A stretch of 64,000 bases of DNA. Origin: Nitrososphaerota archaeon. GTDB taxonomy: Archaea > Thermoproteota > Nitrososphaeria > Nitrososphaerales > Gagatemarchaeaceae. The DNA is taken from contig JAPCJI010000002.1 in the NCBI GenBank assembly GCA_027887005.1, forward strand, positions 124,001 to 188,000, given 5' to 3'. A model generated the notes under the pieces. That model worked only from the letters and a program-made list of their open reading frames with translations. It was not told the DNA's origin and searched no databases. The position numbers were made by a program, and so were the translations under genes. This document shows, in pieces, positions 1 to 64,000 of the stretch. Positions within the stretch are counted from its first letter, which is position 1; each line of letters opens with the position of its first letter.

Positions 1-7
1 CTCTGGA

Positions 8-415
8 ATGTGGCTCAGGCAGCGGGCGGGGGCAGGTGGGGTCGGAAGGAGGGGGCTAGCGCTGGTCGTGGGGGCGGGCTGTTTCCTCTTTGGGGGGGCG
101 GTATACTTCATCGACCCCACGGTCGTGGTTTTCGGGTCCGTGGCGGTCATCTTCGCATACCTTGTCTTCGACATAATCGAGCTTGGAAACCTAGGCGCAC
201 AGCTCTTCCTGTCTGTTTTCGGCCTGGTCTGCATTGCAGCGCTGGGGTTGTTCAGGCACACCATCTACTTGCGCGGGGTCGTCCTGTCCGCCACGCAGTT
301 GTTCGGACCAGACCCCAACGCTCTGCTGTACTGGGGGCTGTTGGCGGCATCTGTCCTCCTAATAGCCAACGTCCTGCTCGACGTCAAGGTGCTGGAAAGG
401 ACTTCGATGACCTAG
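8..415 (+). CDS. small polytopic membrane protein of unknown function
   Basis: A 135-residue product with about four hydrophobic segments (roughly residues 17-35, 38-55, 62-82 and 105-122) and a basic N-terminus, so a small integral membrane protein is likely. I do not recognise a family. It begins only 8 bases into the window, so a start further upstream cannot be excluded. Another long frame overlaps it, but only this one has a coherent alternation of hydrophobic segments and short loops. It ends just before the flavodoxin gene. Confidence 0.5.
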   Translation: MWLRQRAGAGGVGRRGLALVVGAGCFLFGGAVYFIDPTVVVFGSVAVIFAYLVFDIIELGNLGAQLFLSVFGLVCIAALGLFRHTIYLRGVVLSATQLFGPDPNALLYWGLLAASVLLIANVLLDVKVLERTSMT

Positions 416-560
416 GACCCTCGCTCGTGGCGGGAAAACCAATGTTTCACAGGTGAAACGACTGCTGCCAGTTCGTCCTTACGAGAATCTGACCTGGAAA
501 CTCCTTCTCAACTGTGAGAATCATGTCAGCGAGTTAAATCCGTGCCAGGGAGAAGTGAAG

Positions 561-1067
561 GTGGAAGGAACATTGCAAACGAGCAACTTGCAGAGGACGG
601 AGTCAAAGACCGCAATCGTAGTCTACTACACTCAGTTCGGCAATACTGAGAAGATCGCCAGGTCGCTGACAGCTGGGCTTGACAAGGCCGGCGCGAAGAC
701 GACGTGTGTAAGCACAGCTGGTGTGCGGCCCGATTCCTTGAAGGACTTCGATATCATCGTCCTTGGGGCACCCACCCAGGCGTTCAGCGCGGCCAAACCG
801 ATGAAGGAGTTCATCGAGAGCCTAGGACGAGTGGAAGGTTTGTCGGGGAAGTCTTTCTTCGCGTTCGATACCAAGTTACCCAGTCACTTCTCCGGGAGCG
901 CAGCGAAGTACATTGAGTCCCAGCTTGAGCGGATGGGCCTCCGGGTCGCGCTTCCTCGCTCTTCCGCAATAGGCAGGGGTGGGGAGTTCAAGCTCGACCA
1001 AGGGGAGGAGGAGAGGTTCGAGAAGATCGGCATCGAACTGGGTACCCTGCTGAAAGGAACTGAGTGA
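561..1067 (+). CDS. flavodoxin-like protein
   Basis: A flavodoxin-fold FMN protein of about 168 residues, presumably a low-potential electron carrier or an NAD(P)H:quinone reductase-type flavoprotein. The phosphate-binding loop is visible near the N-terminus (VVYYTQFGNTEKIARSL), followed by the alternating hydrophobic strands of the fold, with a strand ending in VLGAPT about 50 residues later. The frame is open from 453, but GTG at 561 is favoured: a GGGAG motif lies 8 bases before it and a TATA-like TTAAAT lies near 533-539, so the extra N-terminal residues are probably untranslated. Family assignment is sound; the redox partner is unknown. Confidence 0.8.
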   Translation: MEGTLQTSNLQRTESKTAIVVYYTQFGNTEKIARSLTAGLDKAGAKTTCVSTAGVRPDSLKDFDIIVLGAPTQAFSAAKPMKEFIESLGRVEGLSGKSFFAFDTKLPSHFSGSAAKYIESQLERMGLRVALPRSSAIGRGGEFKLDQGEEERFEKIGIELGTLLKGTE

Positions 1068-1144
1068 AGCGTCGCAGACGGACACAAGACGAATCGGGCC
1101 CAGTTGAGATGCCAGAGTCGGGGTCTCTCAGAGCGGTGGCCCGC

Positions 1145-3322
1145 CTATTCATTCTGGCGATCCAACACGACCCGTGCATCAACCGCCAGGACCGCCTTCG
1201 AAGTGACGATCAAGGGGTTGATCTCGACCTGAGCTATGGAAGGGTTCTGGGCGATCATCCTTGAGAACCTAGAAATCAAGGGCAGGAGTCCTCTTGGGTC
1301 GGACGAGGTCCGGTGAAGGCCCGCGGTTAGCTTCCGACCCACCCTTGTGTCGTTGACCAAGTTGTTCGCCTCGATTAGATCGAGAGGAGCCAGTGCCACA
1401 GAGACGTCCTGAATGAGTTCCGCATTGGAACCTCCCGCTCCGAAAACCACCATCGGCCCAAAGGTGGCATCTCTCTTCCCTCCCAAGAGCAACTCGACAT
1501 CCCCTTCCACCATCTTCTGAACCAGCATTCCCTCGAAAGGGGTGTCGCGCTTGGCCGCCAGCTTCCTGAGCTTGGAAAACGAACGGGCCATCTCACCTTC
1601 GTCTCTGACATTCAGAATGACGGCTCCAGCGCCGGCCTTGTGGAGCATCCCCCGCGAAGCAAGCTTGCATGCGACCGGGAATCCCAGCTTGGACGCCTTC
1701 TCAAGTTGAGCCTCGGTTCCGACCAGGACGGACGGCGGCTGCCCTATCCCATATTCTGAAAGAAGGAGACCATTTTGAGTGGCCGCCAGGGGTCCAGTGG
1801 CCGACCTCAGGAACCTGACGTTGGCTCTCCTTCCTAGAGGAGGTGGACTCTTGGTGGAAGCGCGCAACCTAGCATAGGTCGACAAAGCTGTCAGGGCCCT
1901 CACCGTCCTCTCAGGGGTCGGGAAGCTGGGCATGCCGTGTTTGATGAAATCGGAGTGAACCATCCTTGCGAATTCCGCCCTCCCCATGACGCAGGCGCAG
2001 GCGGGCTTGCCGGTGCGGGAGACAGCCTCAGAAACGCGTGCCGCGATGTTTGGTCCTATGGCAGGAGTCTGGTGCGTAGGAAGGACGAGTGCCATGTCGT
2101 AGTCCTTCGAGCCAAGGGCCAGCGCCGTCGCTTCTGAGAAATCGTCAGCAGGGACGGTCGCAGTTAGGTCCAGGGGGTTTCCGAGCGAAACATTGGACAA
2201 GAACTGGCTCTCCTTGAACCTCCGCCTGATGGTGTGAATCAGGGAGCTCCTCATGGGACTGACCACCAATCCATTCCTCTCTGCTTCGTCTGCAGCTACA
2301 GCCCCGACCCCTCCCGCGTTGGTGACGATGACAAGCCTGGTCCCAGGCTTCGAGGAGAGGAGCGAGAATGTGACGCACAAGTCGGCGAGCTCCTGCAGAC
2401 TTCCCGCTTCAACGACTCCCGCTGCCTTGAACGCCGCTCGGTAGGCATCATAGTCCCCCACGAGGGATGCGGTGTGGGTAAGAGCCGCTCGGGCTCCCGA
2501 GGTCGTCTTGCCTAGCTTGAAGACCACTACAGGCTTCCTCGCCGATGCCCTTCTTGCAAGTCGGACGAAGCGCCTGCCGTCCCTGATTCCCTCAAGGTAG
2601 ACGGCTATCACCTTGGTTTCGTCGTCATCTGCGAAGTAGTCGATAATGTCTTCGACTGAAACGTCCAGCTGATTTCCAGTCCCGACAAGGGCCCTGATTC
2701 CAATTCCCTCTGCTGCCAGTTCTTCGGAAACTATCTCGCTCAGGTGCCCACTCTGGGTAATGATCACCACACCTCCCTTGGAAGGCCTTAGGAGAGAGGG
2801 CACTTCCCGACCAGACTCCAGCTTCTTGGTGGGTAGGAGGAACGTGGAGTCAACCCCTGAGGTCATGTCGAGTAGACCCATGGTGTTGGGGCCGAGAATC
2901 CTCATCCCCGTCCGACGAGCAATCGCGAGCACTTCGGACTCGAGCTCCCTTTTGCCCACCTCTGCGAAGCCCGCGGAGACCATGATGACTGCCTTGACCC
3001 CTGACTCAGCTGCTTCTTTGACGAGCTCCAGGGCGCTCGTTGCAGGGACTGCAACCACGAGGAGCTCGGGCGGCTCAGGGACCGCCTTCAGCGTCGGGTA
3101 GCATCTCAGGCCTCCCACCTTCCTATGGGCGGGGTTCAGAGGGTAGAGGGATGCTTTGAGGACACCCGCCCTGTGGTTCCTGAGGAGGTTGGAGAAGATA
3201 ATCGATGCCAGCTTGGACAGGTCGTCGGAGGCACCCGCGACAGCTATCGAAGAAGGTTCGAAGAAGTATTCAACTCCGCGGGTGGTGGAATCTCTCATCT
3301 CGGCTTCAGTGGTGACCCCCAC
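1145..3322 (-). CDS. ADP-forming acyl-CoA synthetase, fused alpha and beta
   Basis: A single-chain NDP-forming acyl-CoA synthetase (725 residues). It interconverts an acyl-CoA, ADP and phosphate with the free acid, CoA and ATP. The N-terminal CoA-binding Rossmann domain (about residues 18-140; SIAVAGASDD) is followed by ligase-CoA domains with the phosphorylated histidine in LTHTASLVGDYDAY (near residue 285). The C-terminal half is an ATP-grasp domain (KLASRGMLHKAGAGAV near 560, GMLVQKMVEG near 600). The substrate is not readable: the family includes acetate-forming enzymes and the hydroxypropionate or hydroxybutyrate enzymes of Thaumarchaeota. The annotated start is GTG; ATG eight codons downstream (3298) fits better with a TATA-like CTTTTAG near 3337-3345. 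It is monocistronic and minus strand. Confidence 0.88.
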   Translation of the reverse strand: MGVTTEAEMRDSTTRGVEYFFEPSSIAVAGASDDLSKLASIIFSNLLRNHRAGVLKASLYPLNPAHRKVGGLRCYPTLKAVPEPPELLVVAVPATSALELVKEAAESGVKAVIMVSAGFAEVGKRELESEVLAIARRTGMRILGPNTMGLLDMTSGVDSTFLLPTKKLESGREVPSLLRPSKGGVVIITQSGHLSEIVSEELAAEGIGIRALVGTGNQLDVSVEDIIDYFADDDETKVIAVYLEGIRDGRRFVRLARRASARKPVVVFKLGKTTSGARAALTHTASLVGDYDAYRAAFKAAGVVEAGSLQELADLCVTFSLLSSKPGTRLVIVTNAGGVGAVAADEAERNGLVVSPMRSSLIHTIRRRFKESQFLSNVSLGNPLDLTATVPADDFSEATALALGSKDYDMALVLPTHQTPAIGPNIAARVSEAVSRTGKPACACVMGRAEFARMVHSDFIKHGMPSFPTPERTVRALTALSTYARLRASTKSPPPLGRRANVRFLRSATGPLAATQNGLLLSEYGIGQPPSVLVGTEAQLEKASKLGFPVACKLASRGMLHKAGAGAVILNVRDEGEMARSFSKLRKLAAKRDTPFEGMLVQKMVEGDVELLLGGKRDATFGPMVVFGAGGSNAELIQDVSVALAPLDLIEANNLVNDTRVGRKLTAGLHRTSSDPRGLLPLISRFSRMIAQNPSIAQVEINPLIVTSKAVLAVDARVVLDRQNE

Positions 3323-3442
3323 CGTCGGCGGGACTAAAAGATAGGCCTGAGAACCGACTGGGACCCCGTCTTCGGGAGGAACGAAGGGGAGGGGGCCGTA
3401 GTTGAGATGCTTTCGATTGTACGGGTCAGACCGTCAACGACG

Positions 3443-3823
3443 TCACGTGGAACCGAAGATCTTGTACCATACCCTTGTTGAGTTCTCCTCGGTCGGAATC
3501 AATTCTATTTCGATGACCTCCCCAGAGGTCAGAATGCGCACTTCGCTCACAGAGGCGAGGAACTTATCCTCTGTCTTTCCCTCTGGCGTGATCTCGAACG
3601 ACTTCAAGAAGACCAGGCCAGCCCTTCTGAGGGTCGCAAGCTTCTTGTAGACCGAGCTGAGAGGGATTGTCGTCTCTTCGGATGTCTGTTGAGTGTTCTT
3701 TGGGACATTCCGGATTGCGTGGAGAATCCTCGGAGAATCGAGGTCACCTACCGCTTCGGAGATTCTGGCACGTAGCTCCGGGTCAGTGATCTTCAGTTAT
3801 TCCACGACCGGCTCAGAGAGCAT
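3443..3823 (-). pseudogene. winged-helix transcriptional regulator with in-frame stop
   Basis: An open frame of about 117 codons runs from 3796 to a TGA at 3443-3445 and encodes a convincing ArsR-like winged-helix protein. It includes a helix-turn-helix region with PLSSVYKKLATLRRAGL and a C-terminal beta segment (GEVIEIELIPTEENSTRVWY). No ATG, GTG or TTG starts this frame. Eight codons further upstream in the same frame lies an ATG (3823-3821), preceded by a weak TATA-like sequence, but a TAA at 3799-3797 sits between them. The first codon after the stop is CTG. The gene is therefore either a recent nonsense pseudogene, a CTG-initiated gene, or a sequencing error. The rest of the frame is intact, which argues against long-standing decay. 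Confidence 0.65.
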
Positions 3824-4042
3824 ACGTTCTGGATTGTATTACGTTGGCGTTCAGATCTGACCATCCGGTATGCCTCTTCAGAAGCCCTGGGGCCCTCTTC
3901 AAGCACCTCCTGCACCACGAGGCGACCCGTGCCGTAGTTGCGACCGAGTCGCTTTAATTGGTACCTTTAGCCGCCGATGTCCAAGTCCCTTATTCTGAGA
4001 TGGCGAATAGGAAAGAGAGAACGGAAGTTGGAGTTAGCCGTT

Positions 4043-4525
4043 CTAGGCCTTCGAGAGGAACCTTTCCCATTCTTCTTCGTCGTCTACTTCGTCCTTGAGA
4101 AGGTCTTCGAAGATCTCGTGGGTGACCACGTCCGTAGACCTGTACTTCTGGGACATCTTGCTGTAGAAGCCTATGGCGCAGGCTTCAGCGTGCAGAACAT
4201 CTCGAACCACCTGCTGGAGGTCTGTCGGGTCCTTCGGCGGCTCCTTGTAGCCACAACCGCACTTTTCAATCAGCTGGGAGGGGTTCATGACCGGACTTCC
4301 GCCAAGCTGCATTATTCTCGTGGCAAGCTTGTTTGCATGGCCTAGCTCGTCCAGGGACTGCTCTTCGAGGACTGGCCTGAGGGTGTCAGCGTCCATTCCC
4401 TTGATCCATTTGGCCGTGAGCCAGTACTGGTAGTGTGCCAGCCACTCGTCCGAGTAGGCGGTGGTAAGGTCCATAATCACTTCTCTGAGATTCGCTTTGA
4501 CTATCTCCCGTGCTTTCTTTCCCAT
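4043..4525 (-). CDS. Dps-like ferritin (DPSL/thioferritin type)
   Basis: A 160-residue four-helix ferritin-like protein, probably an iron-storing and peroxide-detoxifying cage subunit. Metal-ligand patterns are visible: a Glu in SDEWLAHYQY (about residue 27), an E..D.E..H set in EEQSLDELGHANKL (about 54-66), EACAIGFYSK in helix 3 and EIFEDLLKDEVDDEEEW in helix 4. A CGCGY cluster near residue 90 matches the cysteine-containing Dps-like subfamily of archaea and anaerobes, where a cysteine pair is diagnostic. The length is normal. It is monocistronic, with a long AT-mixed leader region upstream that holds no other gene. Confidence 0.85.
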   Translation of the reverse strand: MGKKAREIVKANLREVIMDLTTAYSDEWLAHYQYWLTAKWIKGMDADTLRPVLEEQSLDELGHANKLATRIMQLGGSPVMNPSQLIEKCGCGYKEPPKDPTDLQQVVRDVLHAEACAIGFYSKMSQKYRSTDVVTHEIFEDLLKDEVDDEEEWERFLSKA

Positions 4526-4829
4526 TCGATATTACATCTATCATGCGTCAGGTGCCCACTTATCAATGTCAGACACGATTCTCAGGTTTGGTACCATGCA
4601 GAGAAGATGAACCTGAGCCTCAGGGCTCTTCTGGTTCGAGACTCTTCCTCGGGCCTGACTATTCGACTAGGCCCTCAATTAGTTGTCAGTCCAGGTAATT
4701 GGACCGATCCGAATCCCATCCGAGCTTCGCGAGGCGCCTTGGCCGGGACTTCGCGCTCTAGGTAGGCGCCCCAACCTAGTTGCCGGTGGAAGGACGTGGG
4801 GGCCCGGCCAAGTCCCAAGGCCTTTGTGC
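4526..4829. other. gene-free spacer containing one copy of a flanking repeat
   Basis: About 300 bases between the ferritin-like gene (start at 4525) and the 3' end of the NHL-repeat gene. I find no convincing coding frame. It contains copy A of an imperfect repeat (4731-4780), and presumably the ferritin promoter in its first 60 bases. Confidence 0.5.
4731..4780 (+). repeat. imperfect direct repeat, copy A
   Basis: This block shares the core GAGGCGCCnTGGCCGGG, then, five variable bases after a shared CTT, TCTAGGTAGG, in the same order and spacing as 6332-6381. The two copies flank the NHL-repeat gene. Copy A also has two GGCGCC palindromes 26 bases apart that could pair. No gap is needed over the first 40 bases; about 30 of 40 positions agree by eye. 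Confidence 0.6.
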
Positions 4830-6263
4830 CTAGATTAGTCGTCTTGACACGTTGCGTCTAATCAGCAGGTAGGATGTGACAATCAGTGCAGTAAGGACTG
4901 CGGCAGTCAGTGGTTGAAACGGGAACTCTGGTATTCCTCCCCCTCCCCCGGTCGTCCTTGACGCGGTGCTGGAAGAAGTGGTGCTCGATGGAGTGGATGA
5001 AGTGAAGGTGGATGGAGTGGAAGAAGTGGTGGTACTGGCTGAGGTGGTAGGCGACGAAGTGGAAGTGCCCGTCGACGTGGACGTAGTGGCAGCCGAAGAG
5101 GATCCATACTGCAGGACCCTGCTATTTGCGGTGTCCGCAACCCAGAGGTATCCGCTCGAGTCGAAGGCGAGGCCATAAGGACCACTAAGTCCCCTCGAAG
5201 TGGTCGCGGCGGTGTTACTTGTGAAGTCCGACTGGCCGATTACAATGCTCGCGGCTTCGTCGGTAATGAAAGGGGCATTGTATTCCAGGACCCTGTTGAA
5301 GCTCCCGTCCACAACCCAGAGGTTGCCGCCAGAGTCGAACTTGAGGTTAGTAGGATTAAACAGCACCGTCGAACTTGTCGCGGGACCACTGCCTGTGAAG
5401 CAACTATCGCAGGCTGTAAAGCTCGACTGGCCGATTACGAGGCTGGCGGCTTCGTGAGTGGAGAACGGCGTCGTGTACTCCATGACCCTGTCGTGACGGA
5501 AGTCTGAAACCCAGAGGTTGCCTTTGGTGTCGAATGCGACAGCGTTGGCACCATTCAGCCCCTTCGCAGTGATCGGGAAGTTACTCGTGGTAAAGCTCGA
5601 CTGGCCGATTACGAGGCTGGCGGCTTCGTGAGTGGAGAACGGCATAGTGTATTCTAGGACCCGGTTGTTAGCCTGGTCCGCGACCCAGAGGTTTCCGCTT
5701 GAGTCGAATGCAAGGCCAGTGGGATAGCTCAGCGAGGTTGAATTGGTCGTTGCGAAGTCGCTCGTTGTAAAGCTCGACTGGCCGATGACGAGGCTGGCGG
5801 CCTCGTTGGTTGAGAACGGAGTCGTGTACTTCAAGACCCTGCTGTTAAGCTGGTCCACAACCCAAAGGTTTCCGCCTGAGTCGAATGCGAGGCCTTGAGG
5901 ATTGTTCAGCCCCGTCGAAGTGGTCGCGGAGGCGCTGCTTGTGAAGCTCGACTGGCCGATGACGAGGCTGGCGGCCTCGTGGGTGGAGAATGGAGAGGTG
6001 TACTCCAGGACTCTGTTGTTATTGAGATCTGCGACCCATAGGTTGCCGCCCGAGTCGAATACGAGGCCATAAGGAAGGTTCAACTCTGTCGAAGTTGTCG
6101 CAATGTTGTTCGTTATGAAGCTCGACTGGCCTATCACGAGGCTCGCCGCCTGACCGTTGGAAATCGCCGAGGCATTCGACACGAAGCCGAGCAGAAAGAC
6201 GGACAAGAGACCAAGTAGACCTAGCATCGTCGACCTGCGATGAGACAGTTTCACGACTTGCAC
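4830..6263 (-). CDS. secreted six-bladed NHL-type beta-propeller with IPEFP C-terminal anchor
   Basis: A 477-residue surface protein. A Sec-type signal peptide is clear (RRS followed by a hydrophobic stretch to about residue 33). Six tandem repeats of about 58 residues follow, each starting EAASLVIGQSSF and containing a GLAFDSSGNLWVADxxNNRVLEY NHL-type core, predicting one six-bladed propeller. A Ser/Thr-rich stalk of about 50 residues (likely glycosylated) leads to Gly5, an IPEFPF motif, a membrane helix and a terminal Arg-rich tail. That tail architecture resembles the PEF/PEFG-CTERM sorting signals of archaea, so cell-wall sorting is inferred. Repeat 5 has a short insertion with a CDSC motif. 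The blades are also repeated at DNA level with a period near 174 bases. Ligand unknown. Confidence 0.85.
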   Translation of the reverse strand: MQVVKLSHRRSTMLGLLGLLSVFLLGFVSNASAISNGQAASLVIGQSSFITNNIATTSTELNLPYGLVFDSGGNLWVADLNNNRVLEYTSPFSTHEAASLVIGQSSFTSSASATTSTGLNNPQGLAFDSGGNLWVVDQLNSRVLKYTTPFSTNEAASLVIGQSSFTTSDFATTNSTSLSYPTGLAFDSSGNLWVADQANNRVLEYTMPFSTHEAASLVIGQSSFTTSNFPITAKGLNGANAVAFDTKGNLWVSDFRHDRVMEYTTPFSTHEAASLVIGQSSFTACDSCFTGSGPATSSTVLFNPTNLKFDSGGNLWVVDGSFNRVLEYNAPFITDEAASIVIGQSDFTSNTAATTSRGLSGPYGLAFDSSGYLWVADTANSRVLQYGSSSAATTSTSTGTSTSSPTTSASTTTSSTPSTFTSSTPSSTTSSSTASRTTGGGGGIPEFPFQPLTAAVLTALIVTSYLLIRRNVSRRLI

Positions 6264-6331
6264 CTTTAGTATGCTCGGATTGAGTAATAACCTTTGTCGG
6301 TACTGGCAAAGAGCCGAAGACAGATATCGGA

Positions 6332-6381
6332 GAGGCGCCCTGGCCGGGCCTTGTTGGTCTAGGTAGGTCCTCCAACAAATG
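6332..6381 (+). repeat. imperfect direct repeat, copy B
   Basis: Partner of 4731-4780, lying about 70 bases upstream of the NHL-repeat gene. It shares the GAGGCGCC...TGGCCGGG...CTT...TCTAGGTAGG core. Here GTTGG and CCAAC flank the TCTAGGTAGG core and could form a short hairpin. A perfect AACCTAGGTT palindrome follows at about 6385-6394. Confidence 0.6.
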
Positions 6382-6473
6382 AAGAACCTAGGTTGAAACC
6401 CTGGCGATTCGCGAAACTCGTTAGATTGGGCGAATACAAAGGAAAACTGCAGTACTAGTATGCTTTGCGTAAG

Positions 6474-6548
6474 TGGGCCGAAAGGGATTCGAACCCTTGA
6501 CCTCCCGATTATCAGTCGGGTGCTCTAGCCAAGCTGAGCTACCGGCCC
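6474..6548 (-). tRNA. tRNA-Ile(GAU)
   Basis: A 75-nt cloverleaf without an intron. The acceptor GGGCCGG pairs with TCGGCCC (one G-U) with discriminator A. The anticodon arm is CCCGA-CTGATAA-TCGGG, giving anticodon GAU. The T arm is AAGGG-TTCGAAT-CCCTT. CCA is not encoded. It is divergent from the tRNA-Ala gene 86 bases away. Confidence 0.93.
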
Positions 6549-6634
6549 ACTGACTGCTGGCGCTTCTGAATCGGCTATAATTCCTTTCCAGGTGAGAAGA
6601 GGATAAGAATGAACCCCAGGCTGGCCTTCATAGT

Positions 6635-6707
6635 GGGCCGGTAGTTCAGCGGTACGAACGTCCGCCTTGCACGCGGAAGGTCGGGGGTTCAATTCCCCCC
6701 CGGTCCA
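6635..6707 (+). tRNA. tRNA-Ala(UGC)
   Basis: A 73-nt cloverleaf without an intron. The acceptor GGGCCGG/CCGGTCC contains the G3-U70 wobble that marks tRNA-Ala, with discriminator A. The anticodon arm TCCGC-CTTGCAC-GCGGA gives UGC. The T arm is CGGGGG-TTCAATT-CCCCC-like. It lies just upstream of the CBS-domain gene. Confidence 0.93.
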
Positions 6708-6779
6708 CTTCATCCCTTTGTCAATCGGTTCGCGGCGAATCCGACACAGAGCGGTGAACAGCGGCCAAGGGCTCGGTCG

Positions 6780-7295
6780 ATGCTCGGGGCCAGCCAACTG
6801 ATATATCAGCCTGGTCTCGGACTTTGGGCGTTGAACCCGCAGGATCAGCTCGTGTCGGATATCATGGTGAAGGCTGTGATGGCCGTGGACCTGGACACTA
6901 ACGCAAGAGACTGTGCCAAGGCGATGGCGAAACGAGGAGTCAGCTGTGCGGTGATAACCCAGGCTGGAGGAGCGGTCGGAATCGTAACTGAAAGAGACAT
7001 GATTTCCAAGGTGCTCGCAGACGCGTTCGACCCGACCAAGGTCATGGTGAAGGACATAATGTCCACGCCGCTGATCACAATCTCTCCCAACGCGACCGTC
7101 ACAGAGGCTGCGGCTGAAATGGCCGAGTACAGGGTGAGGAGGCTCGTAGTGGTTGACAGAAACGGCGCCATGATAGGGATCGTGACAACGGGAGACATCG
7201 CGCGATCTCTTGCGGAGAAGCACGGCTACAAGGAAGCGACCTTCAACGCGATGGCCAGGTACAAGGAAGGACTAGAGGGCGGCCCGTACCAGTAG
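6780..7295 (+). CDS. CBS-domain pair protein
   Basis: A stand-alone protein of up to 171 residues with two CBS domains in tandem (about residues 27-85 and 92-150). Both carry the typical signature: VSDIMVKAVMAVD...GIVTERDM in the first and VKDIMSTPLITI...GIVTTGDI in the second. Such pairs usually bind adenosyl ligands and act as energy-sensing regulators; the target is unknown. The start is uncertain: ATG at 6780 gives a 25-residue leader with little CBS character, and GTG at 6852 would start almost exactly at the first domain. It is convergent with the Hsp20 gene, with no gap between stop codons. Confidence 0.85.
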   Translation: MLGASQLIYQPGLGLWALNPQDQLVSDIMVKAVMAVDLDTNARDCAKAMAKRGVSCAVITQAGGAVGIVTERDMISKVLADAFDPTKVMVKDIMSTPLITISPNATVTEAAAEMAEYRVRRLVVVDRNGAMIGIVTTGDIARSLAEKHGYKEATFNAMARYKEGLEGGPYQ

Positions 7296-7892
7296 TCAGT
7301 CGACGCGGAGTTTGACCCCGCTTCCGCCAGGGGACTTCAGTGGGATCGTCACCTCAAGGACTCCGTTGTTGTAAGAGGACTTCGCGTCCTTCGGATTGAC
7401 AACCCCCGGCAGCTCCAGCTCCTTGTAGTATCTCCTGCCTTCCTTGTCGACTGAGATGACTAGAGACTTCTCGCTCACGGTCAACTCTATGTCCTCCTTG
7501 CTGACGCCTGGCATCTCAGCAATCACCCGGACGTTCTTGTCCGAGCTGATCACGTCGACCAGAGGCTCTCGCCTGTCCTGGACCTCCTTCCAGGGCTTCC
7601 CCTCCCCCTTCCTGACGTTGCCAAACTCCCTGACCACCGGTTTGCCGTCGGAGCCGATGGTCACAGAGTACCCGTAGACTATCGGACCGATCTCCTTTCT
7701 GACGCTGCCGTCTGCTGACTTCGTCTCCCTGACGAGGTTCTTGGGAAGCTCCTTTTCGAGTTCCTTGAACTGCGCCGAGAACGACTTCTCCATCTCCTTG
7801 ATCATCTCATCTATGTCCGGGAACGCCCAGGGGCCGAAGGGATACCCCTTGCCCCGCTTCGTTGGCCACTCGCCGTCATTATTATCTTCCAA
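7296..7892 (-). CDS. Hsp20/alpha-crystallin small heat-shock protein
   Basis: An ATP-independent holdase of about 198 residues. The C-terminal alpha-crystallin domain is clear: PLVDVISSDKNVRVIAEMPG, then SKEDIELTV, YYKELELPG and the NNGVLEVTIPL strand. The N-terminal arm (about 100 residues) is longer than usual and contains a YPFGPWAFPDIDEM segment. The frame stays open to an ATG at 7994. I favour TTG at 7892 because an AATAAAAT TATA-like box sits near 7922-7932, at the right distance, inside the longer version. The extra 34 residues of that version are basic and not typical of the family. Confidence 0.85.
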   Translation of the reverse strand: MEDNNDGEWPTKRGKGYPFGPWAFPDIDEMIKEMEKSFSAQFKELEKELPKNLVRETKSADGSVRKEIGPIVYGYSVTIGSDGKPVVREFGNVRKGEGKPWKEVQDRREPLVDVISSDKNVRVIAEMPGVSKEDIELTVSEKSLVISVDKEGRRYYKELELPGVVNPKDAKSSYNNGVLEVTIPLKSPGGSGVKLRVD

Positions 7893-8029
7893 TCTGATCC
7901 CCTTGGGTCTTCGAGAGTCCGCTGGAATTTTATTCTTTCGGTCGAGCCGGGGAACTGGTAACTTGACCCTCTTCCAAGGGTCAAACCCTTCCATCTCCAG
8001 CGAGCTAACAATTCGGAAGATGACCTGAG

Positions 8030-8239
8030 GTGGCCGATTTTCATTTCCTCGGCCCGTTGGCTGTATCTTCGGGGGGTCTCCTTTATCTCTGGAAAAAGCG
8101 GAGGAATGGCTTCAGTTTGGGTAGACTCGATTGGGCAATTGCCGTAATGGTGGCCGTTGGCCTTCTCTTCCAGTTCCTCACGTTTGAGAACATCGGCCCG
8201 TCTCTCTTAGGCTCCTACGGATGGACACGCCAATCCTGA
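8030..8239 (+). CDS. doubtful small membrane ORF, possibly truncated
   Basis: A GTG-initiated 69-codon frame with two hydrophobic stretches (about residues 6-21 and 35-52). Its last seven codons run in another frame through the start of the transposase remnant, so it may be the front part of a gene cut by an insertion, or simply a chance frame. No family recognised. Confidence 0.25.
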   Translation: MADFHFLGPLAVSSGGLLYLWKKRRNGFSLGRLDWAIAVMVAVGLLFQFLTFENIGPSLLGSYGWTRQS

Positions 8240-8388
8240 AAGGCCTCCAAGTCTATCACAATTTCATCCGACCCCACGAGGCCTTGAACGGGGACACGCC
8301 AGCCGACCGAGCGGGTATCAAAGTCGCGGGGCAGAATAAGTGGCTTGCAATCATCCAGAACGCGGCGCATCAACAGAAGGAGTCGTGA
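8221..8388 (+). pseudogene. C-terminal remnant of a DDE transposase
   Basis: A 55-codon frame encodes the characteristic end of an archaeal DDE transposase: YHNFIRPHEALNGDTPADRA followed by GIKVAGQNKWLAIIQNA. This is the region holding the last catalytic Glu and the NF.RPH...TPAE..GI signature seen in IS6-like and related archaeal transposases. Everything upstream of the conserved TP is missing and no terminal repeats are obvious, so it is a decayed insertion. Its 3' end overlaps the small minus-strand membrane gene. Confidence 0.75.
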
Positions 8389-8575
8389 CGGTCTTGGGTT
8401 TCCAAAGCCAAGCGACGAGGAAGTATATCACGAAGAACACGAGCGCGAGTGTCGATGGTGCACCCACCAGCCAGTCGTTGGCGGAGAGGACATACAGTCG
8501 AATCGGGACAATGGCCAAGGTGATGAGGCCAACCACGGCAAACCAAATGAGAACTAATGTCCTTGACTCTCTCAC
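8351..8575 (-). CDS. small two-helix membrane protein
   Basis: A 74-residue product with two strong hydrophobic helices (about residues 7-28 and 41-58) separated by a short loop with an Arg and an NDW motif. GTG start at 8575, with a CTTAAATG TATA-like sequence about 25 bases upstream, suggesting a leaderless transcript. Its 3' end runs 38 bases into the transposase remnant on the other strand, which may have supplied the C-terminus. Function unknown. Confidence 0.5.
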   Translation of the reverse strand: MRESRTLVLIWFAVVGLITLAIVPIRLYVLSANDWLVGAPSTLALVFFVIYFLVAWLWKPKTVTTPSVDAPRSG

Positions 8576-8730
8576 GACATTCGGTCAAACTGCGACCTCA
8601 TTTAAGCATCTCAAATCAGTTAACAGTGAGAAATCGGAATGACTCCTATCTCCAGACGAGTTACCAGAACACGAGCCGGCCTCGAAAAGTCTTTATTGCG
8701 GCCGAAGCGCGCATTTCTCTCCGGACTGAA

Positions 8731-9639
8731 ATGTCTGCTACAATCTACTTCAAGATAACACTGCTTTTCGCAGTGCTGACGGGGCTCCTGATGGCCATAG
8801 GGTACGTGGTGGGGTACTACTTCTTCAACGACCCGATCACATTCATGCTGCTGGCGCTGGGGCTCTCGGCGCTCATTAACTTCGTCTCCTACTACTACAG
8901 CGATTCCCTGGTACTTAGGATGAGCAAGGCAAAGGTAATCCAAGAGAGCGACAACCCGACTCTCTTCAGGGTCGTCAGGAACGTTTCCCAGAAGGCTGGG
9001 ATTCCGATGCCGAAGGTGGCGATGCTCGATTCGCCACAGCCCAACGCCTTTGCGACCGGGAGGGGTCCTCAGAGGGCCGTCGTATGCGCCACCTCGAGCA
9101 TAGTGCAGACCCTGACCCCGGATGAGCTTGAAGCCGTGATAGGGCACGAGATCGGCCATGTGGTCCACCGCGATGTTCTGATGTCGGCCGTAGCAGCCAC
9201 CATGGCGGGCGCCATCTCATACATCGGAAACATCGCGATGTTTTCGCTCTGGTTCGGAGGTGGGAGCAATAGGAACAGGGGCGGGGGTTCGCCAGTCTTT
9301 CTCCTGCTCGCGGTCGTTCTTGTCCCGCTCGGGGCCACGTTCATCCGACTCGGGATAAGCAGGGGGGACGAGTACAGCGCCGACGAATACGGAGCGAAGC
9401 TCACCAGGAATCCCAGTGGTCTGATCAACGCCCTCCAGAAGATTACGGCGAAGGCCCAGACCAGGCCCATATCGAGTAACCCGAGCCAGGCACCGTCGCC
9501 GGCGATGGCTTCGCTCTGGATTGTGAACCCATTCAGGGGGAGCGCCCTGGTTGAGCTCTTCTCCACCCATCCGTCTATGCCTCACAGGATAGAGAGGCTG
9601 AAGAAGGTGGCGCGAGAGATGAACCTGTACATCGCCTAG
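8731..9639 (+). CDS. htpX: HtpX-type M48 membrane metalloprotease
   Basis: A 302-residue zinc metalloprotease for membrane protein quality control. Two N-terminal helices (about 7-30 and 36-54) are followed by the catalytic HEIGH at 139-143, two more hydrophobic segments (about 150-175 and 188-205) and the third zinc ligand in RGDEYSADEYG (about 211-221). The frame is open to 8557, but ATG 8731 is chosen: it gives the normal family length and a TTTATT TATA-like box lies about 35 bases upstream. It is convergent with the next gene, overlapping by 4 bases. Confidence 0.93.
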   Translation: MSATIYFKITLLFAVLTGLLMAIGYVVGYYFFNDPITFMLLALGLSALINFVSYYYSDSLVLRMSKAKVIQESDNPTLFRVVRNVSQKAGIPMPKVAMLDSPQPNAFATGRGPQRAVVCATSSIVQTLTPDELEAVIGHEIGHVVHRDVLMSAVAATMAGAISYIGNIAMFSLWFGGGSNRNRGGGSPVFLLLAVVLVPLGATFIRLGISRGDEYSADEYGAKLTRNPSGLINALQKITAKAQTRPISSNPSQAPSPAMASLWIVNPFRGSALVELFSTHPSMPHRIERLKKVAREMNLYIA

Positions 9640-10079
9640 CCGAGGACCAGCTTAAGGAAAGCCAACAGGGCACCGACTTCAAGGAGTTCGTCCTTCGCGG
9701 CCGGAGCCTCGGTCTTCGCCGTTGAGCTCTGCGTCGGAGATGCAAGGGACAGGTTTGGAAACATGCTGTTCGGAAAGAGCGCGGAGCTGTAGGAGGCCAG
9801 GGAATGAGGGATGGGTTGTGAGGATGATGGCGTCGCCGTGGGGAGAGGGGCGGTGACCGCAGGCAACGGAAGGGCCTCCGTTACAGGCGTCGGGTGCGGC
9901 ATTATGCGCCTCGGTTGTTCCTGCGGCCTGGTCGTCGGAGTCTTCATTGGGCCGGGCCTGGGCGAGGAGAGCAGGGCCGGGAAGAGCAGGAAGAAGCCGA
10001 TGAGGGTCACCGGGTAGAAGCCGAAGGCTATGCCCACGAGTATCAGGAAAACCGAAGCAACGAGCAGATTCCGGTTCAT
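9636..10079 (-). CDS. two-helix membrane protein with Pro/Ser/Thr-rich domain
   Basis: A 147-residue protein starting with two adjacent hydrophobic segments (residues 5-39, split around GFYPVTLIGF). It then has a basic, Pro/Ser/Thr-rich low-complexity region and a short hydrophobic C-terminus (LLEVGALLAFLKLVLG). No family recognised. The composition of the middle region suggests an exposed linker. The coding call rests on the membrane-protein-like N-terminus. Confidence 0.5.
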   Translation of the reverse strand: MNRNLLVASVFLILVGIAFGFYPVTLIGFFLLFPALLSSPRPGPMKTPTTRPQEQPRRIMPHPTPVTEALPLPAVTAPLPTATPSSSQPIPHSLASYSSALFPNSMFPNLSLASPTQSSTAKTEAPAAKDELLEVGALLAFLKLVLG

Positions 10080-10132
10080 ACCTAGCCAATCATCAGCGAG
10101 GGTCTCGAAGTATTAAGGATTGAGAAGGATGG

Positions 10133-10235
10133 TGGGCCAGCCCGGAATTGAACCGGGGACCTTGGCTTGCAGGAGGACTCCTCCCGCACTTCGCCGTGTC
10201 AGAGCGATGTCCTGACCAAACTAGACGACTGGCCC
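10133..10235 (-). tRNA. tRNA-Val(GAC) with intron in the variable region
   Basis: Acceptor GGGCCAG/CTGGCCC, discriminator A, D arm GTC...GAC, anticodon arm TCGCT-CTGACAC-GGCGA (anticodon GAC) and T arm CCCGG-TTCAATT-CCGGG all fit. Between the anticodon stem and the T stem there are 33 bases instead of 5. Removing 28 bases at about 10163-10190 (ends ambiguous by 1-2 bases because AG is repeated) restores an AGGTC variable loop. The insert folds into a 10-bp hairpin, TGCGGGAGGA with TCCTCCTGCA (one G-U), around position 45, a non-canonical intron site. Confidence 0.85.
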
Positions 10236-10390
10236 TGTTCGCGTTTCGGACGGCCGCTTCAGCCGCCTTTTATCTTTACGCAGGAATTGAGACAGGTCGA
10301 AGACCCTGCTATCGCGTTCATCCGTTGACCTGGCGAGCAGGCCCAGTCGCTTCGATTAAATAACCAACCAATGGTCTCCCGAATCAGGGC

Positions 10391-11674
10391 ATGGAAGGGA
10401 GTTCAGAGGTACCCGGGTTCTACAAGCTTTCGATGGCTGAGCGGCTCAACGTCGTCAAGAAGATGACTGGGCTGACAGATGAGGAGGCGAGGACGCTCGC
10501 AAACACGGGCGGATTGCCAGCGGACATGGCTGACAGGATGATCGAGAACGTCATCGGAGGGCTCACCTACCCAATGGGCATCGCAACCAACTTCAAGATC
10601 AACGGGAAGGATTACCTGGTGCCGATGGCGCTGGAGGAGCCGTCAGTTGTTGCCGCGGCGAGCAACGCGGCGAAGATGGCCAGGGTCAAGGGCGGTTTCA
10701 CGGTAACCAATACTGGGCCCGTGATGATAGGACAGATTCAGGTGGTCGACGTCCCCGAGCCTGAGGAAGCGAGGACTAGGCTTATGGGGCGGAAGGAGGA
10801 AGTCCTGAAGAAGGCCAACGAGCAGGACCCGATGCTCGTCTCGCTGGGGGGCGGGGCCAAGGACCTGAACGTGAAGGTCCTCTCGACGATCAAGGGACCG
10901 ATGGTCGTCGCTGAACTGATAGTCAACACAGGGGACGCGATGGGTGCCAACGCAGTCAACACCATGGCTGAGGCGGTCGCCCCGATGGTCGAAGAAGTCA
11001 CCGGTGGAAGGGTCTTCCTCAGAATCATCTCAAACCTAGCTGACAGGAGGCTCGTCAGGGCCGCGGCCGTATTCGAGAAGGAGACGATCGGAGGGGAAGA
11101 CGTTGTGGACGGGGTCGTTTACGCGTACGCATTCGCAGACGCCGACCCCTACAGGTGCGCGACCCACAACAAGGGGATAATGAACGGCGTGGTCGCTGTA
11201 GCCATCGCGTGCGGTCAGGACATCAGGGCACTCGAATCGGGGGCGCACAGCTACGCCTCGAGGAGCGGGAAATACAAGCCGCTCACGACCTGGGAGAAGA
11301 ATGGGGATGGCGACCTGGTCGGGAAGCTCGAAATGCCCATGGCGGTCGGACTGGTCGGGGGGGCGGCGAAGACCCACCCCGCAGCGAGGGCTGCCATTAA
11401 GATACTCGGGGTGAAGACGGCCATTGAACTGGCTGAGGTAATGGGGGCGGTGGGGCTCGCCCAGAACTTCGCAGCCCTCAGGGCCCTGGCGACCGAGGGG
11501 ATTCAGAGGGGTCACATGCGGCTTCATGCCCGCAATATCGCTGTGTCTGCGGGGGCGACCGGCGGGATGATAGACGAAGTCGCAGGCAGGATGGTTCAGG
11601 AAAAGAGGATCCGGTTCGACAGGGCGAAGGAGCTGGTCGAAGAGCTTTCTCGGACCAAGCGACCTGGCAACTGA
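10391..11674 (+). CDS. class II-type HMG-CoA reductase
   Basis: Hydroxymethylglutaryl-CoA reductase (427 residues), making mevalonate for isoprenoid membrane lipids (or running backwards in catabolism). The N-terminal PGFYKLSMAERL and LANTGGLPADMADRMIENVI segments match the bacterial-type class II enzymes. Catalytic elements are present: LEEPSVV (Glu near 82-83), DAMGAN cofactor loop, THNKGIMNG (Lys near 260), GQDIRALESGAH (Asp) and the late His in GHMRLHARN. Length is normal for class II. A TTAAATAA box lies about 35 bases upstream, suggesting a monocistronic leaderless transcript. Being the only HMGR visible, it probably serves biosynthesis; cofactor preference cannot be told. Confidence 0.92.
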   Translation: MEGSSEVPGFYKLSMAERLNVVKKMTGLTDEEARTLANTGGLPADMADRMIENVIGGLTYPMGIATNFKINGKDYLVPMALEEPSVVAAASNAAKMARVKGGFTVTNTGPVMIGQIQVVDVPEPEEARTRLMGRKEEVLKKANEQDPMLVSLGGGAKDLNVKVLSTIKGPMVVAELIVNTGDAMGANAVNTMAEAVAPMVEEVTGGRVFLRIISNLADRRLVRAAAVFEKETIGGEDVVDGVVYAYAFADADPYRCATHNKGIMNGVVAVAIACGQDIRALESGAHSYASRSGKYKPLTTWEKNGDGDLVGKLEMPMAVGLVGGAAKTHPAARAAIKILGVKTAIELAEVMGAVGLAQNFAALRALATEGIQRGHMRLHARNIAVSAGATGGMIDEVAGRMVQEKRIRFDRAKELVEELSRTKRPGN

Positions 11675-11721
11675 AGTCGTCCGCAAATTCCTATAAGCTG
11701 TCGTCGGGCGGTCGGTCGAAG

Positions 11722-12487
11722 TTGGAAGGAGATTACCGTGCGACGGCTCCTCACGTACCCAGGAACAAGTACCTGCTTCTCGCCGCGACAGTGGCGCTTG
11801 CGGTGGCCCTTTTGCAGCTTGCCCACCTGGCAGAGCTCCCCTTTGGCTCCTGGCTCTCAGGCGCGGGGGGGTCGGTGCTCTCGACCGCGTCACTGCTTGA
11901 TTTCATGAGGAAGTACGGCTACATCAGCCTCTTCATGTTGATGGCCCTTGAGAGCGCCTCGACCCCGGTGCCGAGCGAGGTCGTCCTGCCCTTCGCGGGA
12001 TACCTCGTCTCAGTGGGCGTTCTGGACTTCTGGCTGGCCCTGGCCGTGAGCACTTTGGCGAGCCTCACCGGCGCTCTGGTGGACTACTTCCTTGCGCTCT
12101 GGTTGGGGAGGCCCTTCGTCCTGAGGTTGCTGAAGGTGTTCGGGCTGGGGACCGGGTCGCTGGACCGGGCAGAGAGGTGGTTCGAAAGGTCGGGCCAGTG
12201 GACGGTCTTCGTGGCGAGGTTCGTGCCTGCGGTCAGGACCGTGATTTCGCTCCCAGCTGGGCTCTTCGAAATGCGCCTGAGGCCCTTCATCATCTTCACC
12301 GTGGCGGGATGTCTTGCCTGGGCGGCCATCCTGATCTACGCCGGCTCCTTGGCGGGTGCGTACTGGAACACAGCCTTCGCGTCTTCGTCGACTGTGATCG
12401 ACGCCCTATCCGGGATCGTCGCAGTGATTGCAGCTGCCTACATCGCGTATTTTGTCTACGGAGCGAAGGGTTCGGGGCGGATGAAGA

Positions 12488-12513
<26 letters not shown>
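11722..12513 (+). CDS. DedA/SNARE-associated family membrane protein
   Basis: A 263-residue member of the DedA (VTT) family, probably a lipid scramblase or flippase-like membrane protein. The family core is visible: [19 protein letters not shown] (about 75-95), a long hydrophobic segment, [13 protein letters not shown], and [20 protein letters not shown] (about 165-185), which holds the conserved Arg residues. There are about five to six hydrophobic segments, including an extra N-terminal helix. The start is TTG at 11722, about 28 bases after TATA-like CCTATAAG near 11690. It is convergent with hutU; the two genes overlap by 26 bases at their 3' ends. Confidence 0.88.
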
Positions 12514-14143
<1,630 letters not shown>

Positions 14144-14209
14144 GAAATTTCGGGGTCGTCTCTCGATTTAAGAGTTCAGTCGCGCGCGCAGTTTTTCCCG
14201 AGAAGCCTT
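14144..14209. promoter_or_regulatory. divergent hutU/hutI promoter region
   Basis: The short gap contains CGATTTAAGAG (about 14164-14174), readable as a TATA-like element on both strands. It lies about 40 bases before the hutI ATG and about 25 bases before the hutU ATG. This suggests shared control of the two genes. No clear operator palindrome seen. Confidence 0.5.
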
Positions 14210-15484
14210 ATGACGAGTGGGAGGCCCGACGCCCACGGGGAGATTCGGGATTTGGCAGACCTGGCGCTGGTTCACGCAGGGGAGCTGGTCACCTGCGACG
14301 GGACCGGAGAGGAAGGACTGGGGATCGTGCAGGATGGCGCTCTCCTCTGCGACGGCGGCAGGGTAGTCTGGACAGGCACCACGAGAGAGCTTGGGCGCAG
14401 GCTCGTCGGGAAAGCGGTCAGGAGGGTTGATGCCCAGGGAGGCCTCGTAGCCCCCGGGTTCGTCGACCCCCACACGCATCTTGTCTTCGCAGGGAGCCGG
14501 GAGGATGAGCTGGAAAGGAAGGTCAAAGGAGAAAGTTACACCAGCATACTCAACAAGGGGGGAGGGATCCTGCGGACGATCAGAGAGACGCGGAGGGCGT
14601 CCGTCGCGTCGATAGCAAGCGAGTCGGCAGACCGCCTCGACCAGCTCCTGAGTAACGGGGTCACCACCGCCGAGGTCAAGACGGGCTACGGCCAGGACCT
14701 GAAGGGCGAGACGAAACTGCTGACAGCAATCGGGCGCCTCCGGAAGCGAAGCCCAGTTGAGCTGGTCTCAACCTTCTTGGGCCTGCATGCCACTCCCCCG
14801 GAGTTCGGGAAGGCGAAGGAGTACGTCGACCACGCCATCAGGAAGATGCTCCCGATGGTCGCCTCCATGAAAGAAAGGCCCTCGTTTTCGGATTGCTTCT
14901 GCGAGGAGGGGGTCTTCTCCGCCGGTGAATGTGAAAGGTACCTAAGGGCCTCGCGAGAACTAGGCTTCGCGTGCAAGATCCACGCAGATGAATTCAGCGA
15001 CTCTGGGGGCGCGACGCTGGCGGCCAAGATGAAATGCGTCTCGGCGGACCACCTCGGGAGCAGCAGCGCCGAAGGAGCGATGATGATGGGGAAGGAGGGA
15101 GTCGTCGCTGTCCTTCTGCCGGCTACATCTCTCTACTCAGGCATCCGCTATGCCGATTCACGGAGATTGGCGGAAGCAGGCTGCAGAGTGGCTCTGGGGA
15201 CCGACCTGAGCCCCAACTCCTGGGTCGAATCTCCACAGTTCGTCATGGGCCTAGCGTGCGCCGGACTGAGGATGACGCCCGCCGAGGCGCTGAAGGGGTT
15301 CACAGTCAACGCAGCCCTCGCCCTGGGGAGGCCTGACCTGGGGAGGTTGACGGTAGGAGCTCCGGCCGATTTCGTCCTCCATTCAATCGCAAGCTACGAG
15401 TTTCTTGCATACCGGGTTGGAGGTCACTACGTTCGAAGCGTCTACAAGGGGGGGCGCGAAGTGTACGCGTCGCCTGAAGTCTAG
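14210..15484 (+). CDS. hutI: imidazolonepropionase
   Basis: Third step of histidine degradation: hydrolyses imidazolonepropionate to N-formimino-glutamate. A metal-dependent amidohydrolase of 424 residues. Metal ligands: PHTHLVFAGSRE (HxH), FLGLHATPPE, CKIHADEFSDSG and LGTDLSPNSW (Asp), in the correct order. The frame extends to 14132, inside hutU and the promoter; ATG 14210 gives the usual family length and lies downstream of the shared TATA-like element. The downstream hutH is convergent, overlapping by 4 bases. Confidence 0.95.
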   Translation: MTSGRPDAHGEIRDLADLALVHAGELVTCDGTGEEGLGIVQDGALLCDGGRVVWTGTTRELGRRLVGKAVRRVDAQGGLVAPGFVDPHTHLVFAGSREDELERKVKGESYTSILNKGGGILRTIRETRRASVASIASESADRLDQLLSNGVTTAEVKTGYGQDLKGETKLLTAIGRLRKRSPVELVSTFLGLHATPPEFGKAKEYVDHAIRKMLPMVASMKERPSFSDCFCEEGVFSAGECERYLRASRELGFACKIHADEFSDSGGATLAAKMKCVSADHLGSSSAEGAMMMGKEGVVAVLLPATSLYSGIRYADSRRLAEAGCRVALGTDLSPNSWVESPQFVMGLACAGLRMTPAEALKGFTVNAALALGRPDLGRLTVGAPADFVLHSIASYEFLAYRVGGHYVRSVYKGGREVYASPEV

Positions 15485-16956
15485 GGGAGCTTTCCGGCTC
15501 CTATTGCGGACGCCAGGTTCTCGATTTCGTCCGCCTGGGACCTGTCACCCCGGAGCAGTGGGGAGAGGCCCCTGACGACCGCGCAGACCTCCTTGGAGTG
15601 TTCCGAGACCCCTGTGTCGTCAGAGCCCAGGAGGTTGGAGGCACAGATCAGCTCGATCGCCAGTACCATCGCCACGTTGGATGCCACGGCAAGGGCCTTC
15701 ATCCCGGCGTTGACCCCATGGCTCGCGTGGTCCTCGATGCCCCCCGAGACGCTGGCAGGGTAGGCAGATTGGGGATAGACCTGCTTGGCATTGTCGGCTG
15801 TCAGGGCGGTCGCAGTGTACTGAAGTATCATCAGCCCGGACTCCAGGCCGGGTTTCCCAGCCATGTACTTCGTCTCCGCAGGCGTCTTCGAAAGGAGGAG
15901 ATTGATCCTCCCAAGCGAAATGACCCCGAGGTACGCTAGAGAAATCGATAGGAGGTCCAGCGCCATGGCTACGGGCTGGGCGTGGAAGTTCCCTCCGTGC
16001 AGCACCGCTCCGTCTTCGAGCAGGACGGGATTGTCTGAGACCGAATTCATCTCGTCGACCACCAGCCTCTCGGCGAAGCCGAGGGCGTCCTTGAGGGAAC
16101 CGTGGACCTGGGGGGCGCACCTAATCGAATAGGGGTCCTGGGGGACAGGCCCGGCCCGAATCCTGAGGCTGTCCTTCAGGGACTGTCTGATGCGCTTCGC
16201 TACGTATTCCTGGCCCGGGTCCCTCTTCAGTCCTATCAGCCTCTCGTCGAAAGACTGAGAGCAGGCGCCCAGGACTTCGCTGGTCAGTGCCACGGAGCAG
16301 TTTGCTGCCTCGAGGAGGATGCCTCCCCTCTGGGTGACCACCGCGCCCAGGGCGGTGGTGAAGGCAGTCCCGTTGATCAGAGAAAGTCCTTCCTTCGCGT
16401 GTAGGATGATCGGCTTGAGCTTGGATGCGGCCAGCGCCTTCCTCGAGTCTGTCAGTCGGTGCCTGTGGTAGGCTCTTCCTTCACCGACCATCGTGAGGGC
16501 CATGTGGGCCGATGGGACGAGGTCCCCGCTGGCTCCGAGGGAACCGAACTCGGGGACCCGGGGGGTTACCCCTTTGTTCAGCATAGCAGCGATGAGCTCG
16601 GCGACTTCGGTCCTTACAGCGCTGTTTCCGTTGAGGAGGCTGTTGAGCCGGATGACCATCGCTGCCCGGACCACCTCCAGTGGCATTGGGTTCCCGACTC
16701 CGGCAGCGTGGCTTCTGATCAGGTTGAGCTGGAGTTCTTTGAGGTTCCCGAGGCGGACGGCCTTGTCGGAGAGGGACCCGAATCCCGTGTTCACCCCGTA
16801 GACGACCTCCCCCCTGCCCAGCTTATGGTCGAGCAGAGACCTGAACCTCTCCATGCGTCGGAGGCTGGAGACGCTGACCCTGACTGGGACGCCCCGTTCC
16901 GCGACGTCGATGGCCGATTCGAGAGTGAGAGACCGCCCATCCACTGTAACGACCAT
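15481..16956 (-). CDS. hutH: histidine ammonia-lyase
   Basis: First step of histidine degradation: deaminates histidine to trans-urocanate. The MIO prosthetic-group triad Ala-Ser-Gly is in FGSLGASGDLVPSAHMAL (about residues 140-157). YGVNTGFGSL (about 59-68), QDPYSIRCAPQVHG and a late KEVCAVV segment also match. Length 491 is normal for the bacterial/archaeal enzyme. It is divergent from hutG with promoters for both in the gap. Confidence 0.96.
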   Translation of the reverse strand: MVVTVDGRSLTLESAIDVAERGVPVRVSVSSLRRMERFRSLLDHKLGRGEVVYGVNTGFGSLSDKAVRLGNLKELQLNLIRSHAAGVGNPMPLEVVRAAMVIRLNSLLNGNSAVRTEVAELIAAMLNKGVTPRVPEFGSLGASGDLVPSAHMALTMVGEGRAYHRHRLTDSRKALAASKLKPIILHAKEGLSLINGTAFTTALGAVVTQRGGILLEAANCSVALTSEVLGACSQSFDERLIGLKRDPGQEYVAKRIRQSLKDSLRIRAGPVPQDPYSIRCAPQVHGSLKDALGFAERLVVDEMNSVSDNPVLLEDGAVLHGGNFHAQPVAMALDLLSISLAYLGVISLGRINLLLSKTPAETKYMAGKPGLESGLMILQYTATALTADNAKQVYPQSAYPASVSGGIEDHASHGVNAGMKALAVASNVAMVLAIELICASNLLGSDDTGVSEHSKEVCAVVRGLSPLLRGDRSQADEIENLASAIGAGKLP

Positions 16957-17031
16957 TGCTATGCACCCCCCCAGGCCTGACTAATAATCCTCGACATACG
17001 TTTAACTCGACTTCGACGTGGGACCAGAACG
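16957..17031. promoter_or_regulatory. divergent hutH/hutG promoter region
   Basis: Two TATA-like elements: GATTATTAG on the minus strand (about 16980-16989) some 27 bases before hutH, and CGTTTAAC on the plus strand (about 16999-17006) some 27-30 bases before the TTG of hutG. Both would give leaderless mRNAs, and this supports the TTG start of hutG. Confidence 0.55.
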
Positions 17032-17973
17032 TTGAGGACGCAAGCGGAATACCCGGCCCCGAGGTACAGGGACCCGAAGGACAGGAGGCTGGTCCAGATC
17101 ATCAAGCAGGCCCGAAGCAGCAGAGCGGGGGCGGTCAATCTCATGGGGGTCCCATTCGACGGGGCGGTCTTGGGCAGGAAGGGAGCCGCGGGCGGGCCTG
17201 CCGGGATAAGGCAGGCACTGTCGTCGTTCTCGAACTACAGCCTGGAACTTGGCTCGGACCTTTCTGGAGCGAAGGTCTTCGACCTCGGGGATGTCGTCAC
17301 TTCGCAGGACGTCTTCGCCGCTCACACACAAATCGAGAAGGAGGTCGCAGAGGCGCTCGGAGGGGACTCCCTGCTGCTGGTGTTGGGTGGGGACAACAGC
17401 ATCTCCCTGCCTTCCCTCAGGGCATTCGGCAAGAAGTTCGGGAAGGTCGGCCTCATAGTCGTCGATTCGCACTTCGACCTGAGGGGCGAGATCGGGGGGA
17501 AGCCGACGAGCGGTTCGAGCTATGGCCTCGCTGTCAGGACCGCGAAGGGGCTCGACCCGAGACGTTTCGCGGAGATTGGGATCCACGGGTTCTTGAATTC
17601 AAGGGAGTACGCGAGGGAGGCGGCGAAAAACGGGATGACGGTGTACACCGCGAGCGATGTTAGGCAGGAAGGTGCGACCGCGATTGCAAGAGATGCATAT
17701 GGTGTGGCGAGCAAGGGATGCGAGGCGGTCTACCTGAGCATCGACCTTGATGCAGTGGACCTGGCATACGTGTCAGGGGTGAGCGCGCCGAGCGCAGGTG
17801 GAATCTCAGCTGCCGACCTCTTCGACATCGCCTACTACCTCGGGGGGAGGGACAAGGTCAGGTGCGCCGACCTGGTGGAGCTGGCTCCTCAATTGGACCC
17901 GAGCGGAAGGTCCCAGATCACTGCGGCGACAGCCCTTGTCTATCTGATGGCGGGATTCAGTTCGAGAGCATAG
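17032..17973 (+). CDS. hutG: formimidoylglutamase (ureohydrolase family)
   Basis: A 313-residue ureohydrolase. Given the neighbours it should split N-formimino-glutamate to glutamate and formamide, closing the hut pathway. The binuclear metal site is visible: GGDNSISLPS (about 118-127; Asn replaces the usual His of GGDH, a variation that fits formimidoylglutamase better than arginase), VVDSHFDLRG (about 143-152) and YLSIDLDAVDLAYVSG (about 234-249). Agmatinase-type activity is the alternative, made less likely by the context. TTG start, supported by TATA spacing. Confidence 0.88.
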   Translation: MRTQAEYPAPRYRDPKDRRLVQIIKQARSSRAGAVNLMGVPFDGAVLGRKGAAGGPAGIRQALSSFSNYSLELGSDLSGAKVFDLGDVVTSQDVFAAHTQIEKEVAEALGGDSLLLVLGGDNSISLPSLRAFGKKFGKVGLIVVDSHFDLRGEIGGKPTSGSSYGLAVRTAKGLDPRRFAEIGIHGFLNSREYAREAAKNGMTVYTASDVRQEGATAIARDAYGVASKGCEAVYLSIDLDAVDLAYVSGVSAPSAGGISAADLFDIAYYLGGRDKVRCADLVELAPQLDPSGRSQITAATALVYLMAGFSSRA

Positions 17974-18053
17974 GCGACTGGGGGGCGCGGGCAGATCGAT
18001 GCCAGAAACTCGACCTCAAGCTTAATCTGACTCAGATCGCGGGAACAGAATCG

Positions 18054-19019
18054 ATGTCGGAAGCTCGCAGGTGCAGGCTCGGCGTCTCTTTCGGTCGGGA
18101 GTCAGAGCTCTATTCCTTTCCGGAGGGGAACCCGATGAACAGTTCGAGGACGACTTTGTTTGCCGACGCAATTGGCAGGCTTGCACAGAGCAGTGGTTCA
18201 GGGAAGCTCGACCTGGTCGAACCAATCCAGGCCAGCGAGAAGGACCTGACGACCTTCCACGCGCAGGAATACGTGGACTTCGTAAAGGCCTCCTCCAGGA
18301 TGGGAGAAGGATACCTAGACTACGGCGACACCCCATCGTTCAAAGGGGTCTACGAGGCCTCGCTGTATCCAGTCGGGAACACTCTGAATGGACTGGACCT
18401 GATAATCAAAGGGAAGTTCGACCATTTCTTCAATCCGGTGGGAGGGCTGCACCACGCGCGAAAGGAAAGGGCGGGGGGGTTCTGCGTCTTCAATGACGTC
18501 GCGATAGCGATATCGAGGCTCTTGGAAATGGGAATGAAGCGGGTCGCCTACGTCGACATCGACGCCCACCACGGAGACGGTGTCTTCTACTCCTTCGAGT
18601 CCGACCCAAGGGTCGTAATAGGGGACGTTCACGAGGACGGCCGATTCCTCTATCCTGGGACAGGGAGCGCGGCGGAGACAGGAAGAGGAGACGGTGAAGG
18701 GACGAAGCTGAACATCCCGATGGCTCCGGGGTCTGGCGACGCTGAATTCATCGAATCCTTCGACAGGATAGCGAACTTCGTCAGAGGGTTTGAGCCGGAG
18801 TTCGTGCTCTTTCAGTGCGGGGCCGACTCGCTCCTGGGAGACCCTATCGCCCAGTTGAAGTACACACCCGTCTCTCACGCCTATGCGGCCAAGAAACTGC
18901 ACGACATCGCCCACGAATTCTGCCAGGGAAGGATCCTGGCGATGGGAGGGGGCGGCTACAACCCACTCAACGTGTCGGGCGCCTGGACCGCGGTTGCTAA
19001 GGAACTCGCGGCCGTCTGA
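18054..19019 (+). CDS. HDAC-family amidohydrolase (AcuC/acetylpolyamine type)
   Basis: A zinc-dependent deacetylase of the arginase-deacetylase fold, 321 residues from ATG 18054. The frame is open further upstream, but that part overlaps hutG, and a CTTAATC box lies about 30 bases before this ATG. Active-site blocks: NPVGGLHHARKERAGGFCVF (two His), YVDIDAHHGDGV (Asp and His metal or proton-relay residues), QCGADSLLGDPI (Asp) and MGGGGYN. The substrate could be an acetyl-lysine protein or an acetylated polyamine. The position after hutG suggests co-acquisition rather than a direct role in histidine use. Confidence 0.9.
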   Translation: MSEARRCRLGVSFGRESELYSFPEGNPMNSSRTTLFADAIGRLAQSSGSGKLDLVEPIQASEKDLTTFHAQEYVDFVKASSRMGEGYLDYGDTPSFKGVYEASLYPVGNTLNGLDLIIKGKFDHFFNPVGGLHHARKERAGGFCVFNDVAIAISRLLEMGMKRVAYVDIDAHHGDGVFYSFESDPRVVIGDVHEDGRFLYPGTGSAAETGRGDGEGTKLNIPMAPGSGDAEFIESFDRIANFVRGFEPEFVLFQCGADSLLGDPIAQLKYTPVSHAYAAKKLHDIAHEFCQGRILAMGGGGYNPLNVSGAWTAVAKELAAV

Positions 19020-19068
19020 GGTTCGTGGGGATGGGGGAGAGTCGCATCGGACCTTAGTGCACAGCGGA

Positions 19069-20073
19069 CTAGGCCATCATTGCGCCCACGGACCCCCATA
19101 GAGCCTTCTTGACCAAGATATACCACGCGAGAGGGAAGACTGCCAGGAAGAGCACGGAGACGGTCCCGAGGACGACCAACAGGAATCCGAGGACCGCGTA
19201 GAAGGAGCCCAGCTCGCTGATGGCCGCGTGCAACATCAGCCGAGACCGCTGCTCCGAGGGGCGCGGCGCGATAGTCCGGGCAGATCCGAACAGTGATATG
19301 ACGAGAAATGGGACTCCCACCAGCAGCGTCCAGGCCGGGACCAAGGTTGCGAGGCCGACGAATGTCCCCGTCTGGCATCCTTTGATCGCCAGGGTCACTG
19401 CCCAAGCCTTCCTTGGTACGAAGAGCAGGCCTGATTCCTCTCTAGCGCCAATCGTCTTCATGAAGTTCATCCTGTCGGCGTGCAAGTCTTTCAAGCTCGT
19501 AGCCACGGCGTTCTGGAACAGACATTCGAAGAAGGCCAGCCCAGACACAAGAACGATCAAGGGTCCAAAGTGGCCGGCGACCGAGTAGTAGCTGAATGCG
19601 GCCAGGGGCGCGAAGGTCAGGGCGAAGAAGATGGGCGCGGACGCCCAACTCTTGCTGCTCCGGTTGTATATGATGCCCGAGGCGTAGCAGACCGCGAAGA
19701 TTGACGCGCCTGTGACGGACCCGGAGATTAGGAGTGCGAAGGCCAGTCCGATCATGTGGAGCCCTAGCACCGCGCGCCTCGCCTGCGCCACGGGCATCGA
19801 CCTACCGAGGGGGAAGACTTCCTTGTTGGGGTCTGCCAGATCTTGGGAAAGGTCCTGGAGGTTGTTGTCACCGAAGCCGGCCATGTGGAAGATGAGGCCG
19901 AAGAGCAGCCAGACTGCGGTTCCTGCTGAGAGGAGGCTCCCGCCGCCAATCAGGTATCCTAGGACCAGATAGGTCATTGGGGTCGACGCGGATTCGAGGC
20001 GGAAGAAGCGGAGGTATCCGGAAAGCGAGGGCAGGCTCCCTTTCATCCTGAGCCGCCTGGACGACGCCTCCAT
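19069..20073 (-). CDS. UbiA-family prenyltransferase
   Basis: A polytopic membrane enzyme (334 residues, about eight to nine helices) that moves a prenyl chain onto an acceptor. The first aspartate-rich motif is DNNLQDLSQDLADPNKE (about residues 70-86), a variant of NDxxDxxxD. The second is SLKDLHADRMN (about 193-203). The acceptor is not readable: a quinone ring, heme or a glycerophosphate backbone are all possible. A TTAAATCG box on the minus strand (about 20098-20105) lies about 27 bases before the ATG, supporting this start. Divergent from the P450 gene. Confidence 0.88.
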   Translation of the reverse strand: MEASSRRLRMKGSLPSLSGYLRFFRLESASTPMTYLVLGYLIGGGSLLSAGTAVWLLFGLIFHMAGFGDNNLQDLSQDLADPNKEVFPLGRSMPVAQARRAVLGLHMIGLAFALLISGSVTGASIFAVCYASGIIYNRSSKSWASAPIFFALTFAPLAAFSYYSVAGHFGPLIVLVSGLAFFECLFQNAVATSLKDLHADRMNFMKTIGAREESGLLFVPRKAWAVTLAIKGCQTGTFVGLATLVPAWTLLVGVPFLVISLFGSARTIAPRPSEQRSRLMLHAAISELGSFYAVLGFLLVVLGTVSVLFLAVFPLAWYILVKKALWGSVGAMMA

Positions 20074-20172
20074 CCGATGAAGCTGCGTCCATGATTCGAT
20101 TTAAGGGTGGGTCGGGCAGGTGGGTGCCAAGGGGCAATCGACGTTATTAGGCCAAGCGCGTGCCCTTGAGAC

Positions 20173-21522
20173 GTGCTTGAGTCACCAGCAAGACGCTGGC
20201 AACTGAGCAGGCTCCCGTCTTCGATTCTTCTCGACGTCCTGCGCGACCCCCTTTCGTCCATGGTTCGAATCCAGCGGGAATTCGGAGACATGGCGGAGTT
20301 CAGGTTTGGGAGATACGTTGTCCTGGTCGTCTCGCACCCTGACCTCATCCGCGACGTCTTGGTGACGAAACACGCCAGCTTCGTCAAGAGCAGGTCGATG
20401 CAGTTCGGAAGGAAGCTCATGGGAAATGGCCTCCCTGCCTCCGAGGGCCTATTCCACAGGAATCAGAGGAAGGTCATCCAGCCTTCTTTCAATCACGAAC
20501 GGATAGCGGAATACATGCGCGATGCTTCCTCCTACGCCGAGGAGGCCATATGCCAATGGCGGGAAGGCGCGCCCCTGGAGTTCAGGGGCGAAATGATGAG
20601 GCTCACGCTCGCGATAGCCGCGAAGGCACTGTTTGGCGCCGACCTTCGCGCCGAGAGCGGGAAGACACGCTCAATGCTCGTCGAATCGATGGAGCACTTC
20701 ACTCTCCAGTATTACCTCCGCGTCTTCTACTTTGACCAGGACAGGAGCCCCTTCGCGGATTTCTTCGAGGCGCTGCCGTTCGGAGAGAACAGGCGATACA
20801 AGGCCGCGAGGCGCTTCCTGGACGACGCGATTGAGCGCTTGATATCCGAACGGAGAAGAGATGGGACTGAACACGGGGACCTCCTTTCGGTTTTGCTTCG
20901 GTCGCAGGACTTCATGGGAAGCGGGGCCTCGCTTCCCGACCAGCAGATTCACGACGAGTTGATGACCTTCCTCCTCGCCGCCCACGACACCACGGCCACC
21001 GCCATCACCTGGGCCGTCTACCTTCTCCTTGGTAACTCAGGTTCGTGGAGACGCGTGCAGCGGGAGGTCGACGACGCGACGCAGTCCGCTCCCGAGTATG
21101 TCGAGAGCGTGGTGGCAGAGTCGCTTAGGATGTATCCTCCGGCATGGATCATTGGGAGGCAAGTCGTTGACGAATGCGAAGTAGGAGGCCACAGAATAGA
21201 GAGAGGCACTACCGTGCTGATGAGCCAGTACGCAGTTCATCACGACCCCCGGTTCTTCCCCGACCCCTGGTCGTTCAATCCCGAAAGGTGGACCCGTGAG
21301 ATGACTGCGGCCCTCCCGAAGTATGCCTATTTCCCGTTCGGAGGAGGGACCCGCGCGTGCATAGGCGAGGGCTTCGCGAAGGCCGCGGCTTCGCTTATCC
21401 TTGCCACCGTCGCATCAAAGTGGGACTTAGAACTGGCCGAGAAGCCGGCAGTCGTACCGCACGCGAGAGTGACCCTCCACCCGAAACATGGAATGGTGGT
21501 GGTGCCCCGGAAGAGAAAGTGA
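20173..21522 (+). CDS. cytochrome P450
   Basis: A soluble heme-thiolate monooxygenase of 449 residues. I helix: AAHDTTATAITW with the AxxT oxygen-activating motif (about 275-286). K helix: ESLRMYPPAW (ExxR, about 317-326). The FNPERW segment and the heme-binding loop FPFGGGTRACIGEGFA (Cys near 397) follow. There is no membrane anchor. The start is GTG with a TTATTAG element about 27 bases upstream. P450s are uncommon in archaea, so recent or ancient transfer is possible. Divergence from UbiA hints at a shared prenylated or terpenoid substrate, which is speculation. Confidence 0.95.
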   Translation: MLESPARRWQLSRLPSSILLDVLRDPLSSMVRIQREFGDMAEFRFGRYVVLVVSHPDLIRDVLVTKHASFVKSRSMQFGRKLMGNGLPASEGLFHRNQRKVIQPSFNHERIAEYMRDASSYAEEAICQWREGAPLEFRGEMMRLTLAIAAKALFGADLRAESGKTRSMLVESMEHFTLQYYLRVFYFDQDRSPFADFFEALPFGENRRYKAARRFLDDAIERLISERRRDGTEHGDLLSVLLRSQDFMGSGASLPDQQIHDELMTFLLAAHDTTATAITWAVYLLLGNSGSWRRVQREVDDATQSAPEYVESVVAESLRMYPPAWIIGRQVVDECEVGGHRIERGTTVLMSQYAVHHDPRFFPDPWSFNPERWTREMTAALPKYAYFPFGGGTRACIGEGFAKAAASLILATVASKWDLELAEKPAVVPHARVTLHPKHGMVVVPRKRK

Positions 21523-21593
21523 GGATGCCCAAGGTCTCCGATGAAACGGAGCATACAACGTTCATATCCAGCCAGCGGAGGCGCGGGGTGGGT

Positions 21594-21690
21594 GCGGTGG
21601 TCGTCTAGCCTGGTCTAGGACGGCAGCCTGCCACGCTGTCGACCCGGGAGACCCCAAAAAGGTCCGGGAATTCAAATCCCGGCCACCGCA
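21594..21690 (+). tRNA. tRNA-Gly(GCC) with intron at the T loop boundary
   Basis: Acceptor GCGGTGG/CCACCGC, discriminator A, D arm, and anticodon arm GCAGC-CTGCCAC-GCTGT (anticodon GCC) are all good. The T stem is split: CCGGG at 21644-21648 pairs with CCCGG after the T loop TTCAAAT at 21671-21677. A 22-base insert lies between them (21649-21670), containing a GACC...GGTC stem with an A-rich loop. Its removal leaves a perfect 75-nt tRNA, placing the intron between positions 53 and 54. A CATATCC element lies about 30 bases upstream. Confidence 0.88.
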
Positions 21691-21713
21691 TCTGCGATTC
21701 GAGGGTGACAACT

Positions 21714-22043
21714 CTAGCCGATTCTAGTCCCAAGGGGCAGCACCCTGTCCAGCGAAAGGAGAGAGAGTTCCGTTTCGTTGTAGGCTGCGAGCAGCATGCA
21801 TTCGGAGGCGACTCCGGCGACCGACTTGGGCAGGAGGTTGACCACGGCGACGACGACTTTGCCCATCAACTGTTCCTTCTGGTAGAAGTTCTTGATTCCG
21901 GCGACGCACTGTTTTGTCGTCCCCTCCCCGAAGTCGACAGTGAGTTTGTACATCGGGTTGCGCGCAGCGGGTATGTCGTCGACTGAGACGATCTTCCCCA
22001 CCTTCAGCTCGACCTTCGCGAAGTCGTCGATGGAGATTGCCAC
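21714..22043 (-). CDS. tRNA-binding OB-fold protein (CsaA / EMAPII type)
   Basis: A 109-residue stand-alone tRNA-binding domain, as found at the end of methionyl- or phenylalanyl-tRNA synthetases and in CsaA. Visible features: FAKVELKVGKIVSVDDIPAA at the start, GTTKQCVAGIKNFY, and the VAVVNLLPKSVAGVASECMLLAA segment typical of the family. It could be a chaperone-like CsaA or a synthetase accessory subunit. It lies between two intron-bearing tRNA genes, divergent from tRNA-Ala. Confidence 0.88.
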   Translation of the reverse strand: MAISIDDFAKVELKVGKIVSVDDIPAARNPMYKLTVDFGEGTTKQCVAGIKNFYQKEQLMGKVVVAVVNLLPKSVAGVASECMLLAAYNETELSLLSLDRVLPLGTRIG

Positions 22044-22140
22044 GACTGCCTGCGGGCGTGGACTTCAGATAAGCCTTGAAAACAGAATGAGAAGAAGAGG
22101 ATAACTAGTAGCGTCTAGACCGCCTCAGACTACGTGAAGC

Positions 22141-22242
22141 GGGCCGGTAGTCTAGTCTGGTAGGATACAGGCGAATCGTCCAGCCCCTTGGCAAAGGAAT
22201 CCAGACTGGGGGAGGTCGGGGGTCCAAATCCCCCCCGGTCCA
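22141..22242 (+). tRNA. tRNA-Ala(GGC) with two introns
   Basis: The acceptor GGGCCGG/CCGGTCC has the tRNA-Ala G3-U70 pair and discriminator A. T stem GGGGG/CCCCC. The precursor is 102 nt and does not fold until two inserts are removed: 15 bases at 22169-22183 (after position 27) and 13 bases at 22194-22206 (canonical 37/38 site). The result is anticodon arm CCCCC-TTGGCAT-GGGGG with anticodon GGC and a 74-nt tRNA. The T loop reads TCCAAAT, so the normally invariant U55 is C. The intron borders are my own fold, not a program result. The tRNA ends exactly where the MFS gene stop codon begins on the other strand. Confidence 0.78.
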
Positions 22243-23544
22243 CTACTGATGGGCCCCTGAATGAGTGTCCTGAGACTTCGGCAACCGTGCCACGATCCCG
22301 ACCGCGACGAACAGCAGGATTCCCGATAGCACGAAGGTCGTGTAGAACCCGAGATAGACAGAGATGAAGCCGGAAACAAGGGAACCGCTCATGGCCGAGA
22401 TCCCCACTACAGCAGAGTAGACCCCCAGGGCAGCGCCAGGGTTCTTGCGTTGGACGGTGTTGAACATCATCGTGTTCGAGGATGTATAGTAGACGGCAAA
22501 AGCGACGCCCGCAGCTATTGGGTAAATCACCAGCGCGGGAAGGATGAAGAGAGGGCCTGCGAAGAAGAGCGCGAGGGCGCCCAGCGCGACGTAGGACCAG
22601 CCCCTCAGCAGCAATCCCTGCGCCGAAGTGACTACCAGCGACCTCGAGCTGACGAAGCGCCCTGCTCCCCGGAAAGCCAGGGTCTGCACGCCCATGCCCG
22701 CGAGGATGACGGCGAAGACCTCCCCGTTTGAAAGCGAGAACTTGGACATCGCAGGCACGAATGAAGTGTTGAAGAGGCCGCTTGAGAGGTAGAAGAAGAC
22801 TGTCGAGATGTAGAAGAGCGGGACGTAGCTCGTCAGGCTCGACCTGAGGCCCCTGAAGACCCTTCGGAAGTCGGACGCCCTGGGGACGGTGATGAAGAAG
22901 ACCGGGAGGGCGAGCAGCCTGTTGAAGAAGCTGGGCCTCCTCAGGGCGACCGTCTCTCTTTCGAACTCGAACGAAGGCTCGGAGATCGTGGCGATGGCGA
23001 GCCCTGCGGAGACGAGGGTGGAAACCCCGAAGGGGACGGAAAGCAGGATCAGCGGGAGCTGCGCCGGCCAGAGGGTGCTGAGGATCAAGCCTGCGACGTT
23101 TCCGACGCTCGACATCATAGAGAGCTTCGCGAAGGCGCCCGCCCACTTTCCTTTCTCCTCGGTCTCCATTATCAGGAGGTTGAGCGGCGTGGCGGACGCC
23201 ACCGAGACGAAAGAGAAGATCGAATACCGGGCTATAGTCCCTGCGGTCGTGCTGTCGAAGTAGAAGGAGAAGAGGACTACGGCCATCAGCGCATAGCTCA
23301 CGGCGATAAGTGCACGTCTCTGGTGGAGCCTGTCGGTGGCAGAGCCCCAGAAGAGGGCGGCGGGTATGCTCACGCCGTTGAATATCGCGACAGCGAGGCT
23401 GCCGTAGAGCGTGCCGAGGGTATGACCGTTGATCTCGATGAGGTAGAGCTGGACCATGGTTCCCAGCGAGCCGGTGGCCAGCGAGACGGGAAAGACCGAA
23501 TAGACCCAGGTGGTCCTTCGCTGTTTCGGCGGAGACTGGTCCAT
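22243..23544 (-). CDS. major facilitator superfamily transporter
   Basis: A 12-helix secondary transporter of 433 residues. The MFS loop 2-3 motif is recognisable as WGSATDRLHQRRALI (about 61-75). A central cytoplasmic loop with basic residues (about 195-225) separates the two six-helix halves. The second half contains GAALGVYSAVVGISAMSGSLV, resembling motif C. The substrate is unknown. Its stop codon abuts the 3' end of the tRNA-Ala gene. Confidence 0.88.
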   Translation of the reverse strand: MDQSPPKQRRTTWVYSVFPVSLATGSLGTMVQLYLIEINGHTLGTLYGSLAVAIFNGVSIPAALFWGSATDRLHQRRALIAVSYALMAVVLFSFYFDSTTAGTIARYSIFSFVSVASATPLNLLIMETEEKGKWAGAFAKLSMMSSVGNVAGLILSTLWPAQLPLILLSVPFGVSTLVSAGLAIATISEPSFEFERETVALRRPSFFNRLLALPVFFITVPRASDFRRVFRGLRSSLTSYVPLFYISTVFFYLSSGLFNTSFVPAMSKFSLSNGEVFAVILAGMGVQTLAFRGAGRFVSSRSLVVTSAQGLLLRGWSYVALGALALFFAGPLFILPALVIYPIAAGVAFAVYYTSSNTMMFNTVQRKNPGAALGVYSAVVGISAMSGSLVSGFISVYLGFYTTFVLSGILLFVAVGIVARLPKSQDTHSGAHQ

Positions 23545-23621
23545 GAGACTCCCCTGGTCAGCCTCTGTTCATCTGCGTATCGGACGGCCGAGGTCTAGGC
23601 AAAGCTGAATTAGCGCTCGAA

Positions 23622-24452
23622 TTGCCTCCCGACTGCTTGGTCCTCTCTGGAAAGAAGCTCGCCGTCTCTTTTCCCGATACTGTCCTCGAGGAGAAGGAGT
23701 CCCCCAGGGACAAGACTGTGAAGCTGGGTCTCATCGCCAGGGCCTGTTCCATCTACGGCGTAGACGTGATCGAAGTATTCCGAGATGAGAGGAAGCGCGG
23801 CGAAGGGAACTTCATCCGGAGAGTTCTCGAGTACCTGGAAACCCCTCAGTACCTGAGGAAGAGGCTGTTCCCCATAGACGAGTCGTTGAGATACGCAGGC
23901 CTGCTCCCTCCGCTGAGGATTCCATCCCACAGGCCGAGAGTCCCGGTGGAGAAACTGAACGTAGGTGACGTAAGGGAAGGGGTTACGAACCCGGATGGAA
24001 CGGTAGACATTGGACTAGAGAGGAGCCCACACCTGGTCGGCAGGGAGAGGGCGAACAGAAGGGTGACGGTGAGGATTGCCTCGAAGACGCCCTTGACCGC
24101 GGAGTTGATGCCCCGGGACAGGGTGGGCGAATACTGGGGCTACACGGTCGAGAGCAAGGAGGCGGGAGAGGTCTTCTCCGACCAGCGCTTCGGACTCGGG
24201 ATAGCGACGTCTAGGTTCGGCAACGGGCTCAAGGCCATCGCGCCGCGGCTTCGAGACTCGGTCAGGGATGCGGCTGGGGTGAAGCTCGTCTTCGGTTCGC
24301 CCTCCAGAGGGCTCTTCGACATCGTGGGTCCCGAGCTCTCGCGGAAGGCGAGCTTCGTCATCGACCTCTTCCCCGAGCAGAACGTTGAGACTGTGAGGAC
24401 GGAAGAGGCGATACTCGTCGCTCTCAACCTCGTCAGCGTCCTTACAATCTGA
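23622..24452 (+). CDS. SPOUT-class RNA methyltransferase (MTH1/DUF171-like)
   Basis: A 276-residue protein of the archaeal DUF171/MTH1 family, predicted SPOUT-fold RNA methyltransferase (putative uridine N3 methylation of rRNA). The N-terminal VKLGLIARACSIYGVDVIEVF and LEYLETPQYLRKRLFPI segments and the C-terminal knot-like LVFGSPSRGLFDIVG support this. An inserted OB-like region lies in the middle (about residues 95-160). This gene classically sits directly before uL3, as it does here (51 bases away), supporting the identity and probable involvement in ribosome assembly. TTG start. Confidence 0.85.
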   Translation: MPPDCLVLSGKKLAVSFPDTVLEEKESPRDKTVKLGLIARACSIYGVDVIEVFRDERKRGEGNFIRRVLEYLETPQYLRKRLFPIDESLRYAGLLPPLRIPSHRPRVPVEKLNVGDVREGVTNPDGTVDIGLERSPHLVGRERANRRVTVRIASKTPLTAELMPRDRVGEYWGYTVESKEAGEVFSDQRFGLGIATSRFGNGLKAIAPRLRDSVRDAAGVKLVFGSPSRGLFDIVGPELSRKASFVIDLFPEQNVETVRTEEAILVALNLVSVLTI

Positions 24453-24503
24453 GAAAGCTTAAGTGCGAACCGCAAAACGGGGTTCGGGAAAGGTTAACGT
24501 GAA

Positions 24504-25451
24504 TTGGGCCATAGAAAGCATTCCGCACCGCGCAGAGGCAGTCTTGCCTACAGGCCTAGGGGACGCGCCAAGACCCTTGTCCCGAGAATAAGGACCTGGC
24601 CCAAGGTCCAAGGCGACAAGCCGACGATGCTGGGTTTCCCCGCTTTCAAGGCCGGGACCATGCACGTCATAACCGTGGACGACAGGGCGAAGACCCCTAA
24701 CTTTGGCAAGCCGCTGTTCAACGTTTCCAGCGTACTCTCCCTTCCAGAGGTCGCGGTTGTGGGCCTCCGGCTCTACAGTCACGAAGACGGCGCCGACCTG
24801 CCAATCGCTGACGTGAAGTCTGCGGCTGAGGGTTCGGCTAAGATGCCTCTGGGCAAGGCGAAGAGGGTCACCGCGCTGGTGTCCACGGTCCCCCACGACG
24901 CAGGGCTGTCGCAGAAGCAGCCCATAGTCATGGAGGTGGGAGTCTCGGGAGCGGACGTGAAGTCCCAGGCGGACTACGTTCTGGGGCTGGTCGGGAAGAA
25001 GATCAAGTTCGCAGATGTCTTCAAGGCGGGGATGTACGTGGATGTTCTAGGGATAACGAAGGGCAAGGGGTTCGAAGGGGTTATCACCAGGTTCGGGGTA
25101 AAGAGGAAGCAGCACAAGTCCAGGAAAACCGTCAGGGAGGTCGGTGTAATCGGCCCGTGGCACCCGGCTGCGGTCATGTACACAGTCGCAAGAGCAGGCC
25201 AGATGGGCTTTCACCAGAGGACGGAGACAGGAAAGAGGATTCTGTTGACTGGGAACGCCAAGGAGAAGCCGATTACCCCTGCAGGGGGTTTCTTGCACTT
25301 CGGCGAAGTCCAGGGAGACTACGCAGTCCTGCGAGGGTCGGTTCCTGGTCCCGCCCGTAGGTTCGTCATGGTCAGGCAGAGCGTGAGGGGATTCCACAAG
25401 AACCTGAACCCGCCTCAGGTGGTCGAAGTCAGCACCATGGTGGGGAGATGA
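24504..25451 (+). CDS. rpl3: large ribosomal subunit protein uL3
   Basis: 315 residues, normal for the archaeal protein. The N-terminus GHRKHSAPRRGSLAYRPRGR is diagnostic, so the TTG at 24504 is the start. The internal GKGFEGVITRFGVKRKQHKS and GQMGFHQRTETGKR segments contact 23S rRNA near the peptidyl-transferase centre. First gene of the cluster; an AGCTTAAGTG box at about 24456-24465 is the likely promoter. Confidence 0.97.
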   Translation: MGHRKHSAPRRGSLAYRPRGRAKTLVPRIRTWPKVQGDKPTMLGFPAFKAGTMHVITVDDRAKTPNFGKPLFNVSSVLSLPEVAVVGLRLYSHEDGADLPIADVKSAAEGSAKMPLGKAKRVTALVSTVPHDAGLSQKQPIVMEVGVSGADVKSQADYVLGLVGKKIKFADVFKAGMYVDVLGITKGKGFEGVITRFGVKRKQHKSRKTVREVGVIGPWHPAAVMYTVARAGQMGFHQRTETGKRILLTGNAKEKPITPAGGFLHFGEVQGDYAVLRGSVPGPARRFVMVRQSVRGFHKNLNPPQVVEVSTMVGR

Positions 25452-25452
25452 G

Positions 25453-26256
25453 ATGGTGAAGACAGACGTGGTAGGTCTTGATGGGAAGGCTGCGGGGAAG
25501 GTCGACCTGCCGCAGGTCTTCGACACTCAGTTGAGGCCAGACCTGGTCAAGCGCGTCTTCTGGCTTGTAGGTTCGCATGGGCTCCAGCCCAAGGGCAGGG
25601 ACCCCATGGCGGGCGAGAGGACGACGGCCGAGACCCACAGCCCTCCGACTGGGACTGGGCGCTCTAGGATACCAAGGGTGAAGGGGGAAAGGTACCCCAG
25701 GGGCGGAATGGCGGGCGGGGTTGCGAGCGTTGTCAAGGGAAGGCTTGCTCATCCTCCGAGGTCCGAGAAGGTAATCTATCTCGCAGTGAACAGGAGGGAA
25801 AGGCAGCTTGCAAGAGACTCGGCCATCGCCTACACAGGGGTTCTAGACGCGGTGAAAGCTCGAGGGCACAGGGTGAAGAAGATCACCCTTCCCCTGGTCG
25901 TCACCGACGACCTGGAGACCGTCGAGAAGACGTCTGAGTTGAAGAGCTTCCTCGGGAAGATTGAGCTGGACGCGGACCTCGAGAGGGTCGACGCAGGCAT
26001 AAAGCGCAAGACTGGCAAGAGCAGGCTTCGGGGAAGGGTCTACCGGACGGGGGTGGGCCCGCTGATCGTGGTGACTAACGACAGGGGGGTTGGCAAGGCC
26101 GCGGGGGGGATACCCGGACTGGGAGTCGTCAGGGTCGAGAGCCTTAGCGTGCTTGACCTTGCTCCCGGAGGAGTGCCTGGGAGGCTAACGATTTGGACAG
26201 AATCTGCGCTGGGGACGTTGAGCGCGAGGGAGGTAGAGCTCGAAGTTGCGGCTTGA
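25453..26256 (+). CDS. rpl4: large ribosomal subunit protein uL4
   Basis: 267 residues, archaeal type. The start codon is one base after the uL3 stop, so translation is coupled. The basic loop rich in Gly/Arg (about residues 55-105, with SRIPRVKGERYPRGG) inserts in the subunit core and lines the exit tunnel. Confidence 0.97.
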   Translation: MVKTDVVGLDGKAAGKVDLPQVFDTQLRPDLVKRVFWLVGSHGLQPKGRDPMAGERTTAETHSPPTGTGRSRIPRVKGERYPRGGMAGGVASVVKGRLAHPPRSEKVIYLAVNRRERQLARDSAIAYTGVLDAVKARGHRVKKITLPLVVTDDLETVEKTSELKSFLGKIELDADLERVDAGIKRKTGKSRLRGRVYRTGVGPLIVVTNDRGVGKAAGGIPGLGVVRVESLSVLDLAPGGVPGRLTIWTESALGTLSAREVELEVAA

Positions 26257-26512
26257 AGACGCACAGCGGATCCTGAAGCGGCCGTATGTGACTGAGAGGA
26301 CCTTCGAACAGATTGAGAAGGAGAACAAGCTCTGCTTCCTGGTCGAAGACAAAGTGTCGAAACCTCAAATAGCGAGCGCGGTCGAGGCGCTCTACGAGGT
26401 CAAGGTCAAAGCTGTCAACACTGAAAGGACGATCAAGGGGAAGAAGGCTTTCGTGAGGTTGTTGGAGGATAACAAGGCAGCCGAGCTTGCGACCAAGCTG
26501 GGCCTGGTGTAG
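26246..26512 (+). CDS. rpl23: large ribosomal subunit protein uL23
   Basis: 88 residues. The KRPYVTERTFEQIEKENKL and VEALYEVKVKAVNTERTIKGKKAFV segments are typical of uL23, which sits at the tunnel exit and docks SRP. TTG start; it overlaps the end of uL4 by 11 bases. This short frame has no ATG or GTG start. Confidence 0.95.
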   Translation: MRLEDAQRILKRPYVTERTFEQIEKENKLCFLVEDKVSKPQIASAVEALYEVKVKAVNTERTIKGKKAFVRLLEDNKAAELATKLGLV

Positions 26513-26515
26513 ACT

Positions 26516-27262
26516 TTGGGAAAGAGGATTCTTCAGCGAAGACGCGGGAAGGCGGGCATCCAATTCAGGGCGCGGACGAGGGGGAAGATAGCGCCGGTGA
26601 GGTACCCGAAAATCGGGGTCGCGTCGGAGGGAACGGCGACGGTCACGGCGATTCTTGATGAAAGGGGGAGGAGCGCCCCCCTGGCGCAGGTACGACTCTC
26701 GAAGGACCAGTACACCTACCTGCCGGCTGTGGCTGGGCTCACCGTGGGGAGAGAGCTTGCAATCGGCTCGGCGGCCACGAACACCGCAGGGAACATCATG
26801 GCGCTTTCACAGATTACAGAAGGGACGCGCATCTGCAACATCGAGCTCAAGCCGGGGGACGGAGGGAAGATGGTAAGGGCGTCGGGGACCTCGGCGGTGC
26901 TCTTTTCGAAGGCGAACGGGAAGGCCATCCTGCGGCTCCCTTCTGGCAAGAACATGCTCATCGACGACAGGTGCAGGGCGACCATCGGGGAAATCGCGGG
27001 AGGCGGAAGGAAGGAGATGCCGTTCATGAGGGCGGGAGCCAGGCACCATGCGATGAGGGCAGCCGGAAGGGTGTACCCGCGGATGAGAGGCATCGCGATG
27101 GCAGTGGTCTACCACCCGTTCGGCGGAGGAAGGCACCAGCACCCCGGAAAGTCTACAAGCACATCGAGGAACGCACCACCAGGGAGAAAGGTAGGTCTGA
27201 TAGCGCCCAGGATGACCGGACGGGGCAGAAGGGGCCGGACCAGCGCGGAGGTCAGGGAGTAG
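26516..27262 (+). CDS. rpl2: large ribosomal subunit protein uL2
   Basis: 248 residues. GKRILQRRRGKAGIQFRA at the start and the C-terminal VYHPFGGGRHQHPGKS loop (catalytically important His region of uL2) confirm it. TTG start, three bases after the uL23 stop. Confidence 0.97.
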   Translation: MGKRILQRRRGKAGIQFRARTRGKIAPVRYPKIGVASEGTATVTAILDERGRSAPLAQVRLSKDQYTYLPAVAGLTVGRELAIGSAATNTAGNIMALSQITEGTRICNIELKPGDGGKMVRASGTSAVLFSKANGKAILRLPSGKNMLIDDRCRATIGEIAGGGRKEMPFMRAGARHHAMRAAGRVYPRMRGIAMAVVYHPFGGGRHQHPGKSTSTSRNAPPGRKVGLIAPRMTGRGRRGRTSAEVRE

Positions 27263-27658
27263 ATGCCGAAGGAGTTCAGCTACAGAGGGAAGACCCTCGA
27301 GCAGCTCAGCGCCATGTCCACGGAGGCTCTTCTGGAACTGCTCCCTTCCAGGGCGAGGCGGTCCCTGAACAGGAGCGTCTCAGAGGAGAAGAGGAAGCTG
27401 CTGGAGGATGCGAGGGGCATCAAGGAAGGGAGGATTCAGGGGCAGATCAAGACCCACGCGAGGGACATGATCGTGCTCCCCACCATGGTCGGGCTGACCA
27501 TAGGGGTCCACAACGGCAGAGAGTTCGTCCCCCTGGAGATAAAACCCGAGATGATTGGACGATATCTGGGTGAGTTCGTGATAACGAACAAGAAGGTCGT
27601 GCACGGGACGCCGGGCATAGGCGCGAGCCGCTCGAGTCTCTACGTCCCGCTGAAGTGA
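27263..27658 (+). CDS. rps19: small ribosomal subunit protein uS19
   Basis: 131 residues. [15 protein letters not shown] and [20 protein letters not shown], then [19 protein letters not shown], are diagnostic. ATG begins immediately after the uL2 stop. In other archaea uL22 and uS3 follow; here the cluster ends and a membrane-protein gene follows. Confidence 0.97.
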
Positions 27659-27659
27659 T

Positions 27660-28064
27660 TTGTTCGACGGCGTTTCGTTCGTTCGAGCTGTCGTCTTTGC
27701 TGTAATCTTCGCAGGAATCGAGTACAGATACATCAACAGGGCAGAGGCCGAGTGGACCAAGAAGGTCGAGGGGTTCTTCGAGAAGCCCGCCTTCTGGGTG
27801 ATCTCTCCCTATCAGGCCTACCTCCTCCTCCCCCTTTTCATTACCGCGGCCTTCACCTTCTCGATCACTGCCTGGGCGGGCAACACGTTCCTTGTGGCAG
27901 TGCTCGAGGACATGGTCTACTTCGCGTGGAGGGGTAAGATGGTGATGGAGGGGGAGTGGACGACGACCCTATTCGGGAGTTTCAGGATTGGCAGGTTCGT
28001 CATCCCGACCTGGTGGCCGCTGGACCTCCTGGTTGCGGCGGGACTCTATGCTCTCCGGTTCTAG
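27660..28064 (+). CDS. small membrane protein at the end of the ribosomal cluster
   Basis: 134 residues with about four hydrophobic segments (about 5-20, 45-70, 75-90 and 112-130) and several Trp and Tyr. TTG start one base after the uS19 stop, so it is probably co-transcribed with the ribosomal genes. No family recognised. It is convergent with the aldehyde dehydrogenase gene, overlapping by 4 bases. Confidence 0.65.
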   Translation: MFDGVSFVRAVVFAVIFAGIEYRYINRAEAEWTKKVEGFFEKPAFWVISPYQAYLLLPLFITAAFTFSITAWAGNTFLVAVLEDMVYFAWRGKMVMEGEWTTTLFGSFRIGRFVIPTWWPLDLLVAAGLYALRF

Positions 28065-29641
28065 CTGACTGTGGTCTGGGACTGGTCGCGGAGGAAGTTG
28101 AGCAGGTAGTGGGGCCCTCCAATCCCCCTTCCGGTCGCTCCGCTCGCGTTCCATCCAGTGAAGGACTGGGCCCCTGGCCACGCGCCGGTGGTCGAGCCGC
28201 CGCTCCTGTTGGCGTAGGTTACCCCGAACCGAATCCCGTCGAAGAACTTCTTGACCTCCCGCTTGTCCTTCGAGAAGATGCCGGCGGTCAGACCGTATTC
28301 GGTCGCGTTGGCCTTGGCTATGGCTTCGCCAATGGTGTCGAACTCGTCTACGACCACGAAGGGCATGAAGAGTTCGTCTCTGAGGAGCCTTGTCCCTGAC
28401 GGAAGGCCGGAGACCACTGTTGGAGATACGTAGTACCCCCGTGACATTACCCCGCGTTTGATCACCTTTCCGCCGGTCAGGATCTTCCCCCCTGTCTTCT
28501 TCGCCTCGTTGACCGCCGACTCGAACCGTTCTACTGCGGACTCGTTGATGATCGGACCCATGTAGACTTGGCGCTCCCTCGGGTCGCCCACGGTCAGTGC
28601 TTCCACCCGGATCTTGAGGGCGGAAAGGAGCTCGTCCTTGATTCCCTTCTGGACGTAGAGGCGCGAGGTGGCGCTGCACTTCTGTCCTCCGTAGCCGAAG
28701 GCGGCCCTCACCGTGCCCTCCACCGCTTTGGAGATGTCGGCCTTGGCCGAGACAATCGTGGGGTTCTTGCTCCCCATTTCAAGCAGGATGGGCTTCGGGT
28801 AGGGCTGGCCGGTCAGGAATCTCCTGTAGAGGCGCATGCCGACGTCTCTGGACCCGGTGAACGCGATGCCTGCGACGTCTGGGTTGGTGACGAACTCGTC
28901 CTCAAAGTTAGCGCCGGGCCCTGTTACGTAGTTTACGGCACCCTTGGAGACGCCCGCGTCCCTGAAGGCTTCATAGAGCATGAGACCCGTCAGCGGGGCT
29001 TCGCTGGTGGGCTTTAGTATGATGGAGTTGCCGGTTATCAGGGCCCCAAGGGCCATGCCGCCTGCGAGCATGAAAGGGAAGTTGAATGGGGAGATGACCG
29101 GCCATACGCCGAAGGGCTTGCCGAAGACGAGCGTGTGTTCCCCGGGGCCTCCGGGGCCCATCTTCGTCGTGTACCCCTTCTCATCGCGCATCACCTTCGC
29201 GTAGTACTTGACCGCGTCGACCGCCTCCCAGGCCTCCGCGAGGGCCTCGAGCCTGTTCTTCCCCACTTCGTAGGTGATGGCGACCGCCAGGTCGAACTTC
29301 CTCTCGTCGACGAGCTTTGCGAATCTTTCCATCGCTCTGACTCGTTCCTGCCAGGGCTTCGAACTCCAGGCGGCGAACCCGGACTTCGCTGCTTCAATCG
29401 CCATGTTTGCGTGGACCCTGGTGCCGACCTGGAACTTTCCGACGATGATTGAGGTATCGATAGGGCTGCGGTGCTCGAACTCCCCAGCGTCGGACCAGAC
29501 GGCCTTCGAACCGATGTGCATCGGGTGGCGCTGGCCGAGCTTGGGCGCGAATCCCTTCAGGGCGGCCTCGAACTTGGGGTGCACCGTTTCATCTGCGAAT
29601 AGGGTGGTGTAGGTGACCTTAGGGGCAACCTTCTTGGTCAT
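28061..29641 (-). CDS. NAD(P)-dependent aldehyde dehydrogenase, pyrroline-5-carboxylate dehydrogenase-like
   Basis: 526 residues. The catalytic Glu is in LLEMGSKNPTIV (about 291-302) and the nucleophilic Cys in GYGGQKCSATSR (about 316-327). The variant GGQKCSA, the extended N-terminus and the C-terminal GAWPGAQSFTGWNASGATG plus GGPHYLLNFLRDQSQT match glutamate-semialdehyde (pyrroline-5-carboxylate) dehydrogenases more than general ALDHs. That would yield glutamate from proline or ornithine, matching the hut pathway end product. Substrate assignment is inference. The gene follows lipB on the same strand and may be part of its transcript. Confidence 0.87.
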   Translation of the reverse strand: MTKKVAPKVTYTTLFADETVHPKFEAALKGFAPKLGQRHPMHIGSKAVWSDAGEFEHRSPIDTSIIVGKFQVGTRVHANMAIEAAKSGFAAWSSKPWQERVRAMERFAKLVDERKFDLAVAITYEVGKNRLEALAEAWEAVDAVKYYAKVMRDEKGYTTKMGPGGPGEHTLVFGKPFGVWPVISPFNFPFMLAGGMALGALITGNSIILKPTSEAPLTGLMLYEAFRDAGVSKGAVNYVTGPGANFEDEFVTNPDVAGIAFTGSRDVGMRLYRRFLTGQPYPKPILLEMGSKNPTIVSAKADISKAVEGTVRAAFGYGGQKCSATSRLYVQKGIKDELLSALKIRVEALTVGDPRERQVYMGPIINESAVERFESAVNEAKKTGGKILTGGKVIKRGVMSRGYYVSPTVVSGLPSGTRLLRDELFMPFVVVDEFDTIGEAIAKANATEYGLTAGIFSKDKREVKKFFDGIRFGVTYANRSGGSTTGAWPGAQSFTGWNASGATGRGIGGPHYLLNFLRDQSQTTVS

Positions 29642-29663
29642 CGAAACCGCGCGACCCTCTGCG

Positions 29664-30320
29664 CTACTTAATGTTTGTTAGCTCAGTGAGACGAGGGCCG
29701 CTCTCACGAGTGAAGGCCTCGCCGGATGCCGAGGAGAACTCGGATGCTACCGCTTCCTTGACGGCCGCGTAGTCGGCCCTCTTCCCGATGACCTTCTCCA
29801 TCGAGGTCATGGTGGTCGGGTCGAGTCCGCAGGGGCGTATCAGCTCGAAGTACGACATGTCGGTGTTGACGTTCAACGCAAACCCATGGTAGGTCACCCA
29901 GTTGGTGACTGCAACGCCGATGGAAGCGAGCTTCCTTCCGCCCACCCAGACCCCCGGGTGCCCCTCGAGCCTCTCCCCTTCGACGCCGAACCTTCCCACT
30001 GCTTTGATCAGAGCACCTTCGAGGGTCCGCACGTGGCGGCGTACGTCGTGGTCTTCGAGGCGCATAATGGGGTAGCCGACGAGCTGGCCGGGGCCGTGGT
30101 AGGTTGCGTCCCCTCCCCTTTCGACCCGGAAGACGGGGACTGCCTGGGGCTTGAAGTTCTCCGGGGTTGTCTTCCGTCCTAGGGTGATGACGTGGTCGTG
30201 CTCGACGAGCATCAGGACGTCGGGGATGTCGCCCGAGGCCCGCATGGCAGCGAGTCTGCGCTGGAGGTCCAGGGCGGACCCGTATTCCATCCTGCCGAGG
30301 TCGAGGAGGGTCCCGGTCAT
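29664..30320 (-). CDS. lipB: lipoyl (octanoyl) transferase
   Basis: Transfers octanoyl groups from ACP or another carrier to lipoyl domains. 218 residues. The family blocks are intact: RGGDATYHGPGQLVGYPI (about 68-85), KLASIGVAVTNWVTYHGFALN with the catalytic Lys (about 130-150) and IRPCGLDPTTMTS with the acyl-accepting Cys (about 161-173). It overlaps the lpd gene by 4 bases. How the octanoyl group is supplied in an archaeon without fatty acid synthase is open. Confidence 0.94.
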   Translation of the reverse strand: MTGTLLDLGRMEYGSALDLQRRLAAMRASGDIPDVLMLVEHDHVITLGRKTTPENFKPQAVPVFRVERGGDATYHGPGQLVGYPIMRLEDHDVRRHVRTLEGALIKAVGRFGVEGERLEGHPGVWVGGRKLASIGVAVTNWVTYHGFALNVNTDMSYFELIRPCGLDPTTMTSMEKVIGKRADYAAVKEAVASEFSSASGEAFTRESGPRLTELTNIK

Positions 30321-31714
30321 GTCCTCAGCTGGTGGATCGGCCTGCCAGCCGCAGATTCGGACGCTTCCATCAACGCTTCGGGGAGGGTCGGGTGTGGATG
30401 GATGGTCAGGGCGATGTCCTCCACCGTCGCGCCCATCTCCATCGCCAGCGCGGCTTCGCTGATGAGGTTCGAAGCGTCGGCGCCGACTATCTGGACCCCC
30501 AGGACGAGGCCGTCGTCGGCCTTGGAGACGATCTTGACGAACCCCTCAGGTTCCCCGGCGGAGAGCGCCCTCCCGAGGGCTGCGAACTGGAACCTTGTCC
30601 GCTTCACGTTGAAGCCAGCCTCCACCGCCTTGGCCTCGGTGAGCCCTGCGCTTGCCACTTCGGGGTCGCAGAAGACAGCCTCGGGGATGACCTTCCAGTC
30701 CGCTGCGCTTGGGAGGCCGGCGATGCACTCGGCCGCGACGATGCCCTCCTTGGACGCCTTGTGCGCCAGTAGCGGAGGGCCCCTTATGTCCCCTATGGCA
30801 TAGACGCCGGGCACGTTGGTCTGCATCCTGTTGTCGGTCTGAATGAAGCCCCTGGCGTCGACCTGTACGCCCATGGTCTGAAGGCCCATCTTCTCGGTGT
30901 TCGGCTTCCGGCCGACGCTGACTAGGACCCTGTCCACTTCGAGAGAGACCTTGCCTTCAGGCGTAGACACGTCGACCTTTGCGACCGCGCCGCTCTTGTC
31001 GATCCTGTCGACTTTGGACTTCAGATAGACCTTCGCCCCCTTTCCTTCCAGTTTCCGATGGACGACCCTGACAACTTCTGGGTCGCTTCCGGGCATGAGC
31101 TGGTCCATGACCTCGACGATTGTAATGGCGCTCCCCAGCTTCTGGAACATCGACGCGAATTCGAGCCCGATGGCGCCGCCTCCGACAATAAGCATCCTCT
31201 TCGGGGCGTTGGTCAGCTCGAGGCCCTCCTTCGAGCCGATGACGAGGGAGCCGTCGAACTCCAGCCCAGGGAGCTGGACGGTCCTGGTCCCCGTAGCTAT
31301 GACTAGGTTCTTGGTCGTGATCTCCTCCTTGCCGTCCGGCTTTGTCACAATCACCCTGTCCTTTGCTACTACCTCCGCTTCCCCCAGGATTATCGTGGCG
31401 TGGTTCCCCTTCAGGAGACCCTCGACCCCGCTCACGAGTTTGGCGACGACTTCGGACTTCCACTTCTGCATCTGGGCGAAGTCGATGGTGAGCCCCGAGG
31501 CCTTCAGGCCGAACTTCTCGGCTTCCTTCACCTTGTCGTAGAGCTTGGAGACTGTGATCAGGGACTTCGAAGGGATGCAGCCGTAGTTCAGGCACTCGCC
31601 CCCGAGCCTGTCGGCCTCCACGATGACGGTCCTGAGACCGAGTTGGGCCGCCCTTATGGCACAGACGTATCCTCCGGGGCCGCCTCCGATTACTGTCACG
31701 TCAGCTTCGAGCAT
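30317..31714 (-). CDS. lpdA: dihydrolipoamide dehydrogenase (E3)
   Basis: FAD-dependent disulfide oxidoreductase regenerating lipoamide and making NADH. 465 residues. VTVIGGGPGGYVCAIRAAQL FAD loop at the N-terminus, redox-active pair in GGECLNYGCIPSK (about 38-50), NAD-binding MLIVGGGAIGLEFASMFQ (about 173-190) and the C-terminal HPHPTLPEALMEA, carrying the catalytic His-Glu pair. A TTTAAG element about 35 bases before the ATG suggests an extra internal promoter. Confidence 0.96.
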   Translation of the reverse strand: MLEADVTVIGGGPGGYVCAIRAAQLGLRTVIVEADRLGGECLNYGCIPSKSLITVSKLYDKVKEAEKFGLKASGLTIDFAQMQKWKSEVVAKLVSGVEGLLKGNHATIILGEAEVVAKDRVIVTKPDGKEEITTKNLVIATGTRTVQLPGLEFDGSLVIGSKEGLELTNAPKRMLIVGGGAIGLEFASMFQKLGSAITIVEVMDQLMPGSDPEVVRVVHRKLEGKGAKVYLKSKVDRIDKSGAVAKVDVSTPEGKVSLEVDRVLVSVGRKPNTEKMGLQTMGVQVDARGFIQTDNRMQTNVPGVYAIGDIRGPPLLAHKASKEGIVAAECIAGLPSAADWKVIPEAVFCDPEVASAGLTEAKAVEAGFNVKRTRFQFAALGRALSAGEPEGFVKIVSKADDGLVLGVQIVGADASNLISEAALAMEMGATVEDIALTIHPHPTLPEALMEASESAAGRPIHQLRT

Positions 31715-31776
31715 GAGGAATCCTTGGGAGATTTGCTCCGTCTTACTGGCTTAAACATTGCTGAGAGGGTGGGCTC

Positions 31777-32985
31777 TCAGAGGACTTCTGCCAGGAGCTT
31801 CTTTGTGTCCTGGATCGTCTCAATGACCCTGCTGGTGAACCGAGCAGCGTAGGCTCCGTCCAGCACCCTGTGGTCGAAGGTCAGAGAAAGGTAGGAGATG
31901 TCCCTGATTTCCACTCTTCCGTCGCGGACGACAGGGCGCTTCACTATCTTGTGCAGGCCGAGGATCGCGACCTCTGGCAGGTTGATTATCGGAGTAGCGA
32001 AGAGCCCTCCGATTGCCCCGACGTTGGTGATTGTGAATGTGGAGCCGCGCACTTCGTCAAGGGTCAGCTGTCCCTTCCTCGCTTTGTCGGCGAGCCTTTC
32101 GATCTCCCCGGCGAGTTCGAACATGTCCTTGGTGTCCGCGTCCTTGACGACGGGGACGACCAGGCCCTGTTCGGTGTCGGTTGCGATTCCGATGTTGTAG
32201 TACTTCTTCAGGATGATGTTGCCGCTCGCTTCGTCCAGGGATGAGTTGAGGAAGGGGAACTCCTTGAGGGCCGGGACCAGGGCCTTGATAATGAACGGGA
32301 GGTAGGTGAGGTGGACCTTCCTCTTCTCTGCGCTCCCCTTGAAAGCCTCTCGGAGAAGGACGAGCTCAGTCATGTCGGCCTCGTCGACGTGGGTCACCTG
32401 GGCTGCAGTCTCCTTCGACTTCACCATCCTTTCAGCGATCGTCTTTCGGATCCCCCGGAGAGGGACGAGCTCTTCTCTTGCGCCTGCTGTGGATTGGACG
32501 GCGACGGACCCAGGCCCGGGCCTGGGGCCCGGAGCGGCCCTGCGCAGGTCGTCGTCTGTTACCCTGCCCTGGGGGCCGGACCCCCTGACGGAGGAGATGT
32601 CGACGCCGAGCTCGCGCGCGAGCCTCCTGGTGGCGGGTGTGGCTAGAATGCCAGAGGAAATCTGAGCCGGAGGCGCCTGCTGGGATGGGACTGGTTCTTT
32701 CGGGGCAGGAGCTTGGGACGGAGGAGCGGGCTGGGAGGCCCCGAGGCTTCCGTCATCGATCACCATTATCGTCTGCCCTACTTTTGCGACGTCCCCCTCT
32801 TTGACCAGTATCTGGGAGACTCTGCCGCTCCGAGGGGCAGGAATCTGGACGTTGACCTTGTCGGTCATGATTTCGACCAGAGGCTGGTCTTCCTTGACCT
32901 GGTCGCCTTCCTTGACCATCCACTTCAGGATCTCCCCCTCGGCCACGCCTTCCCCGATGTCAGGCAACGAGAAATTGTAGACCAA
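31777..32985 (-). CDS. 2-oxoacid dehydrogenase E2 (dihydrolipoamide acyltransferase)
   Basis: 402 residues. Lipoyl domain at 1-80 with the modified Lys in MTDKVNVQI (near 43). An Ala/Pro-rich linker leads to a peripheral-subunit-binding domain (ATPATRRLARELGVDISSVR, about 113-150), a second linker, then the acyltransferase core ending with the catalytic SLTFDHRVLDGAYAARF (about 365-381). The core resembles the branched-chain/acetoin type. A CTAAAAG element about 30 bases upstream could provide an internal promoter. Confidence 0.95.
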   Translation of the reverse strand: MVYNFSLPDIGEGVAEGEILKWMVKEGDQVKEDQPLVEIMTDKVNVQIPAPRSGRVSQILVKEGDVAKVGQTIMVIDDGSLGASQPAPPSQAPAPKEPVPSQQAPPAQISSGILATPATRRLARELGVDISSVRGSGPQGRVTDDDLRRAAPGPRPGPGSVAVQSTAGAREELVPLRGIRKTIAERMVKSKETAAQVTHVDEADMTELVLLREAFKGSAEKRKVHLTYLPFIIKALVPALKEFPFLNSSLDEASGNIILKKYYNIGIATDTEQGLVVPVVKDADTKDMFELAGEIERLADKARKGQLTLDEVRGSTFTITNVGAIGGLFATPIINLPEVAILGLHKIVKRPVVRDGRVEIRDISYLSLTFDHRVLDGAYAARFTSRVIETIQDTKKLLAEVL

Positions 32986-33039
32986 TTCCGGATTCGAAAC
33001 TCCGCAGCTCCACTGCTCTTTTAGCGTTTTCCGCCCCGT

Positions 33040-35193
33040 CTAATAGCCGACCAGTTCGGCGGCAGCCTTCACAATCCTTTCCTTGTTCGGGATGTAGTGG
33101 TCCTCCATCTTCGCGAGAGGGACGACGGTGTCGAAGCCTGTGACCCGCTTTATTGGCGCCTTCAGGGAGTCCAGGGCCCGGTCCGCGACCGTGGCTGCGA
33201 TCTCGGCTCCGATTCCAAGGGTCCTCGGCGCCTCGTGGACTATGACCAGCCGGCCGGTCTTCTGCACCGACCTGATTATCGTTGGAAAGTCGAGAGGCGA
33301 GATGGTGCGGAGGTCGATTACTTCTGCTGAGATCGAGTGCTCGGCTTTGAGCGCGTCAGCGGCTCCTATGGTCGGGACCATCATGGCTCCGTAGGAGACG
33401 AGGGTGACGTCGGTCCCTTCCCTTACGACCTTCGCCTTGCCGAGTGGGATCGAGTACTCCTCTTCGGGGACCTCCATCTTGGGAGAGTCGTAGAGCCGCT
33501 TTGGCTCCATGAAGATGACTGGGTTGGGCTCGCGCAGGGCCGAAGACAGGAGTCCCTTGGCGTCGTATGGGTTGGATGGGATGACCACCTTGAGCCCCGG
33601 GGTGTGCGCGTAGTATGCCTCTGGGGAATCCGAGTGGTGCTCCGGCGCCCTGATCCCCGCACCATAGGGGAAGCGGATTACTCCTCGGGGCGCGTACCTT
33701 CCCCTGGTCCTGTTCCTCATCCTTGCGACGTGGCTGAATATCTGGTCGAACGCAGGGAGGGAAAAGCCTTCGAACTGGAATTCAGCGACCGGGACCATCC
33801 CTCCTATGGACAGGCCGACGAACATCCCGGCGATTCCCAGCTCCGCGAGGGGGGTGTCGAAGACCCTGTCGGGGCCGAATTCGTCCTGAAGGCCGCGGGT
33901 CACCTGGAAGACCCCTCCGTTTTCGCCCACGTCCTCCCCGAAAACGACGACCCTCTTGTCGCGCTTGAGGCCTTCGCGGAGGGCCATGTTGACTGCGTTC
34001 CTGATGTTGACCCCCGGCCTCCCGCCTGTGGTGGTGGGTTCGACCCCAGGGCTCTGCTCCTGGGGCGGGGGTCCCCCGAAGGCCTCAGCCTTCTCTTCTA
34101 GGAGCGCGGGGGTGGGCGTGGAGTACATGTAATCGAATATCGTCGACGGGTCGAGGGGAGGAATCGCACGGTACGCGGCGACCGCGTCGCTCATCCTCTT
34201 CTGGGCAGACTGGGCGACTGCTTCGACGCTCGCGTCGTCGAGGATACCCCTCGAGCGCAGGTACTTCTCGAACCTCGTTATCGGACTGCGCTTCTCCCAT
34301 TCGGCTACCTCCTCCGGGGCCTTCAGCTTGTTCGATACGAGCTCCGCGGTCGTGTGAGGGCCGAGTCGATAGGTCGAGAACTCGATCAGCGTCGGCCCGC
34401 CCCCTCTTCTTCCCTTCTCCACCGCATATCTCGTCGCCTCGTAGGAAGCGATGGCGTCGTTTCCGTCCACTAGGATCCCCTCGAACCCGTAGGCGACCGC
34501 CTTCTGGGCGATGGTCAACGAGGCTGTCTGCTGGTCTCGCTTGACAGAGATCGCCCACTGGTTGTTCTCGACCGCGAAGACTACGGGTAGGTCGTAGATC
34601 CCCGCGAAGTTGAGCGACTCGTGGAAGTCTCCCTTGGAGGTCCCCCCGTCCCCGACACAGGCGAGGGTCACGGACCTTTCCCCCTGGAGCCACCTCGCCA
34701 TCGCCAGCCCCACGGCATGAGGGAGCTGGGTCGCGACCGGGACTGCGAGCGGTAGCATGTTGAGATTCTCAGGGATCTGCATGCCTCTCTCGTCGCCGCC
34801 CCAGTACTGCAATACCTGGGAGGCGGGCATCCCGAAGGCGAGCATCCCGGCGGCGTCTCTGTACATCGGGACGTACCAGTCCCCCTTGTCCAGGGCGTTG
34901 ATGAAGCCGACCTGGGCGCCCTCCTGTCCTTTTCCGGGCGCGTAGGTGCCGATCTCCCGGAGTGTTGAGAGGTTGCTTGCCTTTTCGTCAAAGACCCGCC
35001 CGAAGATCATCTGCTCGTACATCCTTCTGAGTGCTTCGGGACTGAGGTTGGGCTCCTTTCCCTTCAAGATACCTTCCGAGGTCAACCTCTGGTAGAGCGC
35101 GTCCTCGGCCTTTGAGAACTTGAAGTCTGATTCGCTAAAGATTTTCGGCACTGCGTCTGCTCCCTGGTTCTTCAGGAACTCTGACTCGGTCAA
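33040..35193 (-). CDS. 2-oxoacid dehydrogenase E1 with fused alpha and beta subunits
   Basis: 717 residues. The alpha half (about 1-365) contains the thiamine diphosphate motif beginning at GDGGTSKGDFHESLNFA and ending in VFAVENNQWA. After a Pro/Gln-rich linker (about 372-395, GGPPPQEQSPGVEP), the beta half begins (RNAVNMALREGLKRDKRVVV), with VFGEDVGENGGVF, FDTPLAELGI and the transketolase C-terminal domain. In most archaea and bacteria using this E1 type, alpha and beta are separate genes. The frame is continuous through the linker. Substrate (branched-chain 2-oxoacid, pyruvate or acetoin) is not certain. Starts 4 bases inside lipA. Confidence 0.93.
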   Translation of the reverse strand: MTESEFLKNQGADAVPKIFSESDFKFSKAEDALYQRLTSEGILKGKEPNLSPEALRRMYEQMIFGRVFDEKASNLSTLREIGTYAPGKGQEGAQVGFINALDKGDWYVPMYRDAAGMLAFGMPASQVLQYWGGDERGMQIPENLNMLPLAVPVATQLPHAVGLAMARWLQGERSVTLACVGDGGTSKGDFHESLNFAGIYDLPVVFAVENNQWAISVKRDQQTASLTIAQKAVAYGFEGILVDGNDAIASYEATRYAVEKGRRGGGPTLIEFSTYRLGPHTTAELVSNKLKAPEEVAEWEKRSPITRFEKYLRSRGILDDASVEAVAQSAQKRMSDAVAAYRAIPPLDPSTIFDYMYSTPTPALLEEKAEAFGGPPPQEQSPGVEPTTTGGRPGVNIRNAVNMALREGLKRDKRVVVFGEDVGENGGVFQVTRGLQDEFGPDRVFDTPLAELGIAGMFVGLSIGGMVPVAEFQFEGFSLPAFDQIFSHVARMRNRTRGRYAPRGVIRFPYGAGIRAPEHHSDSPEAYYAHTPGLKVVIPSNPYDAKGLLSSALREPNPVIFMEPKRLYDSPKMEVPEEEYSIPLGKAKVVREGTDVTLVSYGAMMVPTIGAADALKAEHSISAEVIDLRTISPLDFPTIIRSVQKTGRLVIVHEAPRTLGIGAEIAATVADRALDSLKAPIKRVTGFDTVVPLAKMEDHYIPNKERIVKAAAELVGY

Positions 35194-36116
35194 ACCTGAG
35201 TTTCGACCTTGGCGGGAATATAAGACTGACCCCGCGATGACTCCCTTTCAATCGCGGACCGGATGAAGAACTCCCCAGCCCGGTAGCTGCTCCTTACCAG
35301 CGGGCCCGAGGCGACGTAGCTGAACCCGAGGCTCTCGCCCATGGCCCTGTAGCGCTCGAACTGGGAGGGCTTGACGTATTCGGCGACCTCGAGGTGGCGG
35401 CTGGAAGGACGGAGGTACTGCCCCACCGTCAGAAAATCTACCCCGGCCCTGCGAAGGTGCGACATGGCTAGGGCGACCTCCTCCTCTGACTCCCCGAGGC
35501 CCACCATGATCGAAGATTTCGTGTATGCGCCCGGGCTGAGCTTCTTGACGTTCCTGAGGACGGACAGGGACTGCCAGTAGTTTGCCCGGGGATCCCTGGC
35601 CTTTGAGGTCAGCGACAGGGTGGTCTCGATGTTGTGGGCGATGACGTTGGGCCGGGCTTCAACCACAGTCCGCAGGGCGTCCAGGTCTCCCTGGAAATCG
35701 GGGATGAGGACCTCCACGAGCATGCCAGGAGTCTTTTCCTTGACGAGCCTGATCGTGCGGGCGAAGTGCGAGGCGCCTCCGTCCGGGAGGTCGTCTCTGT
35801 CCACGGACGTCAGGACGACGTAGGTGAGGCCCATCTGCGAAAGCGCGAAGGCCACGTTCTCCGGCTCGAGCTGGTCGAGCGCCCCGGCCGGCTTGCCCGG
35901 GGTGACCATGCAGAACCTGCAGGCCCTGGAGCAGACGTCCCCCATCAGCATCAGGGTCGCCGTGCCGCCCCCCCAGCACTCGTGCACGTTCGGGCAGTGG
36001 GCCTCCTCGCAGACCGTGTGCAGGTTAAGGTTCCGGAAGAGGTTCTTGAGCTCGGCGTAGTTCTCCCCCCCGGAAGGCCTGACCGTCAGCCACTCCGGCT
36101 TCTGTTCTGCTAGCAT
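35190..36116 (-). CDS. lipA: lipoyl synthase
   Basis: Radical SAM enzyme inserting two sulfurs into octanoyl-lipoyl domains. 308 residues. Auxiliary cluster ligands in CEEAHCPNVHEC (C-x4-C-x5-C, about 36-47), the radical SAM triad in CSRACRFC (about 62-69), and the C-terminal RSSYRAGE with the conserved Arg-Ser-Ser-Tyr. The start codon lies 2 bases after the regulator stop codon, so it heads the operon regulator-lipA-E1-E2-E3-lipB. Confidence 0.96.
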   Translation of the reverse strand: MLAEQKPEWLTVRPSGGENYAELKNLFRNLNLHTVCEEAHCPNVHECWGGGTATLMLMGDVCSRACRFCMVTPGKPAGALDQLEPENVAFALSQMGLTYVVLTSVDRDDLPDGGASHFARTIRLVKEKTPGMLVEVLIPDFQGDLDALRTVVEARPNVIAHNIETTLSLTSKARDPRANYWQSLSVLRNVKKLSPGAYTKSSIMVGLGESEEEVALAMSHLRRAGVDFLTVGQYLRPSSRHLEVAEYVKPSQFERYRAMGESLGFSYVASGPLVRSSYRAGEFFIRSAIERESSRGQSYIPAKVETQV

Positions 36117-36118
36117 TT

Positions 36119-36544
36119 TCAGCTGCCGACTAGCACTTTCAGCCTGTCAAAACTCTTTACTGAAAGAGTGCCGTCGCAGGCGGAGCACCCCTCCACCTGG
36201 AAGCCGGGCTCGAGGTCCCCGTGCAGTCCGCACATCATGTGGTTGAACCTGATGTAGTCCAGGACGTCCGTCATGGACCGAAGCGCCTCCCTCTGGTCGG
36301 GTGCCTTCGCGGAGAGGACCTGGGCTATCCTGTCCGCCGCCTTCGCTACCGTCGGGTCAGTCTCGAGGTTGACCATCATCCCCCTTGTCTTCCGGGCGTA
36401 GTTGCTGACCGAGGCTTGGGTCACACCCATGGCGTTCGCCACCTGCTGCTGGGTCATGTGGTGGTCCTTCTGCAGTCGTCTGGCGACCATCGCCCTGAGA
36501 GCGGGCAGGGCCGACTTCGAGACGATTTCGTAAGGGCTAATCAT
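36119..36544 (-). CDS. XRE-like transcriptional regulator (COG2522 type) heading the lipoylation operon
   Basis: 141 residues. N-terminal SPYEIVSKSALPALRAMVAR, then the helix-turn-helix MTQQQVANAMGVTQASVSNY (about 30-49). This is the layout of the archaeal COG2522 predicted regulators. The C-terminal part has Cys/His residues (MMCGLHGDLEPG, GCSACDGTL) that could bind metal or an FeS cluster. As the first gene of the operon it is a candidate sensor for lipoate, FeS or energy status. A TTAAATAATTGAAT region directly upstream is the likely promoter. Confidence 0.85.
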   Translation of the reverse strand: MISPYEIVSKSALPALRAMVARRLQKDHHMTQQQVANAMGVTQASVSNYARKTRGMMVNLETDPTVAKAADRIAQVLSAKAPDQREALRSMTDVLDYIRFNHMMCGLHGDLEPGFQVEGCSACDGTLSVKSFDRLKVLVGS

Positions 36545-36731
36545 GACTTTATTACGTATGTTATATTCAATTATTTAAGGGTAGCAGGTGGTCATGGAGA
36601 TTGGTTTCAGCCGACCCGTCCGGCTGAATGTCAATACGACCGCAAGCTTATTGGAGGAGAAACAGGCGTGCATTTCTTCTGGGTTTGCAATTCATAGTTA
36701 GGCTTGGGCTGTTTCCGTGCGGTGAGGGAAG
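36545..36731. promoter_or_regulatory. divergent promoter region between lipoylation operon and Lhr helicase 1
   Basis: 187 bases. The first 45 bases next to the regulator gene are strongly AT-rich (TTATTACGTATGTTATATTC, AATTATTTAAGG), with TATA-like elements on the minus strand. GCTTATTGGAGG and ATTCATAG lie on the helicase side. The ACGT-centred TTACGTAT near 36552 could be an operator half, but no long palindrome is obvious. Confidence 0.45.
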
Positions 36732-39599
36732 TTGAGCGAGCAGAACGTCTTCGAGTTGTTCTCACCGCCTCTGGTCGCGGCCCTGAAGGAGAGGGGGTTC
36801 GATACTCCCACCGACCCCCAGATGAAGCTGGTGCCCCTCGTCAGGGCCGGGAAGAACGCCCTGTTGATGGCCCCGACTGGGACCGGGAAGACCGAGGCGG
36901 CGCTGCTTCCGATCCTGGACTCGATGCTCAGGGAGGGGGACGACAGGGACAAGGGGACGAAGCTGCTCTACATCACCCCTCTGCGGGCGCTGAACAGGGA
37001 CATGCTTGAGCGGATGCAGTGGTGGTGCAAGCGCTTCGACATAAGGCTGGGAGTGAGGCACGGGGACAGCACTCAGGCGGAGAGGACGAACCTCAGCTTC
37101 GCGCCCCCGGAGATCCTGATCACAACCCCGGAGACCCTGCAGATACTTCTGGTGGGAAGGAGGATCCGCCAGAACCTTGCGAAGCTCAGGTGGGTAGTGG
37201 TGGACGAGGTCCACGAACTCGCCGAGGACAAGCGAGGGAGTCAGCTGAGCGTCGGCCTCGAAAGGCTGCGGGACGTGGCTGAGAACGAGTTCCAGATGGT
37301 CGGGCTTTCCGCCACGGTGGGCTCCCCCGAGAGGGTCGCGCGGTTCCTCGTCGGGGAGGGGAGGGAGTGCGAGGTGGTGAGGGTGCCTGTGGAGAAGAGC
37401 CTGGCTCTGAAGGTCGTTTCGCCCAGGGCGACCGGGGAGGACAAGATACTGGCGGAGTCCATCTATTCCTTCCCCGAGGTGATGGCGAGGCTTAGGACCA
37501 TAAGAGAGATCGTCGAGAAGTACAGGTCTGTCCTGATATTCACCAACACCCGGACTGAGGCGGAGGCTCTCGCCAGCAGGTTCAGGGTCTGGGACCCTGA
37601 ATTCAAGATCGGCATTCATCACAGCTCCCTGTCCAAGGCGACGAGGGAGGCGGTGGAGCGGGGTCTGAAGGACGGCAAACTCCTCGGAGTCATCTGCACG
37701 AGCAGCCTGGAGCTGGGCATTGACATCGGGTTCCTGGAGTACGTGGTCCAGTACAACTCCCCCAGGCAGGTCACGAGGCTAATCCAGAGGGTGGGAAGGA
37801 GCGGTCACAAGGTCGGGGAGGTCTCCAACGGGGTCGTGATCACACAGGATTCGGACGACACTCTGGAGGCGGCGGTCCTCTGCAGGAAGTCGGTGGGAGG
37901 GGAGCTGGAGCCCCTTGAGCCTGTCATGGAGCCCTACGACGTTGCCGTCCATCAGGTGGCCGGGCTGCTCATAGAGCAGGGGAACTGGAACTTCTCCGAC
38001 ATCGAGGCCCTGCTCAGGCGGAGCTATGTTTACTCAAGGATGGAGGGGCAGAAGCTGAAGAAGGTCCTGACATACATGAGGGAGAGATACCCGCGGCTCG
38101 CCTACTACAGCGAGTCTGACGGCAAGGTCTTTCGGGCGAGGGACGTCCAGCCACTCTTCAAGTACTATTTCGACAACCTTTCGATGATACCCGACGAGAG
38201 GCAGTACCTCGTCATCGAGGGGGACAACTTCGTCGGCACCCTGGACGAGGCTTTCGTCTCGGAGTACGGCGAGGTGGGGGTGAAGTTCGTCGAGGCCGGA
38301 CGGTGCTGGAAGATAGAGCAGATCTACGGGAACAAGGTGTACGTGAAGTCCGAGGAAGACCCGACCGGGGCGGTCCCCAATTGGGTGGGGGACGAGATTC
38401 CTGTCCCCAGGGAGGTGGCGGCCGAGGTCGGGATGATACGGAGGAGGTACGCCGAGGAGATCGAGAAGGGGAAGGGAGGCGAGTATGTGGACGAGCTCTG
38501 CATGACCTACCCGGTCGCGAAAGAGGCGATGGTCGAGGCCCTGAAGGAGGTGGCCGAGCAGCAGGGAGCGGGGCTTCCAATCCCGTCGGAGAGGCTGGTG
38601 ACGGTCGAGAGGTGGGACAGGTATGTGGTGATTCAGGCTGCCTTCGGGCACAAGGTGAACAGGCTTCTGGCGAGGGTGCTCGGATACATGATTTCGGAGA
38701 GGATGGGCCAGTCGGTGGCCGTCCACCAGGACCCCTACAGGATGGTGATCGAGGCTGACGTTGCCCCGTCGATGGTCCTCTCGGTCCTGGACGAGCTGTA
38801 CGGGCTCGACCTGAAGGCGACCACTGAAAAGGCGGTCGAGAGGAGCGGGATCTTCAAGCGGAGGCTCATACATGCCGGGAAGAAGTGCGGGGCCATTGCC
38901 AAGGACGCTGAGTACGCCAGCGTTTCCATAGCCGGGCTGATCGAGTCCCTGAGAGACACGCCTGTCTACGAGGAGGCCATGAGCATGATCTTCCACGACG
39001 ACCTGGACGTGGCGAGCTCGGCGGACGTGCTGGAGAAGATCCATGCCGGAGCGGTGGAGGTGAAGGTGATCGAGTCTGAGGGGCTTTCGCCCATCGCCAG
39101 GATCGGGGTGGAGGAGATCAGCAGGCGGGGAGAGATAGTCTCCCCCGAAAGGCTGAGGGCTCTGCTCAAGCAGTCCACGAGGGCGAGGGTCAACGACACC
39201 TTCCTGGTGGCCGTCTGCACCCGCTGCTGGAACTTCCTGGAGCTGAGGAGGGTGGAGGACCTCGACGGGCTGGTGAAGTGCCCAGTCTGCGAGAAGGACC
39301 AGATAGGGCTCTCGACTGACTCATACGAAAACGTGTTCTCCCTGGCGATGAAGGCGAGGAGCAGGGCCGACATGCGTGGGAAGAAGCTCCGGGTGGTCGA
39401 GAGTCTGAAGAAGTCGGCCGAACTGAGGCGGGAGTACGGCCACGCGGCAGACATGCTGATCGCGGGGAGGGGCATCAGGCTCACGGACGCGGCTGCGCTG
39501 GCGTCCAAGATGAGGAAGGAAGGAAAGGACCTTGTGGAGCTGATCATCGACGGCGAGAGAGAGGCGCTCAGGCGGCGCTACTTCTTCGGGGCTTCCTGA
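36732..39599 (+). CDS. Lhr-type superfamily 2 helicase, copy 1
   Basis: 955 residues. Helicase motifs: Walker A MAPTGTGKTEAA (about 46-57), ITPLRALNRDM, DEVHELAEDKRG (motif II), GLSATVGSPE (III), IFTNTRTEAEALASRF, TSSLELGIDIG and QRVGRSGHK (VI). The long C-terminal region matches the Lhr core (winged helix and beta-barrel). It then has a zinc ribbon (CTRCWNFLEL...VKCPVCEKDQ, about 825-855). Lhr enzymes are 3'-5' DNA or RNA-DNA translocases in repair. TTG start after a GGTGAGGG stretch. Its 3' end overlaps the KITE-like gene by 22 bases, convergently. Confidence 0.92.
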   Translation: MSEQNVFELFSPPLVAALKERGFDTPTDPQMKLVPLVRAGKNALLMAPTGTGKTEAALLPILDSMLREGDDRDKGTKLLYITPLRALNRDMLERMQWWCKRFDIRLGVRHGDSTQAERTNLSFAPPEILITTPETLQILLVGRRIRQNLAKLRWVVVDEVHELAEDKRGSQLSVGLERLRDVAENEFQMVGLSATVGSPERVARFLVGEGRECEVVRVPVEKSLALKVVSPRATGEDKILAESIYSFPEVMARLRTIREIVEKYRSVLIFTNTRTEAEALASRFRVWDPEFKIGIHHSSLSKATREAVERGLKDGKLLGVICTSSLELGIDIGFLEYVVQYNSPRQVTRLIQRVGRSGHKVGEVSNGVVITQDSDDTLEAAVLCRKSVGGELEPLEPVMEPYDVAVHQVAGLLIEQGNWNFSDIEALLRRSYVYSRMEGQKLKKVLTYMRERYPRLAYYSESDGKVFRARDVQPLFKYYFDNLSMIPDERQYLVIEGDNFVGTLDEAFVSEYGEVGVKFVEAGRCWKIEQIYGNKVYVKSEEDPTGAVPNWVGDEIPVPREVAAEVGMIRRRYAEEIEKGKGGEYVDELCMTYPVAKEAMVEALKEVAEQQGAGLPIPSERLVTVERWDRYVVIQAAFGHKVNRLLARVLGYMISERMGQSVAVHQDPYRMVIEADVAPSMVLSVLDELYGLDLKATTEKAVERSGIFKRRLIHAGKKCGAIAKDAEYASVSIAGLIESLRDTPVYEEAMSMIFHDDLDVASSADVLEKIHAGAVEVKVIESEGLSPIARIGVEEISRRGEIVSPERLRALLKQSTRARVNDTFLVAVCTRCWNFLELRRVEDLDGLVKCPVCEKDQIGLSTDSYENVFSLAMKARSRADMRGKKLRVVESLKKSAELRREYGHAADMLIAGRGIRLTDAAALASKMRKEGKDLVELIIDGEREALRRRYFFGAS

Positions 39600-40132
39600 G
39601 CCCTGGCGAGTATCATGGTCATCAGCGTCTTCTCGTCGACCTCAGCTCTGGTCCGCCAGCCGACGTGGAGCATGGCCCTGTCGTCCTGCTCCAGGTACCC
39701 CCTCTTGACATACCTGTCCAGGGAGTACTCGACCCTCCACTTCGGGAACTTCTCTCGGAGGAAGTGCTCCACCTCTCTCCTGGCTGCCCTCCCCTGCTTG
39801 GAATTCACGAAGGCTATGGTGCTTGCGAGGACTGCGAGGTCGTCGATCCTGATCCCTGACGTCTCGGCTTCGCTGACGGTAGGAGGCTCCCGGAACCGCA
39901 GGAGGAAGCGGGAGGAGTCCTCGGTCCCGTCCACGCCCTTGACTTCGAAGACCTCGAGGCCGAGCGCCGCGACGTCCTCGCCGAGGACCTCGACTATCTT
40001 CCGGTAGTCCCTTCCAAGATAGCGCTTCATCTCCCATCCCTTGACCCCGGGGTTCCTTCCCCTTTGGAGGATGAGAACCTGGAAGGCCTTCCTCACCTTC
40101 CTCTCCAGGAGTGCCCTGTCTGTTGATTCCAT
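39578..40132 (-). CDS. KITE/MAGE (Nse3)-like winged-helix protein
   Basis: 184 residues. About residues 1-105 read like a MAGE/Nse3 winged-helix half (LGEDVAALGLEVFEVKG followed by a strand SSRFLLRF). Residues 105-165 form a second predicted winged helix (DLAVLASTIAFVNSKQG, EVEHFLREKFPKW, DRYVKRGYLEQ). Tandem winged helices next to an SMC and a kleisin define KITE subunits (ScpB, MukE, JetB, Nse1/Nse3). Identification is by pattern, not by search. It starts in a TGATG overlap with the kleisin-like stop, so the two are translationally coupled. Confidence 0.65.
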   Translation of the reverse strand: MESTDRALLERKVRKAFQVLILQRGRNPGVKGWEMKRYLGRDYRKIVEVLGEDVAALGLEVFEVKGVDGTEDSSRFLLRFREPPTVSEAETSGIRIDDLAVLASTIAFVNSKQGRAARREVEHFLREKFPKWRVEYSLDRYVKRGYLEQDDRAMLHVGWRTRAEVDEKTLMTMILARAQEAPKK

Positions 40133-40890
40133 CAGGGCTCACCAACTATCGAAATGGCGACCGACTTCGTCGGCCCCTTCGCCTTCTCCGTGAGGGCGGT
40201 CGTCCAGATCCTGCCGGTCAGCGGCTCGGTCTTGAGGGAAGCCCTCCCCTCGCTGATCAGGAACGCGAGGAGGTAGCCCTTGAGCACCTGGGCCTCGAAG
40301 GTCTCTGACTGGATGAACTCCCTGTAGTCGACCCACTCGCCGTTTGACTTTTCGAGGAGTTCGTCGTGGAGGTCCTTGAGGTTCTGCTCGAACTGGTCCT
40401 TGGTGAAGACCCCCAGCGAGATGAGCTCCTCGTAGCCCACCGAGCCCGGCCTGGTCCCGTAGCTCCCGAACTCGTCCTTGAAGCGCTCGGCCATGGGGGA
40501 GAGGTCCCGCCAGTAGATGAAGGCCCTCTCGAGCCCCTTCGGGGAGAGCTGGTCGACCTGCGCGACCGGATGCCAGCTCCTGATGAAGGCCTCCGAGAGG
40601 GCTTCCTTGGCTAGGAGCTTGACCTTCAGCTGGATGAGCAGGGGGTCGATGTAGAGGGAGGAGGCCCTGTGCTTGAGCCATTCGTCCTGGAGCTTCACTA
40701 TCTGGGCGAGCTCGAGCAGGGCTTCGGAGTCGACGAGCAGCTCGTCGAGGAACTTCCACTCGGGGAGGCGCTCCTTGAGCACCCGGATCTTTTCTTTGAT
40801 GTCGACGTCGAAGGGGTCGGCGGAGCTGGACTCGACGGAGCGGCAGAGCTCTATCACCCGCATGAGGTCCTCGAGCTTGTCCCTGTCCAC
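40132..40890 (-). CDS. kleisin-like SMC partner (ScpA/Nse4-like)
   Basis: 252 residues, acidic and helical. The N-terminus SSADPFDVDIKEKIRVLKE resembles the DPFD(V/I)DI helix with which ScpA kleisins grip the SMC neck. A middle helical segment follows (DSEALLELAQIVKLQDEW, IDPLLIQLKVKLLAKEAL). The C-terminus looks like a winged helix (QVLKGYLLAFLISEGRASLKTEPLTG) suited to binding an SMC head. It lies one base after the SMC stop. No catalytic motif seen. A remote-homology search or structure prediction would settle it. Confidence 0.6.
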   Translation of the reverse strand: MDRDKLEDLMRVIELCRSVESSSADPFDVDIKEKIRVLKERLPEWKFLDELLVDSEALLELAQIVKLQDEWLKHRASSLYIDPLLIQLKVKLLAKEALSEAFIRSWHPVAQVDQLSPKGLERAFIYWRDLSPMAERFKDEFGSYGTRPGSVGYEELISLGVFTKDQFEQNLKDLHDELLEKSNGEWVDYREFIQSETFEAQVLKGYLLAFLISEGRASLKTEPLTGRIWTTALTEKAKGPTKSVAISIVGEP

Positions 40891-40891
40891 G

Positions 40892-42898
40892 CTACTTGAG
40901 CTCCTTGACTTCGGACGCGCCGTGGACCGCCTGGACGGCGATCACGTGGGCGCTCCTGTCGAAGACAGTGAGGATCGACGGGGTGATGACCAGGTACTGG
41001 GAGGCTTCCCTCTGCTTCATCTGGGACAGGATCATCTTGAACATCGCTTCGCGGTTCCTCGGGTCCATGTGTATGTCGAACTCGTCCATGGCCCTGAGGG
41101 GTGAGACTATCCTGGCCTGGAGGGAGAGGATGAAGGCCATGAGGGCCACCGATCGTTCGCCCCCGCTCTGGGTGAAGGGGTCGAGGGTCGTGGGGGAGCC
41201 GCCCCGGAACCCGACGTAGAGCTGGATGCCTGCGTCCTCGATGTCCGCGCCCTCCTCGAACTTGATGAAACCGCTGGCGTCCGCGGCGGCGAGGACGGCC
41301 TGGTAGGGGGGGTCGACCGACTCGACTAGGCTGTCCATGGCCCGCCTCCAGACGTCCTTCCGGGTTTCGAGCTCGCCCAGCATCGCCTTCTTGTTTTCCT
41401 GCAGCTGGGCGAGCTTGACCTTGAGCTCGTCGATGTTGCCGGAGTAGTCGTTGTAGATCTTCTCTGCGTCGTCGGGGACGTCCTGCATCTTCTGGATGTG
41501 GGCGGAGACAAGCTTGAGCTCCTCTGAGACCTCGTAGGGCTGGCGGAGGGTCTCGACCCTGGCGCCTGCCTTCTCCAGGTCGGGGGCCAGCTTCTCGAGC
41601 TCGCCCTTGTATTCGCGGGCGCTGCGTTCGAGGTCGCGGAGGTCGGACTCGGTGACCTTGATCCTGTAGGACAGGACTTCGGACTTCACCCGGAAGGAGA
41701 TGTAGCTCTCCATGGTCCGCTTGACAAGCTCCTCGGTCCGGCTGATCTCCGGCTGCAGGATGGAGACCTCCCTTTCGAGGTCAACCTTCCTCCGCTTCGC
41801 GTCCTCTTCGGCCGACGCGCCCTTGCCGGAAATGTAGTCTACGACCTCCTTGATACGCTTCGTGCTCTTCTCGGGGCCCTTCGCAAGGAGCTCGTCGACA
41901 GTGACTGAGAGGCCGGCCAGGTCCTCCTTGATGCTCCTGTAGGCGTTCTCAGCAGACTCGTCCTTGGCCTTGTCGGATTCGGCCCTGACAAGCGCGAAGT
42001 ACAGCTTCCTCAGGTCCACCTGCTTGTCCAGGAGGGTCTGGTGGGTCTGGTCGGCGTCCGCCGCCACCTCCGCCTGCTGGGACTTCAGGTCTTCGAGGGC
42101 CCTCGTCTTTGCCATGATCTTCTCCTGGGCCGATTGAAGGGATTTGCTCAGCTTCGCCTCGGTGCTCCAAAGGAGCTCGCGGGCCAGCAGTTCGCGGTGC
42201 TCGATGAGCCTCCGCTTTTCCTGGTACCTGTCGTAGACCTGCTTCCAATACTCGAGGGCCTGGTTTGCGTTGTCGATGAGCTGGAGAAGGGAGCTCTCCT
42301 CTCCGATGAGCCCGCCCAGCTCCTGTTCTGCCAGGAGGATCCTCTGCCTGAACTCCGCGAAGCCGACTGCCTCTTCGACCATCCTCAGACGCTCCTGAGG
42401 GGTCACCGCGCCCAGCTCCTCGATCATTCCCTGGTGCATTATGATGAGAAGGTTGTCCGGGTTGATCCCGAACTCGCTGAGGAGTCTGACGACTTCGCTC
42501 TTGTCTATCTCCTTGTAGTCTGCCTCGAACCAGTAGGAGCCGTCCCGCTTCAGATACCTGCTGAGCATGAACGTGTCTGATTTGGAGTAGGGGATGGGGC
42601 GTCTGCCCTTCTTGACCGAGTTGTCGAAGATCAGGGAAACCCTCGCAATGTCCTTCCCCCGGCGGATCAGGTCCGAGAGCTTCCTCGAGCGCTCGGTGTA
42701 CGCCTGGCCGAAGGCCACGGAGATCGCGAGCAGGACCGAGGACTTGCCCGCGCCGTTGGGCCCGACGATGAGGTTGAGGCCCTCCCGGAGGGGGATTCTT
42801 GCGTATTCGTAGCTCATGAAGTTCTCCAGGATGATCTCTTTGATCGTAGTCTGGGGGAGGGTCGCCTCTTTGGAGACTTCCTCGGTTCGCCTTGACAA
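40892..42898 (-). CDS. short SMC/Smc6-like ABC ATPase
   Basis: 668 residues. N-terminal head: IILENFMSYEYARI, Walker A GPNGAGKSS (about 46-54), and a Q-loop region ending LLIIMHQGMIEELG. Two coiled-coil arms (about 175-330 and 360-530). C-terminal head: ABC signature QSGGERSVALMAF (about 577) and Walker B LRAMDEFDIHMD (about 601-612). NFMS at the start, and DEFDxxMD followed by NR, are hallmarks of Smc5/Smc6-like proteins. The arms are short, and I see neither a standard hinge domain nor a CxxC zinc hook. TTG start with a TCTAAATC box about 30 bases upstream. First gene of the SMC-kleisin-KITE operon. Confidence 0.9.
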   Translation of the reverse strand: MSRRTEEVSKEATLPQTTIKEIILENFMSYEYARIPLREGLNLIVGPNGAGKSSVLLAISVAFGQAYTERSRKLSDLIRRGKDIARVSLIFDNSVKKGRRPIPYSKSDTFMLSRYLKRDGSYWFEADYKEIDKSEVVRLLSEFGINPDNLLIIMHQGMIEELGAVTPQERLRMVEEAVGFAEFRQRILLAEQELGGLIGEESSLLQLIDNANQALEYWKQVYDRYQEKRRLIEHRELLARELLWSTEAKLSKSLQSAQEKIMAKTRALEDLKSQQAEVAADADQTHQTLLDKQVDLRKLYFALVRAESDKAKDESAENAYRSIKEDLAGLSVTVDELLAKGPEKSTKRIKEVVDYISGKGASAEEDAKRRKVDLEREVSILQPEISRTEELVKRTMESYISFRVKSEVLSYRIKVTESDLRDLERSAREYKGELEKLAPDLEKAGARVETLRQPYEVSEELKLVSAHIQKMQDVPDDAEKIYNDYSGNIDELKVKLAQLQENKKAMLGELETRKDVWRRAMDSLVESVDPPYQAVLAAADASGFIKFEEGADIEDAGIQLYVGFRGGSPTTLDPFTQSGGERSVALMAFILSLQARIVSPLRAMDEFDIHMDPRNREAMFKMILSQMKQREASQYLVITPSILTVFDRSAHVIAVQAVHGASEVKELK

Positions 42899-43010
42899 GA
42901 TTCTTACCCGCGCAGGCCTGTCCAGGATTTAGACCTTGCGCGGATTTGGATTACTTTCGGAGTTCCCTCCCCCGAAATCCCTTAAATGAACGGTGGAGGT
43001 TTCATGTCTG

Positions 43011-45854
43011 TTGGTCCCTGAAAGTTCATTCGAAGGACTTGCTCCTCAGGTCAGGGGGCTCCTGGAGGAGGCGGGGATCAGTGAGCCGACGGCTCCCCAG
43101 GTCAAGGCATGGCCACTCGTTTCACGCGGCGAGGACGTTCTGATCATAGCGCCGACGGGCTCGGGGAAGACCGAAGCCGCCATCCTGCCTCTGCTCAGCA
43201 GGCTCGTGGAGAGGGGACATGGGGAAGGGATTTCGCTGCTGTACATCACCCCCATGCGTGCCCTGAACAGGGACATGCTCAAGCGACTCCAGATCTGGTG
43301 CGGCAGGCTTGGGCTCACGGTCGACATCAGGCACGGCGACACCCCGCAGGCTCAGAGGACGAAGCAGTCGTCCCACCCCCCAGACGTCCTGGTGACCACC
43401 CCGGAGACCCTGCAGGCGATACTCCCAGGGAGCAGGATGAGACAGAACCTTTCGCACCTGAAGGCCGTGGTGGTCGACGAGCTGCACAACCTGGTGGAGA
43501 GCAAGAGGGGGGTTCAGCTGTCGGTGGGGTTACAGAGGCTGAGGAAGGTGGCTCCGAGGTACCAGCTGGTCGCGCTGTCGGCGACCGTCGGGACTCCGGA
43601 CGTCGCGGCAGAGTTCATCTTCGGCGGGGGCAAGCGGACGATAGTCAGGGCGGAGACACCGAAGGAGTTCTCGTACGCGATCGAATATCCGGTCCCCGAC
43701 CCGGCGGACCAGTCGGCTGCGAAGAAGACCTACGCAGCACCCGACTTGGCGGCAAGGCTGTCGAGGATCAACAGCCTGATCGAGGAGCACAACTCGACCC
43801 TGATCTTCGTGAACAGCAGGACCGTGGCGGAGATGCTGGGGGAGAAGCTTGCTAGGCTGAGGAAGGACGTGGGAGTTCACCACGGTTCGCTGCCGAGGGA
43901 AGAGAGGGAGAGGGTCGAAGGGGCGTTCAAGTCGGGACAGTTGAAGGCGCTGGTCTGCACGAGCACCCTGGAGCTCGGGATCGACATCGGTTCGGTCGAC
44001 CTGGTCGTCCAGTACATGTCCCCGAGGCAGGTCACTTCCCTGGTTCAGCGGGTGGGGAGGAGCGGGCACAGGCTCGGGAGGGTCTCCAAGGGAGTCCTGG
44101 TCACGGTGTCCGCGGACGACATCATGGAGTCGGCGTCGAGCATCATCTCTGCGGCGAAGGGGAGGATCGAGCCGACCAGGCCCTACGCGAATTCTCTGGA
44201 CGTGCTCGCCCACCAGGTCGCGGGGTACTTGATGGACTTCGAGTCCATGGACGGGGACCTTCTGCTGAAGGAAATCAGGAAGGCAGCTCCGTTCCGGGGG
44301 CTGAGCGACGAGAGCTTCAGGAGGACGGTCGGGTATCTTTCGGAGCTGGGGAAGCTAAGGTTCGACGGCAAGACTCTTTCCAGGACGAGGATGACCAGGG
44401 ACTACTACTTCGAGAACCTTTCGATGATCCCCGACGAGACCAGGTATCTGGTGGTGGACCTGTCGACCAACGAGACGGTGGGCATCCTCGGGGAAGAGTT
44501 CGTTCTGCTCAAGGCGAAGGTGGGAGTCCATTTCATCTGCAAGGGTAAGATCTGGCAGATCGAGCAGGTCGCGGAAGACAGGAAGATCTACGTCACTCCG
44601 GTGGAGGACCCGCTGGCGGCCCTGGCCACCTGGGACGGAGAGATGCTCCCCATTCCTTTCGACCTCGCCATGGAGACGGGCAGGCTCAGACGCTCGATTT
44701 CGGAGGCGCTGGACGTCGGGGAGAAGGCTGTGGAGGAGGCTGTCGGGGAGATACCCGGGGAGGCTGCCGCGAGGGCTCTGGTGGTGGACGAGATCGCGGA
44801 GCACAAGAAGATGGGAGCGCCCGTGCCGTCCGACAGGCTGATTCTCTTCGAGGGGTTCGGAAAATATCTGATCGCACATCTGTGCTTCGGAGAGTCGGTC
44901 AACAGGACCTTCGCCTACGTCTTCGAGGAGATACTTTCCAGGAGAGGGTTGGTCAGAGTCTGGTGGCTGGATGGCTACAGGTTGCTGCTGGAGCTCACCG
45001 CCGACACCGAGGACCTCGACCTCAGGGCCCTGTCCAAGGAGCTGATGGGAATCAGCCCCGAGGAGCTCGAGAGGACCTACGCCGTGGCGGCCCAGCGCAA
45101 CTTCCCATTCCCGGCCCGGGTCAAGTACGTGGCCGAGAGGTTCGGCGCCCTGAAGAGAGGGAAGCTTATCGCCCATCCCAACCTTTGCTCCCTTCCGACC
45201 CGGTTCGAGAGGACGCCTGTTTTCGAGGAGGCTCTTCAGGAGACGGCCAGGGACCTCATAGACATGGAGCATGGGAAGGAGATCCTGACGCTCGTCGCCG
45301 ACGGAGGGATATCCGTGGAGACGTTTCTGGCAGGGGACAGGCCGACCCCCATAGCCTACAGCCTCCTCTACAGGTACCTTGAGGTGCCGGAGGCGGTCGC
45401 CCCCGATTCGCTCGGCAGGTCATCCTACCAGAGGATGAAGGCGAGCATATTCGGGACCGACGTGAGCCTGCTCTGCATGAAATGCGGGACCGACCAGGGT
45501 CAGACCAGCGTCGGGGAGCTGCCGGAGGACCCGAAGTGCACCTCGTGCGGATCGGGCCTTCTGGTCCCCTGCTACTGGGGGACGGGGAAGGTCGCCGACA
45601 TTCTCGAGAGGAGGGCGGGGAAGGCTTCGCTCAACGAAGAGGAGAAGGCCGAGCTTTCGAAGGCGAGGAGAGCTGCGGACCTTGTGCTCTCCTATGGGAA
45701 GAAGGCCGTGGTCGCCCAGACTGTCTACGGGATAGGGCCCCAGACCGCCTCGAGGATACTCGCCGAGATGCAGGACGACGAAGAGGCGTTTTACCGTGAC
45801 CTGCTCGAGGCGAAGATACGATTCGTTACGACGAGACCGTTCTGGTCTAACTGA
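43011..45854 (+). CDS. Lhr-type superfamily 2 helicase, copy 2
   Basis: About 947 residues. Walker A APTGSGKTEAAI, ITPMRALNRDM, motif II VDELHNLVESKRG, LSATVGTP, LIFVNSRTVAEML, TSTLELGIDIG and QRVGRSGHR. A C-terminal Lhr core and a zinc ribbon (CMKCGTDQGQT...KCTSCGSGL), then a helix-hairpin-helix-like tail (VYGIGPQTASRILAEM). It is related to copy 1 but clearly diverged. The frame is open to GTG 42993, but a TTAAAT box at 42982-42987 makes that start impossible for its transcript; TTG 43011 fits. Divergent from the SMC operon (start 42898), so both could be co-regulated. Confidence 0.92.
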   Translation: MVPESSFEGLAPQVRGLLEEAGISEPTAPQVKAWPLVSRGEDVLIIAPTGSGKTEAAILPLLSRLVERGHGEGISLLYITPMRALNRDMLKRLQIWCGRLGLTVDIRHGDTPQAQRTKQSSHPPDVLVTTPETLQAILPGSRMRQNLSHLKAVVVDELHNLVESKRGVQLSVGLQRLRKVAPRYQLVALSATVGTPDVAAEFIFGGGKRTIVRAETPKEFSYAIEYPVPDPADQSAAKKTYAAPDLAARLSRINSLIEEHNSTLIFVNSRTVAEMLGEKLARLRKDVGVHHGSLPREERERVEGAFKSGQLKALVCTSTLELGIDIGSVDLVVQYMSPRQVTSLVQRVGRSGHRLGRVSKGVLVTVSADDIMESASSIISAAKGRIEPTRPYANSLDVLAHQVAGYLMDFESMDGDLLLKEIRKAAPFRGLSDESFRRTVGYLSELGKLRFDGKTLSRTRMTRDYYFENLSMIPDETRYLVVDLSTNETVGILGEEFVLLKAKVGVHFICKGKIWQIEQVAEDRKIYVTPVEDPLAALATWDGEMLPIPFDLAMETGRLRRSISEALDVGEKAVEEAVGEIPGEAAARALVVDEIAEHKKMGAPVPSDRLILFEGFGKYLIAHLCFGESVNRTFAYVFEEILSRRGLVRVWWLDGYRLLLELTADTEDLDLRALSKELMGISPEELERTYAVAAQRNFPFPARVKYVAERFGALKRGKLIAHPNLCSLPTRFERTPVFEEALQETARDLIDMEHGKEILTLVADGGISVETFLAGDRPTPIAYSLLYRYLEVPEAVAPDSLGRSSYQRMKASIFGTDVSLLCMKCGTDQGQTSVGELPEDPKCTSCGSGLLVPCYWGTGKVADILERRAGKASLNEEEKAELSKARRAADLVLSYGKKAVVAQTVYGIGPQTASRILAEMQDDEEAFYRDLLEAKIRFVTTRPFWSN

Positions 45855-45890
45855 AAGTCCATTAACGGGGGAGCTCGGGGCAGGTTCGGT

Positions 45891-46574
45891 TTGGTTCTAG
45901 CGGGAAAGGTCTTCGTGGTGAGGGAGAACTTCGACATGGACGTGCTGGCGGAGAAGCTGAAGGCTTTCAGGGTGGAGACCGAGAGCACTGTCGAGGACCA
46001 AGAGTTCAAGCTGGTTTCTGAGATCAGGGACCTTTCGGCCGGGAAGGGGACCCTGGACGGGACGTTCTCCTTCGACTCGGTGTTCGTCGTGAGGCACAGG
46101 GGGAAGCCCGTTCCAGTGCCGAGGACCTACGAGGCGCCGTTCTCGTTCTATCTCTTCAAGGACAGGCTCTTCCTGACTGTCTACGACAAGAAGAACAGGG
46201 CGAACAACATCGCCAACGAGATAAGCAAGGCGGTGTTCATGAGCCTCGGCCAGGTGGTGGAGGCTAGGATCGACCCGGAGACGCTGAGGAAGTTCCATGA
46301 GAAGAATTTTGACGAGACGAAAATTGTGTTCTTCGACGAAGTGGACATACCGAACATCAACAAGCTGTCACTCTACGGGGATGCTTTGGGGAACACGTCG
46401 CTCTACTCCGACTACCTAACTCATGGGAAGCTCTGGTACATCGTGCTGAAGAGCTCCAAGACCGGGTATGTGCTTGGCGTGACGAGGAACTGCGTCGTGA
46501 CCGGGTTCAGCAAGATGGAGATTTCAGAGTTCGCCTCCTTCATCAAGGGAGAGATACTCCCGCTGATAGCGTGA
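45891..46574 (+). CDS. unknown protein between Lhr helicase 2 and the phosphoesterase
   Basis: 227 residues, soluble, mixed alpha/beta, rich in charged and aromatic residues. I do not recognise a family. Notable segments: FVVRENFDMDVLAEKLKAF at the start, FYLFKDRLFLTVYDKKNRAN in the middle, KIVFFDEVDIPNINKLSLYG, and LWYIVLKSSKTGYVLGVTRN near the end. TTG start with CATTAACG some 30 bases upstream. It lies 36 bases after the helicase and one base before the phosphoesterase, so a shared transcript and function with the Lhr/SMC region is inferred. Confidence 0.75.
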   Translation: MVLAGKVFVVRENFDMDVLAEKLKAFRVETESTVEDQEFKLVSEIRDLSAGKGTLDGTFSFDSVFVVRHRGKPVPVPRTYEAPFSFYLFKDRLFLTVYDKKNRANNIANEISKAVFMSLGQVVEARIDPETLRKFHEKNFDETKIVFFDEVDIPNINKLSLYGDALGNTSLYSDYLTHGKLWYIVLKSSKTGYVLGVTRNCVVTGFSKMEISEFASFIKGEILPLIA

Positions 46575-46575
46575 C

Positions 46576-47334
46576 TTGCTCAGGATAGTTCCCGGGGATG
46601 CGGCCCTTGTCTTTTCCAACAGCGGCGAGAGCACTCTCCTGATCTCCGACCTTCACCTTGGCCTGGAGAAGGAACTGGCGAAGAAAGGCTTCAGCCTGCC
46701 TTCTTATTCGGTGAAGATGGTTGGGAGGATAAGGGACCTCGCCGAGAAGTATGGGGCGAAGAGGCTGGCGGTCCTTGGGGACGTCAAGCACACGGTGGGG
46801 AAGGTGGAGGACATCGACTGGGGGATGGTCCCGTTCTTCTTCGACACCATGCTCGACTTATTCGAATCGGTGGAGGTGGTGCCTGGGAACCACGATGGTA
46901 GCCTCAAGATCGTGCTGCCGCCCCGGGTCAAGCTACAGCCTTCCCGGGGGACGGTGCTCGGCTCGGGAAGGGGGCGAGTCGGAGTCGCCCACGGGCATGC
47001 TTGGCCGTCGGAGGAGGCGATCGCATGCAAGAACCTAGTTATCGGCCATTCCCATTTCACCTACGAGATGAGGGACAGGTTCGGGGCCAGGACGCGGGAG
47101 TCCGTCTGGGTCTCCGCGAGCTACGACGTGGCCCAGCTCATGGAAGGGGCGGGGTACAAGTCCAAGGCGAAAGGGAAAGGCAAGCTGATCGTGATGCCAC
47201 CGTTCAACAGGATGGTCGGGGGGCAGCCCATCAACAGGAGCAGGTCTTTCCAGTTCGGACCGGTGCTCTCATCAAGGTCGGTGAGCCTAGAGGAATCGGA
47301 CATCTTCCTTCTGGACGGGACGAGAGTTACCTAG
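46576..47334 (+). CDS. ICC-like metallophosphoesterase (COG1407 type)
   Basis: 252 residues. The five calcineurin-like motifs are present: DLHLGLEKEL (DxH, about 23-32), LGDVKH (GD), VPGNHDG (GNHD), VAHGHAWPS and IGHSHF. This family (predicted ICC-like phosphoesterases) is often next to Lhr helicases and is thought to be a nuclease or phosphodiesterase. The gene follows its neighbour after one base (TTG start), extending the helicase 2 transcript. Confidence 0.9.
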   Translation: MLRIVPGDAALVFSNSGESTLLISDLHLGLEKELAKKGFSLPSYSVKMVGRIRDLAEKYGAKRLAVLGDVKHTVGKVEDIDWGMVPFFFDTMLDLFESVEVVPGNHDGSLKIVLPPRVKLQPSRGTVLGSGRGRVGVAHGHAWPSEEAIACKNLVIGHSHFTYEMRDRFGARTRESVWVSASYDVAQLMEGAGYKSKAKGKGKLIVMPPFNRMVGGQPINRSRSFQFGPVLSSRSVSLEESDIFLLDGTRVT

Positions 47335-47336
47335 GG

Positions 47337-47705
47337 TCACTGGATGCCAGGGGAGTCGCCGTCCACCGCGCCCTTGAGGAGGCGCTCGAGCGAAGGCTCT
47401 CCCACGGCCCCGATTATCGCGTCCATGGGCTGGCCTCCCTTGAATATCATGAAGGTAGGGATAGAGAAGACCTGATAGCGCGAGGAGATGTTGATCTGTT
47501 GATCGACATTGACCTTTCCGAAGATTACCCTTCCCGAGTATCTGGCGGCCAACTTTTCCACTACTGGGTCCATCACCATGCAGGGTCCGCACCAGGTCGC
47601 CCAGAAATCTACGAAGAGGGGCTTCGGACCTGAGCTGAGTTTGTCGAAGTTCGCTTCGGTCAGCTCGACTGTCAGGCTTCCGTGCTCGGTTCCAGTGGGC
47701 ATCAT
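47337..47705 (-). CDS. trxA: thioredoxin
   Basis: 122 residues. Redox-active WATWCGPCMVMDPV (about 36-49), the cis-Pro in FSIPTFMIFKGG (about 80-91) and a Gly-Gly after it. Short acidic N-terminal extension. General cytoplasmic disulfide reductant. Convergent with the phosphoesterase gene, 2 bases apart, and divergent from NUDIX. Confidence 0.96.
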   Translation of the reverse strand: MMPTGTEHGSLTVELTEANFDKLSSGPKPLFVDFWATWCGPCMVMDPVVEKLAARYSGRVIFGKVNVDQQINISSRYQVFSIPTFMIFKGGQPMDAIIGAVGEPSLERLLKGAVDGDSPGIQ

Positions 47706-47771
47706 CGAATTGGGACTTCGGGACTGCGATGCATATTTAAGATTGCGAGGGTTGCTGCGGTTTCTTCCCAG
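47706..47771. promoter_or_regulatory. single TATA-like element shared by divergent trxA and NUDIX genes
   Basis: GCATATTTAAGATT at about 47731-47744 lies about 30 bases from the trxA ATG (minus) and 30-35 bases from the NUDIX ATG (plus). It is the only AT-rich stretch in the gap and reads as a TATA box in both directions. It supports ATG 47772 for the NUDIX gene. Confidence 0.55.
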
Positions 47772-48317
47772 ATGGCAGACGTTTTCTCGGCGATTCTGAA
47801 GAAGCTCGACACTCAGGAGCCCCCTTCGGGACAGATGCGACAGGCGGCCGTCTCCATGATGCTGAAGGACATGGAGGCCCCGAGCGTCCTACTGATCAAG
47901 AGGGCGGACCGCGAGGGAGACCCCTGGTCGGGGCAGGTGGCCTTCCCTGGAGGGAAGGCCCAGGAGGGCGACGCGACGCTTAGGGAGACTGCGATCCGGG
48001 AGACGAACGAAGAAGTGGGCATCGATCTGGGGACTAGGGCCGAGTTCCTCGGGTACTTCAGCACGTTCAGGACGCACACTGGAACCATGGACGTCGTCCC
48101 AGCTGCGTTCCTCATGAAGGACGAAGTCGAAGTCAGGACGAACGACGAAGTGGCCTCCTACAGGTGGGTCAAGCTCGAGCGCCTCCTCTCAGGCGAGGCG
48201 AAGTCCGCCTACAGGCTGGAGTTCGGCGGCCAGGTAAGGGAGATGCCGGCGCTGCTGGTTGACGACTACGTCGTCTGGGGCCTCACCCACCTGATAATCT
48301 CCACACTTCTCGAATAG
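47772..48317 (+). CDS. NUDIX hydrolase, CoA pyrophosphatase-like
   Basis: 181 residues. NUDIX box from GGKAQEGDATLRET onward to REtnEEvGI (Gx5Ex7REUxEExGU pattern, about 62-84). It is preceded by LLIKRADREGDPWSGQVAFP, resembling the UPF0035 coenzyme A pyrophosphatase motif. It probably hydrolyses CoA or a related nucleotide diphosphate. The frame extends to 47682, inside trxA; ATG 47772 is preferred on TATA spacing and family length. Confidence 0.9.
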   Translation: MADVFSAILKKLDTQEPPSGQMRQAAVSMMLKDMEAPSVLLIKRADREGDPWSGQVAFPGGKAQEGDATLRETAIRETNEEVGIDLGTRAEFLGYFSTFRTHTGTMDVVPAAFLMKDEVEVRTNDEVASYRWVKLERLLSGEAKSAYRLEFGGQVREMPALLVDDYVVWGLTHLIISTLLE

Positions 48318-48349
48318 ATACATGCGCGATTGACGGATCGAGTGGAATC

Positions 48350-48844
48350 CTAATTGATGTCCAGGCTTTCCCCGGATGCCTTCCTCATCCTGTTCACCTC
48401 GCTCAGCTCGAAGGGGAAGACTACCCACTTATCCACGACCTCGAGGTAGTAGTCGGGCTCGGTCTTGCTCCAGGGTTTCTTGAATAGGACAGCGGTCTCG
48501 AGAAGCCTGGGACCCTGGGCGGAAAGATGGCGTTTGAGCACGCTCATAGTGTCCCCCTGGTCGACGAGGTCGTCCACGAGGAGAACGCTATTTTCTTTCA
48601 CAGGCTGAGTCAGCGTCGACAGGATTTTCGGAAGTCCCCTCTCGCCGATTCCGCTGTAAGATTTCACGTTGATGAAGTCGATCCTGACGTCGAGATGGTC
48701 AGAAACCACCATTGCGACAGGGATGCCTCCACGGGCGATGCCCACCACGACGTCGTATTTCTTTCCCGCAGCGCGCACCTTCTCGGCGAGCGCCTCCGCG
48801 AGATTGCCGTACTCCGCCCAGCTGATGTACCTAAACTCGGGCAT
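48350..48844 (-). CDS. phosphoribosyltransferase, Gpt/COG2236-like
   Basis: 164 residues of the type I PRTase fold. PRPP-binding loop VLLVDDLVDQGDTM (about 88-101), an early VVVGIARGGIPVA (PPi loop, about 32-44) and the C-terminal DKWVVFPFE typical of xanthine-guanine-like enzymes in archaea. Purine salvage is likely; the base is not certain. Confidence 0.9.
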   Translation of the reverse strand: MPEFRYISWAEYGNLAEALAEKVRAAGKKYDVVVGIARGGIPVAMVVSDHLDVRIDFINVKSYSGIGERGLPKILSTLTQPVKENSVLLVDDLVDQGDTMSVLKRHLSAQGPRLLETAVLFKKPWSKTEPDYYLEVVDKWVVFPFELSEVNRMRKASGESLDIN

Positions 48845-48908
48845 CGAGGGCGGCGTCCAGTCAAGTCTACATAACTTTTCAGATTATTCTTTGCAGCAGG
48901 ATGTAGAG

Positions 48909-48999
48909 TGGGCCGGCCAGGATTCGAACCTGGGACCTTCGCCGTGTAAGGGCTTGATGGGCAAGGCCTGACATCCTAACCGGGCTAGACAACCGGCCC
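48909..48999 (-). tRNA. tRNA-Val(UAC) with intron in the anticodon stem
   Basis: Acceptor GGGCCGG/CCGGCCC, discriminator A, T arm CCAGG-TTCGAAT-CCTGG. The 5' anticodon strand is interrupted: TC, then a 16-base insert (48954-48969), then GCC. Joining gives TCGCC-CTTACAC-GGCGA, anticodon UAC, and a 75-nt tRNA. The intron is therefore at 28/29, a non-canonical site. Confidence 0.88.
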
Positions 49000-49126
49000 C
49001 AAATCGCGCGCGACTCGGACATCTATTAAGGATTGGAGCGAACTCGACTCGTCGAATGGCGACTAGCTACGAAAGAGGGCGACGAATTGGATTTAACAGC
49101 CGAAAGCAGGCCACGAGGCGATAGCT

Positions 49127-50410
49127 GTGGCAAAGGATTCAGTCAAGATACTCGCCATTCGCGCACGAGAGATTCTAGACTCGCGGGGAAATCCTACTGT
49201 TGAAGCCGAGGTGATGACCGAGTTGTCGGTTGGGAAGGCGAGTGTGCCGTCCGGGGCATCCAAGGGCAAGCACGAGGCCGTGGAACTGCGGGACGGAGAT
49301 TCCGAGAGGTTCGGCGGAAAGGGCGTTCTGAAGGCTGTGGAGAATGTGAATCGCACAATCGGCCCGAAACTGAAGGGATCGGACTGCGCTGACCAGAGGA
49401 AGATAGACAGCTCCATGCGCAGATTGGACGGATCCCCGAACAAGGCTAGGCTTGGGGCGAATGCGATCCTGTCTGTTTCTATGGCCTCGGCGAGAGCGGC
49501 TGCGAGTTCACACCTGCTGGGACTCTTCGAGGAGCTGAGGAAGTCAAGCGCATACACCCTGCCCGTGCCGATGATGAACGTTATCAACGGTGGCGAACAC
49601 GCTGGAAACGAGCTTGCAATCCAGGAGTTTCTGATCGAGCCTGTAGGGGCAGGGTCCTGCGGGGAAGCCGTGAGGATGGGAGATGAAGTCTACCACGCAC
49701 TCAAGCAGGTTCTCATCGAGGAACACGGCCGAGCCGCGACAAACGTGGGAGATGAGGGAGGTTTCGCCCCGCCGTTCGCCAGGACGAGAGACGCTTTGGT
49801 CTCCATCCGGAAGGCCATCAAACGGGCGGGATACGGAGAAAGCGACGTCAGGCTGGGAATCGACGCCGCTGCCTCGACCTTCTATCGTCAGAAGGATGAG
49901 ACGTACACTATGGATGGGAATAGGTTGACTCCGCAGCGCCTCGAGGACTACTACACATCGCTCCGGGACGAGTACGGACTCCTCACCATAGAAGACCCGT
50001 TCGCGGAAGATTCATTCGAGTCCTTAGCTGCGATCACCAGAAGACTCGGACGGAAGACAAAGATCATCGGGGACGACGTGTACGTGACAAACGTTTCGAG
50101 GATGAAGAAGGGAATCAGGATGTCAGCGACGAATGCGGTGTTGATCAAGCTCAACCAGATAGGGACGGTCTCAGAGACCGAAGACGCGGTGCGCCTGGCG
50201 AGGAAGGCGAAGTGGACCGTGGTGGTATCCCACAGGTCGGGGGAGACGGACGACCCCTTCATCGCCCACCTTGCGACAGCGTTTGGGGCCGAGTTCATCA
50301 AGACCGGAGCCCCGGCCAGAGGAGAGAGGGTTGCGAAGTACAACGAACTCCTAAGAATTGAGGAGCAACTGGGGGCGAAGGCCAAGTACTCCGGAAAGCA
50401 GTTCAGCTAG
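49127..50410 (+). CDS. eno: enolase
   Basis: Phosphopyruvate hydratase of glycolysis and gluconeogenesis, 427 residues. Diagnostic blocks: ILDSRGNPTVEAEV, PMMNVINGGEHAGN, TNVGDEGGFAPPF, LLTIEDPFAEDSFE, IGDDVYVTN, LIKLNQIGTVSET and the signature SHRSGETDDPFIAHLA, with all Mg2+ ligands and the catalytic Lys/Glu contexts. GTG start, with GATTTAAC about 35 bases upstream. GC and codon use are slightly less extreme than in its neighbours. Confidence 0.97.
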   Translation: MAKDSVKILAIRAREILDSRGNPTVEAEVMTELSVGKASVPSGASKGKHEAVELRDGDSERFGGKGVLKAVENVNRTIGPKLKGSDCADQRKIDSSMRRLDGSPNKARLGANAILSVSMASARAAASSHLLGLFEELRKSSAYTLPVPMMNVINGGEHAGNELAIQEFLIEPVGAGSCGEAVRMGDEVYHALKQVLIEEHGRAATNVGDEGGFAPPFARTRDALVSIRKAIKRAGYGESDVRLGIDAAASTFYRQKDETYTMDGNRLTPQRLEDYYTSLRDEYGLLTIEDPFAEDSFESLAAITRRLGRKTKIIGDDVYVTNVSRMKKGIRMSATNAVLIKLNQIGTVSETEDAVRLARKAKWTVVVSHRSGETDDPFIAHLATAFGAEFIKTGAPARGERVAKYNELLRIEEQLGAKAKYSGKQFS

Positions 50411-50417
50411 AGGAGTG

Positions 50418-50533
50418 CGCAGGGGGTGGGATTCGAACCCACGAGTCCCGTGAGAGACACAGGCTTAGCAAGCTCGCGCCGAATCGTCTGCGCCTTACCA
50501 GGCTACCCGAAGGTGTCTCTAGGCTACCCCTGC
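50418..50533 (-). tRNA. tRNA-Ser(GCU) with two non-canonical introns
   Basis: Acceptor GCAGGGG/CCCCTGC, discriminator G and a long variable arm (GTCTC-TCAC-GGGAC) identify tRNA-Ser. Two inserts must be removed: 16 bases in the D loop (about 50505-50520, ends ambiguous by two bases because AG is repeated) and 14 bases at 29/30 (50474-50487). The result is D arm GCCT-AGCCTGGTA-AGGC, anticodon arm CAGGC-TTGCTAA-GCCTG (anticodon GCU), and exactly 86 nt. Its TATA-like box (TTTTTAAC) lies about 30 bases upstream and overlaps the poly-T end of the SRP RNA gene. Confidence 0.85.
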
Positions 50534-50565
50534 TCGAGTTCGGAGCCGACCTGTGGCCGTTAAAA

Positions 50566-50894
50566 AGCAAGTGGCGGCGGGTCCCTCGGAGTTCACCATC
50601 ACTCCTCGCCCCCGTCTCGTCAGACGGGGAATCCCCCACGTAGACGAGGCAGCGTGGTCACGTCACCCTAGGGCTGCTCCCTCCCGGACCTCGCCCGATT
50701 CGGCAATCAAGAGTCAGGACCTCTCCTTCGAGAGGACTGCTCCTCATGACCGCCCACCTCGGCGTGAGTTCGTCTCCCCCGCCAGTCGCGGGTTGCGGGG
50801 AAGGTGGCTTTACCCGAAGGTTACTGGCGCCGCATGAAGCCGGTTTCGGCCAAGCGGGGACGGCTATCCCCCGGTCCCTACCCACCGCCAACCC
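50566..50894 (-). ncRNA. signal recognition particle (7S) RNA
   Basis: No coding frame fits this 360-base gap. On the minus strand, the helix 8 signature GAGGTCCGGGAGGGAGCAG then CCCTAGG (50663-50697) has the GGAG tetraloop and symmetric loop of SRP RNA. The two ends (GGTTGGCGGTGGGT and ACCCGCCGCCACTT) can pair along about 14 bp, as helix 5/1 does in archaeal SRP RNA. A TTAAATATG box is about 22 bases before the presumed 5' end, and a T5 run lies at the 3' end. Length of about 330 nt is normal. Exact ends are estimates. It pairs functionally with uL23, the ribosomal SRP dock. Confidence 0.85.
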
Positions 50895-50896
50895 TG

Positions 50897-51829
50897 TCAG
50901 GTCTGGCCCACATATTTAACGTGCTGTTTGACTTCGGACTTCATCCGGCATACGTTACACAGGCCACTCGAGGAGGGCCTCCCGCAGTCGGAGCAGGGGA
51001 CCGATTTCTTGTCCGACTTGCCGGCGTAACGCGAGATCACGTCAAGGCTGGAACTCAGGAGGACGTTCTTCACCCCAGGATGGTTCGCCTCCATCTGGTT
51101 GAGGTAGTCGCGGACCTCGCTCCTCAGGCCCTCGTGCATATAGGGGCAGCTCACGCTCTGGAAGGGGACCCCGGATTGGAAGGCGAAGAGGGCGACCTCC
51201 TCCTCGCAAATCTCCATGAACGGCTTCACTCGGCGCATGGGGAAGCTCTCGTCGACATAGGCGGGGTGGAGCCAGCCCAGGCGGGCGACGTCGCCGTGGA
51301 ACAGGTTCATCATGAACGTCTGGATGTAGTCGTCAAGGTTGTGGGCCGTTGCTACCACCGAGACTCGGGCCCTCTCCGCGGCCTCGTCTATGGCCCTGCG
51401 CCTGAAGACTCCGCAGAAGCTGCACGAAGATACTTCGCGTTCTTCCTTCCAGTCCAAGGCCTCGTCCAGGGAGAACCCGAAGAGCTCCTTGTAGGAGACG
51501 GTGAGGTGCTCGACTCCCAGCCTGTCCGTGAGCGACTTCGCGTGCTCCAACGCCTCATCACGGTAGCCGGCGACCCCTTCGTCGACGGATATGGCGACCA
51601 GTTCGTTCCCGTGGAGGAGGCCGTGGAGCACCTCGAGGAGGGAAAGGCTGTCCTTGCCCCCCGAGACCGCGACGCCCACCCTCTCTCCATGGGCGATCAT
51701 TCCGTACTTTGACATCGTCTTCCGAGTCTTCTCGACGATTGATTCCTTGAAGCAGGTGGCGCAGAGGGACTCGCCTGAATATCGCCTGGTGTAGAAGACC
51801 TTCCCCCCGCACCGTGAGCATCCGGCCAT
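50897..51829 (-). CDS. tRNA 2-thiolation ATPase (NcsA/Ctu1/TtcA-like)
   Basis: 310 residues. N-terminal zinc finger CSRCGGKVFYTRR...LCATCF. PP-loop SGGKDSLSLLE (about 55-65) that adenylates the wobble uridine, the central CSFCGVFRRRAID with likely FeS-ligand Cys, TAHNLDDYIQTFMMNL, and a C-terminal zinc ribbon CSDCGRPSSSGLCNVC. These match the Ctu1/NcsA branch that makes 2-thiouridine at position 34. The 3' part of the gene carries the SRP RNA promoter on the same strand. Confidence 0.92.
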   Translation of the reverse strand: MAGCSRCGGKVFYTRRYSGESLCATCFKESIVEKTRKTMSKYGMIAHGERVGVAVSGGKDSLSLLEVLHGLLHGNELVAISVDEGVAGYRDEALEHAKSLTDRLGVEHLTVSYKELFGFSLDEALDWKEEREVSSCSFCGVFRRRAIDEAAERARVSVVATAHNLDDYIQTFMMNLFHGDVARLGWLHPAYVDESFPMRRVKPFMEICEEEVALFAFQSGVPFQSVSCPYMHEGLRSEVRDYLNQMEANHPGVKNVLLSSSLDVISRYAGKSDKKSVPCSDCGRPSSSGLCNVCRMKSEVKQHVKYVGQT

Positions 51830-51859
51830 GGTTGTGCCGTCGGCCTTCGCGTCTCTATA

Positions 51860-51873
51860 AAGCGTGAACGCTT
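51860..51873. promoter_or_regulatory. palindrome between divergent TATA boxes
   Basis: AAGCGTGAACGCTT is a perfect inverted repeat with a 2-base spacer in the 73-base gap between the thiolase gene and the site-2 protease gene. CTATAAAG on one side (about 27 bases before the thiolase start) and CTTAAAGC on the other (about 27 bases before the protease start) are TATA-like, so the palindrome sits where a regulator would block both. Confidence 0.5.
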
Positions 51874-51902
51874 AAAGCGCCAGCGGATTCCGCGGGTCAA
51901 GA

Positions 51903-53132
51903 ATGTCTTCGGAGGACTTCAAGAGGGTCGAGGTCTCGAGATACGGCATCGTCCTCCTGAGAACGAGGAGGTTCAAAGGCCTGATGGACAGGCTGGGCAG
52001 GAACAAGATTGCAAAGCCCGTAGGATGGGTATTGCTGTATCTGATGCCAATTGCCGCAGCCTTTGGGTTCTTCATCTTCATCTCGAATTTCCTTGTACTC
52101 TTTTCTCCCGTCGCTCACCAAGCGGCCGGAGTCGTCCGGGGGATCAGTCCGCTGGCCTATCTGGGGCTCCCAGGGATCAATCCGTACATCCCGTTCCTGT
52201 ACGGCTGGATAGCACTCGTCTTCGGAATGATCGTGCACGAGGGTGCCCACGGGGTAGTCTCGCGGAGCCTTGGGCTCCCTGTCAAGGCGTCAGGCCTGCT
52301 CTTCTTCCTCTTCGTACCGATTGGTGCCTTCGTCGATATCGATGAAACAGCCCTGAAGGCTGCGCGAGCTAGAGACTCGGGAAGAGTGCTCGCTGCAGGG
52401 GCGGGAGTGAACTTCGTTGCCGGGATTGTGTTTCTTCTCCTCCTTTCGAACACTGTTTCGACGATGAGTCCTGCGGCCAACGGGCTGGCCATAACGGGTG
52501 TGGGCTCCCCTTCCCCCGCGGCTACTGCGGGGATCCATCCTGGTGACTTCATACTCTCCGTCAACGGCGTTCACCTTAACGACACGTCGCAAATCGTGAA
52601 CTCCAATTGGTACAAACAGAATCAGACGATCACGATGACAGTCTGGAGGTCAGGAGAGGTGCGGACGGTTGGCCTGACGGTAGGGAGGAACCCGGCCAAC
52701 GCGTCTCTTCCATATCTGGGCATCAACTCCATCGGCTACTCGGAGCTCCGCGGAATAGCCTCGAGATACTCGAACTCCTTCCTGACTCGTCCTGTGATCT
52801 ACATCTGCATACCTGCCTTCCCATGCGCCGCATCGATCATCCCTTTTTCTGACACGCTGGCGCCCCTCTACACTTCGCCATACGGGGGGGCCCTGGTACC
52901 ACTCGCCTCCCTTCTCTACTGGCTCTTCTTCCTGAACTTCAACCTGGCGATATTCAACGCGCTGCCGATATACCCCTTGGACGGCGGCCAGGCGTTCCGC
53001 ATAGGGCTGGGCGCGTTGGGCCGTGGAAAGCTTAGCGAGAAGACACTGTCCAATCTGTCTACGGTCGCCACGTTGGTCGTCTTTGCGCTCATCGTGACTT
53101 TTCCGCTGTCAGCCTACCTGGGCCTCATCTGA
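51903..53132 (+). CDS. site-2 protease-like M50 intramembrane metalloprotease with PDZ domain
   Basis: 409 residues. The HExxH zinc motif is VHEGAHGV (about 114-121) in a membrane helix, and the second motif NALPIYPLDGGQ (about 358-369) is in the last helices. A PDZ-like domain lies between (GVGSPSPAATAGIHPGDFIL, about 200-220), with a Cys-containing luminal loop (CIPAFPCAAS). Such proteases cut membrane-anchored regulators. ATG at 51903 is well placed after the TATA-like box. Confidence 0.92.
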   Translation: MSSEDFKRVEVSRYGIVLLRTRRFKGLMDRLGRNKIAKPVGWVLLYLMPIAAAFGFFIFISNFLVLFSPVAHQAAGVVRGISPLAYLGLPGINPYIPFLYGWIALVFGMIVHEGAHGVVSRSLGLPVKASGLLFFLFVPIGAFVDIDETALKAARARDSGRVLAAGAGVNFVAGIVFLLLLSNTVSTMSPAANGLAITGVGSPSPAATAGIHPGDFILSVNGVHLNDTSQIVNSNWYKQNQTITMTVWRSGEVRTVGLTVGRNPANASLPYLGINSIGYSELRGIASRYSNSFLTRPVIYICIPAFPCAASIIPFSDTLAPLYTSPYGGALVPLASLLYWLFFLNFNLAIFNALPIYPLDGGQAFRIGLGALGRGKLSEKTLSNLSTVATLVVFALIVTFPLSAYLGLI

Positions 53133-53172
53133 GAAGAAGGCTCGTTAAATAGCAAGATCCAATCACGAAAGG

Positions 53173-53439
53173 ATGCCCGCCATCCAGCCTCCTGCGCAGA
53201 CGGGAGACCTGATTCAGCAGCTTGCGCAGCAGTTCACCTCGATCATGACGAGCGCCCTGACCACGATAGACTCGACGGTCGTCGACCTGGCGCGGTTGGC
53301 CTATGTGACGGTCCTGATGGTGGGGATCCTCCTCTACTTCACGCACGTCGAAAGGAGGCTCGGGAAGGACCTGATCAAGGGAGGGGTCGCCCTGGCCATC
53401 ATGTCGGAGTTCGTATTCCCGGTGATCACGAAGTTCTGA
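53173..53439 (+). CDS. small two-helix membrane protein
   Basis: 88 residues. An amphipathic N-terminus rich in Gln and Thr, then two hydrophobic helices (about 42-57 and 68-86) separated by HVERRLGKDLIKGG. CGTTAAATAG about 25-30 bases before the ATG suggests a real, leaderless gene. Unknown function. Its end overlaps the Pelota gene by 14 bases. Confidence 0.65.
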   Translation: MPAIQPPAQTGDLIQQLAQQFTSIMTSALTTIDSTVVDLARLAYVTVLMVGILLYFTHVERRLGKDLIKGGVALAIMSEFVFPVITKF

Positions 53440-54484
53440 GACCGTACCTCAGCAGTGCGACGATGCCTCCGAAGGAGGAGACCTGCTTCCCGAACTCCAT
53501 CGAGGAGTCAGCGAGGTAGACCTTCCCACCGCTCTCCTCCACAGAGTTGAGCACTCCCACCAGGGTCTCCTCGTCCACGCCGGTGGAGAAGACGTTGTCT
53601 GATACCGCGCACGAATCGACCGCGCCGGCGTCCGCCGCTTCCTTTACCCGGGGGAGGGTGTAGGCGACCTTGGGGTCTGAGGAGGAGATCCTCCTGACCG
53701 CTTCGACCACGAGCTGCTGCATCTCCACGACCAGGGACCCCCTCGCAATCTTCTGGAAACCCGGGTCCTTCACCAGCGCCCGGACGCCGTCGGCCCCGGT
53801 CAGGTCCGGGCCTTCGACGGTCTGGACAGGATAGGACCTCAGCCTCTCCCGAAGCTGATTGGCGACCGCGCTTTTGAAGTTCCCGGGACCTGCGATGACT
53901 ACGTCGTCACCCTCCTTCACCGACTGGGAGACCAGTTCGACCACCTTCGCCATGTAGGGCTTAGAGCTCTGCTCGTCGGACATTTTTCCCCCAAGGCCCG
54001 ATTCCAGCGAGGCGATTATCGAAAGGTGGGAGCCGCTCAGGGCCCCGACCCCAGCCTCGCGCCTGTCCACGGCGACGATGATGAATCTCTTGGAAAGTTG
54101 TGAGGGTGGGCGGACAAGGCCGACGTCGACCTGGCTCCATCGCTCCTTGCGGACGGTCACGGTGTGGCCGGGGGAGAGAGTGATTGCGTGCGAGCCGACC
54201 TTGGTGACGCTATCGTCGCTCGCCTCCACGATGGTGCCCTTGAGCCTGAGCCTTTCGATGCTGCTGTCGAGGTGCACCTCCTGGACCAGGAGGGCGATCG
54301 TGACCCTGACCCTTTCTCCTTTGTCTGGACGCGAGAACTCGTCCTCGTTCTTTACGACCCGGGAACTGCGCGTGACTACGACGTCCCCCTTCGAGATGAG
54401 TCTTCGCAGGGTCCAGAGGTCCTCGGCGGATTCGATTATGAGAGAGCAGCGGCCGTGCTTTGGGTTGAATTCTGTGACTATCAA
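53426..54484 (-). CDS. pelA: Pelota/Dom34 ribosome rescue factor
   Basis: 352 residues. eRF1-like factor that, with aEF1A, splits ribosomes stalled without a usable stop codon. N-terminal Sm-like domain (EDLWTLRRLISKGDVVVTRS), central domain with VDRREAGVG, and C-terminal domain with VDSCAVSDNVF and ESGGKVYLADSSMEFGKQ. No GGQ motif, as expected for Pelota. It follows dnaG on the same strand, 9 bases away. Confidence 0.95.
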   Translation of the reverse strand: MIVTEFNPKHGRCSLIIESAEDLWTLRRLISKGDVVVTRSSRVVKNEDEFSRPDKGERVRVTIALLVQEVHLDSSIERLRLKGTIVEASDDSVTKVGSHAITLSPGHTVTVRKERWSQVDVGLVRPPSQLSKRFIIVAVDRREAGVGALSGSHLSIIASLESGLGGKMSDEQSSKPYMAKVVELVSQSVKEGDDVVIAGPGNFKSAVANQLRERLRSYPVQTVEGPDLTGADGVRALVKDPGFQKIARGSLVVEMQQLVVEAVRRISSSDPKVAYTLPRVKEAADAGAVDSCAVSDNVFSTGVDEETLVGVLNSVEESGGKVYLADSSMEFGKQVSSFGGIVALLRYGLRTS

Positions 54485-54493
54485 TGGCCCGAG

Positions 54494-55669
54494 CTACTCT
54501 AGCCCGAGGTCCCTGAATGTCCCGATCCTCACGTCCTCGGGGATGTTGCTCAGCTCGCCGGTCCTGTGCCCGATGATGCCCTTGACGCCGACCTTGGTGG
54601 CGGATTCGACCAGCCTTTGAGTGACTATGCCGTCGAAGACCAGGAACTGGGCGCCGTTTGAGCTCTCCATCTTCTGGACGAGTTCGCTGATCGGGAATCG
54701 TCCGACTTCCTGCAGGCCCTTGTCGAGAAGGACGGCCTCCAGGGTCCCGTTCAGGCTTGGGTAGAGCTCGCGGGTCTTGAGGACGACGGGCTCCTCAGGC
54801 TCCTCCGGGGCCGCCGGCTCAGGTGCTCGTTCGGCGGGCCTTTCCCTGCGGGACGGCGCAGAGGGCGTCTCCGCCTTCCCCGCCTTCAGCATGTTGATGA
54901 CATCGATCGGCGTCAGGTCTTCGACCTCCTTTCCTGGGGGGGCCCTGAGGACCTTCTCGACCCTGACGACCTGGCCGAGCTCCTTCTCTATGAGATCGCC
55001 TCCACGGTCGCCGTCGAGGACCGCGATGAGCCTCTTCTTCTTGCCTAGTTCGATTATTGAATCGGGCACGCTTGTCCCCTCGAGCGCGACAACGTTCTCA
55101 ATCCCTGCCCTGAGGAAGAGGACGACGTCAGCCCTTCCTTCCACCAGGTAGACCAGCTCTGATGAGTAGATGCCCGGACCGGCTGGCAGATTCTCGAGGC
55201 CGTAGTTGATCACCCGGGCCCGCTTCGTGGACTCGGTCACGTCCTTCAGGACGTTCTCGCCCTCGCTCGACGTCTTCGAACTCCATTCCCTTACGATAAG
55301 CTTGGCACGGTCGACTATCTGCTTCCTCTTGGTAGCCCTAACGTCCTCGATGGCGTCCATGGTAAAACGCGCGCTGCAGGGGCCCACCTTGTCGACGCTT
55401 TCGACCGCGGCCGCGATCAGGGCGGCTGTGCCCACGTCCGTCGACATCGGGACTATGACTTCGCCGCGAGTTTTGTCGTTCTTCGACTCGAGGTTGATCT
55501 CTATCCTGCCGACCTTCCAGCTCTTCTGGAGTTCGTTGAGGTTCATTTCGGGCCCGAAAAGACCCTCGGTTTGGCCGAAGATTGCGCCGATTACGTCAGC
55601 GCGCTCGACGACGCCGTCTACCTCAAACCTCAGTCGTACTAAATACTTGACTATACCTGAATCTGGCAA
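54494..55669 (-). CDS. dnaG: archaeal DnaG-like protein (Toprim)
   Basis: 391 residues. Archaeal DnaG is associated with the RNA exosome and may also prime DNA. The Toprim core has LVEGRADVVLFLRAGI with catalytic Glu (about 170-185) and VLDGDRGGD (DxD, about 217-225). A proline-rich linker (about 273-297) precedes a C-terminal domain starting LKTRELYPSLNGT. The N-terminal domain has EGLFGPEMNLNELQ. Forms a probable operon with the Pelota gene, linking RNA surveillance and ribosome rescue. Confidence 0.93.
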   Translation of the reverse strand: MPDSGIVKYLVRLRFEVDGVVERADVIGAIFGQTEGLFGPEMNLNELQKSWKVGRIEINLESKNDKTRGEVIVPMSTDVGTAALIAAAVESVDKVGPCSARFTMDAIEDVRATKRKQIVDRAKLIVREWSSKTSSEGENVLKDVTESTKRARVINYGLENLPAGPGIYSSELVYLVEGRADVVLFLRAGIENVVALEGTSVPDSIIELGKKKRLIAVLDGDRGGDLIEKELGQVVRVEKVLRAPPGKEVEDLTPIDVINMLKAGKAETPSAPSRRERPAERAPEPAAPEEPEEPVVLKTRELYPSLNGTLEAVLLDKGLQEVGRFPISELVQKMESSNGAQFLVFDGIVTQRLVESATKVGVKGIIGHRTGELSNIPEDVRIGTFRDLGLE

Positions 55670-55709
55670 TTGCTTTCTTACCTCTTTCGTTCATTCGTGT
55701 TTCAACTCG

Positions 55710-55725
55710 GCTTAACGTGTTAAGC
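55710..55725. promoter_or_regulatory. inverted repeat upstream of dnaG
   Basis: GCTTAACGTGTTAAGC has perfect 7-bp arms around GT. It lies in the 108-base gap before dnaG, just downstream of a GATAAATC TATA-like element on the minus strand (about 55733-55740). This is a reasonable operator position for the dnaG-pelA transcript. Confidence 0.45.
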
Positions 55726-55777
55726 GTAAGTCGATTTATCGCAAAAATCCGCGGGAATATAAACTTCTTGTTTTCTG

Positions 55778-56176
55778 TCAGATTGCAGAAGGTTCTGCGA
55801 ACCTAGAGAGGTTCTCAATGTGAAGGAAGACCCCCTTCGACGCCCGCTTGAGACGCCTCCTTTCCACGAGGGACGTCCTGAGGCCTTCGTGGCTGAGTCT
55901 CTTGGTAAACCGTGCGGCGAGCACGGCCCCCTCCCTGTCTAGGTCGGTCAGGATGATCACCCTGTCGGAAGTTCCGAAGGCTTCGATCCCGCTCCTCCCC
56001 AGCGCCGAGACCGAAACTAGATGGCCCTGGAAGCCTAGTACCCTGAGCGCCGTCTCGTCGCGTTTGCCCTCGACCAGCAGCGACCACCCACCCTCTGACA
56101 GGTGGTTGAGGTCAGTTATGAAGCGGGTCAGGAAGACGCCGAACTCCTGGTATGCCTTCTCCCGCTTGTCTATCAT
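55778..56176 (-). CDS. small stand-alone Toprim protein
   Basis: 132 residues. Minimal Toprim domain: LLVEGKRDETAL (catalytic Glu, about 33-44) and ILTDLDREGAVLAARF (DxD, about 74-89). Similar small archaeal Toprim proteins have been compared with RNase M5/OLD-like nucleases and primase cores; the activity is not known. The gene lies upstream of dnaG on the same strand, so the two Toprim genes are consecutive. Confidence 0.85.
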   Translation of the reverse strand: MIDKREKAYQEFGVFLTRFITDLNHLSEGGWSLLVEGKRDETALRVLGFQGHLVSVSALGRSGIEAFGTSDRVIILTDLDREGAVLAARFTKRLSHEGLRTSLVERRRLKRASKGVFLHIENLSRFAEPSAI

Positions 56177-56275
56177 CGCTTTCCCTCTTTTTGGGTGTTG
56201 TTGCCCGCCTCTGACGAGCTCGGATCACGTCCCAGCTTACAGCGGGGAACATCACTAAGCCTCTTTGACGGGCAA

Positions 56276-56374
56276 ACGGCTTTCGTCTGTCGCGCGACTG
56301 GGTAAACCACCTGCTCATCAAAGCGTTTCCGCCTTCGCAGCTGGCCGTTTTGCGCGCTTTGAAACGAAAGCCGT
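56276..56374. other. nested inverted repeats, candidate structured RNA or terminator
   Basis: ACGGCTTTCGT (56276-56286) and its exact complement ACGAAAGCCGT (56364-56374) can form an 11-bp stem. Inside it, TCAAAGCG (56318-56325) and CGCTTTGA (56355-56362) form an 8-bp stem stacked directly next to the outer one. The element fills the gap between the end of pheT and the start of the small Toprim gene, where I find no coding frame. Confidence 0.5.
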
Positions 56375-56396
56375 CTGTGGTCGGAGGAGGCTGGCG

Positions 56397-58037
56397 CTAT
56401 TTTAGCTGTTTGTAGAGCTCGGAAAGGTCGAGCTCGAAGCCTGAGACAGGGACCTTGAGACCGAAAGCAGCGACGGCGTCCGGCTTCAACTCCCCGACGC
56501 TCCCGAGAGTATGGCCGCCGACGTCCACGGAGGCTGACCTCCCAGAGGCGAACGCCCAGTGCTGTGTCTCCTTGGCCTCGGCTTCCTCGCCTGTCAGGAT
56601 TCTGCACGCTGCTTCAAGGTAGCTCTTGGCCTCGGAGTAGGACGACTGGGAGTGGGCCACCAAAGACCCGAGGTGCCAGGATTCGGCGACGCCATCTGCG
56701 GTCCTTGTGTAGACTCGGCCTATCTCGAAGACGCGCTGAGGGTAGTCGGATCTGATGTTGCTAGAGAGGGCTCCCATCAGCCCGGGGATCAAGGAGTCGC
56801 GGAGCACAGAGTGCTCGATGCTGCGTGGCTCGTGGACCGAGATCTTCCCAGCCGAGGGCCTCCCGAAATTCTCGAAGAGCGACTTCGCGTCGACCAACTC
56901 GAAGGTCATCGCCTCCAGCATGCCCGACCCCGCCATGATTGTCGACGCCGAATCCAGGAACTGCTCGAAAGGATGGAAGGACCCGGGCTGCCTGCTGGGC
57001 GGATAGAGGGGCTCGATCCTGTCGACTCCGTAGCCCAAAGCTACTTCCTCGGCGAGGTCCACGGGATGCAGGAGGTCGGCCCTATATCTGGGGGCGAGGG
57101 CTCTGCTCCCCTTGACCGAAAGACGGCTTCTCCCCAGCGACTTCGTGACCTCGGCCTTCGACAGGTCCAATCCTAGGACCGACCTGATGAGCCCGAGGTC
57201 AACCGGAAGCTCTCCGGGGGAAAGGTCCGGAGTCACTCGCGTGCGGTCGGAGTATCTGATGGACACGGTTCCAATCTTGCCTCCGGCTTCTGCGAGGGTC
57301 GTGGCGAGTATCGCGAGGACTTCGTCGCCGGTCCTCATTTCGGTGCTCGTCACGTCGATGAACATGTCGTGGGTCCGAGTAGACACCCGTGTCTTGTCGC
57401 CGTTGATTACAGGAGGGAAAGAAAGAACCGTGCCCGCGGAATCCCGGACCACCGGAAAGAGGGTGTTCCCACTCAGGACGGGTCCGTATGCCTTGCCCTC
57501 CGGTGTCCCGGAAAGGATCGCAGAGATCGTAGAGGGTTTCGTCCCCCCGAGGGGAACGAACTTGAAGCCCGGCGGAACGGCTTCGTAGGACAGCGGGGCC
57601 TTCACCGCCTTCAGGTCGTGGAGCCCTATCGCGACGACCTTCCTCCTTCTTCCCAATCCGTTGTGGAGGTCCTCCTGAAGGGAGATTATCTGGCGCACAT
57701 CCTCGTTGCCCAGGCGGAGGCCCATGGCGGTGGCGCAGGCGATGTAGGGCCTTATTCGGACGAGTCTCCTATCCACTGCTACTGCGATGCCCGAGGAGGA
57801 GATGCGATACAAGGGCAGACCCACTTCCTTTCCCATCAGACCCTTCAGGGCGCGTGCAATCCCGAAGTCGGTCCCGAAATCTGGGCGGTTTGGGCTGTAT
57901 TCCACCCTGACCGTGTCTCCCTCTACGCTTTCGATATCCAACCCAATGTAGGGAAGCCTGTCCAGAATGCGCCTCCGGTCCGCTCCGACCATCTTGGCGA
58001 AGCGAGGTAGCGACATCTCAACGACTGGCAATCTCAA
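56397..58037 (-). CDS. pheT: phenylalanyl-tRNA synthetase beta subunit
   Basis: 546 residues, the short archaeal/eukaryal-type beta chain without the bacterial N-terminal OB domain. Start segment VEMSLPRFAKMVGADRRRIL, GLDIESVEGDTVRVEYSPNRPDFGTDFGIARAL, then the B3/4 region (editing of mischarged tRNA) and the catalytic-like core. It overlaps pheS by 20 bases on the same strand. Confidence 0.95.
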   Translation of the reverse strand: MRLPVVEMSLPRFAKMVGADRRRILDRLPYIGLDIESVEGDTVRVEYSPNRPDFGTDFGIARALKGLMGKEVGLPLYRISSSGIAVAVDRRLVRIRPYIACATAMGLRLGNEDVRQIISLQEDLHNGLGRRRKVVAIGLHDLKAVKAPLSYEAVPPGFKFVPLGGTKPSTISAILSGTPEGKAYGPVLSGNTLFPVVRDSAGTVLSFPPVINGDKTRVSTRTHDMFIDVTSTEMRTGDEVLAILATTLAEAGGKIGTVSIRYSDRTRVTPDLSPGELPVDLGLIRSVLGLDLSKAEVTKSLGRSRLSVKGSRALAPRYRADLLHPVDLAEEVALGYGVDRIEPLYPPSRQPGSFHPFEQFLDSASTIMAGSGMLEAMTFELVDAKSLFENFGRPSAGKISVHEPRSIEHSVLRDSLIPGLMGALSSNIRSDYPQRVFEIGRVYTRTADGVAESWHLGSLVAHSQSSYSEAKSYLEAACRILTGEEAEAKETQHWAFASGRSASVDVGGHTLGSVGELKPDAVAAFGLKVPVSGFELDLSELYKQLK

Positions 58038-59502
58038 CCCTGTTCCTGAGCCACGAAAGGTCGTTCCCGTAGAGCTCCCTCATGTCGTCCAGTCCGAACC
58101 TCATCAGCATCAGCCTCTCAATGCCCGGTCCCCAGGCGAGGACGGGTACCTTGACCCCTAGGGGAATCGTCACTTCTGGCCTGAAGACTCCCGACCCGCT
58201 CAACTCGATCCAAGCCTTGACCGCGTCGGAGTAGCCGACAACCTCGAGAGAGGGCTCGGTGTAGGGGAAGTAGGATGGCCAGAGCTTGACTGCCTTCATC
58301 CCGAGTTTCTTGTAGAATTCAGTCAGGAATCCCATCAGGTGCCTGACGTTGAGCCCCTCGCCCACCATTATGCCGTCCATCTGGTGGAATTCTGCCAGGT
58401 GTTTGTAATCGAGGTTTTCATTCCTGTAAACTTTGCTTACCGCGAAGACGCGCGTCTCCTTTTCGCCCGACTCTGAAAGGGCCTTCACCGTCAGGACTGT
58501 GTTGTGTGTTCGGAGGACGAGTCGCCTAGCCTCCTCGATGTTCCAGGAATATCCCCATCCCCGGCTCCCGGTCTTCCAGCCGCTTTCATGGGTCGCAGCC
58601 ACGTTGGCGATGACCCCCTTCCTGCTCAGCTTCTTGTCCGAGAGACCTTCCAGGTAGAAGGTATCCTGCATGTCCCTGCCTGGGTGGTCCTGGGGGATGA
58701 ACAGGGCGTCGAAGTTCCAGAAGGCGGGGTGGACGCTGTTTCCTTCGAGCTCGGTGAATCCCATGGAGACGTAGGTTTCCTTCACTTCCCTGATGAAGTC
58801 CCGCACTGGGTGCCTCCGGCCTGGAAAGAGGCGAGGAGCCTTCGCCTCGACGTCGATCGGGCGGAGGTTCTTTCCCCGCCAGGACCCCGAGGAGAGGGCT
58901 TCGGGCGTGAGCCTGTCCAGGTACTGTTCCGAAACGGTGGAGGCCGCCGCTGCCTTGCCTGGATCAGTGATCATGACAGATACCTTTTGACTTTCCGACC
59001 TCAGGATCACACCTCTCTGTACGAGTTCTGGAATCAGTGACTTCTGCTCGGGTGCCAGGGTGGCCCCACCTGATCCCTTCGAGATGGATTCCAACAGTGA
59101 CTTCAGCGGTTTCGGTCCCGCAGGGTCTCCTAGCCTAACGGCAGAGTCCTGTCCCTCCCCGTCCAGTGCAATCCATCCGAGCTTCTTCGCGCGGCCGAAG
59201 GCTGCCGCGAACTCACCTTCCGAGGCGAAGCTTCCCTTCAACGCCTTGATGGTCGGGGGCTCCGAGGACCCTTCAATCATCCTGAGGAGCTCAAGCTCAG
59301 GTGGGGAACGTCCGACTCTGAGCGCGGATTCCACCTTCTCATCGATCTTCACCAGGCCCTTCGACGACAGCCATTGGAGCGAACGCCTGACCTGGTCCTC
59401 GTTCAGGCCCGACTTCTCGACTAGGTGGTCGAAATCGATAGACCCCACCCCAGCCAGAGCCGCAAGGACCTTCCGCTCCATCGGGTGTAGCGAAGTGGAC
59501 AT
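58018..59502 (-). CDS. pheS: phenylalanyl-tRNA synthetase alpha subunit
   Basis: 494 residues. An N-terminal winged helix (KVLAALAGVGSIDFDHLVEK) is typical of archaeal PheS. Class II core motifs follow: FWNFDALFIPQDHPGRDMQD, motif 2 FAVSKVYRNENLDYKHLAEFHQ, and motif 3 LAWGPGIERLMLMRFGLDD. First of the pair with pheT; TrpS lies 9 bases upstream on the same strand. Confidence 0.96.
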   Translation of the reverse strand: MSTSLHPMERKVLAALAGVGSIDFDHLVEKSGLNEDQVRRSLQWLSSKGLVKIDEKVESALRVGRSPPELELLRMIEGSSEPPTIKALKGSFASEGEFAAAFGRAKKLGWIALDGEGQDSAVRLGDPAGPKPLKSLLESISKGSGGATLAPEQKSLIPELVQRGVILRSESQKVSVMITDPGKAAAASTVSEQYLDRLTPEALSSGSWRGKNLRPIDVEAKAPRLFPGRRHPVRDFIREVKETYVSMGFTELEGNSVHPAFWNFDALFIPQDHPGRDMQDTFYLEGLSDKKLSRKGVIANVAATHESGWKTGSRGWGYSWNIEEARRLVLRTHNTVLTVKALSESGEKETRVFAVSKVYRNENLDYKHLAEFHQMDGIMVGEGLNVRHLMGFLTEFYKKLGMKAVKLWPSYFPYTEPSLEVVGYSDAVKAWIELSGSGVFRPEVTIPLGVKVPVLAWGPGIERLMLMRFGLDDMRELYGNDLSWLRNRVEIASR

Positions 59503-59511
59503 CTCGTCCTG

Positions 59512-60642
59512 CTACTTCCCAGAGGACAGGAGATAACTCCTGCTCTTAGCCAGAAGCTCCTTGGCGTCCTTCATCATCGAATCGCGCTTCCTGTGATGTT
59601 CCTCCAGGAATTCTTTGACCAGGCCTAAAACCTCCTGCTTGCACTCTCCGCAGAGCCGTATCCCCTTCGTGCACTCAGTGTACACCCGTTTGACGTGCTC
59701 GTCGTCGAGCCCGAAGTGGAACTGGTAGAGGTCATAGATCGGGCAGATGTTGGCGTTCGCGCCCAGCTTCCTCTGCTCCTCGACCGTGTCCCTGCCACCG
59801 GTGAAGGAGCTCATCACCTTGCGGGAGGCGGAGGATGCACTGTCGTCGAGGGTAAGGAGCGAGGCCTCGGTCCGCTTGGACATCTTCTCGTTCCCGCCAA
59901 GGCTCTTCATGAGCCTGTGGTAGACCGCCGAGGGCGGGACGAACCCGAATTCATCGTGGTACTTCGCCGCAAGGTCCCTGGTAAGCCTGACGTGCGGGTC
60001 CTGGTCGGCGCCCACCGGGACGAGGACCGGCTTGGGTCCCCCGAATTCCGGGAGCTGGGGCATCAGAATGTCACCCGCCTGGACCAGGGCCGCCATGTAC
60101 AACCCGATCTGCCTCTCCCCGTAGATAGCCTTCAGCATGTTGTTGGTGACGCCTCTGGAGAAAATGGTCGCGAGGCGCATCACCCTCATCTCTTCGCTCT
60201 GCAGGTAGACGACGGCCCGGTCCGGGTCGAGCCCGAGGGCGAGGATGTCCGCGACGTTCCTTACGCCAATCTTGGAAGTCTCGGTGAAGGATAGGCCGTT
60301 GTCGCTGTAGGCCTCGACGTCGGCTACGGCATAGTAGACCGTTGATTTCTTAGACAGGGACTGGAAGTAGACCATGTCATCTGCTGTCATCTTGGTGCCA
60401 AGGTGGAAGTCGCCGGTCGGCTTGATGCCGCTCATCACGGCGTAGGGCTTGTTCTTCTCTATCGCGTCGATTATCCTGCCCAGGTCACGGTGGCCGAAGT
60501 CGATGCCCCTGCTCAGGTGGGGGCTGGGGTTCTTGAAACGCGAGACGAGTGGAGCTACGGGCTCGATCCCGAACTCGGCCTGGAGGCGCCCATAGTCCTT
60601 GACTTCGGTGGAACCCCATGGATCAAGCCTGTCTTTCTCCAC
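59512..60642 (-). CDS. trpS: tryptophanyl-tRNA synthetase
   Basis: 376 residues, archaeal/eukaryal type. HIGH-like motif in GIKPTGDFHLGTKM (His-Leu-Gly-Thr) and KMSKS-like EKMSKRTEAS. The N-terminal DPWGSTEVKDYGRL segment is typical of this branch. It heads a trpS-pheS-pheT group of aromatic amino acid synthetases, an operon by spacing. Confidence 0.95.
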   Translation of the reverse strand: MEKDRLDPWGSTEVKDYGRLQAEFGIEPVAPLVSRFKNPSPHLSRGIDFGHRDLGRIIDAIEKNKPYAVMSGIKPTGDFHLGTKMTADDMVYFQSLSKKSTVYYAVADVEAYSDNGLSFTETSKIGVRNVADILALGLDPDRAVVYLQSEEMRVMRLATIFSRGVTNNMLKAIYGERQIGLYMAALVQAGDILMPQLPEFGGPKPVLVPVGADQDPHVRLTRDLAAKYHDEFGFVPPSAVYHRLMKSLGGNEKMSKRTEASLLTLDDSASSASRKVMSSFTGGRDTVEEQRKLGANANICPIYDLYQFHFGLDDEHVKRVYTECTKGIRLCGECKQEVLGLVKEFLEEHHRKRDSMMKDAKELLAKSRSYLLSSGK

Positions 60643-60686
60643 AATACTCTTGCCTGCAAGTGTTCGGATTTTATCCCTTTCGAGAA

Positions 60687-61181
60687 TCAGGATGGACCCG
60701 TTTCTGCGCCGTGCTGCTTGAGGACCCTCCCATCGCGGTCTATCTCCCCTCTCCTGATCCTGGTCGAGGACATTGGTTTCCCATCCTTCGCGAGGACGAA
60801 TTGGACCACCTCGACCTTGAGGGGAGGGTATCCCTTCTCAGCCCGCAACGAGTTGGCGATGGGCACTCTCGCGGCCGTCTCCTTGGTCACAACGATTGCC
60901 TCGACGTCGGAGGAGGCGATCCCCGGCCCGAAGAAGTCGTCGAGCTTCGCTATGATGTACTTCATTCCGGGGAACTTGGAACTGATGAGACCTTTGAGTC
61001 CCAGGACCCGCTCTTCGTAGGACTGGTCGGGGGACTTGCCTTCCCTGGATGCGAAGCTGTTCGAGGTCACACCGATCACCACTGTGTCCCCCAACTCGAA
61101 GCTCCTCGCAAGGAGGGCTTCGTGCCCCTTGTGGATGTGGTCGAAGGTCCCACCCGTGGCCACGGTCTTGTACTTCCTCAT
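60687..61181 (-). CDS. coaD: phosphopantetheine adenylyltransferase, archaeal type
   Basis: Penultimate step of CoA synthesis. 164 residues from ATG 61181. Nucleotidyltransferase motif TGGTFDHIHKGHEALL (T/HxGH, about 9-24) right at the start, and the C-terminal VLAKDGKPMSSTRIRRGEI with the ISSTxxR-like motif. The frame continues to 61526, but that part is antisense to the methionine aminopeptidase and lacks family similarity. Confidence 0.94.
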   Translation of the reverse strand: MRKYKTVATGGTFDHIHKGHEALLARSFELGDTVVIGVTSNSFASREGKSPDQSYEERVLGLKGLISSKFPGMKYIIAKLDDFFGPGIASSDVEAIVVTKETAARVPIANSLRAEKGYPPLKVEVVQFVLAKDGKPMSSTRIRRGEIDRDGRVLKQHGAETGPS

Positions 61182-61262
61182 GAGGGCGTGTCCACTTGAA
61201 TCAGTTGAAATACCACGGACTCGTCGGCGGGTCGAACGCAATAAAGGATTCGTGAATGCAAA

Positions 61263-62156
61263 CTGAGTCTGATCGCTGAGGAGTACAGGAAGTCCGGGAA
61301 GATCACCAACGACGTGAGGAAGGTGGTCAAGGAGCGGGTCAAACCAGGGATGAGGTACCTCGAGGCCTGCCAGCTCGTGGAGAGGGAGATCGGGGCCCGG
61401 GGAGGAAGCCCGGCCTTCCCGACGGGCATAGGAGTCGACCAGGTAACGGCGCATTACGCCCCCCAGGGAGACGACAGCGCCCTCTTCGACGATAATCAAG
61501 TGATCAAGGTCGACTTCGGGGTGCACATCGACGGGTATGTCACAGACACCGCGGTTACTGTCACATTCAACCCGGACCGTCGCCTCCTCCTGGACGCGGC
61601 AGAGAGGGCCCTAGGCGCCGCCATCGAGACCGCAAAGAAGGACGCCAGGGTAGGCGAAATCGGCAGGGAGATACACCGGGAGGCAGCCAGGTTCGGGTTC
61701 AAGACCATCGAGAACCTGACTGGGCACACGGTCGACAGATACACGGTGCACGCGGGGAAGAGCATCCCAAACTTGTTCATTCCAGGCATGCAGCCCCTGA
61801 GGAAGGGGGACGTCTTTGCCATCGAACCCTTCGTGACCCTCGGCTCAGCGGCCGGCTATGTCGTCGACTCGCCGTCGGAGACCATCTTCTCCATCGTCGC
61901 GCGCAAGAAGACCGGGTCGGCGGAGCTGGACAGGTTCACGGAGAGAGTCTGGGAGGGCAGGAAGAGCCTCCCGTTCACTCCGCGCTGGTATGTTGAAGAA
62001 TTCGGAGAGCGGAAACTCCCGGGAATCCTGGAGAAGCTCATTGGAAAGAGGGTCGTCAGGTCCTATCCGATGCTAGTCGAAGCGTCCGGGAGCCCCGTCG
62101 CCCAGTTTGAACAGACGATGGCCCTTGACGAAGACGGACTGGTCGTGCTAACCTGA
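61263..62156 (+). CDS. map: methionine aminopeptidase type II
   Basis: Removes initiator Met. The five metal ligands are in KVDFGVHIDGYVTDTAVTV (two Asp), LTGHTVDRYTVH (His), FAIEPFVTLG (Glu) and AQFEQTMALDEDG (Glu), and the type II insertion domain is present. Homologous N-terminal sequence (IAEEYRKSGKITNDVRKVVK) begins before the first ATG/GTG/TTG of the frame (GTG 61314). In frame there are only CTG codons at 61263 and 61269, after a TAA at 61242. An ATG at 61256 begins MQTESDR in the other frame and would join by a one-base shift. So either CTG initiation or a frameshift or sequence error is involved. Length from 61263 is 297, normal for archaea. Confidence 0.85.
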   Translation: MSLIAEEYRKSGKITNDVRKVVKERVKPGMRYLEACQLVEREIGARGGSPAFPTGIGVDQVTAHYAPQGDDSALFDDNQVIKVDFGVHIDGYVTDTAVTVTFNPDRRLLLDAAERALGAAIETAKKDARVGEIGREIHREAARFGFKTIENLTGHTVDRYTVHAGKSIPNLFIPGMQPLRKGDVFAIEPFVTLGSAAGYVVDSPSETIFSIVARKKTGSAELDRFTERVWEGRKSLPFTPRWYVEEFGERKLPGILEKLIGKRVVRSYPMLVEASGSPVAQFEQTMALDEDGLVVLT

Positions 62157-62351
62157 CGGCTTGGAACTCTCGGCGTAGACCAGGCTGACCCTTGTGTCGT
62201 TGCTGCACTTCGTGCACTTGGCTCCTGTTTTCGTGATGTAGTCGCCGACCACAAAGGCCCTCTTGGTCTTCTGACCGCACACGGGGCACTCTTCTATGGC
62301 GTAGACGAGGAGCTTCGATTTCTTGTCAGCTGCCGGGACGGAGCTCATCAT
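62148..62351 (-). CDS. small zinc-ribbon protein
   Basis: 67 residues with ECPVCGQKTKR and AKCTKCSNDTR, a four-Cys zinc ribbon (about residues 22-50). Function unknown; such proteins may be ribosome- or transcription-associated. It overlaps the DUF1512 gene by 4 bases and follows it, so the two are coupled. Its 3' end overlaps the aminopeptidase gene by 9 bases. Confidence 0.75.
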   Translation of the reverse strand: MMSSVPAADKKSKLLVYAIEECPVCGQKTKRAFVVGDYITKTGAKCTKCSNDTRVSLVYAESSKPSG

Positions 62352-63463
62352 TGGGCAACGCCCAGGGTGTTGCCGATGCCGGCCACCAGTACATCGTCTC
62401 CCTCCTTCGTCTTCTCCTCGATGAGGCGGGTGAGCACCTGCGAGACTTTGTCCGACGCCTCTGCTATCTCCTTCCTCATGACCGTGATTGCCTCGAGGAT
62501 GCTCTGCTTGACCAGGATTGCGTAGAGCGGTATCTTGTAGTGCGTGGCGACTTCCTCAATCTGGAACTTCTCTACCCCGATCCCGCCGATGGCGGCGCCG
62601 ACCCCTTCTGCGATCTCGCCCGTCTTCTCTCCCTCGAGCTTGAGAGCGGCATCGATCATTATGATTGCGCTGGGCCTGACTCCCATTTCTTCGACCACTT
62701 TCTTGATTGCGACTCCAGGTTGACCGACATAGGCCATGGGTCCGTCGGCCTTGAGGACGTAGAGCTTCCTCCCTTTGTATTCCGTGATCGCCATGACCGT
62801 GTCCTTGGCGATGGCCCTCTTCTCTTTCCCGACCATGAGCTTAGACACCACCACCGGTCCGACCCCGTCCCCGACGGGCTGGCCGACCTTGAACGAGTCG
62901 ACTGCGTTGAGGAGTGCGTCCGCCTCCTGGATTATCATAGGCATGAGCATCTGGAGCTGGATGAGCGTCAGGTAGGAGTTCGTCTTCTTGCCAAGCAGGT
63001 AGAAGTGCCTGACTATCTTGTGAATCAGGTTCAGAGATGTGGCGACCTCGAGCAGGTTCTCGGAGATTGAGACGGTCACAGGGTTGTTCCCAGGCACGAG
63101 TCCAGCGACCTCCGCCCTCACTCTGTCGTTGTTCGTCGTGACCACGTGGTCAATCTTGCCCACGAGCCCCGCTGGGTCGATGTCAACCGGCATGATCGTG
63201 ACGTAGTCGAGGAACTGGTCAACGCGTTGCGCCGGGTCGGCCGTAGTCTTGCCGACGTTGACAAGATAGTCAATGGCCTCCTTGCGCGACTTGTCCTTCA
63301 TCACCTTCAGCTTGTTGAGACCCCTCCCGATGTCCCCCATGGCCATCCATATCTGGAGGCGCTGGCCGTAGAACATGAAGAGGACGAAACCTCCGAGGTA
63401 GACGATGGTGAGGATCGAGTTGAAGTCCCCGCCAACCAGTTGGAGGGTGGAAACAATCGACAA
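62348..63463 (-). CDS. DUF1512-family membrane-anchored protein
   Basis: 371 residues of the archaeal DUF1512 family. One N-terminal membrane helix (about 16-34) is followed by a cytoplasmic domain containing PVDIDPAGLVGKIDHVV, QEADALLNAVDSFKVGQPVGDG and a C-terminal Gly-rich VAGIGNTLGVAQ. The function is unknown. A TTTAAG element about 33 bases before the ATG is shared with the opposite strand. Confidence 0.88.
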   Translation of the reverse strand: MSIVSTLQLVGGDFNSILTIVYLGGFVLFMFYGQRLQIWMAMGDIGRGLNKLKVMKDKSRKEAIDYLVNVGKTTADPAQRVDQFLDYVTIMPVDIDPAGLVGKIDHVVTTNNDRVRAEVAGLVPGNNPVTVSISENLLEVATSLNLIHKIVRHFYLLGKKTNSYLTLIQLQMLMPMIIQEADALLNAVDSFKVGQPVGDGVGPVVVSKLMVGKEKRAIAKDTVMAITEYKGRKLYVLKADGPMAYVGQPGVAIKKVVEEMGVRPSAIIMIDAALKLEGEKTGEIAEGVGAAIGGIGVEKFQIEEVATHYKIPLYAILVKQSILEAITVMRKEIAEASDKVSQVLTRLIEEKTKEGDDVLVAGIGNTLGVAQ

Positions 63464-63772
63464 AGCTTATTCAAGAAACGAGCGCTTTTGCTCGAACTTA
63501 AATGTTCTGGACTTTGGATTCATGAAACGCACCATCGAGGCTTGGATTGGAAAAGGTGCCGGCACTCAGGCTTCACGAGGGCTCTCGCACCTCACTAGCA
63601 CCCAAGCGTCGCGTGGTTTCACTTCTCCCCCTCTTTGGAGTCTGGGGTCGGAACGAGTCCAGGTGGGACCCACACGCTATGGCCGGCTGTGGTGGAGGCC
63701 GTGGCGAAGGTAGATTAACGTTTCTGGGTCTCCTGCGAGTGGCTTATACGGACGATAGGAAATACCCTCGCC
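63464..63772. other. spacer with one doubtful small ORF
   Basis: About 310 bases between the DUF1512 gene and the Trm112-like gene. TTAAAT at 63498-63503 is a TATA-like element. Downstream lies a 63-codon ATG frame (63522-63713) with a repeated TQASRG peptide and an Arg/Trp-rich end, of low credibility. GTGCCGGCAC at about 63557-63566 is a perfect palindrome. A structured RNA is the other possibility. CTTATACG at about 63742-63749 is the promoter-like element of the next gene. Confidence 0.35.
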
Positions 63773-64000
63773 ATGCAGAGGAAGCTCCTGGACATCCTGG
63801 CGTGCCCCATCGACAAGCACTACCCACTGGAACTCCTTGAATTCGAGGTGAAGGGGGATGTGATATCCGAGGGCGCGCTCCTATGCTCCGAGTGCGGAAG
63901 ATACTACCCGATAACTGAGGAGATCCCCGTAATGCTCCCCGACCACCTGAGGAACAGGAAGGAGGACCTGGGCTTCCTTGAGAAGTGGGCCGGGCGCATC
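63773..64000 (+). CDS. Trm112-like zinc protein, truncated by the window end
   Basis: At least 76 residues. MQRKLLDILACPIDKHYPLE at the start, LLCSECGRYYPITEEIPVML in the middle: the CPxDK...CxxCGRxYPI.xxIPVML pattern of Trm112, the activator of tRNA, rRNA and release-factor methyltransferases. Only one Cys of the first pair is kept (ACPID), as in other archaeal members. The stop codon is beyond the window. Confidence 0.9.
   Translation, partial: MQRKLLDILACPIDKHYPLELLEFEVKGDVISEGALLCSECGRYYPITEEIPVMLPDHLRNRKEDLGFLEKWAGRI

Follow-up and report, generated by a model that had tools for sequence, protein, structure and literature searches.

Among the eukaryotic SMC complexes Smc5/6 is the least understood, and where in the prokaryotes it came from is disputed. 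A relative encoded by just three archaeal genes would offer a tractable model for the origin of Smc5/6, and an operon of SMC, kleisin and KITE genes in an archaeal genome (1.6 Mb, 26 contigs) raises the question of whether it encodes such a relative and, if so, how the encoded proteins might act on DNA. Archaeal SMC complexes have been said generally to lack a kite subunit (PMC7055376), and SMC complexes have been said to be absent from Thermoproteota (PMC12153180). The operon described here qualifies both statements.

The window, which is the whole stretch of 64,000 nucleotides that was analysed, carries the three genes on its minus strand in the order SMC (42898..40892, 668 amino acids, Pfam SMC_N 2.1e-35), kleisin (40890..40132, 252 amino acids) and KITE (40132..39578, 184 amino acids), according to the ORF coordinates. 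This is the arrangement that the original prediction had drawn from the letters of the DNA, including the gap of one base between the SMC stop and the kleisin start and the TGATG overlap at the kleisin/KITE junction; the kleisin start codon is GTG. The same order recurs in nearly all of the homologous loci compared and is thus not due to chance. The SMC gene product is an ATPase as proposed, and the proposed TTG start is plausible rather than established. An Lhr-type helicase gene (36732..39599, plus strand; Pfam DEAD_assoc 1.1e-32, WH_Lhr 5.6e-13) converges with the KITE gene and overlaps its end by 22 bp. On the opposite flank, a divergent intergenic region of 94 bp (42899..42992) separates the SMC gene from a second Lhr-type helicase paralogue (42993-45854, plus strand), which is followed by ORF227 (45891..46574, plus strand), a conserved protein of 227 amino acids with no Pfam family.

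All the ATPase motifs are present in the SMC protein and in its family alignment. The Walker A motif GPNGAGKSS (residues 46-54, 42737..42763) includes eight invariant residues (G46, P47, N48, G49, G51, K52, S53 and S54), the ABC signature QSGGERS lies at residues 577-583 (41150..41170), and the Walker B and D-loop motif AMDEFDIHMD is encoded at 41063..41092, all on the minus strand. The catalytic E606 and the Q-loop Q156 are likewise invariant. Searched alone against the PDB, the window SMC has yeast Smc5 as its closest match (7.7e-31), followed by Smc6, and the top bacterial or archaeal Smc is found at 3.3e-19. A profile built from 21 members gave the same ranking, with Smc6 at 1.2e-68, Smc5 at 1.4e-66, archaeal Smc at 7.5e-49 and Smc2 at 2e-45, which places Smc5/6 about 60 bits ahead of canonical SMC in raw score. 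Foldseek with the SMC model retrieved Smc heads of many kinds, Smc5/6 included, and does not discriminate. A tree of head domains, in which three long-branched fragments of Smc5 and Smc6 were the only eukaryotic SMCs, united the family with Smc5 and Smc6, apart from the canonical and Asgard SMCs, at an ultrafast bootstrap of 97%. Within that tree, a constraint placing eukaryotic Smc5/6 with canonical SMC was rejected (AU p = 1e-4), and one placing it with the Asgard 831-amino-acid SMC was not (AU p = 0.21). By sequence comparison, the window SMC is therefore classed as Smc5/6-type rather than condensin-type, its heads being nearest to Smc5 and Smc6.

Single-sequence searches of Pfam, NCBIfam, PADLOC and the PDB returned no significant match for the window kleisin or KITE, and family profiles and folds were therefore used. 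The kleisin begins with the motif ADPFDVDI (40798..40821, minus strand; family consensus DPFxVDV, P26 invariant) and ends in a winged-helix region at about residues 165-245 (40156..40398, minus strand) that aligns with Nse4 and archaeal ScpA. Its family profile matched yeast Nse4 (4.1e-5) and human EID3 (4.6e-5) ahead of ScpA (0.012), and Pfam Nse4_C was found in 16 of 20 family members (top 8.6e-8). These profiles indicate an Nse4-type kleisin and bear out the kleisin identity first proposed. The relation to ScpA is also visible: in hhalign, the family and archaeal ScpA from the sampled genomes aligned along the C-terminal domain with a probability of 87% (E 3.7e-6), and ScpA ORFs that follow canonical Smc genes were picked up by the kleisin profile at 2e-5 and 5e-5. 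A match of the same profile to a designed PPR protein was discarded as a repeat artefact made up of seven weak overlapping pieces.

The KITE protein was modelled by AF2 as two winged-helix units (monomer pLDDT 90.9, pTM 0.78). The top four Foldseek matches were chains of Nse1-Nse3-Nse4 and MAGE-G1/NSE1 structures (4.8e-7, 3e-6, 9.9e-6 and 9.9e-6), followed at lower ranks by MukE (4e-4), JetB (4.1e-4) and ScpB (9e-3). Weak Pfam matches to MAGE (6 of 21 family members, top 0.0067) and Nse1 (2 of 21, top 0.049) accompany the fold. The tandem winged-helix, MAGE/Nse3-like protein seen in the original reading is thereby upheld, and the predicted fold together with the family assigns this KITE to the Nse1/Nse3 type. 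Since both KITE types, Nse1 and Nse3/MAGE, were matched, a single ancestral KITE preceding their divergence is suggested. The operon contains one KITE gene, and thus no pair of the Nse1-Nse3 heterodimer kind.

The feature that had been overlooked is the absence of a hinge. In the AF2 monomer model, analysed with DSSP, the SMC arms form a bare helical hairpin without a zinc hook: an N-terminal arm helix (residues 181-337, 41888..42358), a six-residue turn at the apex where a hinge domain is expected (residues 338-343, 41870..41887), and a C-terminal arm (residues 344-538, 41285..41869) with a joint at 445-477, all on the minus strand. Confidence is reduced in the apex region (pLDDT 65-78), which is also the least conserved stretch of the SMC alignment and is variable in length. 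A hinge HMM was positive in none of 39 family SMCs, with nothing better than 0.36; the same profile scored 1e-37 to 1e-46 with canonical SMCs and 1e-34 to 1e-38 with the Asgard 831-amino-acid relatives. The Pfam matches listed for the window SMC, like those shown for the 21 members, did not include SMC_hinge, which in the same genome matched the canonical Smc at 4.6e-18. Across the 21 aligned members, the mid-region spans 262-380 residues, contains few prolines and has a cysteine at no conserved position. When a CXXC zinc hook was sought, no cysteine turned up in the arms of the window SMC, and those of its relatives had 0-2 scattered ones. Smc5, Smc6 and the Asgard relatives bear hinges, and loss of the hinge in the lineage of the window SMC is therefore the simplest reading.

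Hingeless arms have precedents. Rad50/ASRP proteins also have no hinge domain between their arms, but they possess the CXXC zinc hook that the archaeal SMC lacks. A hinge-less SMC has been reported from marine actinobacteria (PMC12153180); it shares the arms without a hinge domain, but it is reported without kleisin or KITE partners and branches within bacterial SMC. Compared with the eukaryotic Smc5/6 core, the archaeal operon is alike in its SMC heads, its Nse4-type kleisin and its tandem winged-helix KITE, and differs in having one SMC gene instead of two, a hingeless SMC with short arms, and one KITE gene instead of two, with no RING on the KITE.

The operon is widespread. With membership set at E below 1e-60, 70 of the 151 Thermoproteota genomes sampled contain the SMC family, mostly in single copy, and 68 contain KITE. 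The two share 67 genomes; among the exceptions is one genome (G035) in which a contig ends inside the SMC gene. The family is absent from all listed genomes of one related family (f2). Named relatives of the SMC include Bathyarchaeota, Thaumarchaeota, Methanomethylicota, Thermofilales, Calditenuaceae and a Methanodesulfokora, which places the host in Thermoproteota as GTDB defines that phylum, and the nearest named locus, at 64% identity, belongs to 'archaeon isolate 13_2'. The operon order is retained in most families and is split in two loci. It also reaches Hadarchaeota, where most of the 28 genomes searched matched near 1e-230, so that the survey of gene order proposed at the outset found it conserved in both Thermoproteota and Hadarchaeota. 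Among the neighbours, the convergent Lhr helicase lies beside KITE in 16 of 46 loci, and ORF227 is divergent beside the SMC gene in 18 of 43. ORF227 is present in 70 of the 151 genomes, 65 of them in common with SMC; both Fisher values for co-occurrence are inflated by common ancestry and are therefore no more than suggestive. ORF227 is regarded as a candidate subunit or co-factor of the complex.

Loci of the same order were found in Asgard archaea, with SMCs of 831-840 amino acids, kleisins matching at 1e-7 to 1e-10 and KITEs at 1e-13 to 1e-14; these are hinge-bearing cousins of the window complex. Genomes L116-L119, from the phylum of a Lokiarchaeota MAG, carry such loci; the SMC bears a hinge in L116-L118 and is truncated in L119. 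In Asgard archaea, L121, L125, L126 and L127 carry a second SMC type of about 1126 amino acids with a divergent hinge, followed by weak kleisin-like and/or KITE-like ORFs, and apparently encode a further, uncharacterised SMC-kleisin-KITE complex. As a source of Smc5/6, these longer SMCs are disfavoured by the tree (AU p = 0.029). In Hadarchaeota, L146, L147 and L148 contain a canonical-type SMC of just 730-775 amino acids that adjoins an ScpA-like kleisin and resembles a short-armed condensin.

The same genome encodes a canonical hinge-bearing Smc, followed by ScpA-like and ScpB-like ORFs, which were called from their position and the look of their sequences. The operon thus adds to the canonical complex and does not replace it. 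Pfam ScpA and ScpB models did not match the operon proteins. PF02616 is absent from the genome, and this model is insensitive in the phylum (25 of 151 genomes); a reading of the genome as having no ScpA was dropped, since an ScpA-like ORF sits behind the canonical Smc. Canonical archaeal Smc-ScpA(-ScpB) shares with the operon an SMC and a related kleisin, but the hinge and long arms are found only in the canonical Smc. Archaeal ScpB has been found not to bind ScpA (PMC7055376).

The three genes probably specify an archaeal SMC-kleisin-KITE complex of Smc5/6 type whose SMC hinge was lost and which maintains chromosomes or repairs DNA by acting as an ATP-gated clamp or tether. Because there is one SMC gene and no hinge, it is called Smc5/6-like, and no Smc5/6 holocomplex is implied. 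For its subunit contacts and stoichiometry, we infer that two identical SMC heads would bind ATP and engage, and that the Nse4-like kleisin would link the heads at neck and cap while carrying the KITE, which is probably a homodimer in place of Nse1-Nse3. Heads, kleisin and KITE would together clamp double-stranded DNA atop the engaged heads, and ATP hydrolysis would free it. In yeast Smc5/6, the heads with Nse1/3/4 are reported to clamp DNA (PMC9191643). The archaeal clamp or tether would act beside canonical Smc-ScpA-ScpB, and a function in repair is suggested by analogy and by the Lhr neighbour. A more specific version is put forward tentatively, in which the complex is a minimal homodimeric relative of Smc5/6 that only clamps DNA, possibly with ORF227 as a fourth subunit, and whose single KITE predates the Nse1/Nse3 split.

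Yeast Smc5/6 extrudes DNA loops, and the operon had likewise been predicted to encode a self-contained loop-extruding complex. From that proposal the family affinity of the three proteins to Smc5/6 stands, but the extruding ring is unsupported, since the SMC has neither a recognisable hinge nor a zinc hook and there is no warrant for assuming the closed tripartite ring known from other SMC complexes. The arms could still pair mutually or with another protein. A true loop-extruding small ring, dimerised at the apex or through a protein such as ORF227, would fit the presence of heads, kleisin and KITE and the co-occurrence of ORF227 with SMC; moreover, the SMC hinge and the Rad50 hook have been shown to substitute for each other as dimerisers (PMC6969161), so that another dimeriser could serve. 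This ring is nevertheless rather unlikely, given that no hinge was detected among the 39 members, that hook cysteines are not conserved, and that the apex varies so much in sequence and length. With no hinge and with arms that would not close a large ring, an ATP-gated clamp or tether is the likeliest mode of action, and two heads clamping DNA, with kleisin and KITE as the bridge between them, are favoured over a closed ring. The likeness to Smc5/6 might also be a product of long-branch attraction, in which case the operon would encode a condensin-like organiser redundant with the canonical Smc. The long eukaryotic branches in the tree and the reach of the kleisin profile to archaeal ScpA speak for this, yet it appears improbable: the kleisin leads to Nse4 and the KITE to Nse1/Nse3 independently of the SMC tree, Smc5/6 leads in the raw scores, and published analyses also group archaeal SMC5/6-related sequences with SMC5/6 (PMC9389158).

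A role in defence had been offered as an alternative to chromosome maintenance. Human Smc5/6 restricts episomes (PMC10586767), the SMC-kleisin-KITE logic is that of JetABC, and the KITE model also resembles JetB, all of which would suit a Wadjet-like system against plasmids or viruses with its effector encoded elsewhere. Such a system is nonetheless very improbable here. The original prediction noted no JetD-type nuclease in the operon, and none was detected genome-wide either, JetD_C having no match in the genome while a control genome was positive. PADLOC JetA and JetB models matched neither kleisin nor KITE, and the JetC match (4e-10) was weak and due to generic SMC/coiled-coil similarity. 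Presence in nearly half of the sampled phylum, absence from the listed f2 genomes and conserved neighbours are unlike sporadic defence genes. Wadjet JetABCD and MksBEF/MukBEF share with the archaeal operon its kleisin-KITE-SMC logic and a KITE fold resembling JetB and MukE, but in sequence and in the fold of the KITE the archaeal proteins stand nearer to Smc5/6, and JetD is missing. The SMCs of Wadjet and MksBEF/MukBEF carry a hinge. A housekeeping role is indicated by the lineage-wide, mostly single-copy occurrence, the conserved neighbours and the lack of JetD. This lack, together with the presence of a canonical Smc-ScpA-ScpB locus in the cell, favours chromosome maintenance over plasmid defence, for which no positive evidence was found.

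Archaeal SMCs described as 'SMC5/6-related' were reported in 2021, as cited in PMC9389158, and that group very probably includes the window SMC. PMC9389158 mentions neither kleisin nor operon and, in the parts consulted, does not discuss the hinge status of these proteins. In the literature searched, no description was found of an operon that joins such an SMC to Nse4-like and Nse1/3-like partners in three genes, of its hinge loss or of its ORF227/Lhr neighbourhood; a preprint from 2024 that deals with the prokaryotic roots of SMC complexes may overlap and may already have described archaeal kleisin and KITE partners. With its hinge absent, the complex would directly test whether SMC action on DNA needs a closed ring.

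Elsewhere in the window, a 717-amino-acid ORF (33040-35193, minus strand) resembles by eye a fused alpha-beta E1 of pyruvate/2-oxoacid dehydrogenase, and it adjoins an ORF (35190-36116) that looks lipoyl-synthase-like, also by eye.

Follow-up and report, generated by a model that had tools for sequence, protein, structure and literature searches.

An archaeal SMC-kleisin-KITE operon is a relative of the eukaryotic Smc5/6 core and is linked to a distinct clade of Lhr helicases

Analysis of a 64,000-nucleotide stretch of DNA from an uncultured Nitrososphaerota archaeon (the window) revealed that three adjacent genes, at positions 39578-42898, encode an archaeal relative of the core of the eukaryotic Smc5/6 complex and not a Wadjet-like defence set. 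Smc5/6 is a DNA-clamping complex that protects eukaryotic chromosomes. The three genes code for a short SMC ATPase, a kleisin and a KITE subunit, and their three independent matches converge on this one complex, of which the archaeal trio is probably a small, simpler relative.

Results

The trio is part of a cluster of seven intact genes (36732-47334) arranged as an earlier sequence-only reading of the window had described. The first gene codes for Lhr1 (36732..39599, plus strand), an aLhr1-type SF2 helicase of 955 aa, which is convergent with the minus-strand SMC operon and overlaps its last gene by the 22 bases that had been reported (39578-39599). The operon comprises the genes for the short SMC (668 aa, 40892..42898), the kleisin (252 aa, 40132..40890) and the KITE subunit (184 aa, 39578..40132). 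A second helicase, Lhr2 (953 aa, 42993..45854, plus strand), is divergent from the SMC gene with 94 bases between start codons, which agrees with the earlier figure of under 115. It is followed on the same strand, after gaps as minimal as claimed (36 bases, then 1 base), by a 227-aa protein with a predicted RdgC/CENP-L fold (45891..46574), which that reading had called an unknown protein, and a metallophosphoesterase of the COG1407/TIGR00024 type (252 aa, 46576..47334). This layout is far above chance, being conserved in about 30 related genomes and in several phyla.

The trio itself has one identical gene order in 68 of the 74 loci that extend far enough to show it, spanning Thermoproteota and Hadarchaeota, and its gene trees are congruent. 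Where the genes are unlinked in Methanophagales, the kleisin is found elsewhere within the same genome. One apparent Asgard carrier, 'Hodarchaeaceae' L151, was not counted as Asgard because this genome falls in one phylum with Hadarchaeum and Hadesarchaea genomes.

Pfam recognises an SMC ATPase in the window's short SMC. When its profile is searched against solved structures (PDB), SMC6 (2.7e-58) and SMC5 (1e-52) rank ahead of SMC2 (3e-46), the exception being one human SMC5 chain that falls just under one SMC2, while a control profile built from canonical SMCs of the same and related genomes gave no SMC5/6 match at E <= 1e-20. By this profile ranking the short SMC belongs with the SMC5/6 clade. 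It does not have the hinge domain and long arms of Smc5/6 proteins. Specifically, the hinge domain PF06470 is detected in 0/29 short SMCs versus 14/14 canonical SMC controls, and only 212-271 residues of arm region separate the conserved positions W244 and Y485. Absence of the hinge deprives the protein of the interface through which SMCs usually dimerise, which leaves ring formation uncertain. The central regions also contain no zinc hook CxxC (0/29), which distinguishes this protein from the ASRP family (ClsN/Sph), likewise short archaeal SMC-related ATPases, whose NCBIfam model NF045487 it matches at 40 bits, far under the cut-off of 300.

The kleisin, the KITE subunit and the RdgC-like protein gave no match in single-sequence Pfam, NCBIfam and PADLOC scans and were recognised only through their orthologue sets; narrow alignments gave weak PDB matches that improved with wider ones. 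The window's own kleisin is, by itself, below Pfam recognition, and Nse4_C is found in 37/58 of its orthologues (best 5.7e-6). The kleisin profile matches yeast Nse4 (6e-5), EID3 (1e-3) and, weakly, ScpA in the PDB, which identifies it as Nse4-type. The KITE orthologues match Pfam MAGE and SMC_Nse1, and an AlphaFold2 model of this tandem winged-helix protein (pLDDT 93) has MAGE-G1/Nse3 and NSE1 as its top four Foldseek matches and a VIA-align Z of 14.2 to Nse3 (7dg2_C). These matches for both the kleisin and the KITE subunit are of the kind seen between remote homologues. A designed repeat protein (7udk) that topped the KITE profile search of the PDB was rejected as a repeat artefact. The orthologue Pfam and PDB matches bear out the earlier proposal of an SMC-kleisin-KITE set; the Smc5/6-type identity of this core, together with the RdgC-like ring protein described below, is a better identification that the proposal had missed.

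There are several important differences from the eukaryotic core of Smc5, Smc6, Nse1, Nse3 and Nse4, despite the SMC5/6-type heads, the Nse4-like kleisin and the Nse1/Nse3-related KITE subunit. The archaeal operon has one SMC gene rather than the two of the Smc5-Smc6 heterodimer, the only other above-cut-off SMC_N protein in the genome being canonical SMC. It also has a single KITE related to both Nse1 and Nse3, which at 184 aa is too short for the extra RING of Nse1. Its SMC is hinge-less with much shorter arms, and the operon is linked to a helicase, with no Nse2 or Nse5/6 identified in the gene neighbourhood.

The SMC-kleisin-KITE architecture is also that of Wadjet (JetABCD), MukBEF and MksBEFG, and the addition of a helicase and a nuclease recalls Wadjet in particular. 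A JetABC chain is among the KITE Foldseek matches, and eukaryotic Smc5/6 restricts viruses (PMC9458440). The cluster could then be a defence system against plasmids or viruses, Wadjet-like or acting as human Smc5/6 does, in which the SMC complex would extrude small circles, Lhr unwind them and the phosphoesterase cut them. We consider this unlikely, including the restriction of foreign DNA that the sequence-only reading had suggested as an alternative to repair. A PADLOC scan of the seven cluster proteins yielded no JetA, JetB or JetD match and only JetC at <=36 bits, against the coiled coil; the kleisin and KITE have no sequence match to Jet proteins, and the KITE resembles Nse1/Nse3 more closely than it does MukE or JetB. 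There is no JetD, and Pfam finds no Toprim nuclease within the cluster. The PADLOC matches of the Lhr proteins to BrxHI, SngC and DpdJ reflect the common Lhr/SF2 core and were rejected. The phosphoesterase has a weak Pfam match, scores 82 bits against TIGR00024 (cut-off 115) and carries metal-site motifs (SDLHLG, GD, GNHD, GHSH), but it lies outside the conserved core of the cluster. The surroundings are those of housekeeping genes, with lipoate/dehydrogenase genes, thioredoxin and enolase nearby and an RNA polymerase operon adjoining in 13 loci. Furthermore, the cluster occurs only once in most good-quality genomes within the genus, and is missing from entire families rather than patchy within species. 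The housekeeping neighbours, the single copy and the congruent trees of the trio argue instead for a role in replication-fork or recombination maintenance.

For the protein encoded at 45891..46574, structure prediction gives the RdgC/CENP-L fold, which is that of proteins encircling double-stranded DNA. Its AlphaFold2 model (pLDDT 92) matches E. coli RdgC (2.1e-6) and Iml3/CENP-L (1.6e-4) in Foldseek, and VIA-align gives Z 13.3 to RdgC (rmsd 4.6 A over 213 residues) and Z 9.8 to CENP-L/Iml3, so that the predicted likeness extends over the whole chain. Unlike those proteins it is archaeal and linked to an SMC operon, and it has no detectable sequence similarity to them; Pfam finds no RdgC family match among 38 members, nor does a PDB profile search. 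A Pfam 'Ariadne' match (E 0.0065, 1-2 members) was rejected as chance, and TBP matches in the structure comparisons reflect half of the RdgC-like fold. RdgC encircles DNA, as stated in a paper that cites earlier structures (PMC11077077). The gene is divergent from SMC in 27/62 loci, which are all 27 of the cases where the two are adjacent, and the other 35 have no RdgC-like gene within 3.5 kb of SMC. The protein occurs together with the kleisin in 74/200 genomes (84 and 81 separately), a figure that shared phylogeny inflates, as it does every co-occurrence figure here.

Pfam detects DEAD, Helicase_C, WH_Lhr and DEAD_assoc in both Lhr proteins. Lhr1 has the full complement of aLhr1 as defined in PMC8301817: the SF2 core, the WH, Domain 4 (DEAD_assoc) and a C-terminal Cys4 zinc-finger-like motif (CTRC...CPVC in the translation). 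It shares this domain order with other aLhr1 helicases, but it belongs to a distinct clade that accompanies the short SMC (99% support, no SMC-minus genome inside). The clade is present in 13/13 sampled genomes with the trio versus 0/22 without it, counts subject to the same phylogenetic inflation, and across a range from Nitrososphaeria to Hadarchaeota and Thermofilales it stays linked to the trio while the genes around them change. Thus Lhr1 appears to be a helicase type dedicated to the trio, and neither of the findings that the sequence-only reading had said would count against it, scattered genes in related genomes or independent presence of SMC and Lhr, is seen for Lhr1. Most Bathyarchaeia loci have no Lhr within 5.5 kb, indicating that Lhr1 is not obligatory. 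That reading had also placed both Lhr copies in one system with SMC. This holds for Lhr1 and fails for Lhr2, which belongs to another, general clade common to genomes without the short SMC and adjoins SMC only in the window's family. Lhr2 and the phosphoesterase, a known generic Lhr neighbour as had been stated, are generic repair types placed here only locally.

That confinement of Lhr2 and the phosphoesterase, the Bathyarchaeia without a linked Lhr1 and the phylogenetic inflation would all suit a reading in which only the trio is an operon and Lhr, the RdgC-like protein and the phosphoesterase are neighbours through shared ancestry alone. We regard this as very improbable given the breadth of the Lhr1 linkage in changing surroundings, the Lhr1 clade pattern and the invariably divergent orientation of the adjacent RdgC-like gene.

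A canonical SMC of 1186 aa is present as well, which makes the trio a second SMC system. ScpA (Pfam PF02616) has no match in 81 relatives, and with no kleisin so detectable for the canonical SMC the trio could take on tasks that need a kleisin; the RdgC-like fold is, moreover, common to the centromere proteins CENP-L/Iml3. The trio might on these grounds be a second condensin that organises or segregates chromosomes, with the Lhr and RdgC-like genes as unrelated neighbours. However, the canonical SMC co-exists with a short-armed SMC of SMC5/6 type, and the existence of a dedicated Lhr1 clade speaks for DNA processing, so we consider a condensin unlikely. We do not conclude that ScpA is absent, because Thaumarchaeota are reported with unlinked scpA (PMC7055376). 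Some weak matches in other genomes resemble ScpA, and PF02616 may miss ScpA-like genes that have diverged too far.

Discussion

Taken as a whole, the evidence is best explained, and in our judgement probably so, by a Smc5/6-like complex that clamps DNA with Lhr1 and the RdgC-like protein as partners. We infer that two copies of the hinge-less SMC ATPase would be bridged by the Nse4-type kleisin bearing the Nse1/Nse3-type tandem winged-helix subunit, and that this single complex would undertake ATP-dependent clamping of double-stranded DNA at stalled forks or recombination intermediates in a repair function. The dedicated Lhr1 would remodel fork DNA alongside it; forked DNA is a known substrate of archaeal Lhr (PMC7437997). 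The RdgC-like protein may form a dimer that encircles DNA, limiting or stabilising recombination intermediates.

A lineage of archaeal SMCs described as 'SMC5/6-related', which like the short SMC groups with SMC5 and SMC6, has already been published and very likely covers the window's protein. In the literature covered, which included few subscription papers or preprints, the work on this lineage concerns the SMC subunit alone and does not describe partners, the lack of a hinge or the neighbourhood. We found no account there of partners of the Nse4/Nse3 type, of the absent hinge, of this Lhr clade or of the RdgC-like neighbour. More tentatively, the operon could be a living representative of the Smc5/6 ancestor before duplication into Smc5/Smc6 and Nse1/Nse3, its hinge either yet to be gained or subsequently lost, working with a DNA-encircling RdgC-like protein of CENP-L fold and its own Lhr; we hold this as a possibility on the doubtful side.

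A survey of aLhr1 context found no general conserved neighbour (PMC8301817), and a 2020 study placed archaeal Lhr in DNA repair with its context unknown (PMC7437997); linkage of a distinct Lhr clade to the trio gives archaeal Lhr a context. Among eukaryotic SMC complexes, Smc5/6 is the least understood, and where it came from is an open question. An archaeal operon that combines one SMC and one KITE with an Nse4-like kleisin offers a minimal set for reconstitution and allows the evolution of Smc5/6 to be tested directly. The trio may show Smc5/6 before its subunits doubled. A hinge-less SMC with its kleisin and KITE would also test the need for a hinge in SMC clamping, and the RdgC/CENP-L-fold neighbour may bear on the origin of centromere proteins.

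Organization of the SMC locus

The seven-gene layout described in the sequence-only reading is borne out in this 1.6 Mb archaeal genome, with all seven reading frames open. The genes for a short SMC (40892-42898, minus strand, 668 aa), a kleisin (40132-40890, minus) and a KITE protein (39578-40132, minus) follow one another, and the KITE gene overlaps the convergent Lhr1 helicase gene (36732-39599, plus) by the 22 bases that had been claimed. The start codons of the SMC and of a second helicase, Lhr2 (42993-45854, plus), are 94 bases apart, within the predicted 115, and the small gaps noted from Lhr2 to an RdgC-like protein (45891-46574, plus) and on to a TIGR00024/COG1407-type phosphoesterase (46576-47334, plus) measure 36 bases and 1 base. 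Reading the translations, we found intact Walker A (GPNGAGKSS), signature (SGGERS) and Walker B (MDEFDIHMD) motifs in the short SMC, intact helicase motifs in both Lhr proteins and intact metal-site motifs in the phosphoesterase.

A 141-aa helix-turn-helix protein with a weak ParB-HTH/Xre match (36119-36544) adjoins Lhr1 in nearly all family genomes fetched and could be a regulator of the cluster. Elsewhere in the window, reading revealed a histidine-degradation set (12488-19019; urocanase-, imidazolonepropionase-, histidine-ammonia-lyase- and formiminoglutamase-like) accompanied by a histone-deacetylase-like protein, as well as a cytochrome P450-like protein (20173-21522), a type uncommon in archaea.

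The SMC, kleisin and KITE proteins resemble Smc5/6 subunits

We compared orthologue alignments with solved structures by profile search. The short SMC profile best matched SMC6 of human and yeast (at or near 2.7e-58) and then yeast SMC5 (1e-52), followed by SMC2 (3e-46), human SMC5 (8e-46) and all others. A control profile built from the canonical SMC of the same and related genomes recovered Smc of archaea and bacteria together with SMC1-4, but neither SMC5 nor SMC6 at E up to 1e-20. The kleisin profile matched yeast Nse4 (6e-5) and human EID3 (1e-3), and Pfam Nse4_C was found in 37 of 58 kleisin orthologues (best 5.7e-6). Among 57 KITE orthologues, Pfam MAGE was found in 11 (best 2e-5) and SMC_Nse1 in seven (best 4e-4). 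The AlphaFold2 model of the KITE protein (pLDDT 93) had MAGE-G1/Nse3 and NSE1 as its best four Foldseek matches (3.8e-6 to 6.6e-5), with MukE, JetB and ScpB ranking below; VIA-align gave Z 14.2 against Nse3 of 7dg2 (rmsd 3.7 over 170 residues) and Z 10.7-11.5 against other Nse1/Nse3 chains. These matches are separate yet agree, thus indicating that the three neighbours point to one eukaryotic complex, Smc5/6. The KITE protein is alike to both Nse1 and Nse3 and the SMC to both SMC5 and SMC6, resemblances that would be expected of, and may point to, a form predating the duplications that separated these paralogues.

There are, however, several differences from Smc5/6. The operon encodes a single SMC and a single KITE, only 212-271 residues separate W244 from Y485, two conserved positions of the short SMCs, and SMC_hinge was detected in 0 of 29 short SMCs as opposed to 14 of 14 canonical SMCs. 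An ASRP identity was rejected since the NCBIfam score of 40 bits falls below the cut-off of 300 and no CxxC zinc hook was found in the short SMCs. As a canonical 1186-aa SMC is encoded elsewhere in the genome, the trio constitutes a second SMC system.

Distribution and conservation

The same SMC occurs at 84-86% identity in the nearest named genomes (labelled Thaumarchaeota, Nitrososphaerota or archaeon), at 79-86% in most members of the genus and at ~43-58% in 13 genomes from seven other families of the order. Scanning GTDB genomes with the SMC alignment gave 80 loci, every one of them in archaea (Nitrososphaeria, Bathyarchaeia, Methanomethylicia, Hadarchaeia, Caldarchaeum relatives, Thermofilales and Methanophagales). 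In 68 of the 74 loci that offer 1.6 kb or more downstream, SMC, kleisin and KITE keep this order and strand. One locus, L151, carries the Asgard name 'Candidatus Hodarchaeaceae archaeon' at NCBI, yet its genome groups with Hadarchaeota, so the record name is misleading as to Asgard origin.

Among 200 genomes of high completeness from the phylum, 84 each gave one strong match to the kleisin profile, and genome G255 gave an additional weak one. Kleisins were also found in 21 of 28 Hadarchaeota (two as fragments) and, within the phylum of Methanophagales, in 15 of 148 genomes; three Methanophagales genomes encode the kleisin apart from the SMC. Kleisin matches in eight genomes (G138, G163, G205, G228, G238, G248, G091 and G098) contain one or two internal stops, mostly TGA, but nevertheless were given near-normal-length open frames; the stops may reflect alignment at ends or frameshifts.

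The RdgC-like protein, always divergent, was found in 27 of the 62 loci whose upstream sequence extends for 3.5 kb or more. Both this protein and the kleisin are present in 74 of the 200 genomes (84 kleisin carriers, 81 carriers of the RdgC-like protein; odds ratio 115, uncorrected for shared ancestry). Tree distances for SMC, kleisin, KITE and this protein correlate at 0.77-0.93, exceeding every permutation, as expected for genes inherited together. Six genomes of one genus (G140, G176, G218, G229, G239 and G244) have divergent RdgC-like proteins (79-118 bits) and no kleisin, indicating that this protein can occur independently of the trio. Its model (pLDDT 92) is closest to RdgC of E. coli, with a Foldseek value of 2e-6 and a VIA-align Z of 13.3 (rmsd 4.6 over 213 residues), and Iml3/CENP-L comes second (Z up to 9.8). 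Family and structure profile comparison found no sequence-level match, so the assignment is one of fold.

Lhr1, but not Lhr2, belongs to the association

Lhr1 is convergent with KITE-kleisin-SMC in most fetched neighbourhoods of the order, with Lhr2, the RdgC-like protein and the phosphoesterase being more variable. Across the wider loci, an Lhr gene lies near the SMC in 28 of 58 with at least 5.5 kb available downstream (25 of the 28 convergent), and Bathyarchaeia form the majority of those lacking it. We compared 35 genomes outside the window's family but within the order. Every one of the 13 that encode the short SMC also has an Lhr1-type gene (44-57% identity); the Lhr sequences detected in the other 22, which lack this SMC, were either more divergent or short fragments. 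A quick-method tree of 70 Lhr proteins places 39 SMC-linked Lhr1 sequences, drawn from several phyla, in a single group (SH-aLRT 99), and none of the 16 Lhr proteins sampled from SMC-minus genomes falls inside it; the window's Lhr2 clusters with Lhr proteins from SMC-minus genomes and Bathyarchaeia. Tree and presence pattern together indicate that Lhr1 belongs to the association and that Lhr2 is a local neighbour, so the earlier proposal tying both copies to the SMC holds for Lhr1 only. In genome G033, Lhr2 (L048:9953-14180; matched ORF 1237 aa) is split after residue ~328 by a ~1.36 kb insertion, the frame open throughout as an intein would leave it, with an extra frame break near residue 173. 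The pairing of Lhr with the phosphoesterase had been called a known one, and indeed TIGR00024/COG1407 phosphoesterases adjoin Lhr genes in archaea and bacteria (PMC8301817).

Possible function of the cluster

Archaeal Lhr acts on forked DNA (PMC7437997), RdgC is a DNA-encircling ring whose scaffold Iml3-Chl4 uses on centromeric DNA (PMC11077077), and Smc5/6 resolves recombination intermediates (PMC9458440). We therefore favour, by analogy, a role in which the cluster would maintain forks or intermediates of recombination. It might instead serve in defence, as Smc5/6 also restricts viral DNA (PMC9458440). None of the present results speaks for that, however: no Wadjet partners were found among the cluster proteins, and the neighbours are housekeeping genes in both the window's family and Bathyarchaeia. 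Thirteen Bathyarchaeia SMC operons (L104:13806-19954 and ~12 others) adjoin, within ~10 kb, what we take from sequence reading and general knowledge to be the RNA polymerase large-subunit operon.

Yoshinaga and Inagaki (2021, as cited in PMC9389158) previously reported a group of archaeal SMCs that are 'SMC5/6-related', which very likely takes in the short SMC. We found no description of Nse4- or Nse3-type partners in archaea in the literature searched, though published ones may exist. A 2020 study reported that the kite subunit is generally absent from archaeal Smc complexes (PMC7055376); the trio would be an exception to this rule, for a second archaeal SMC.
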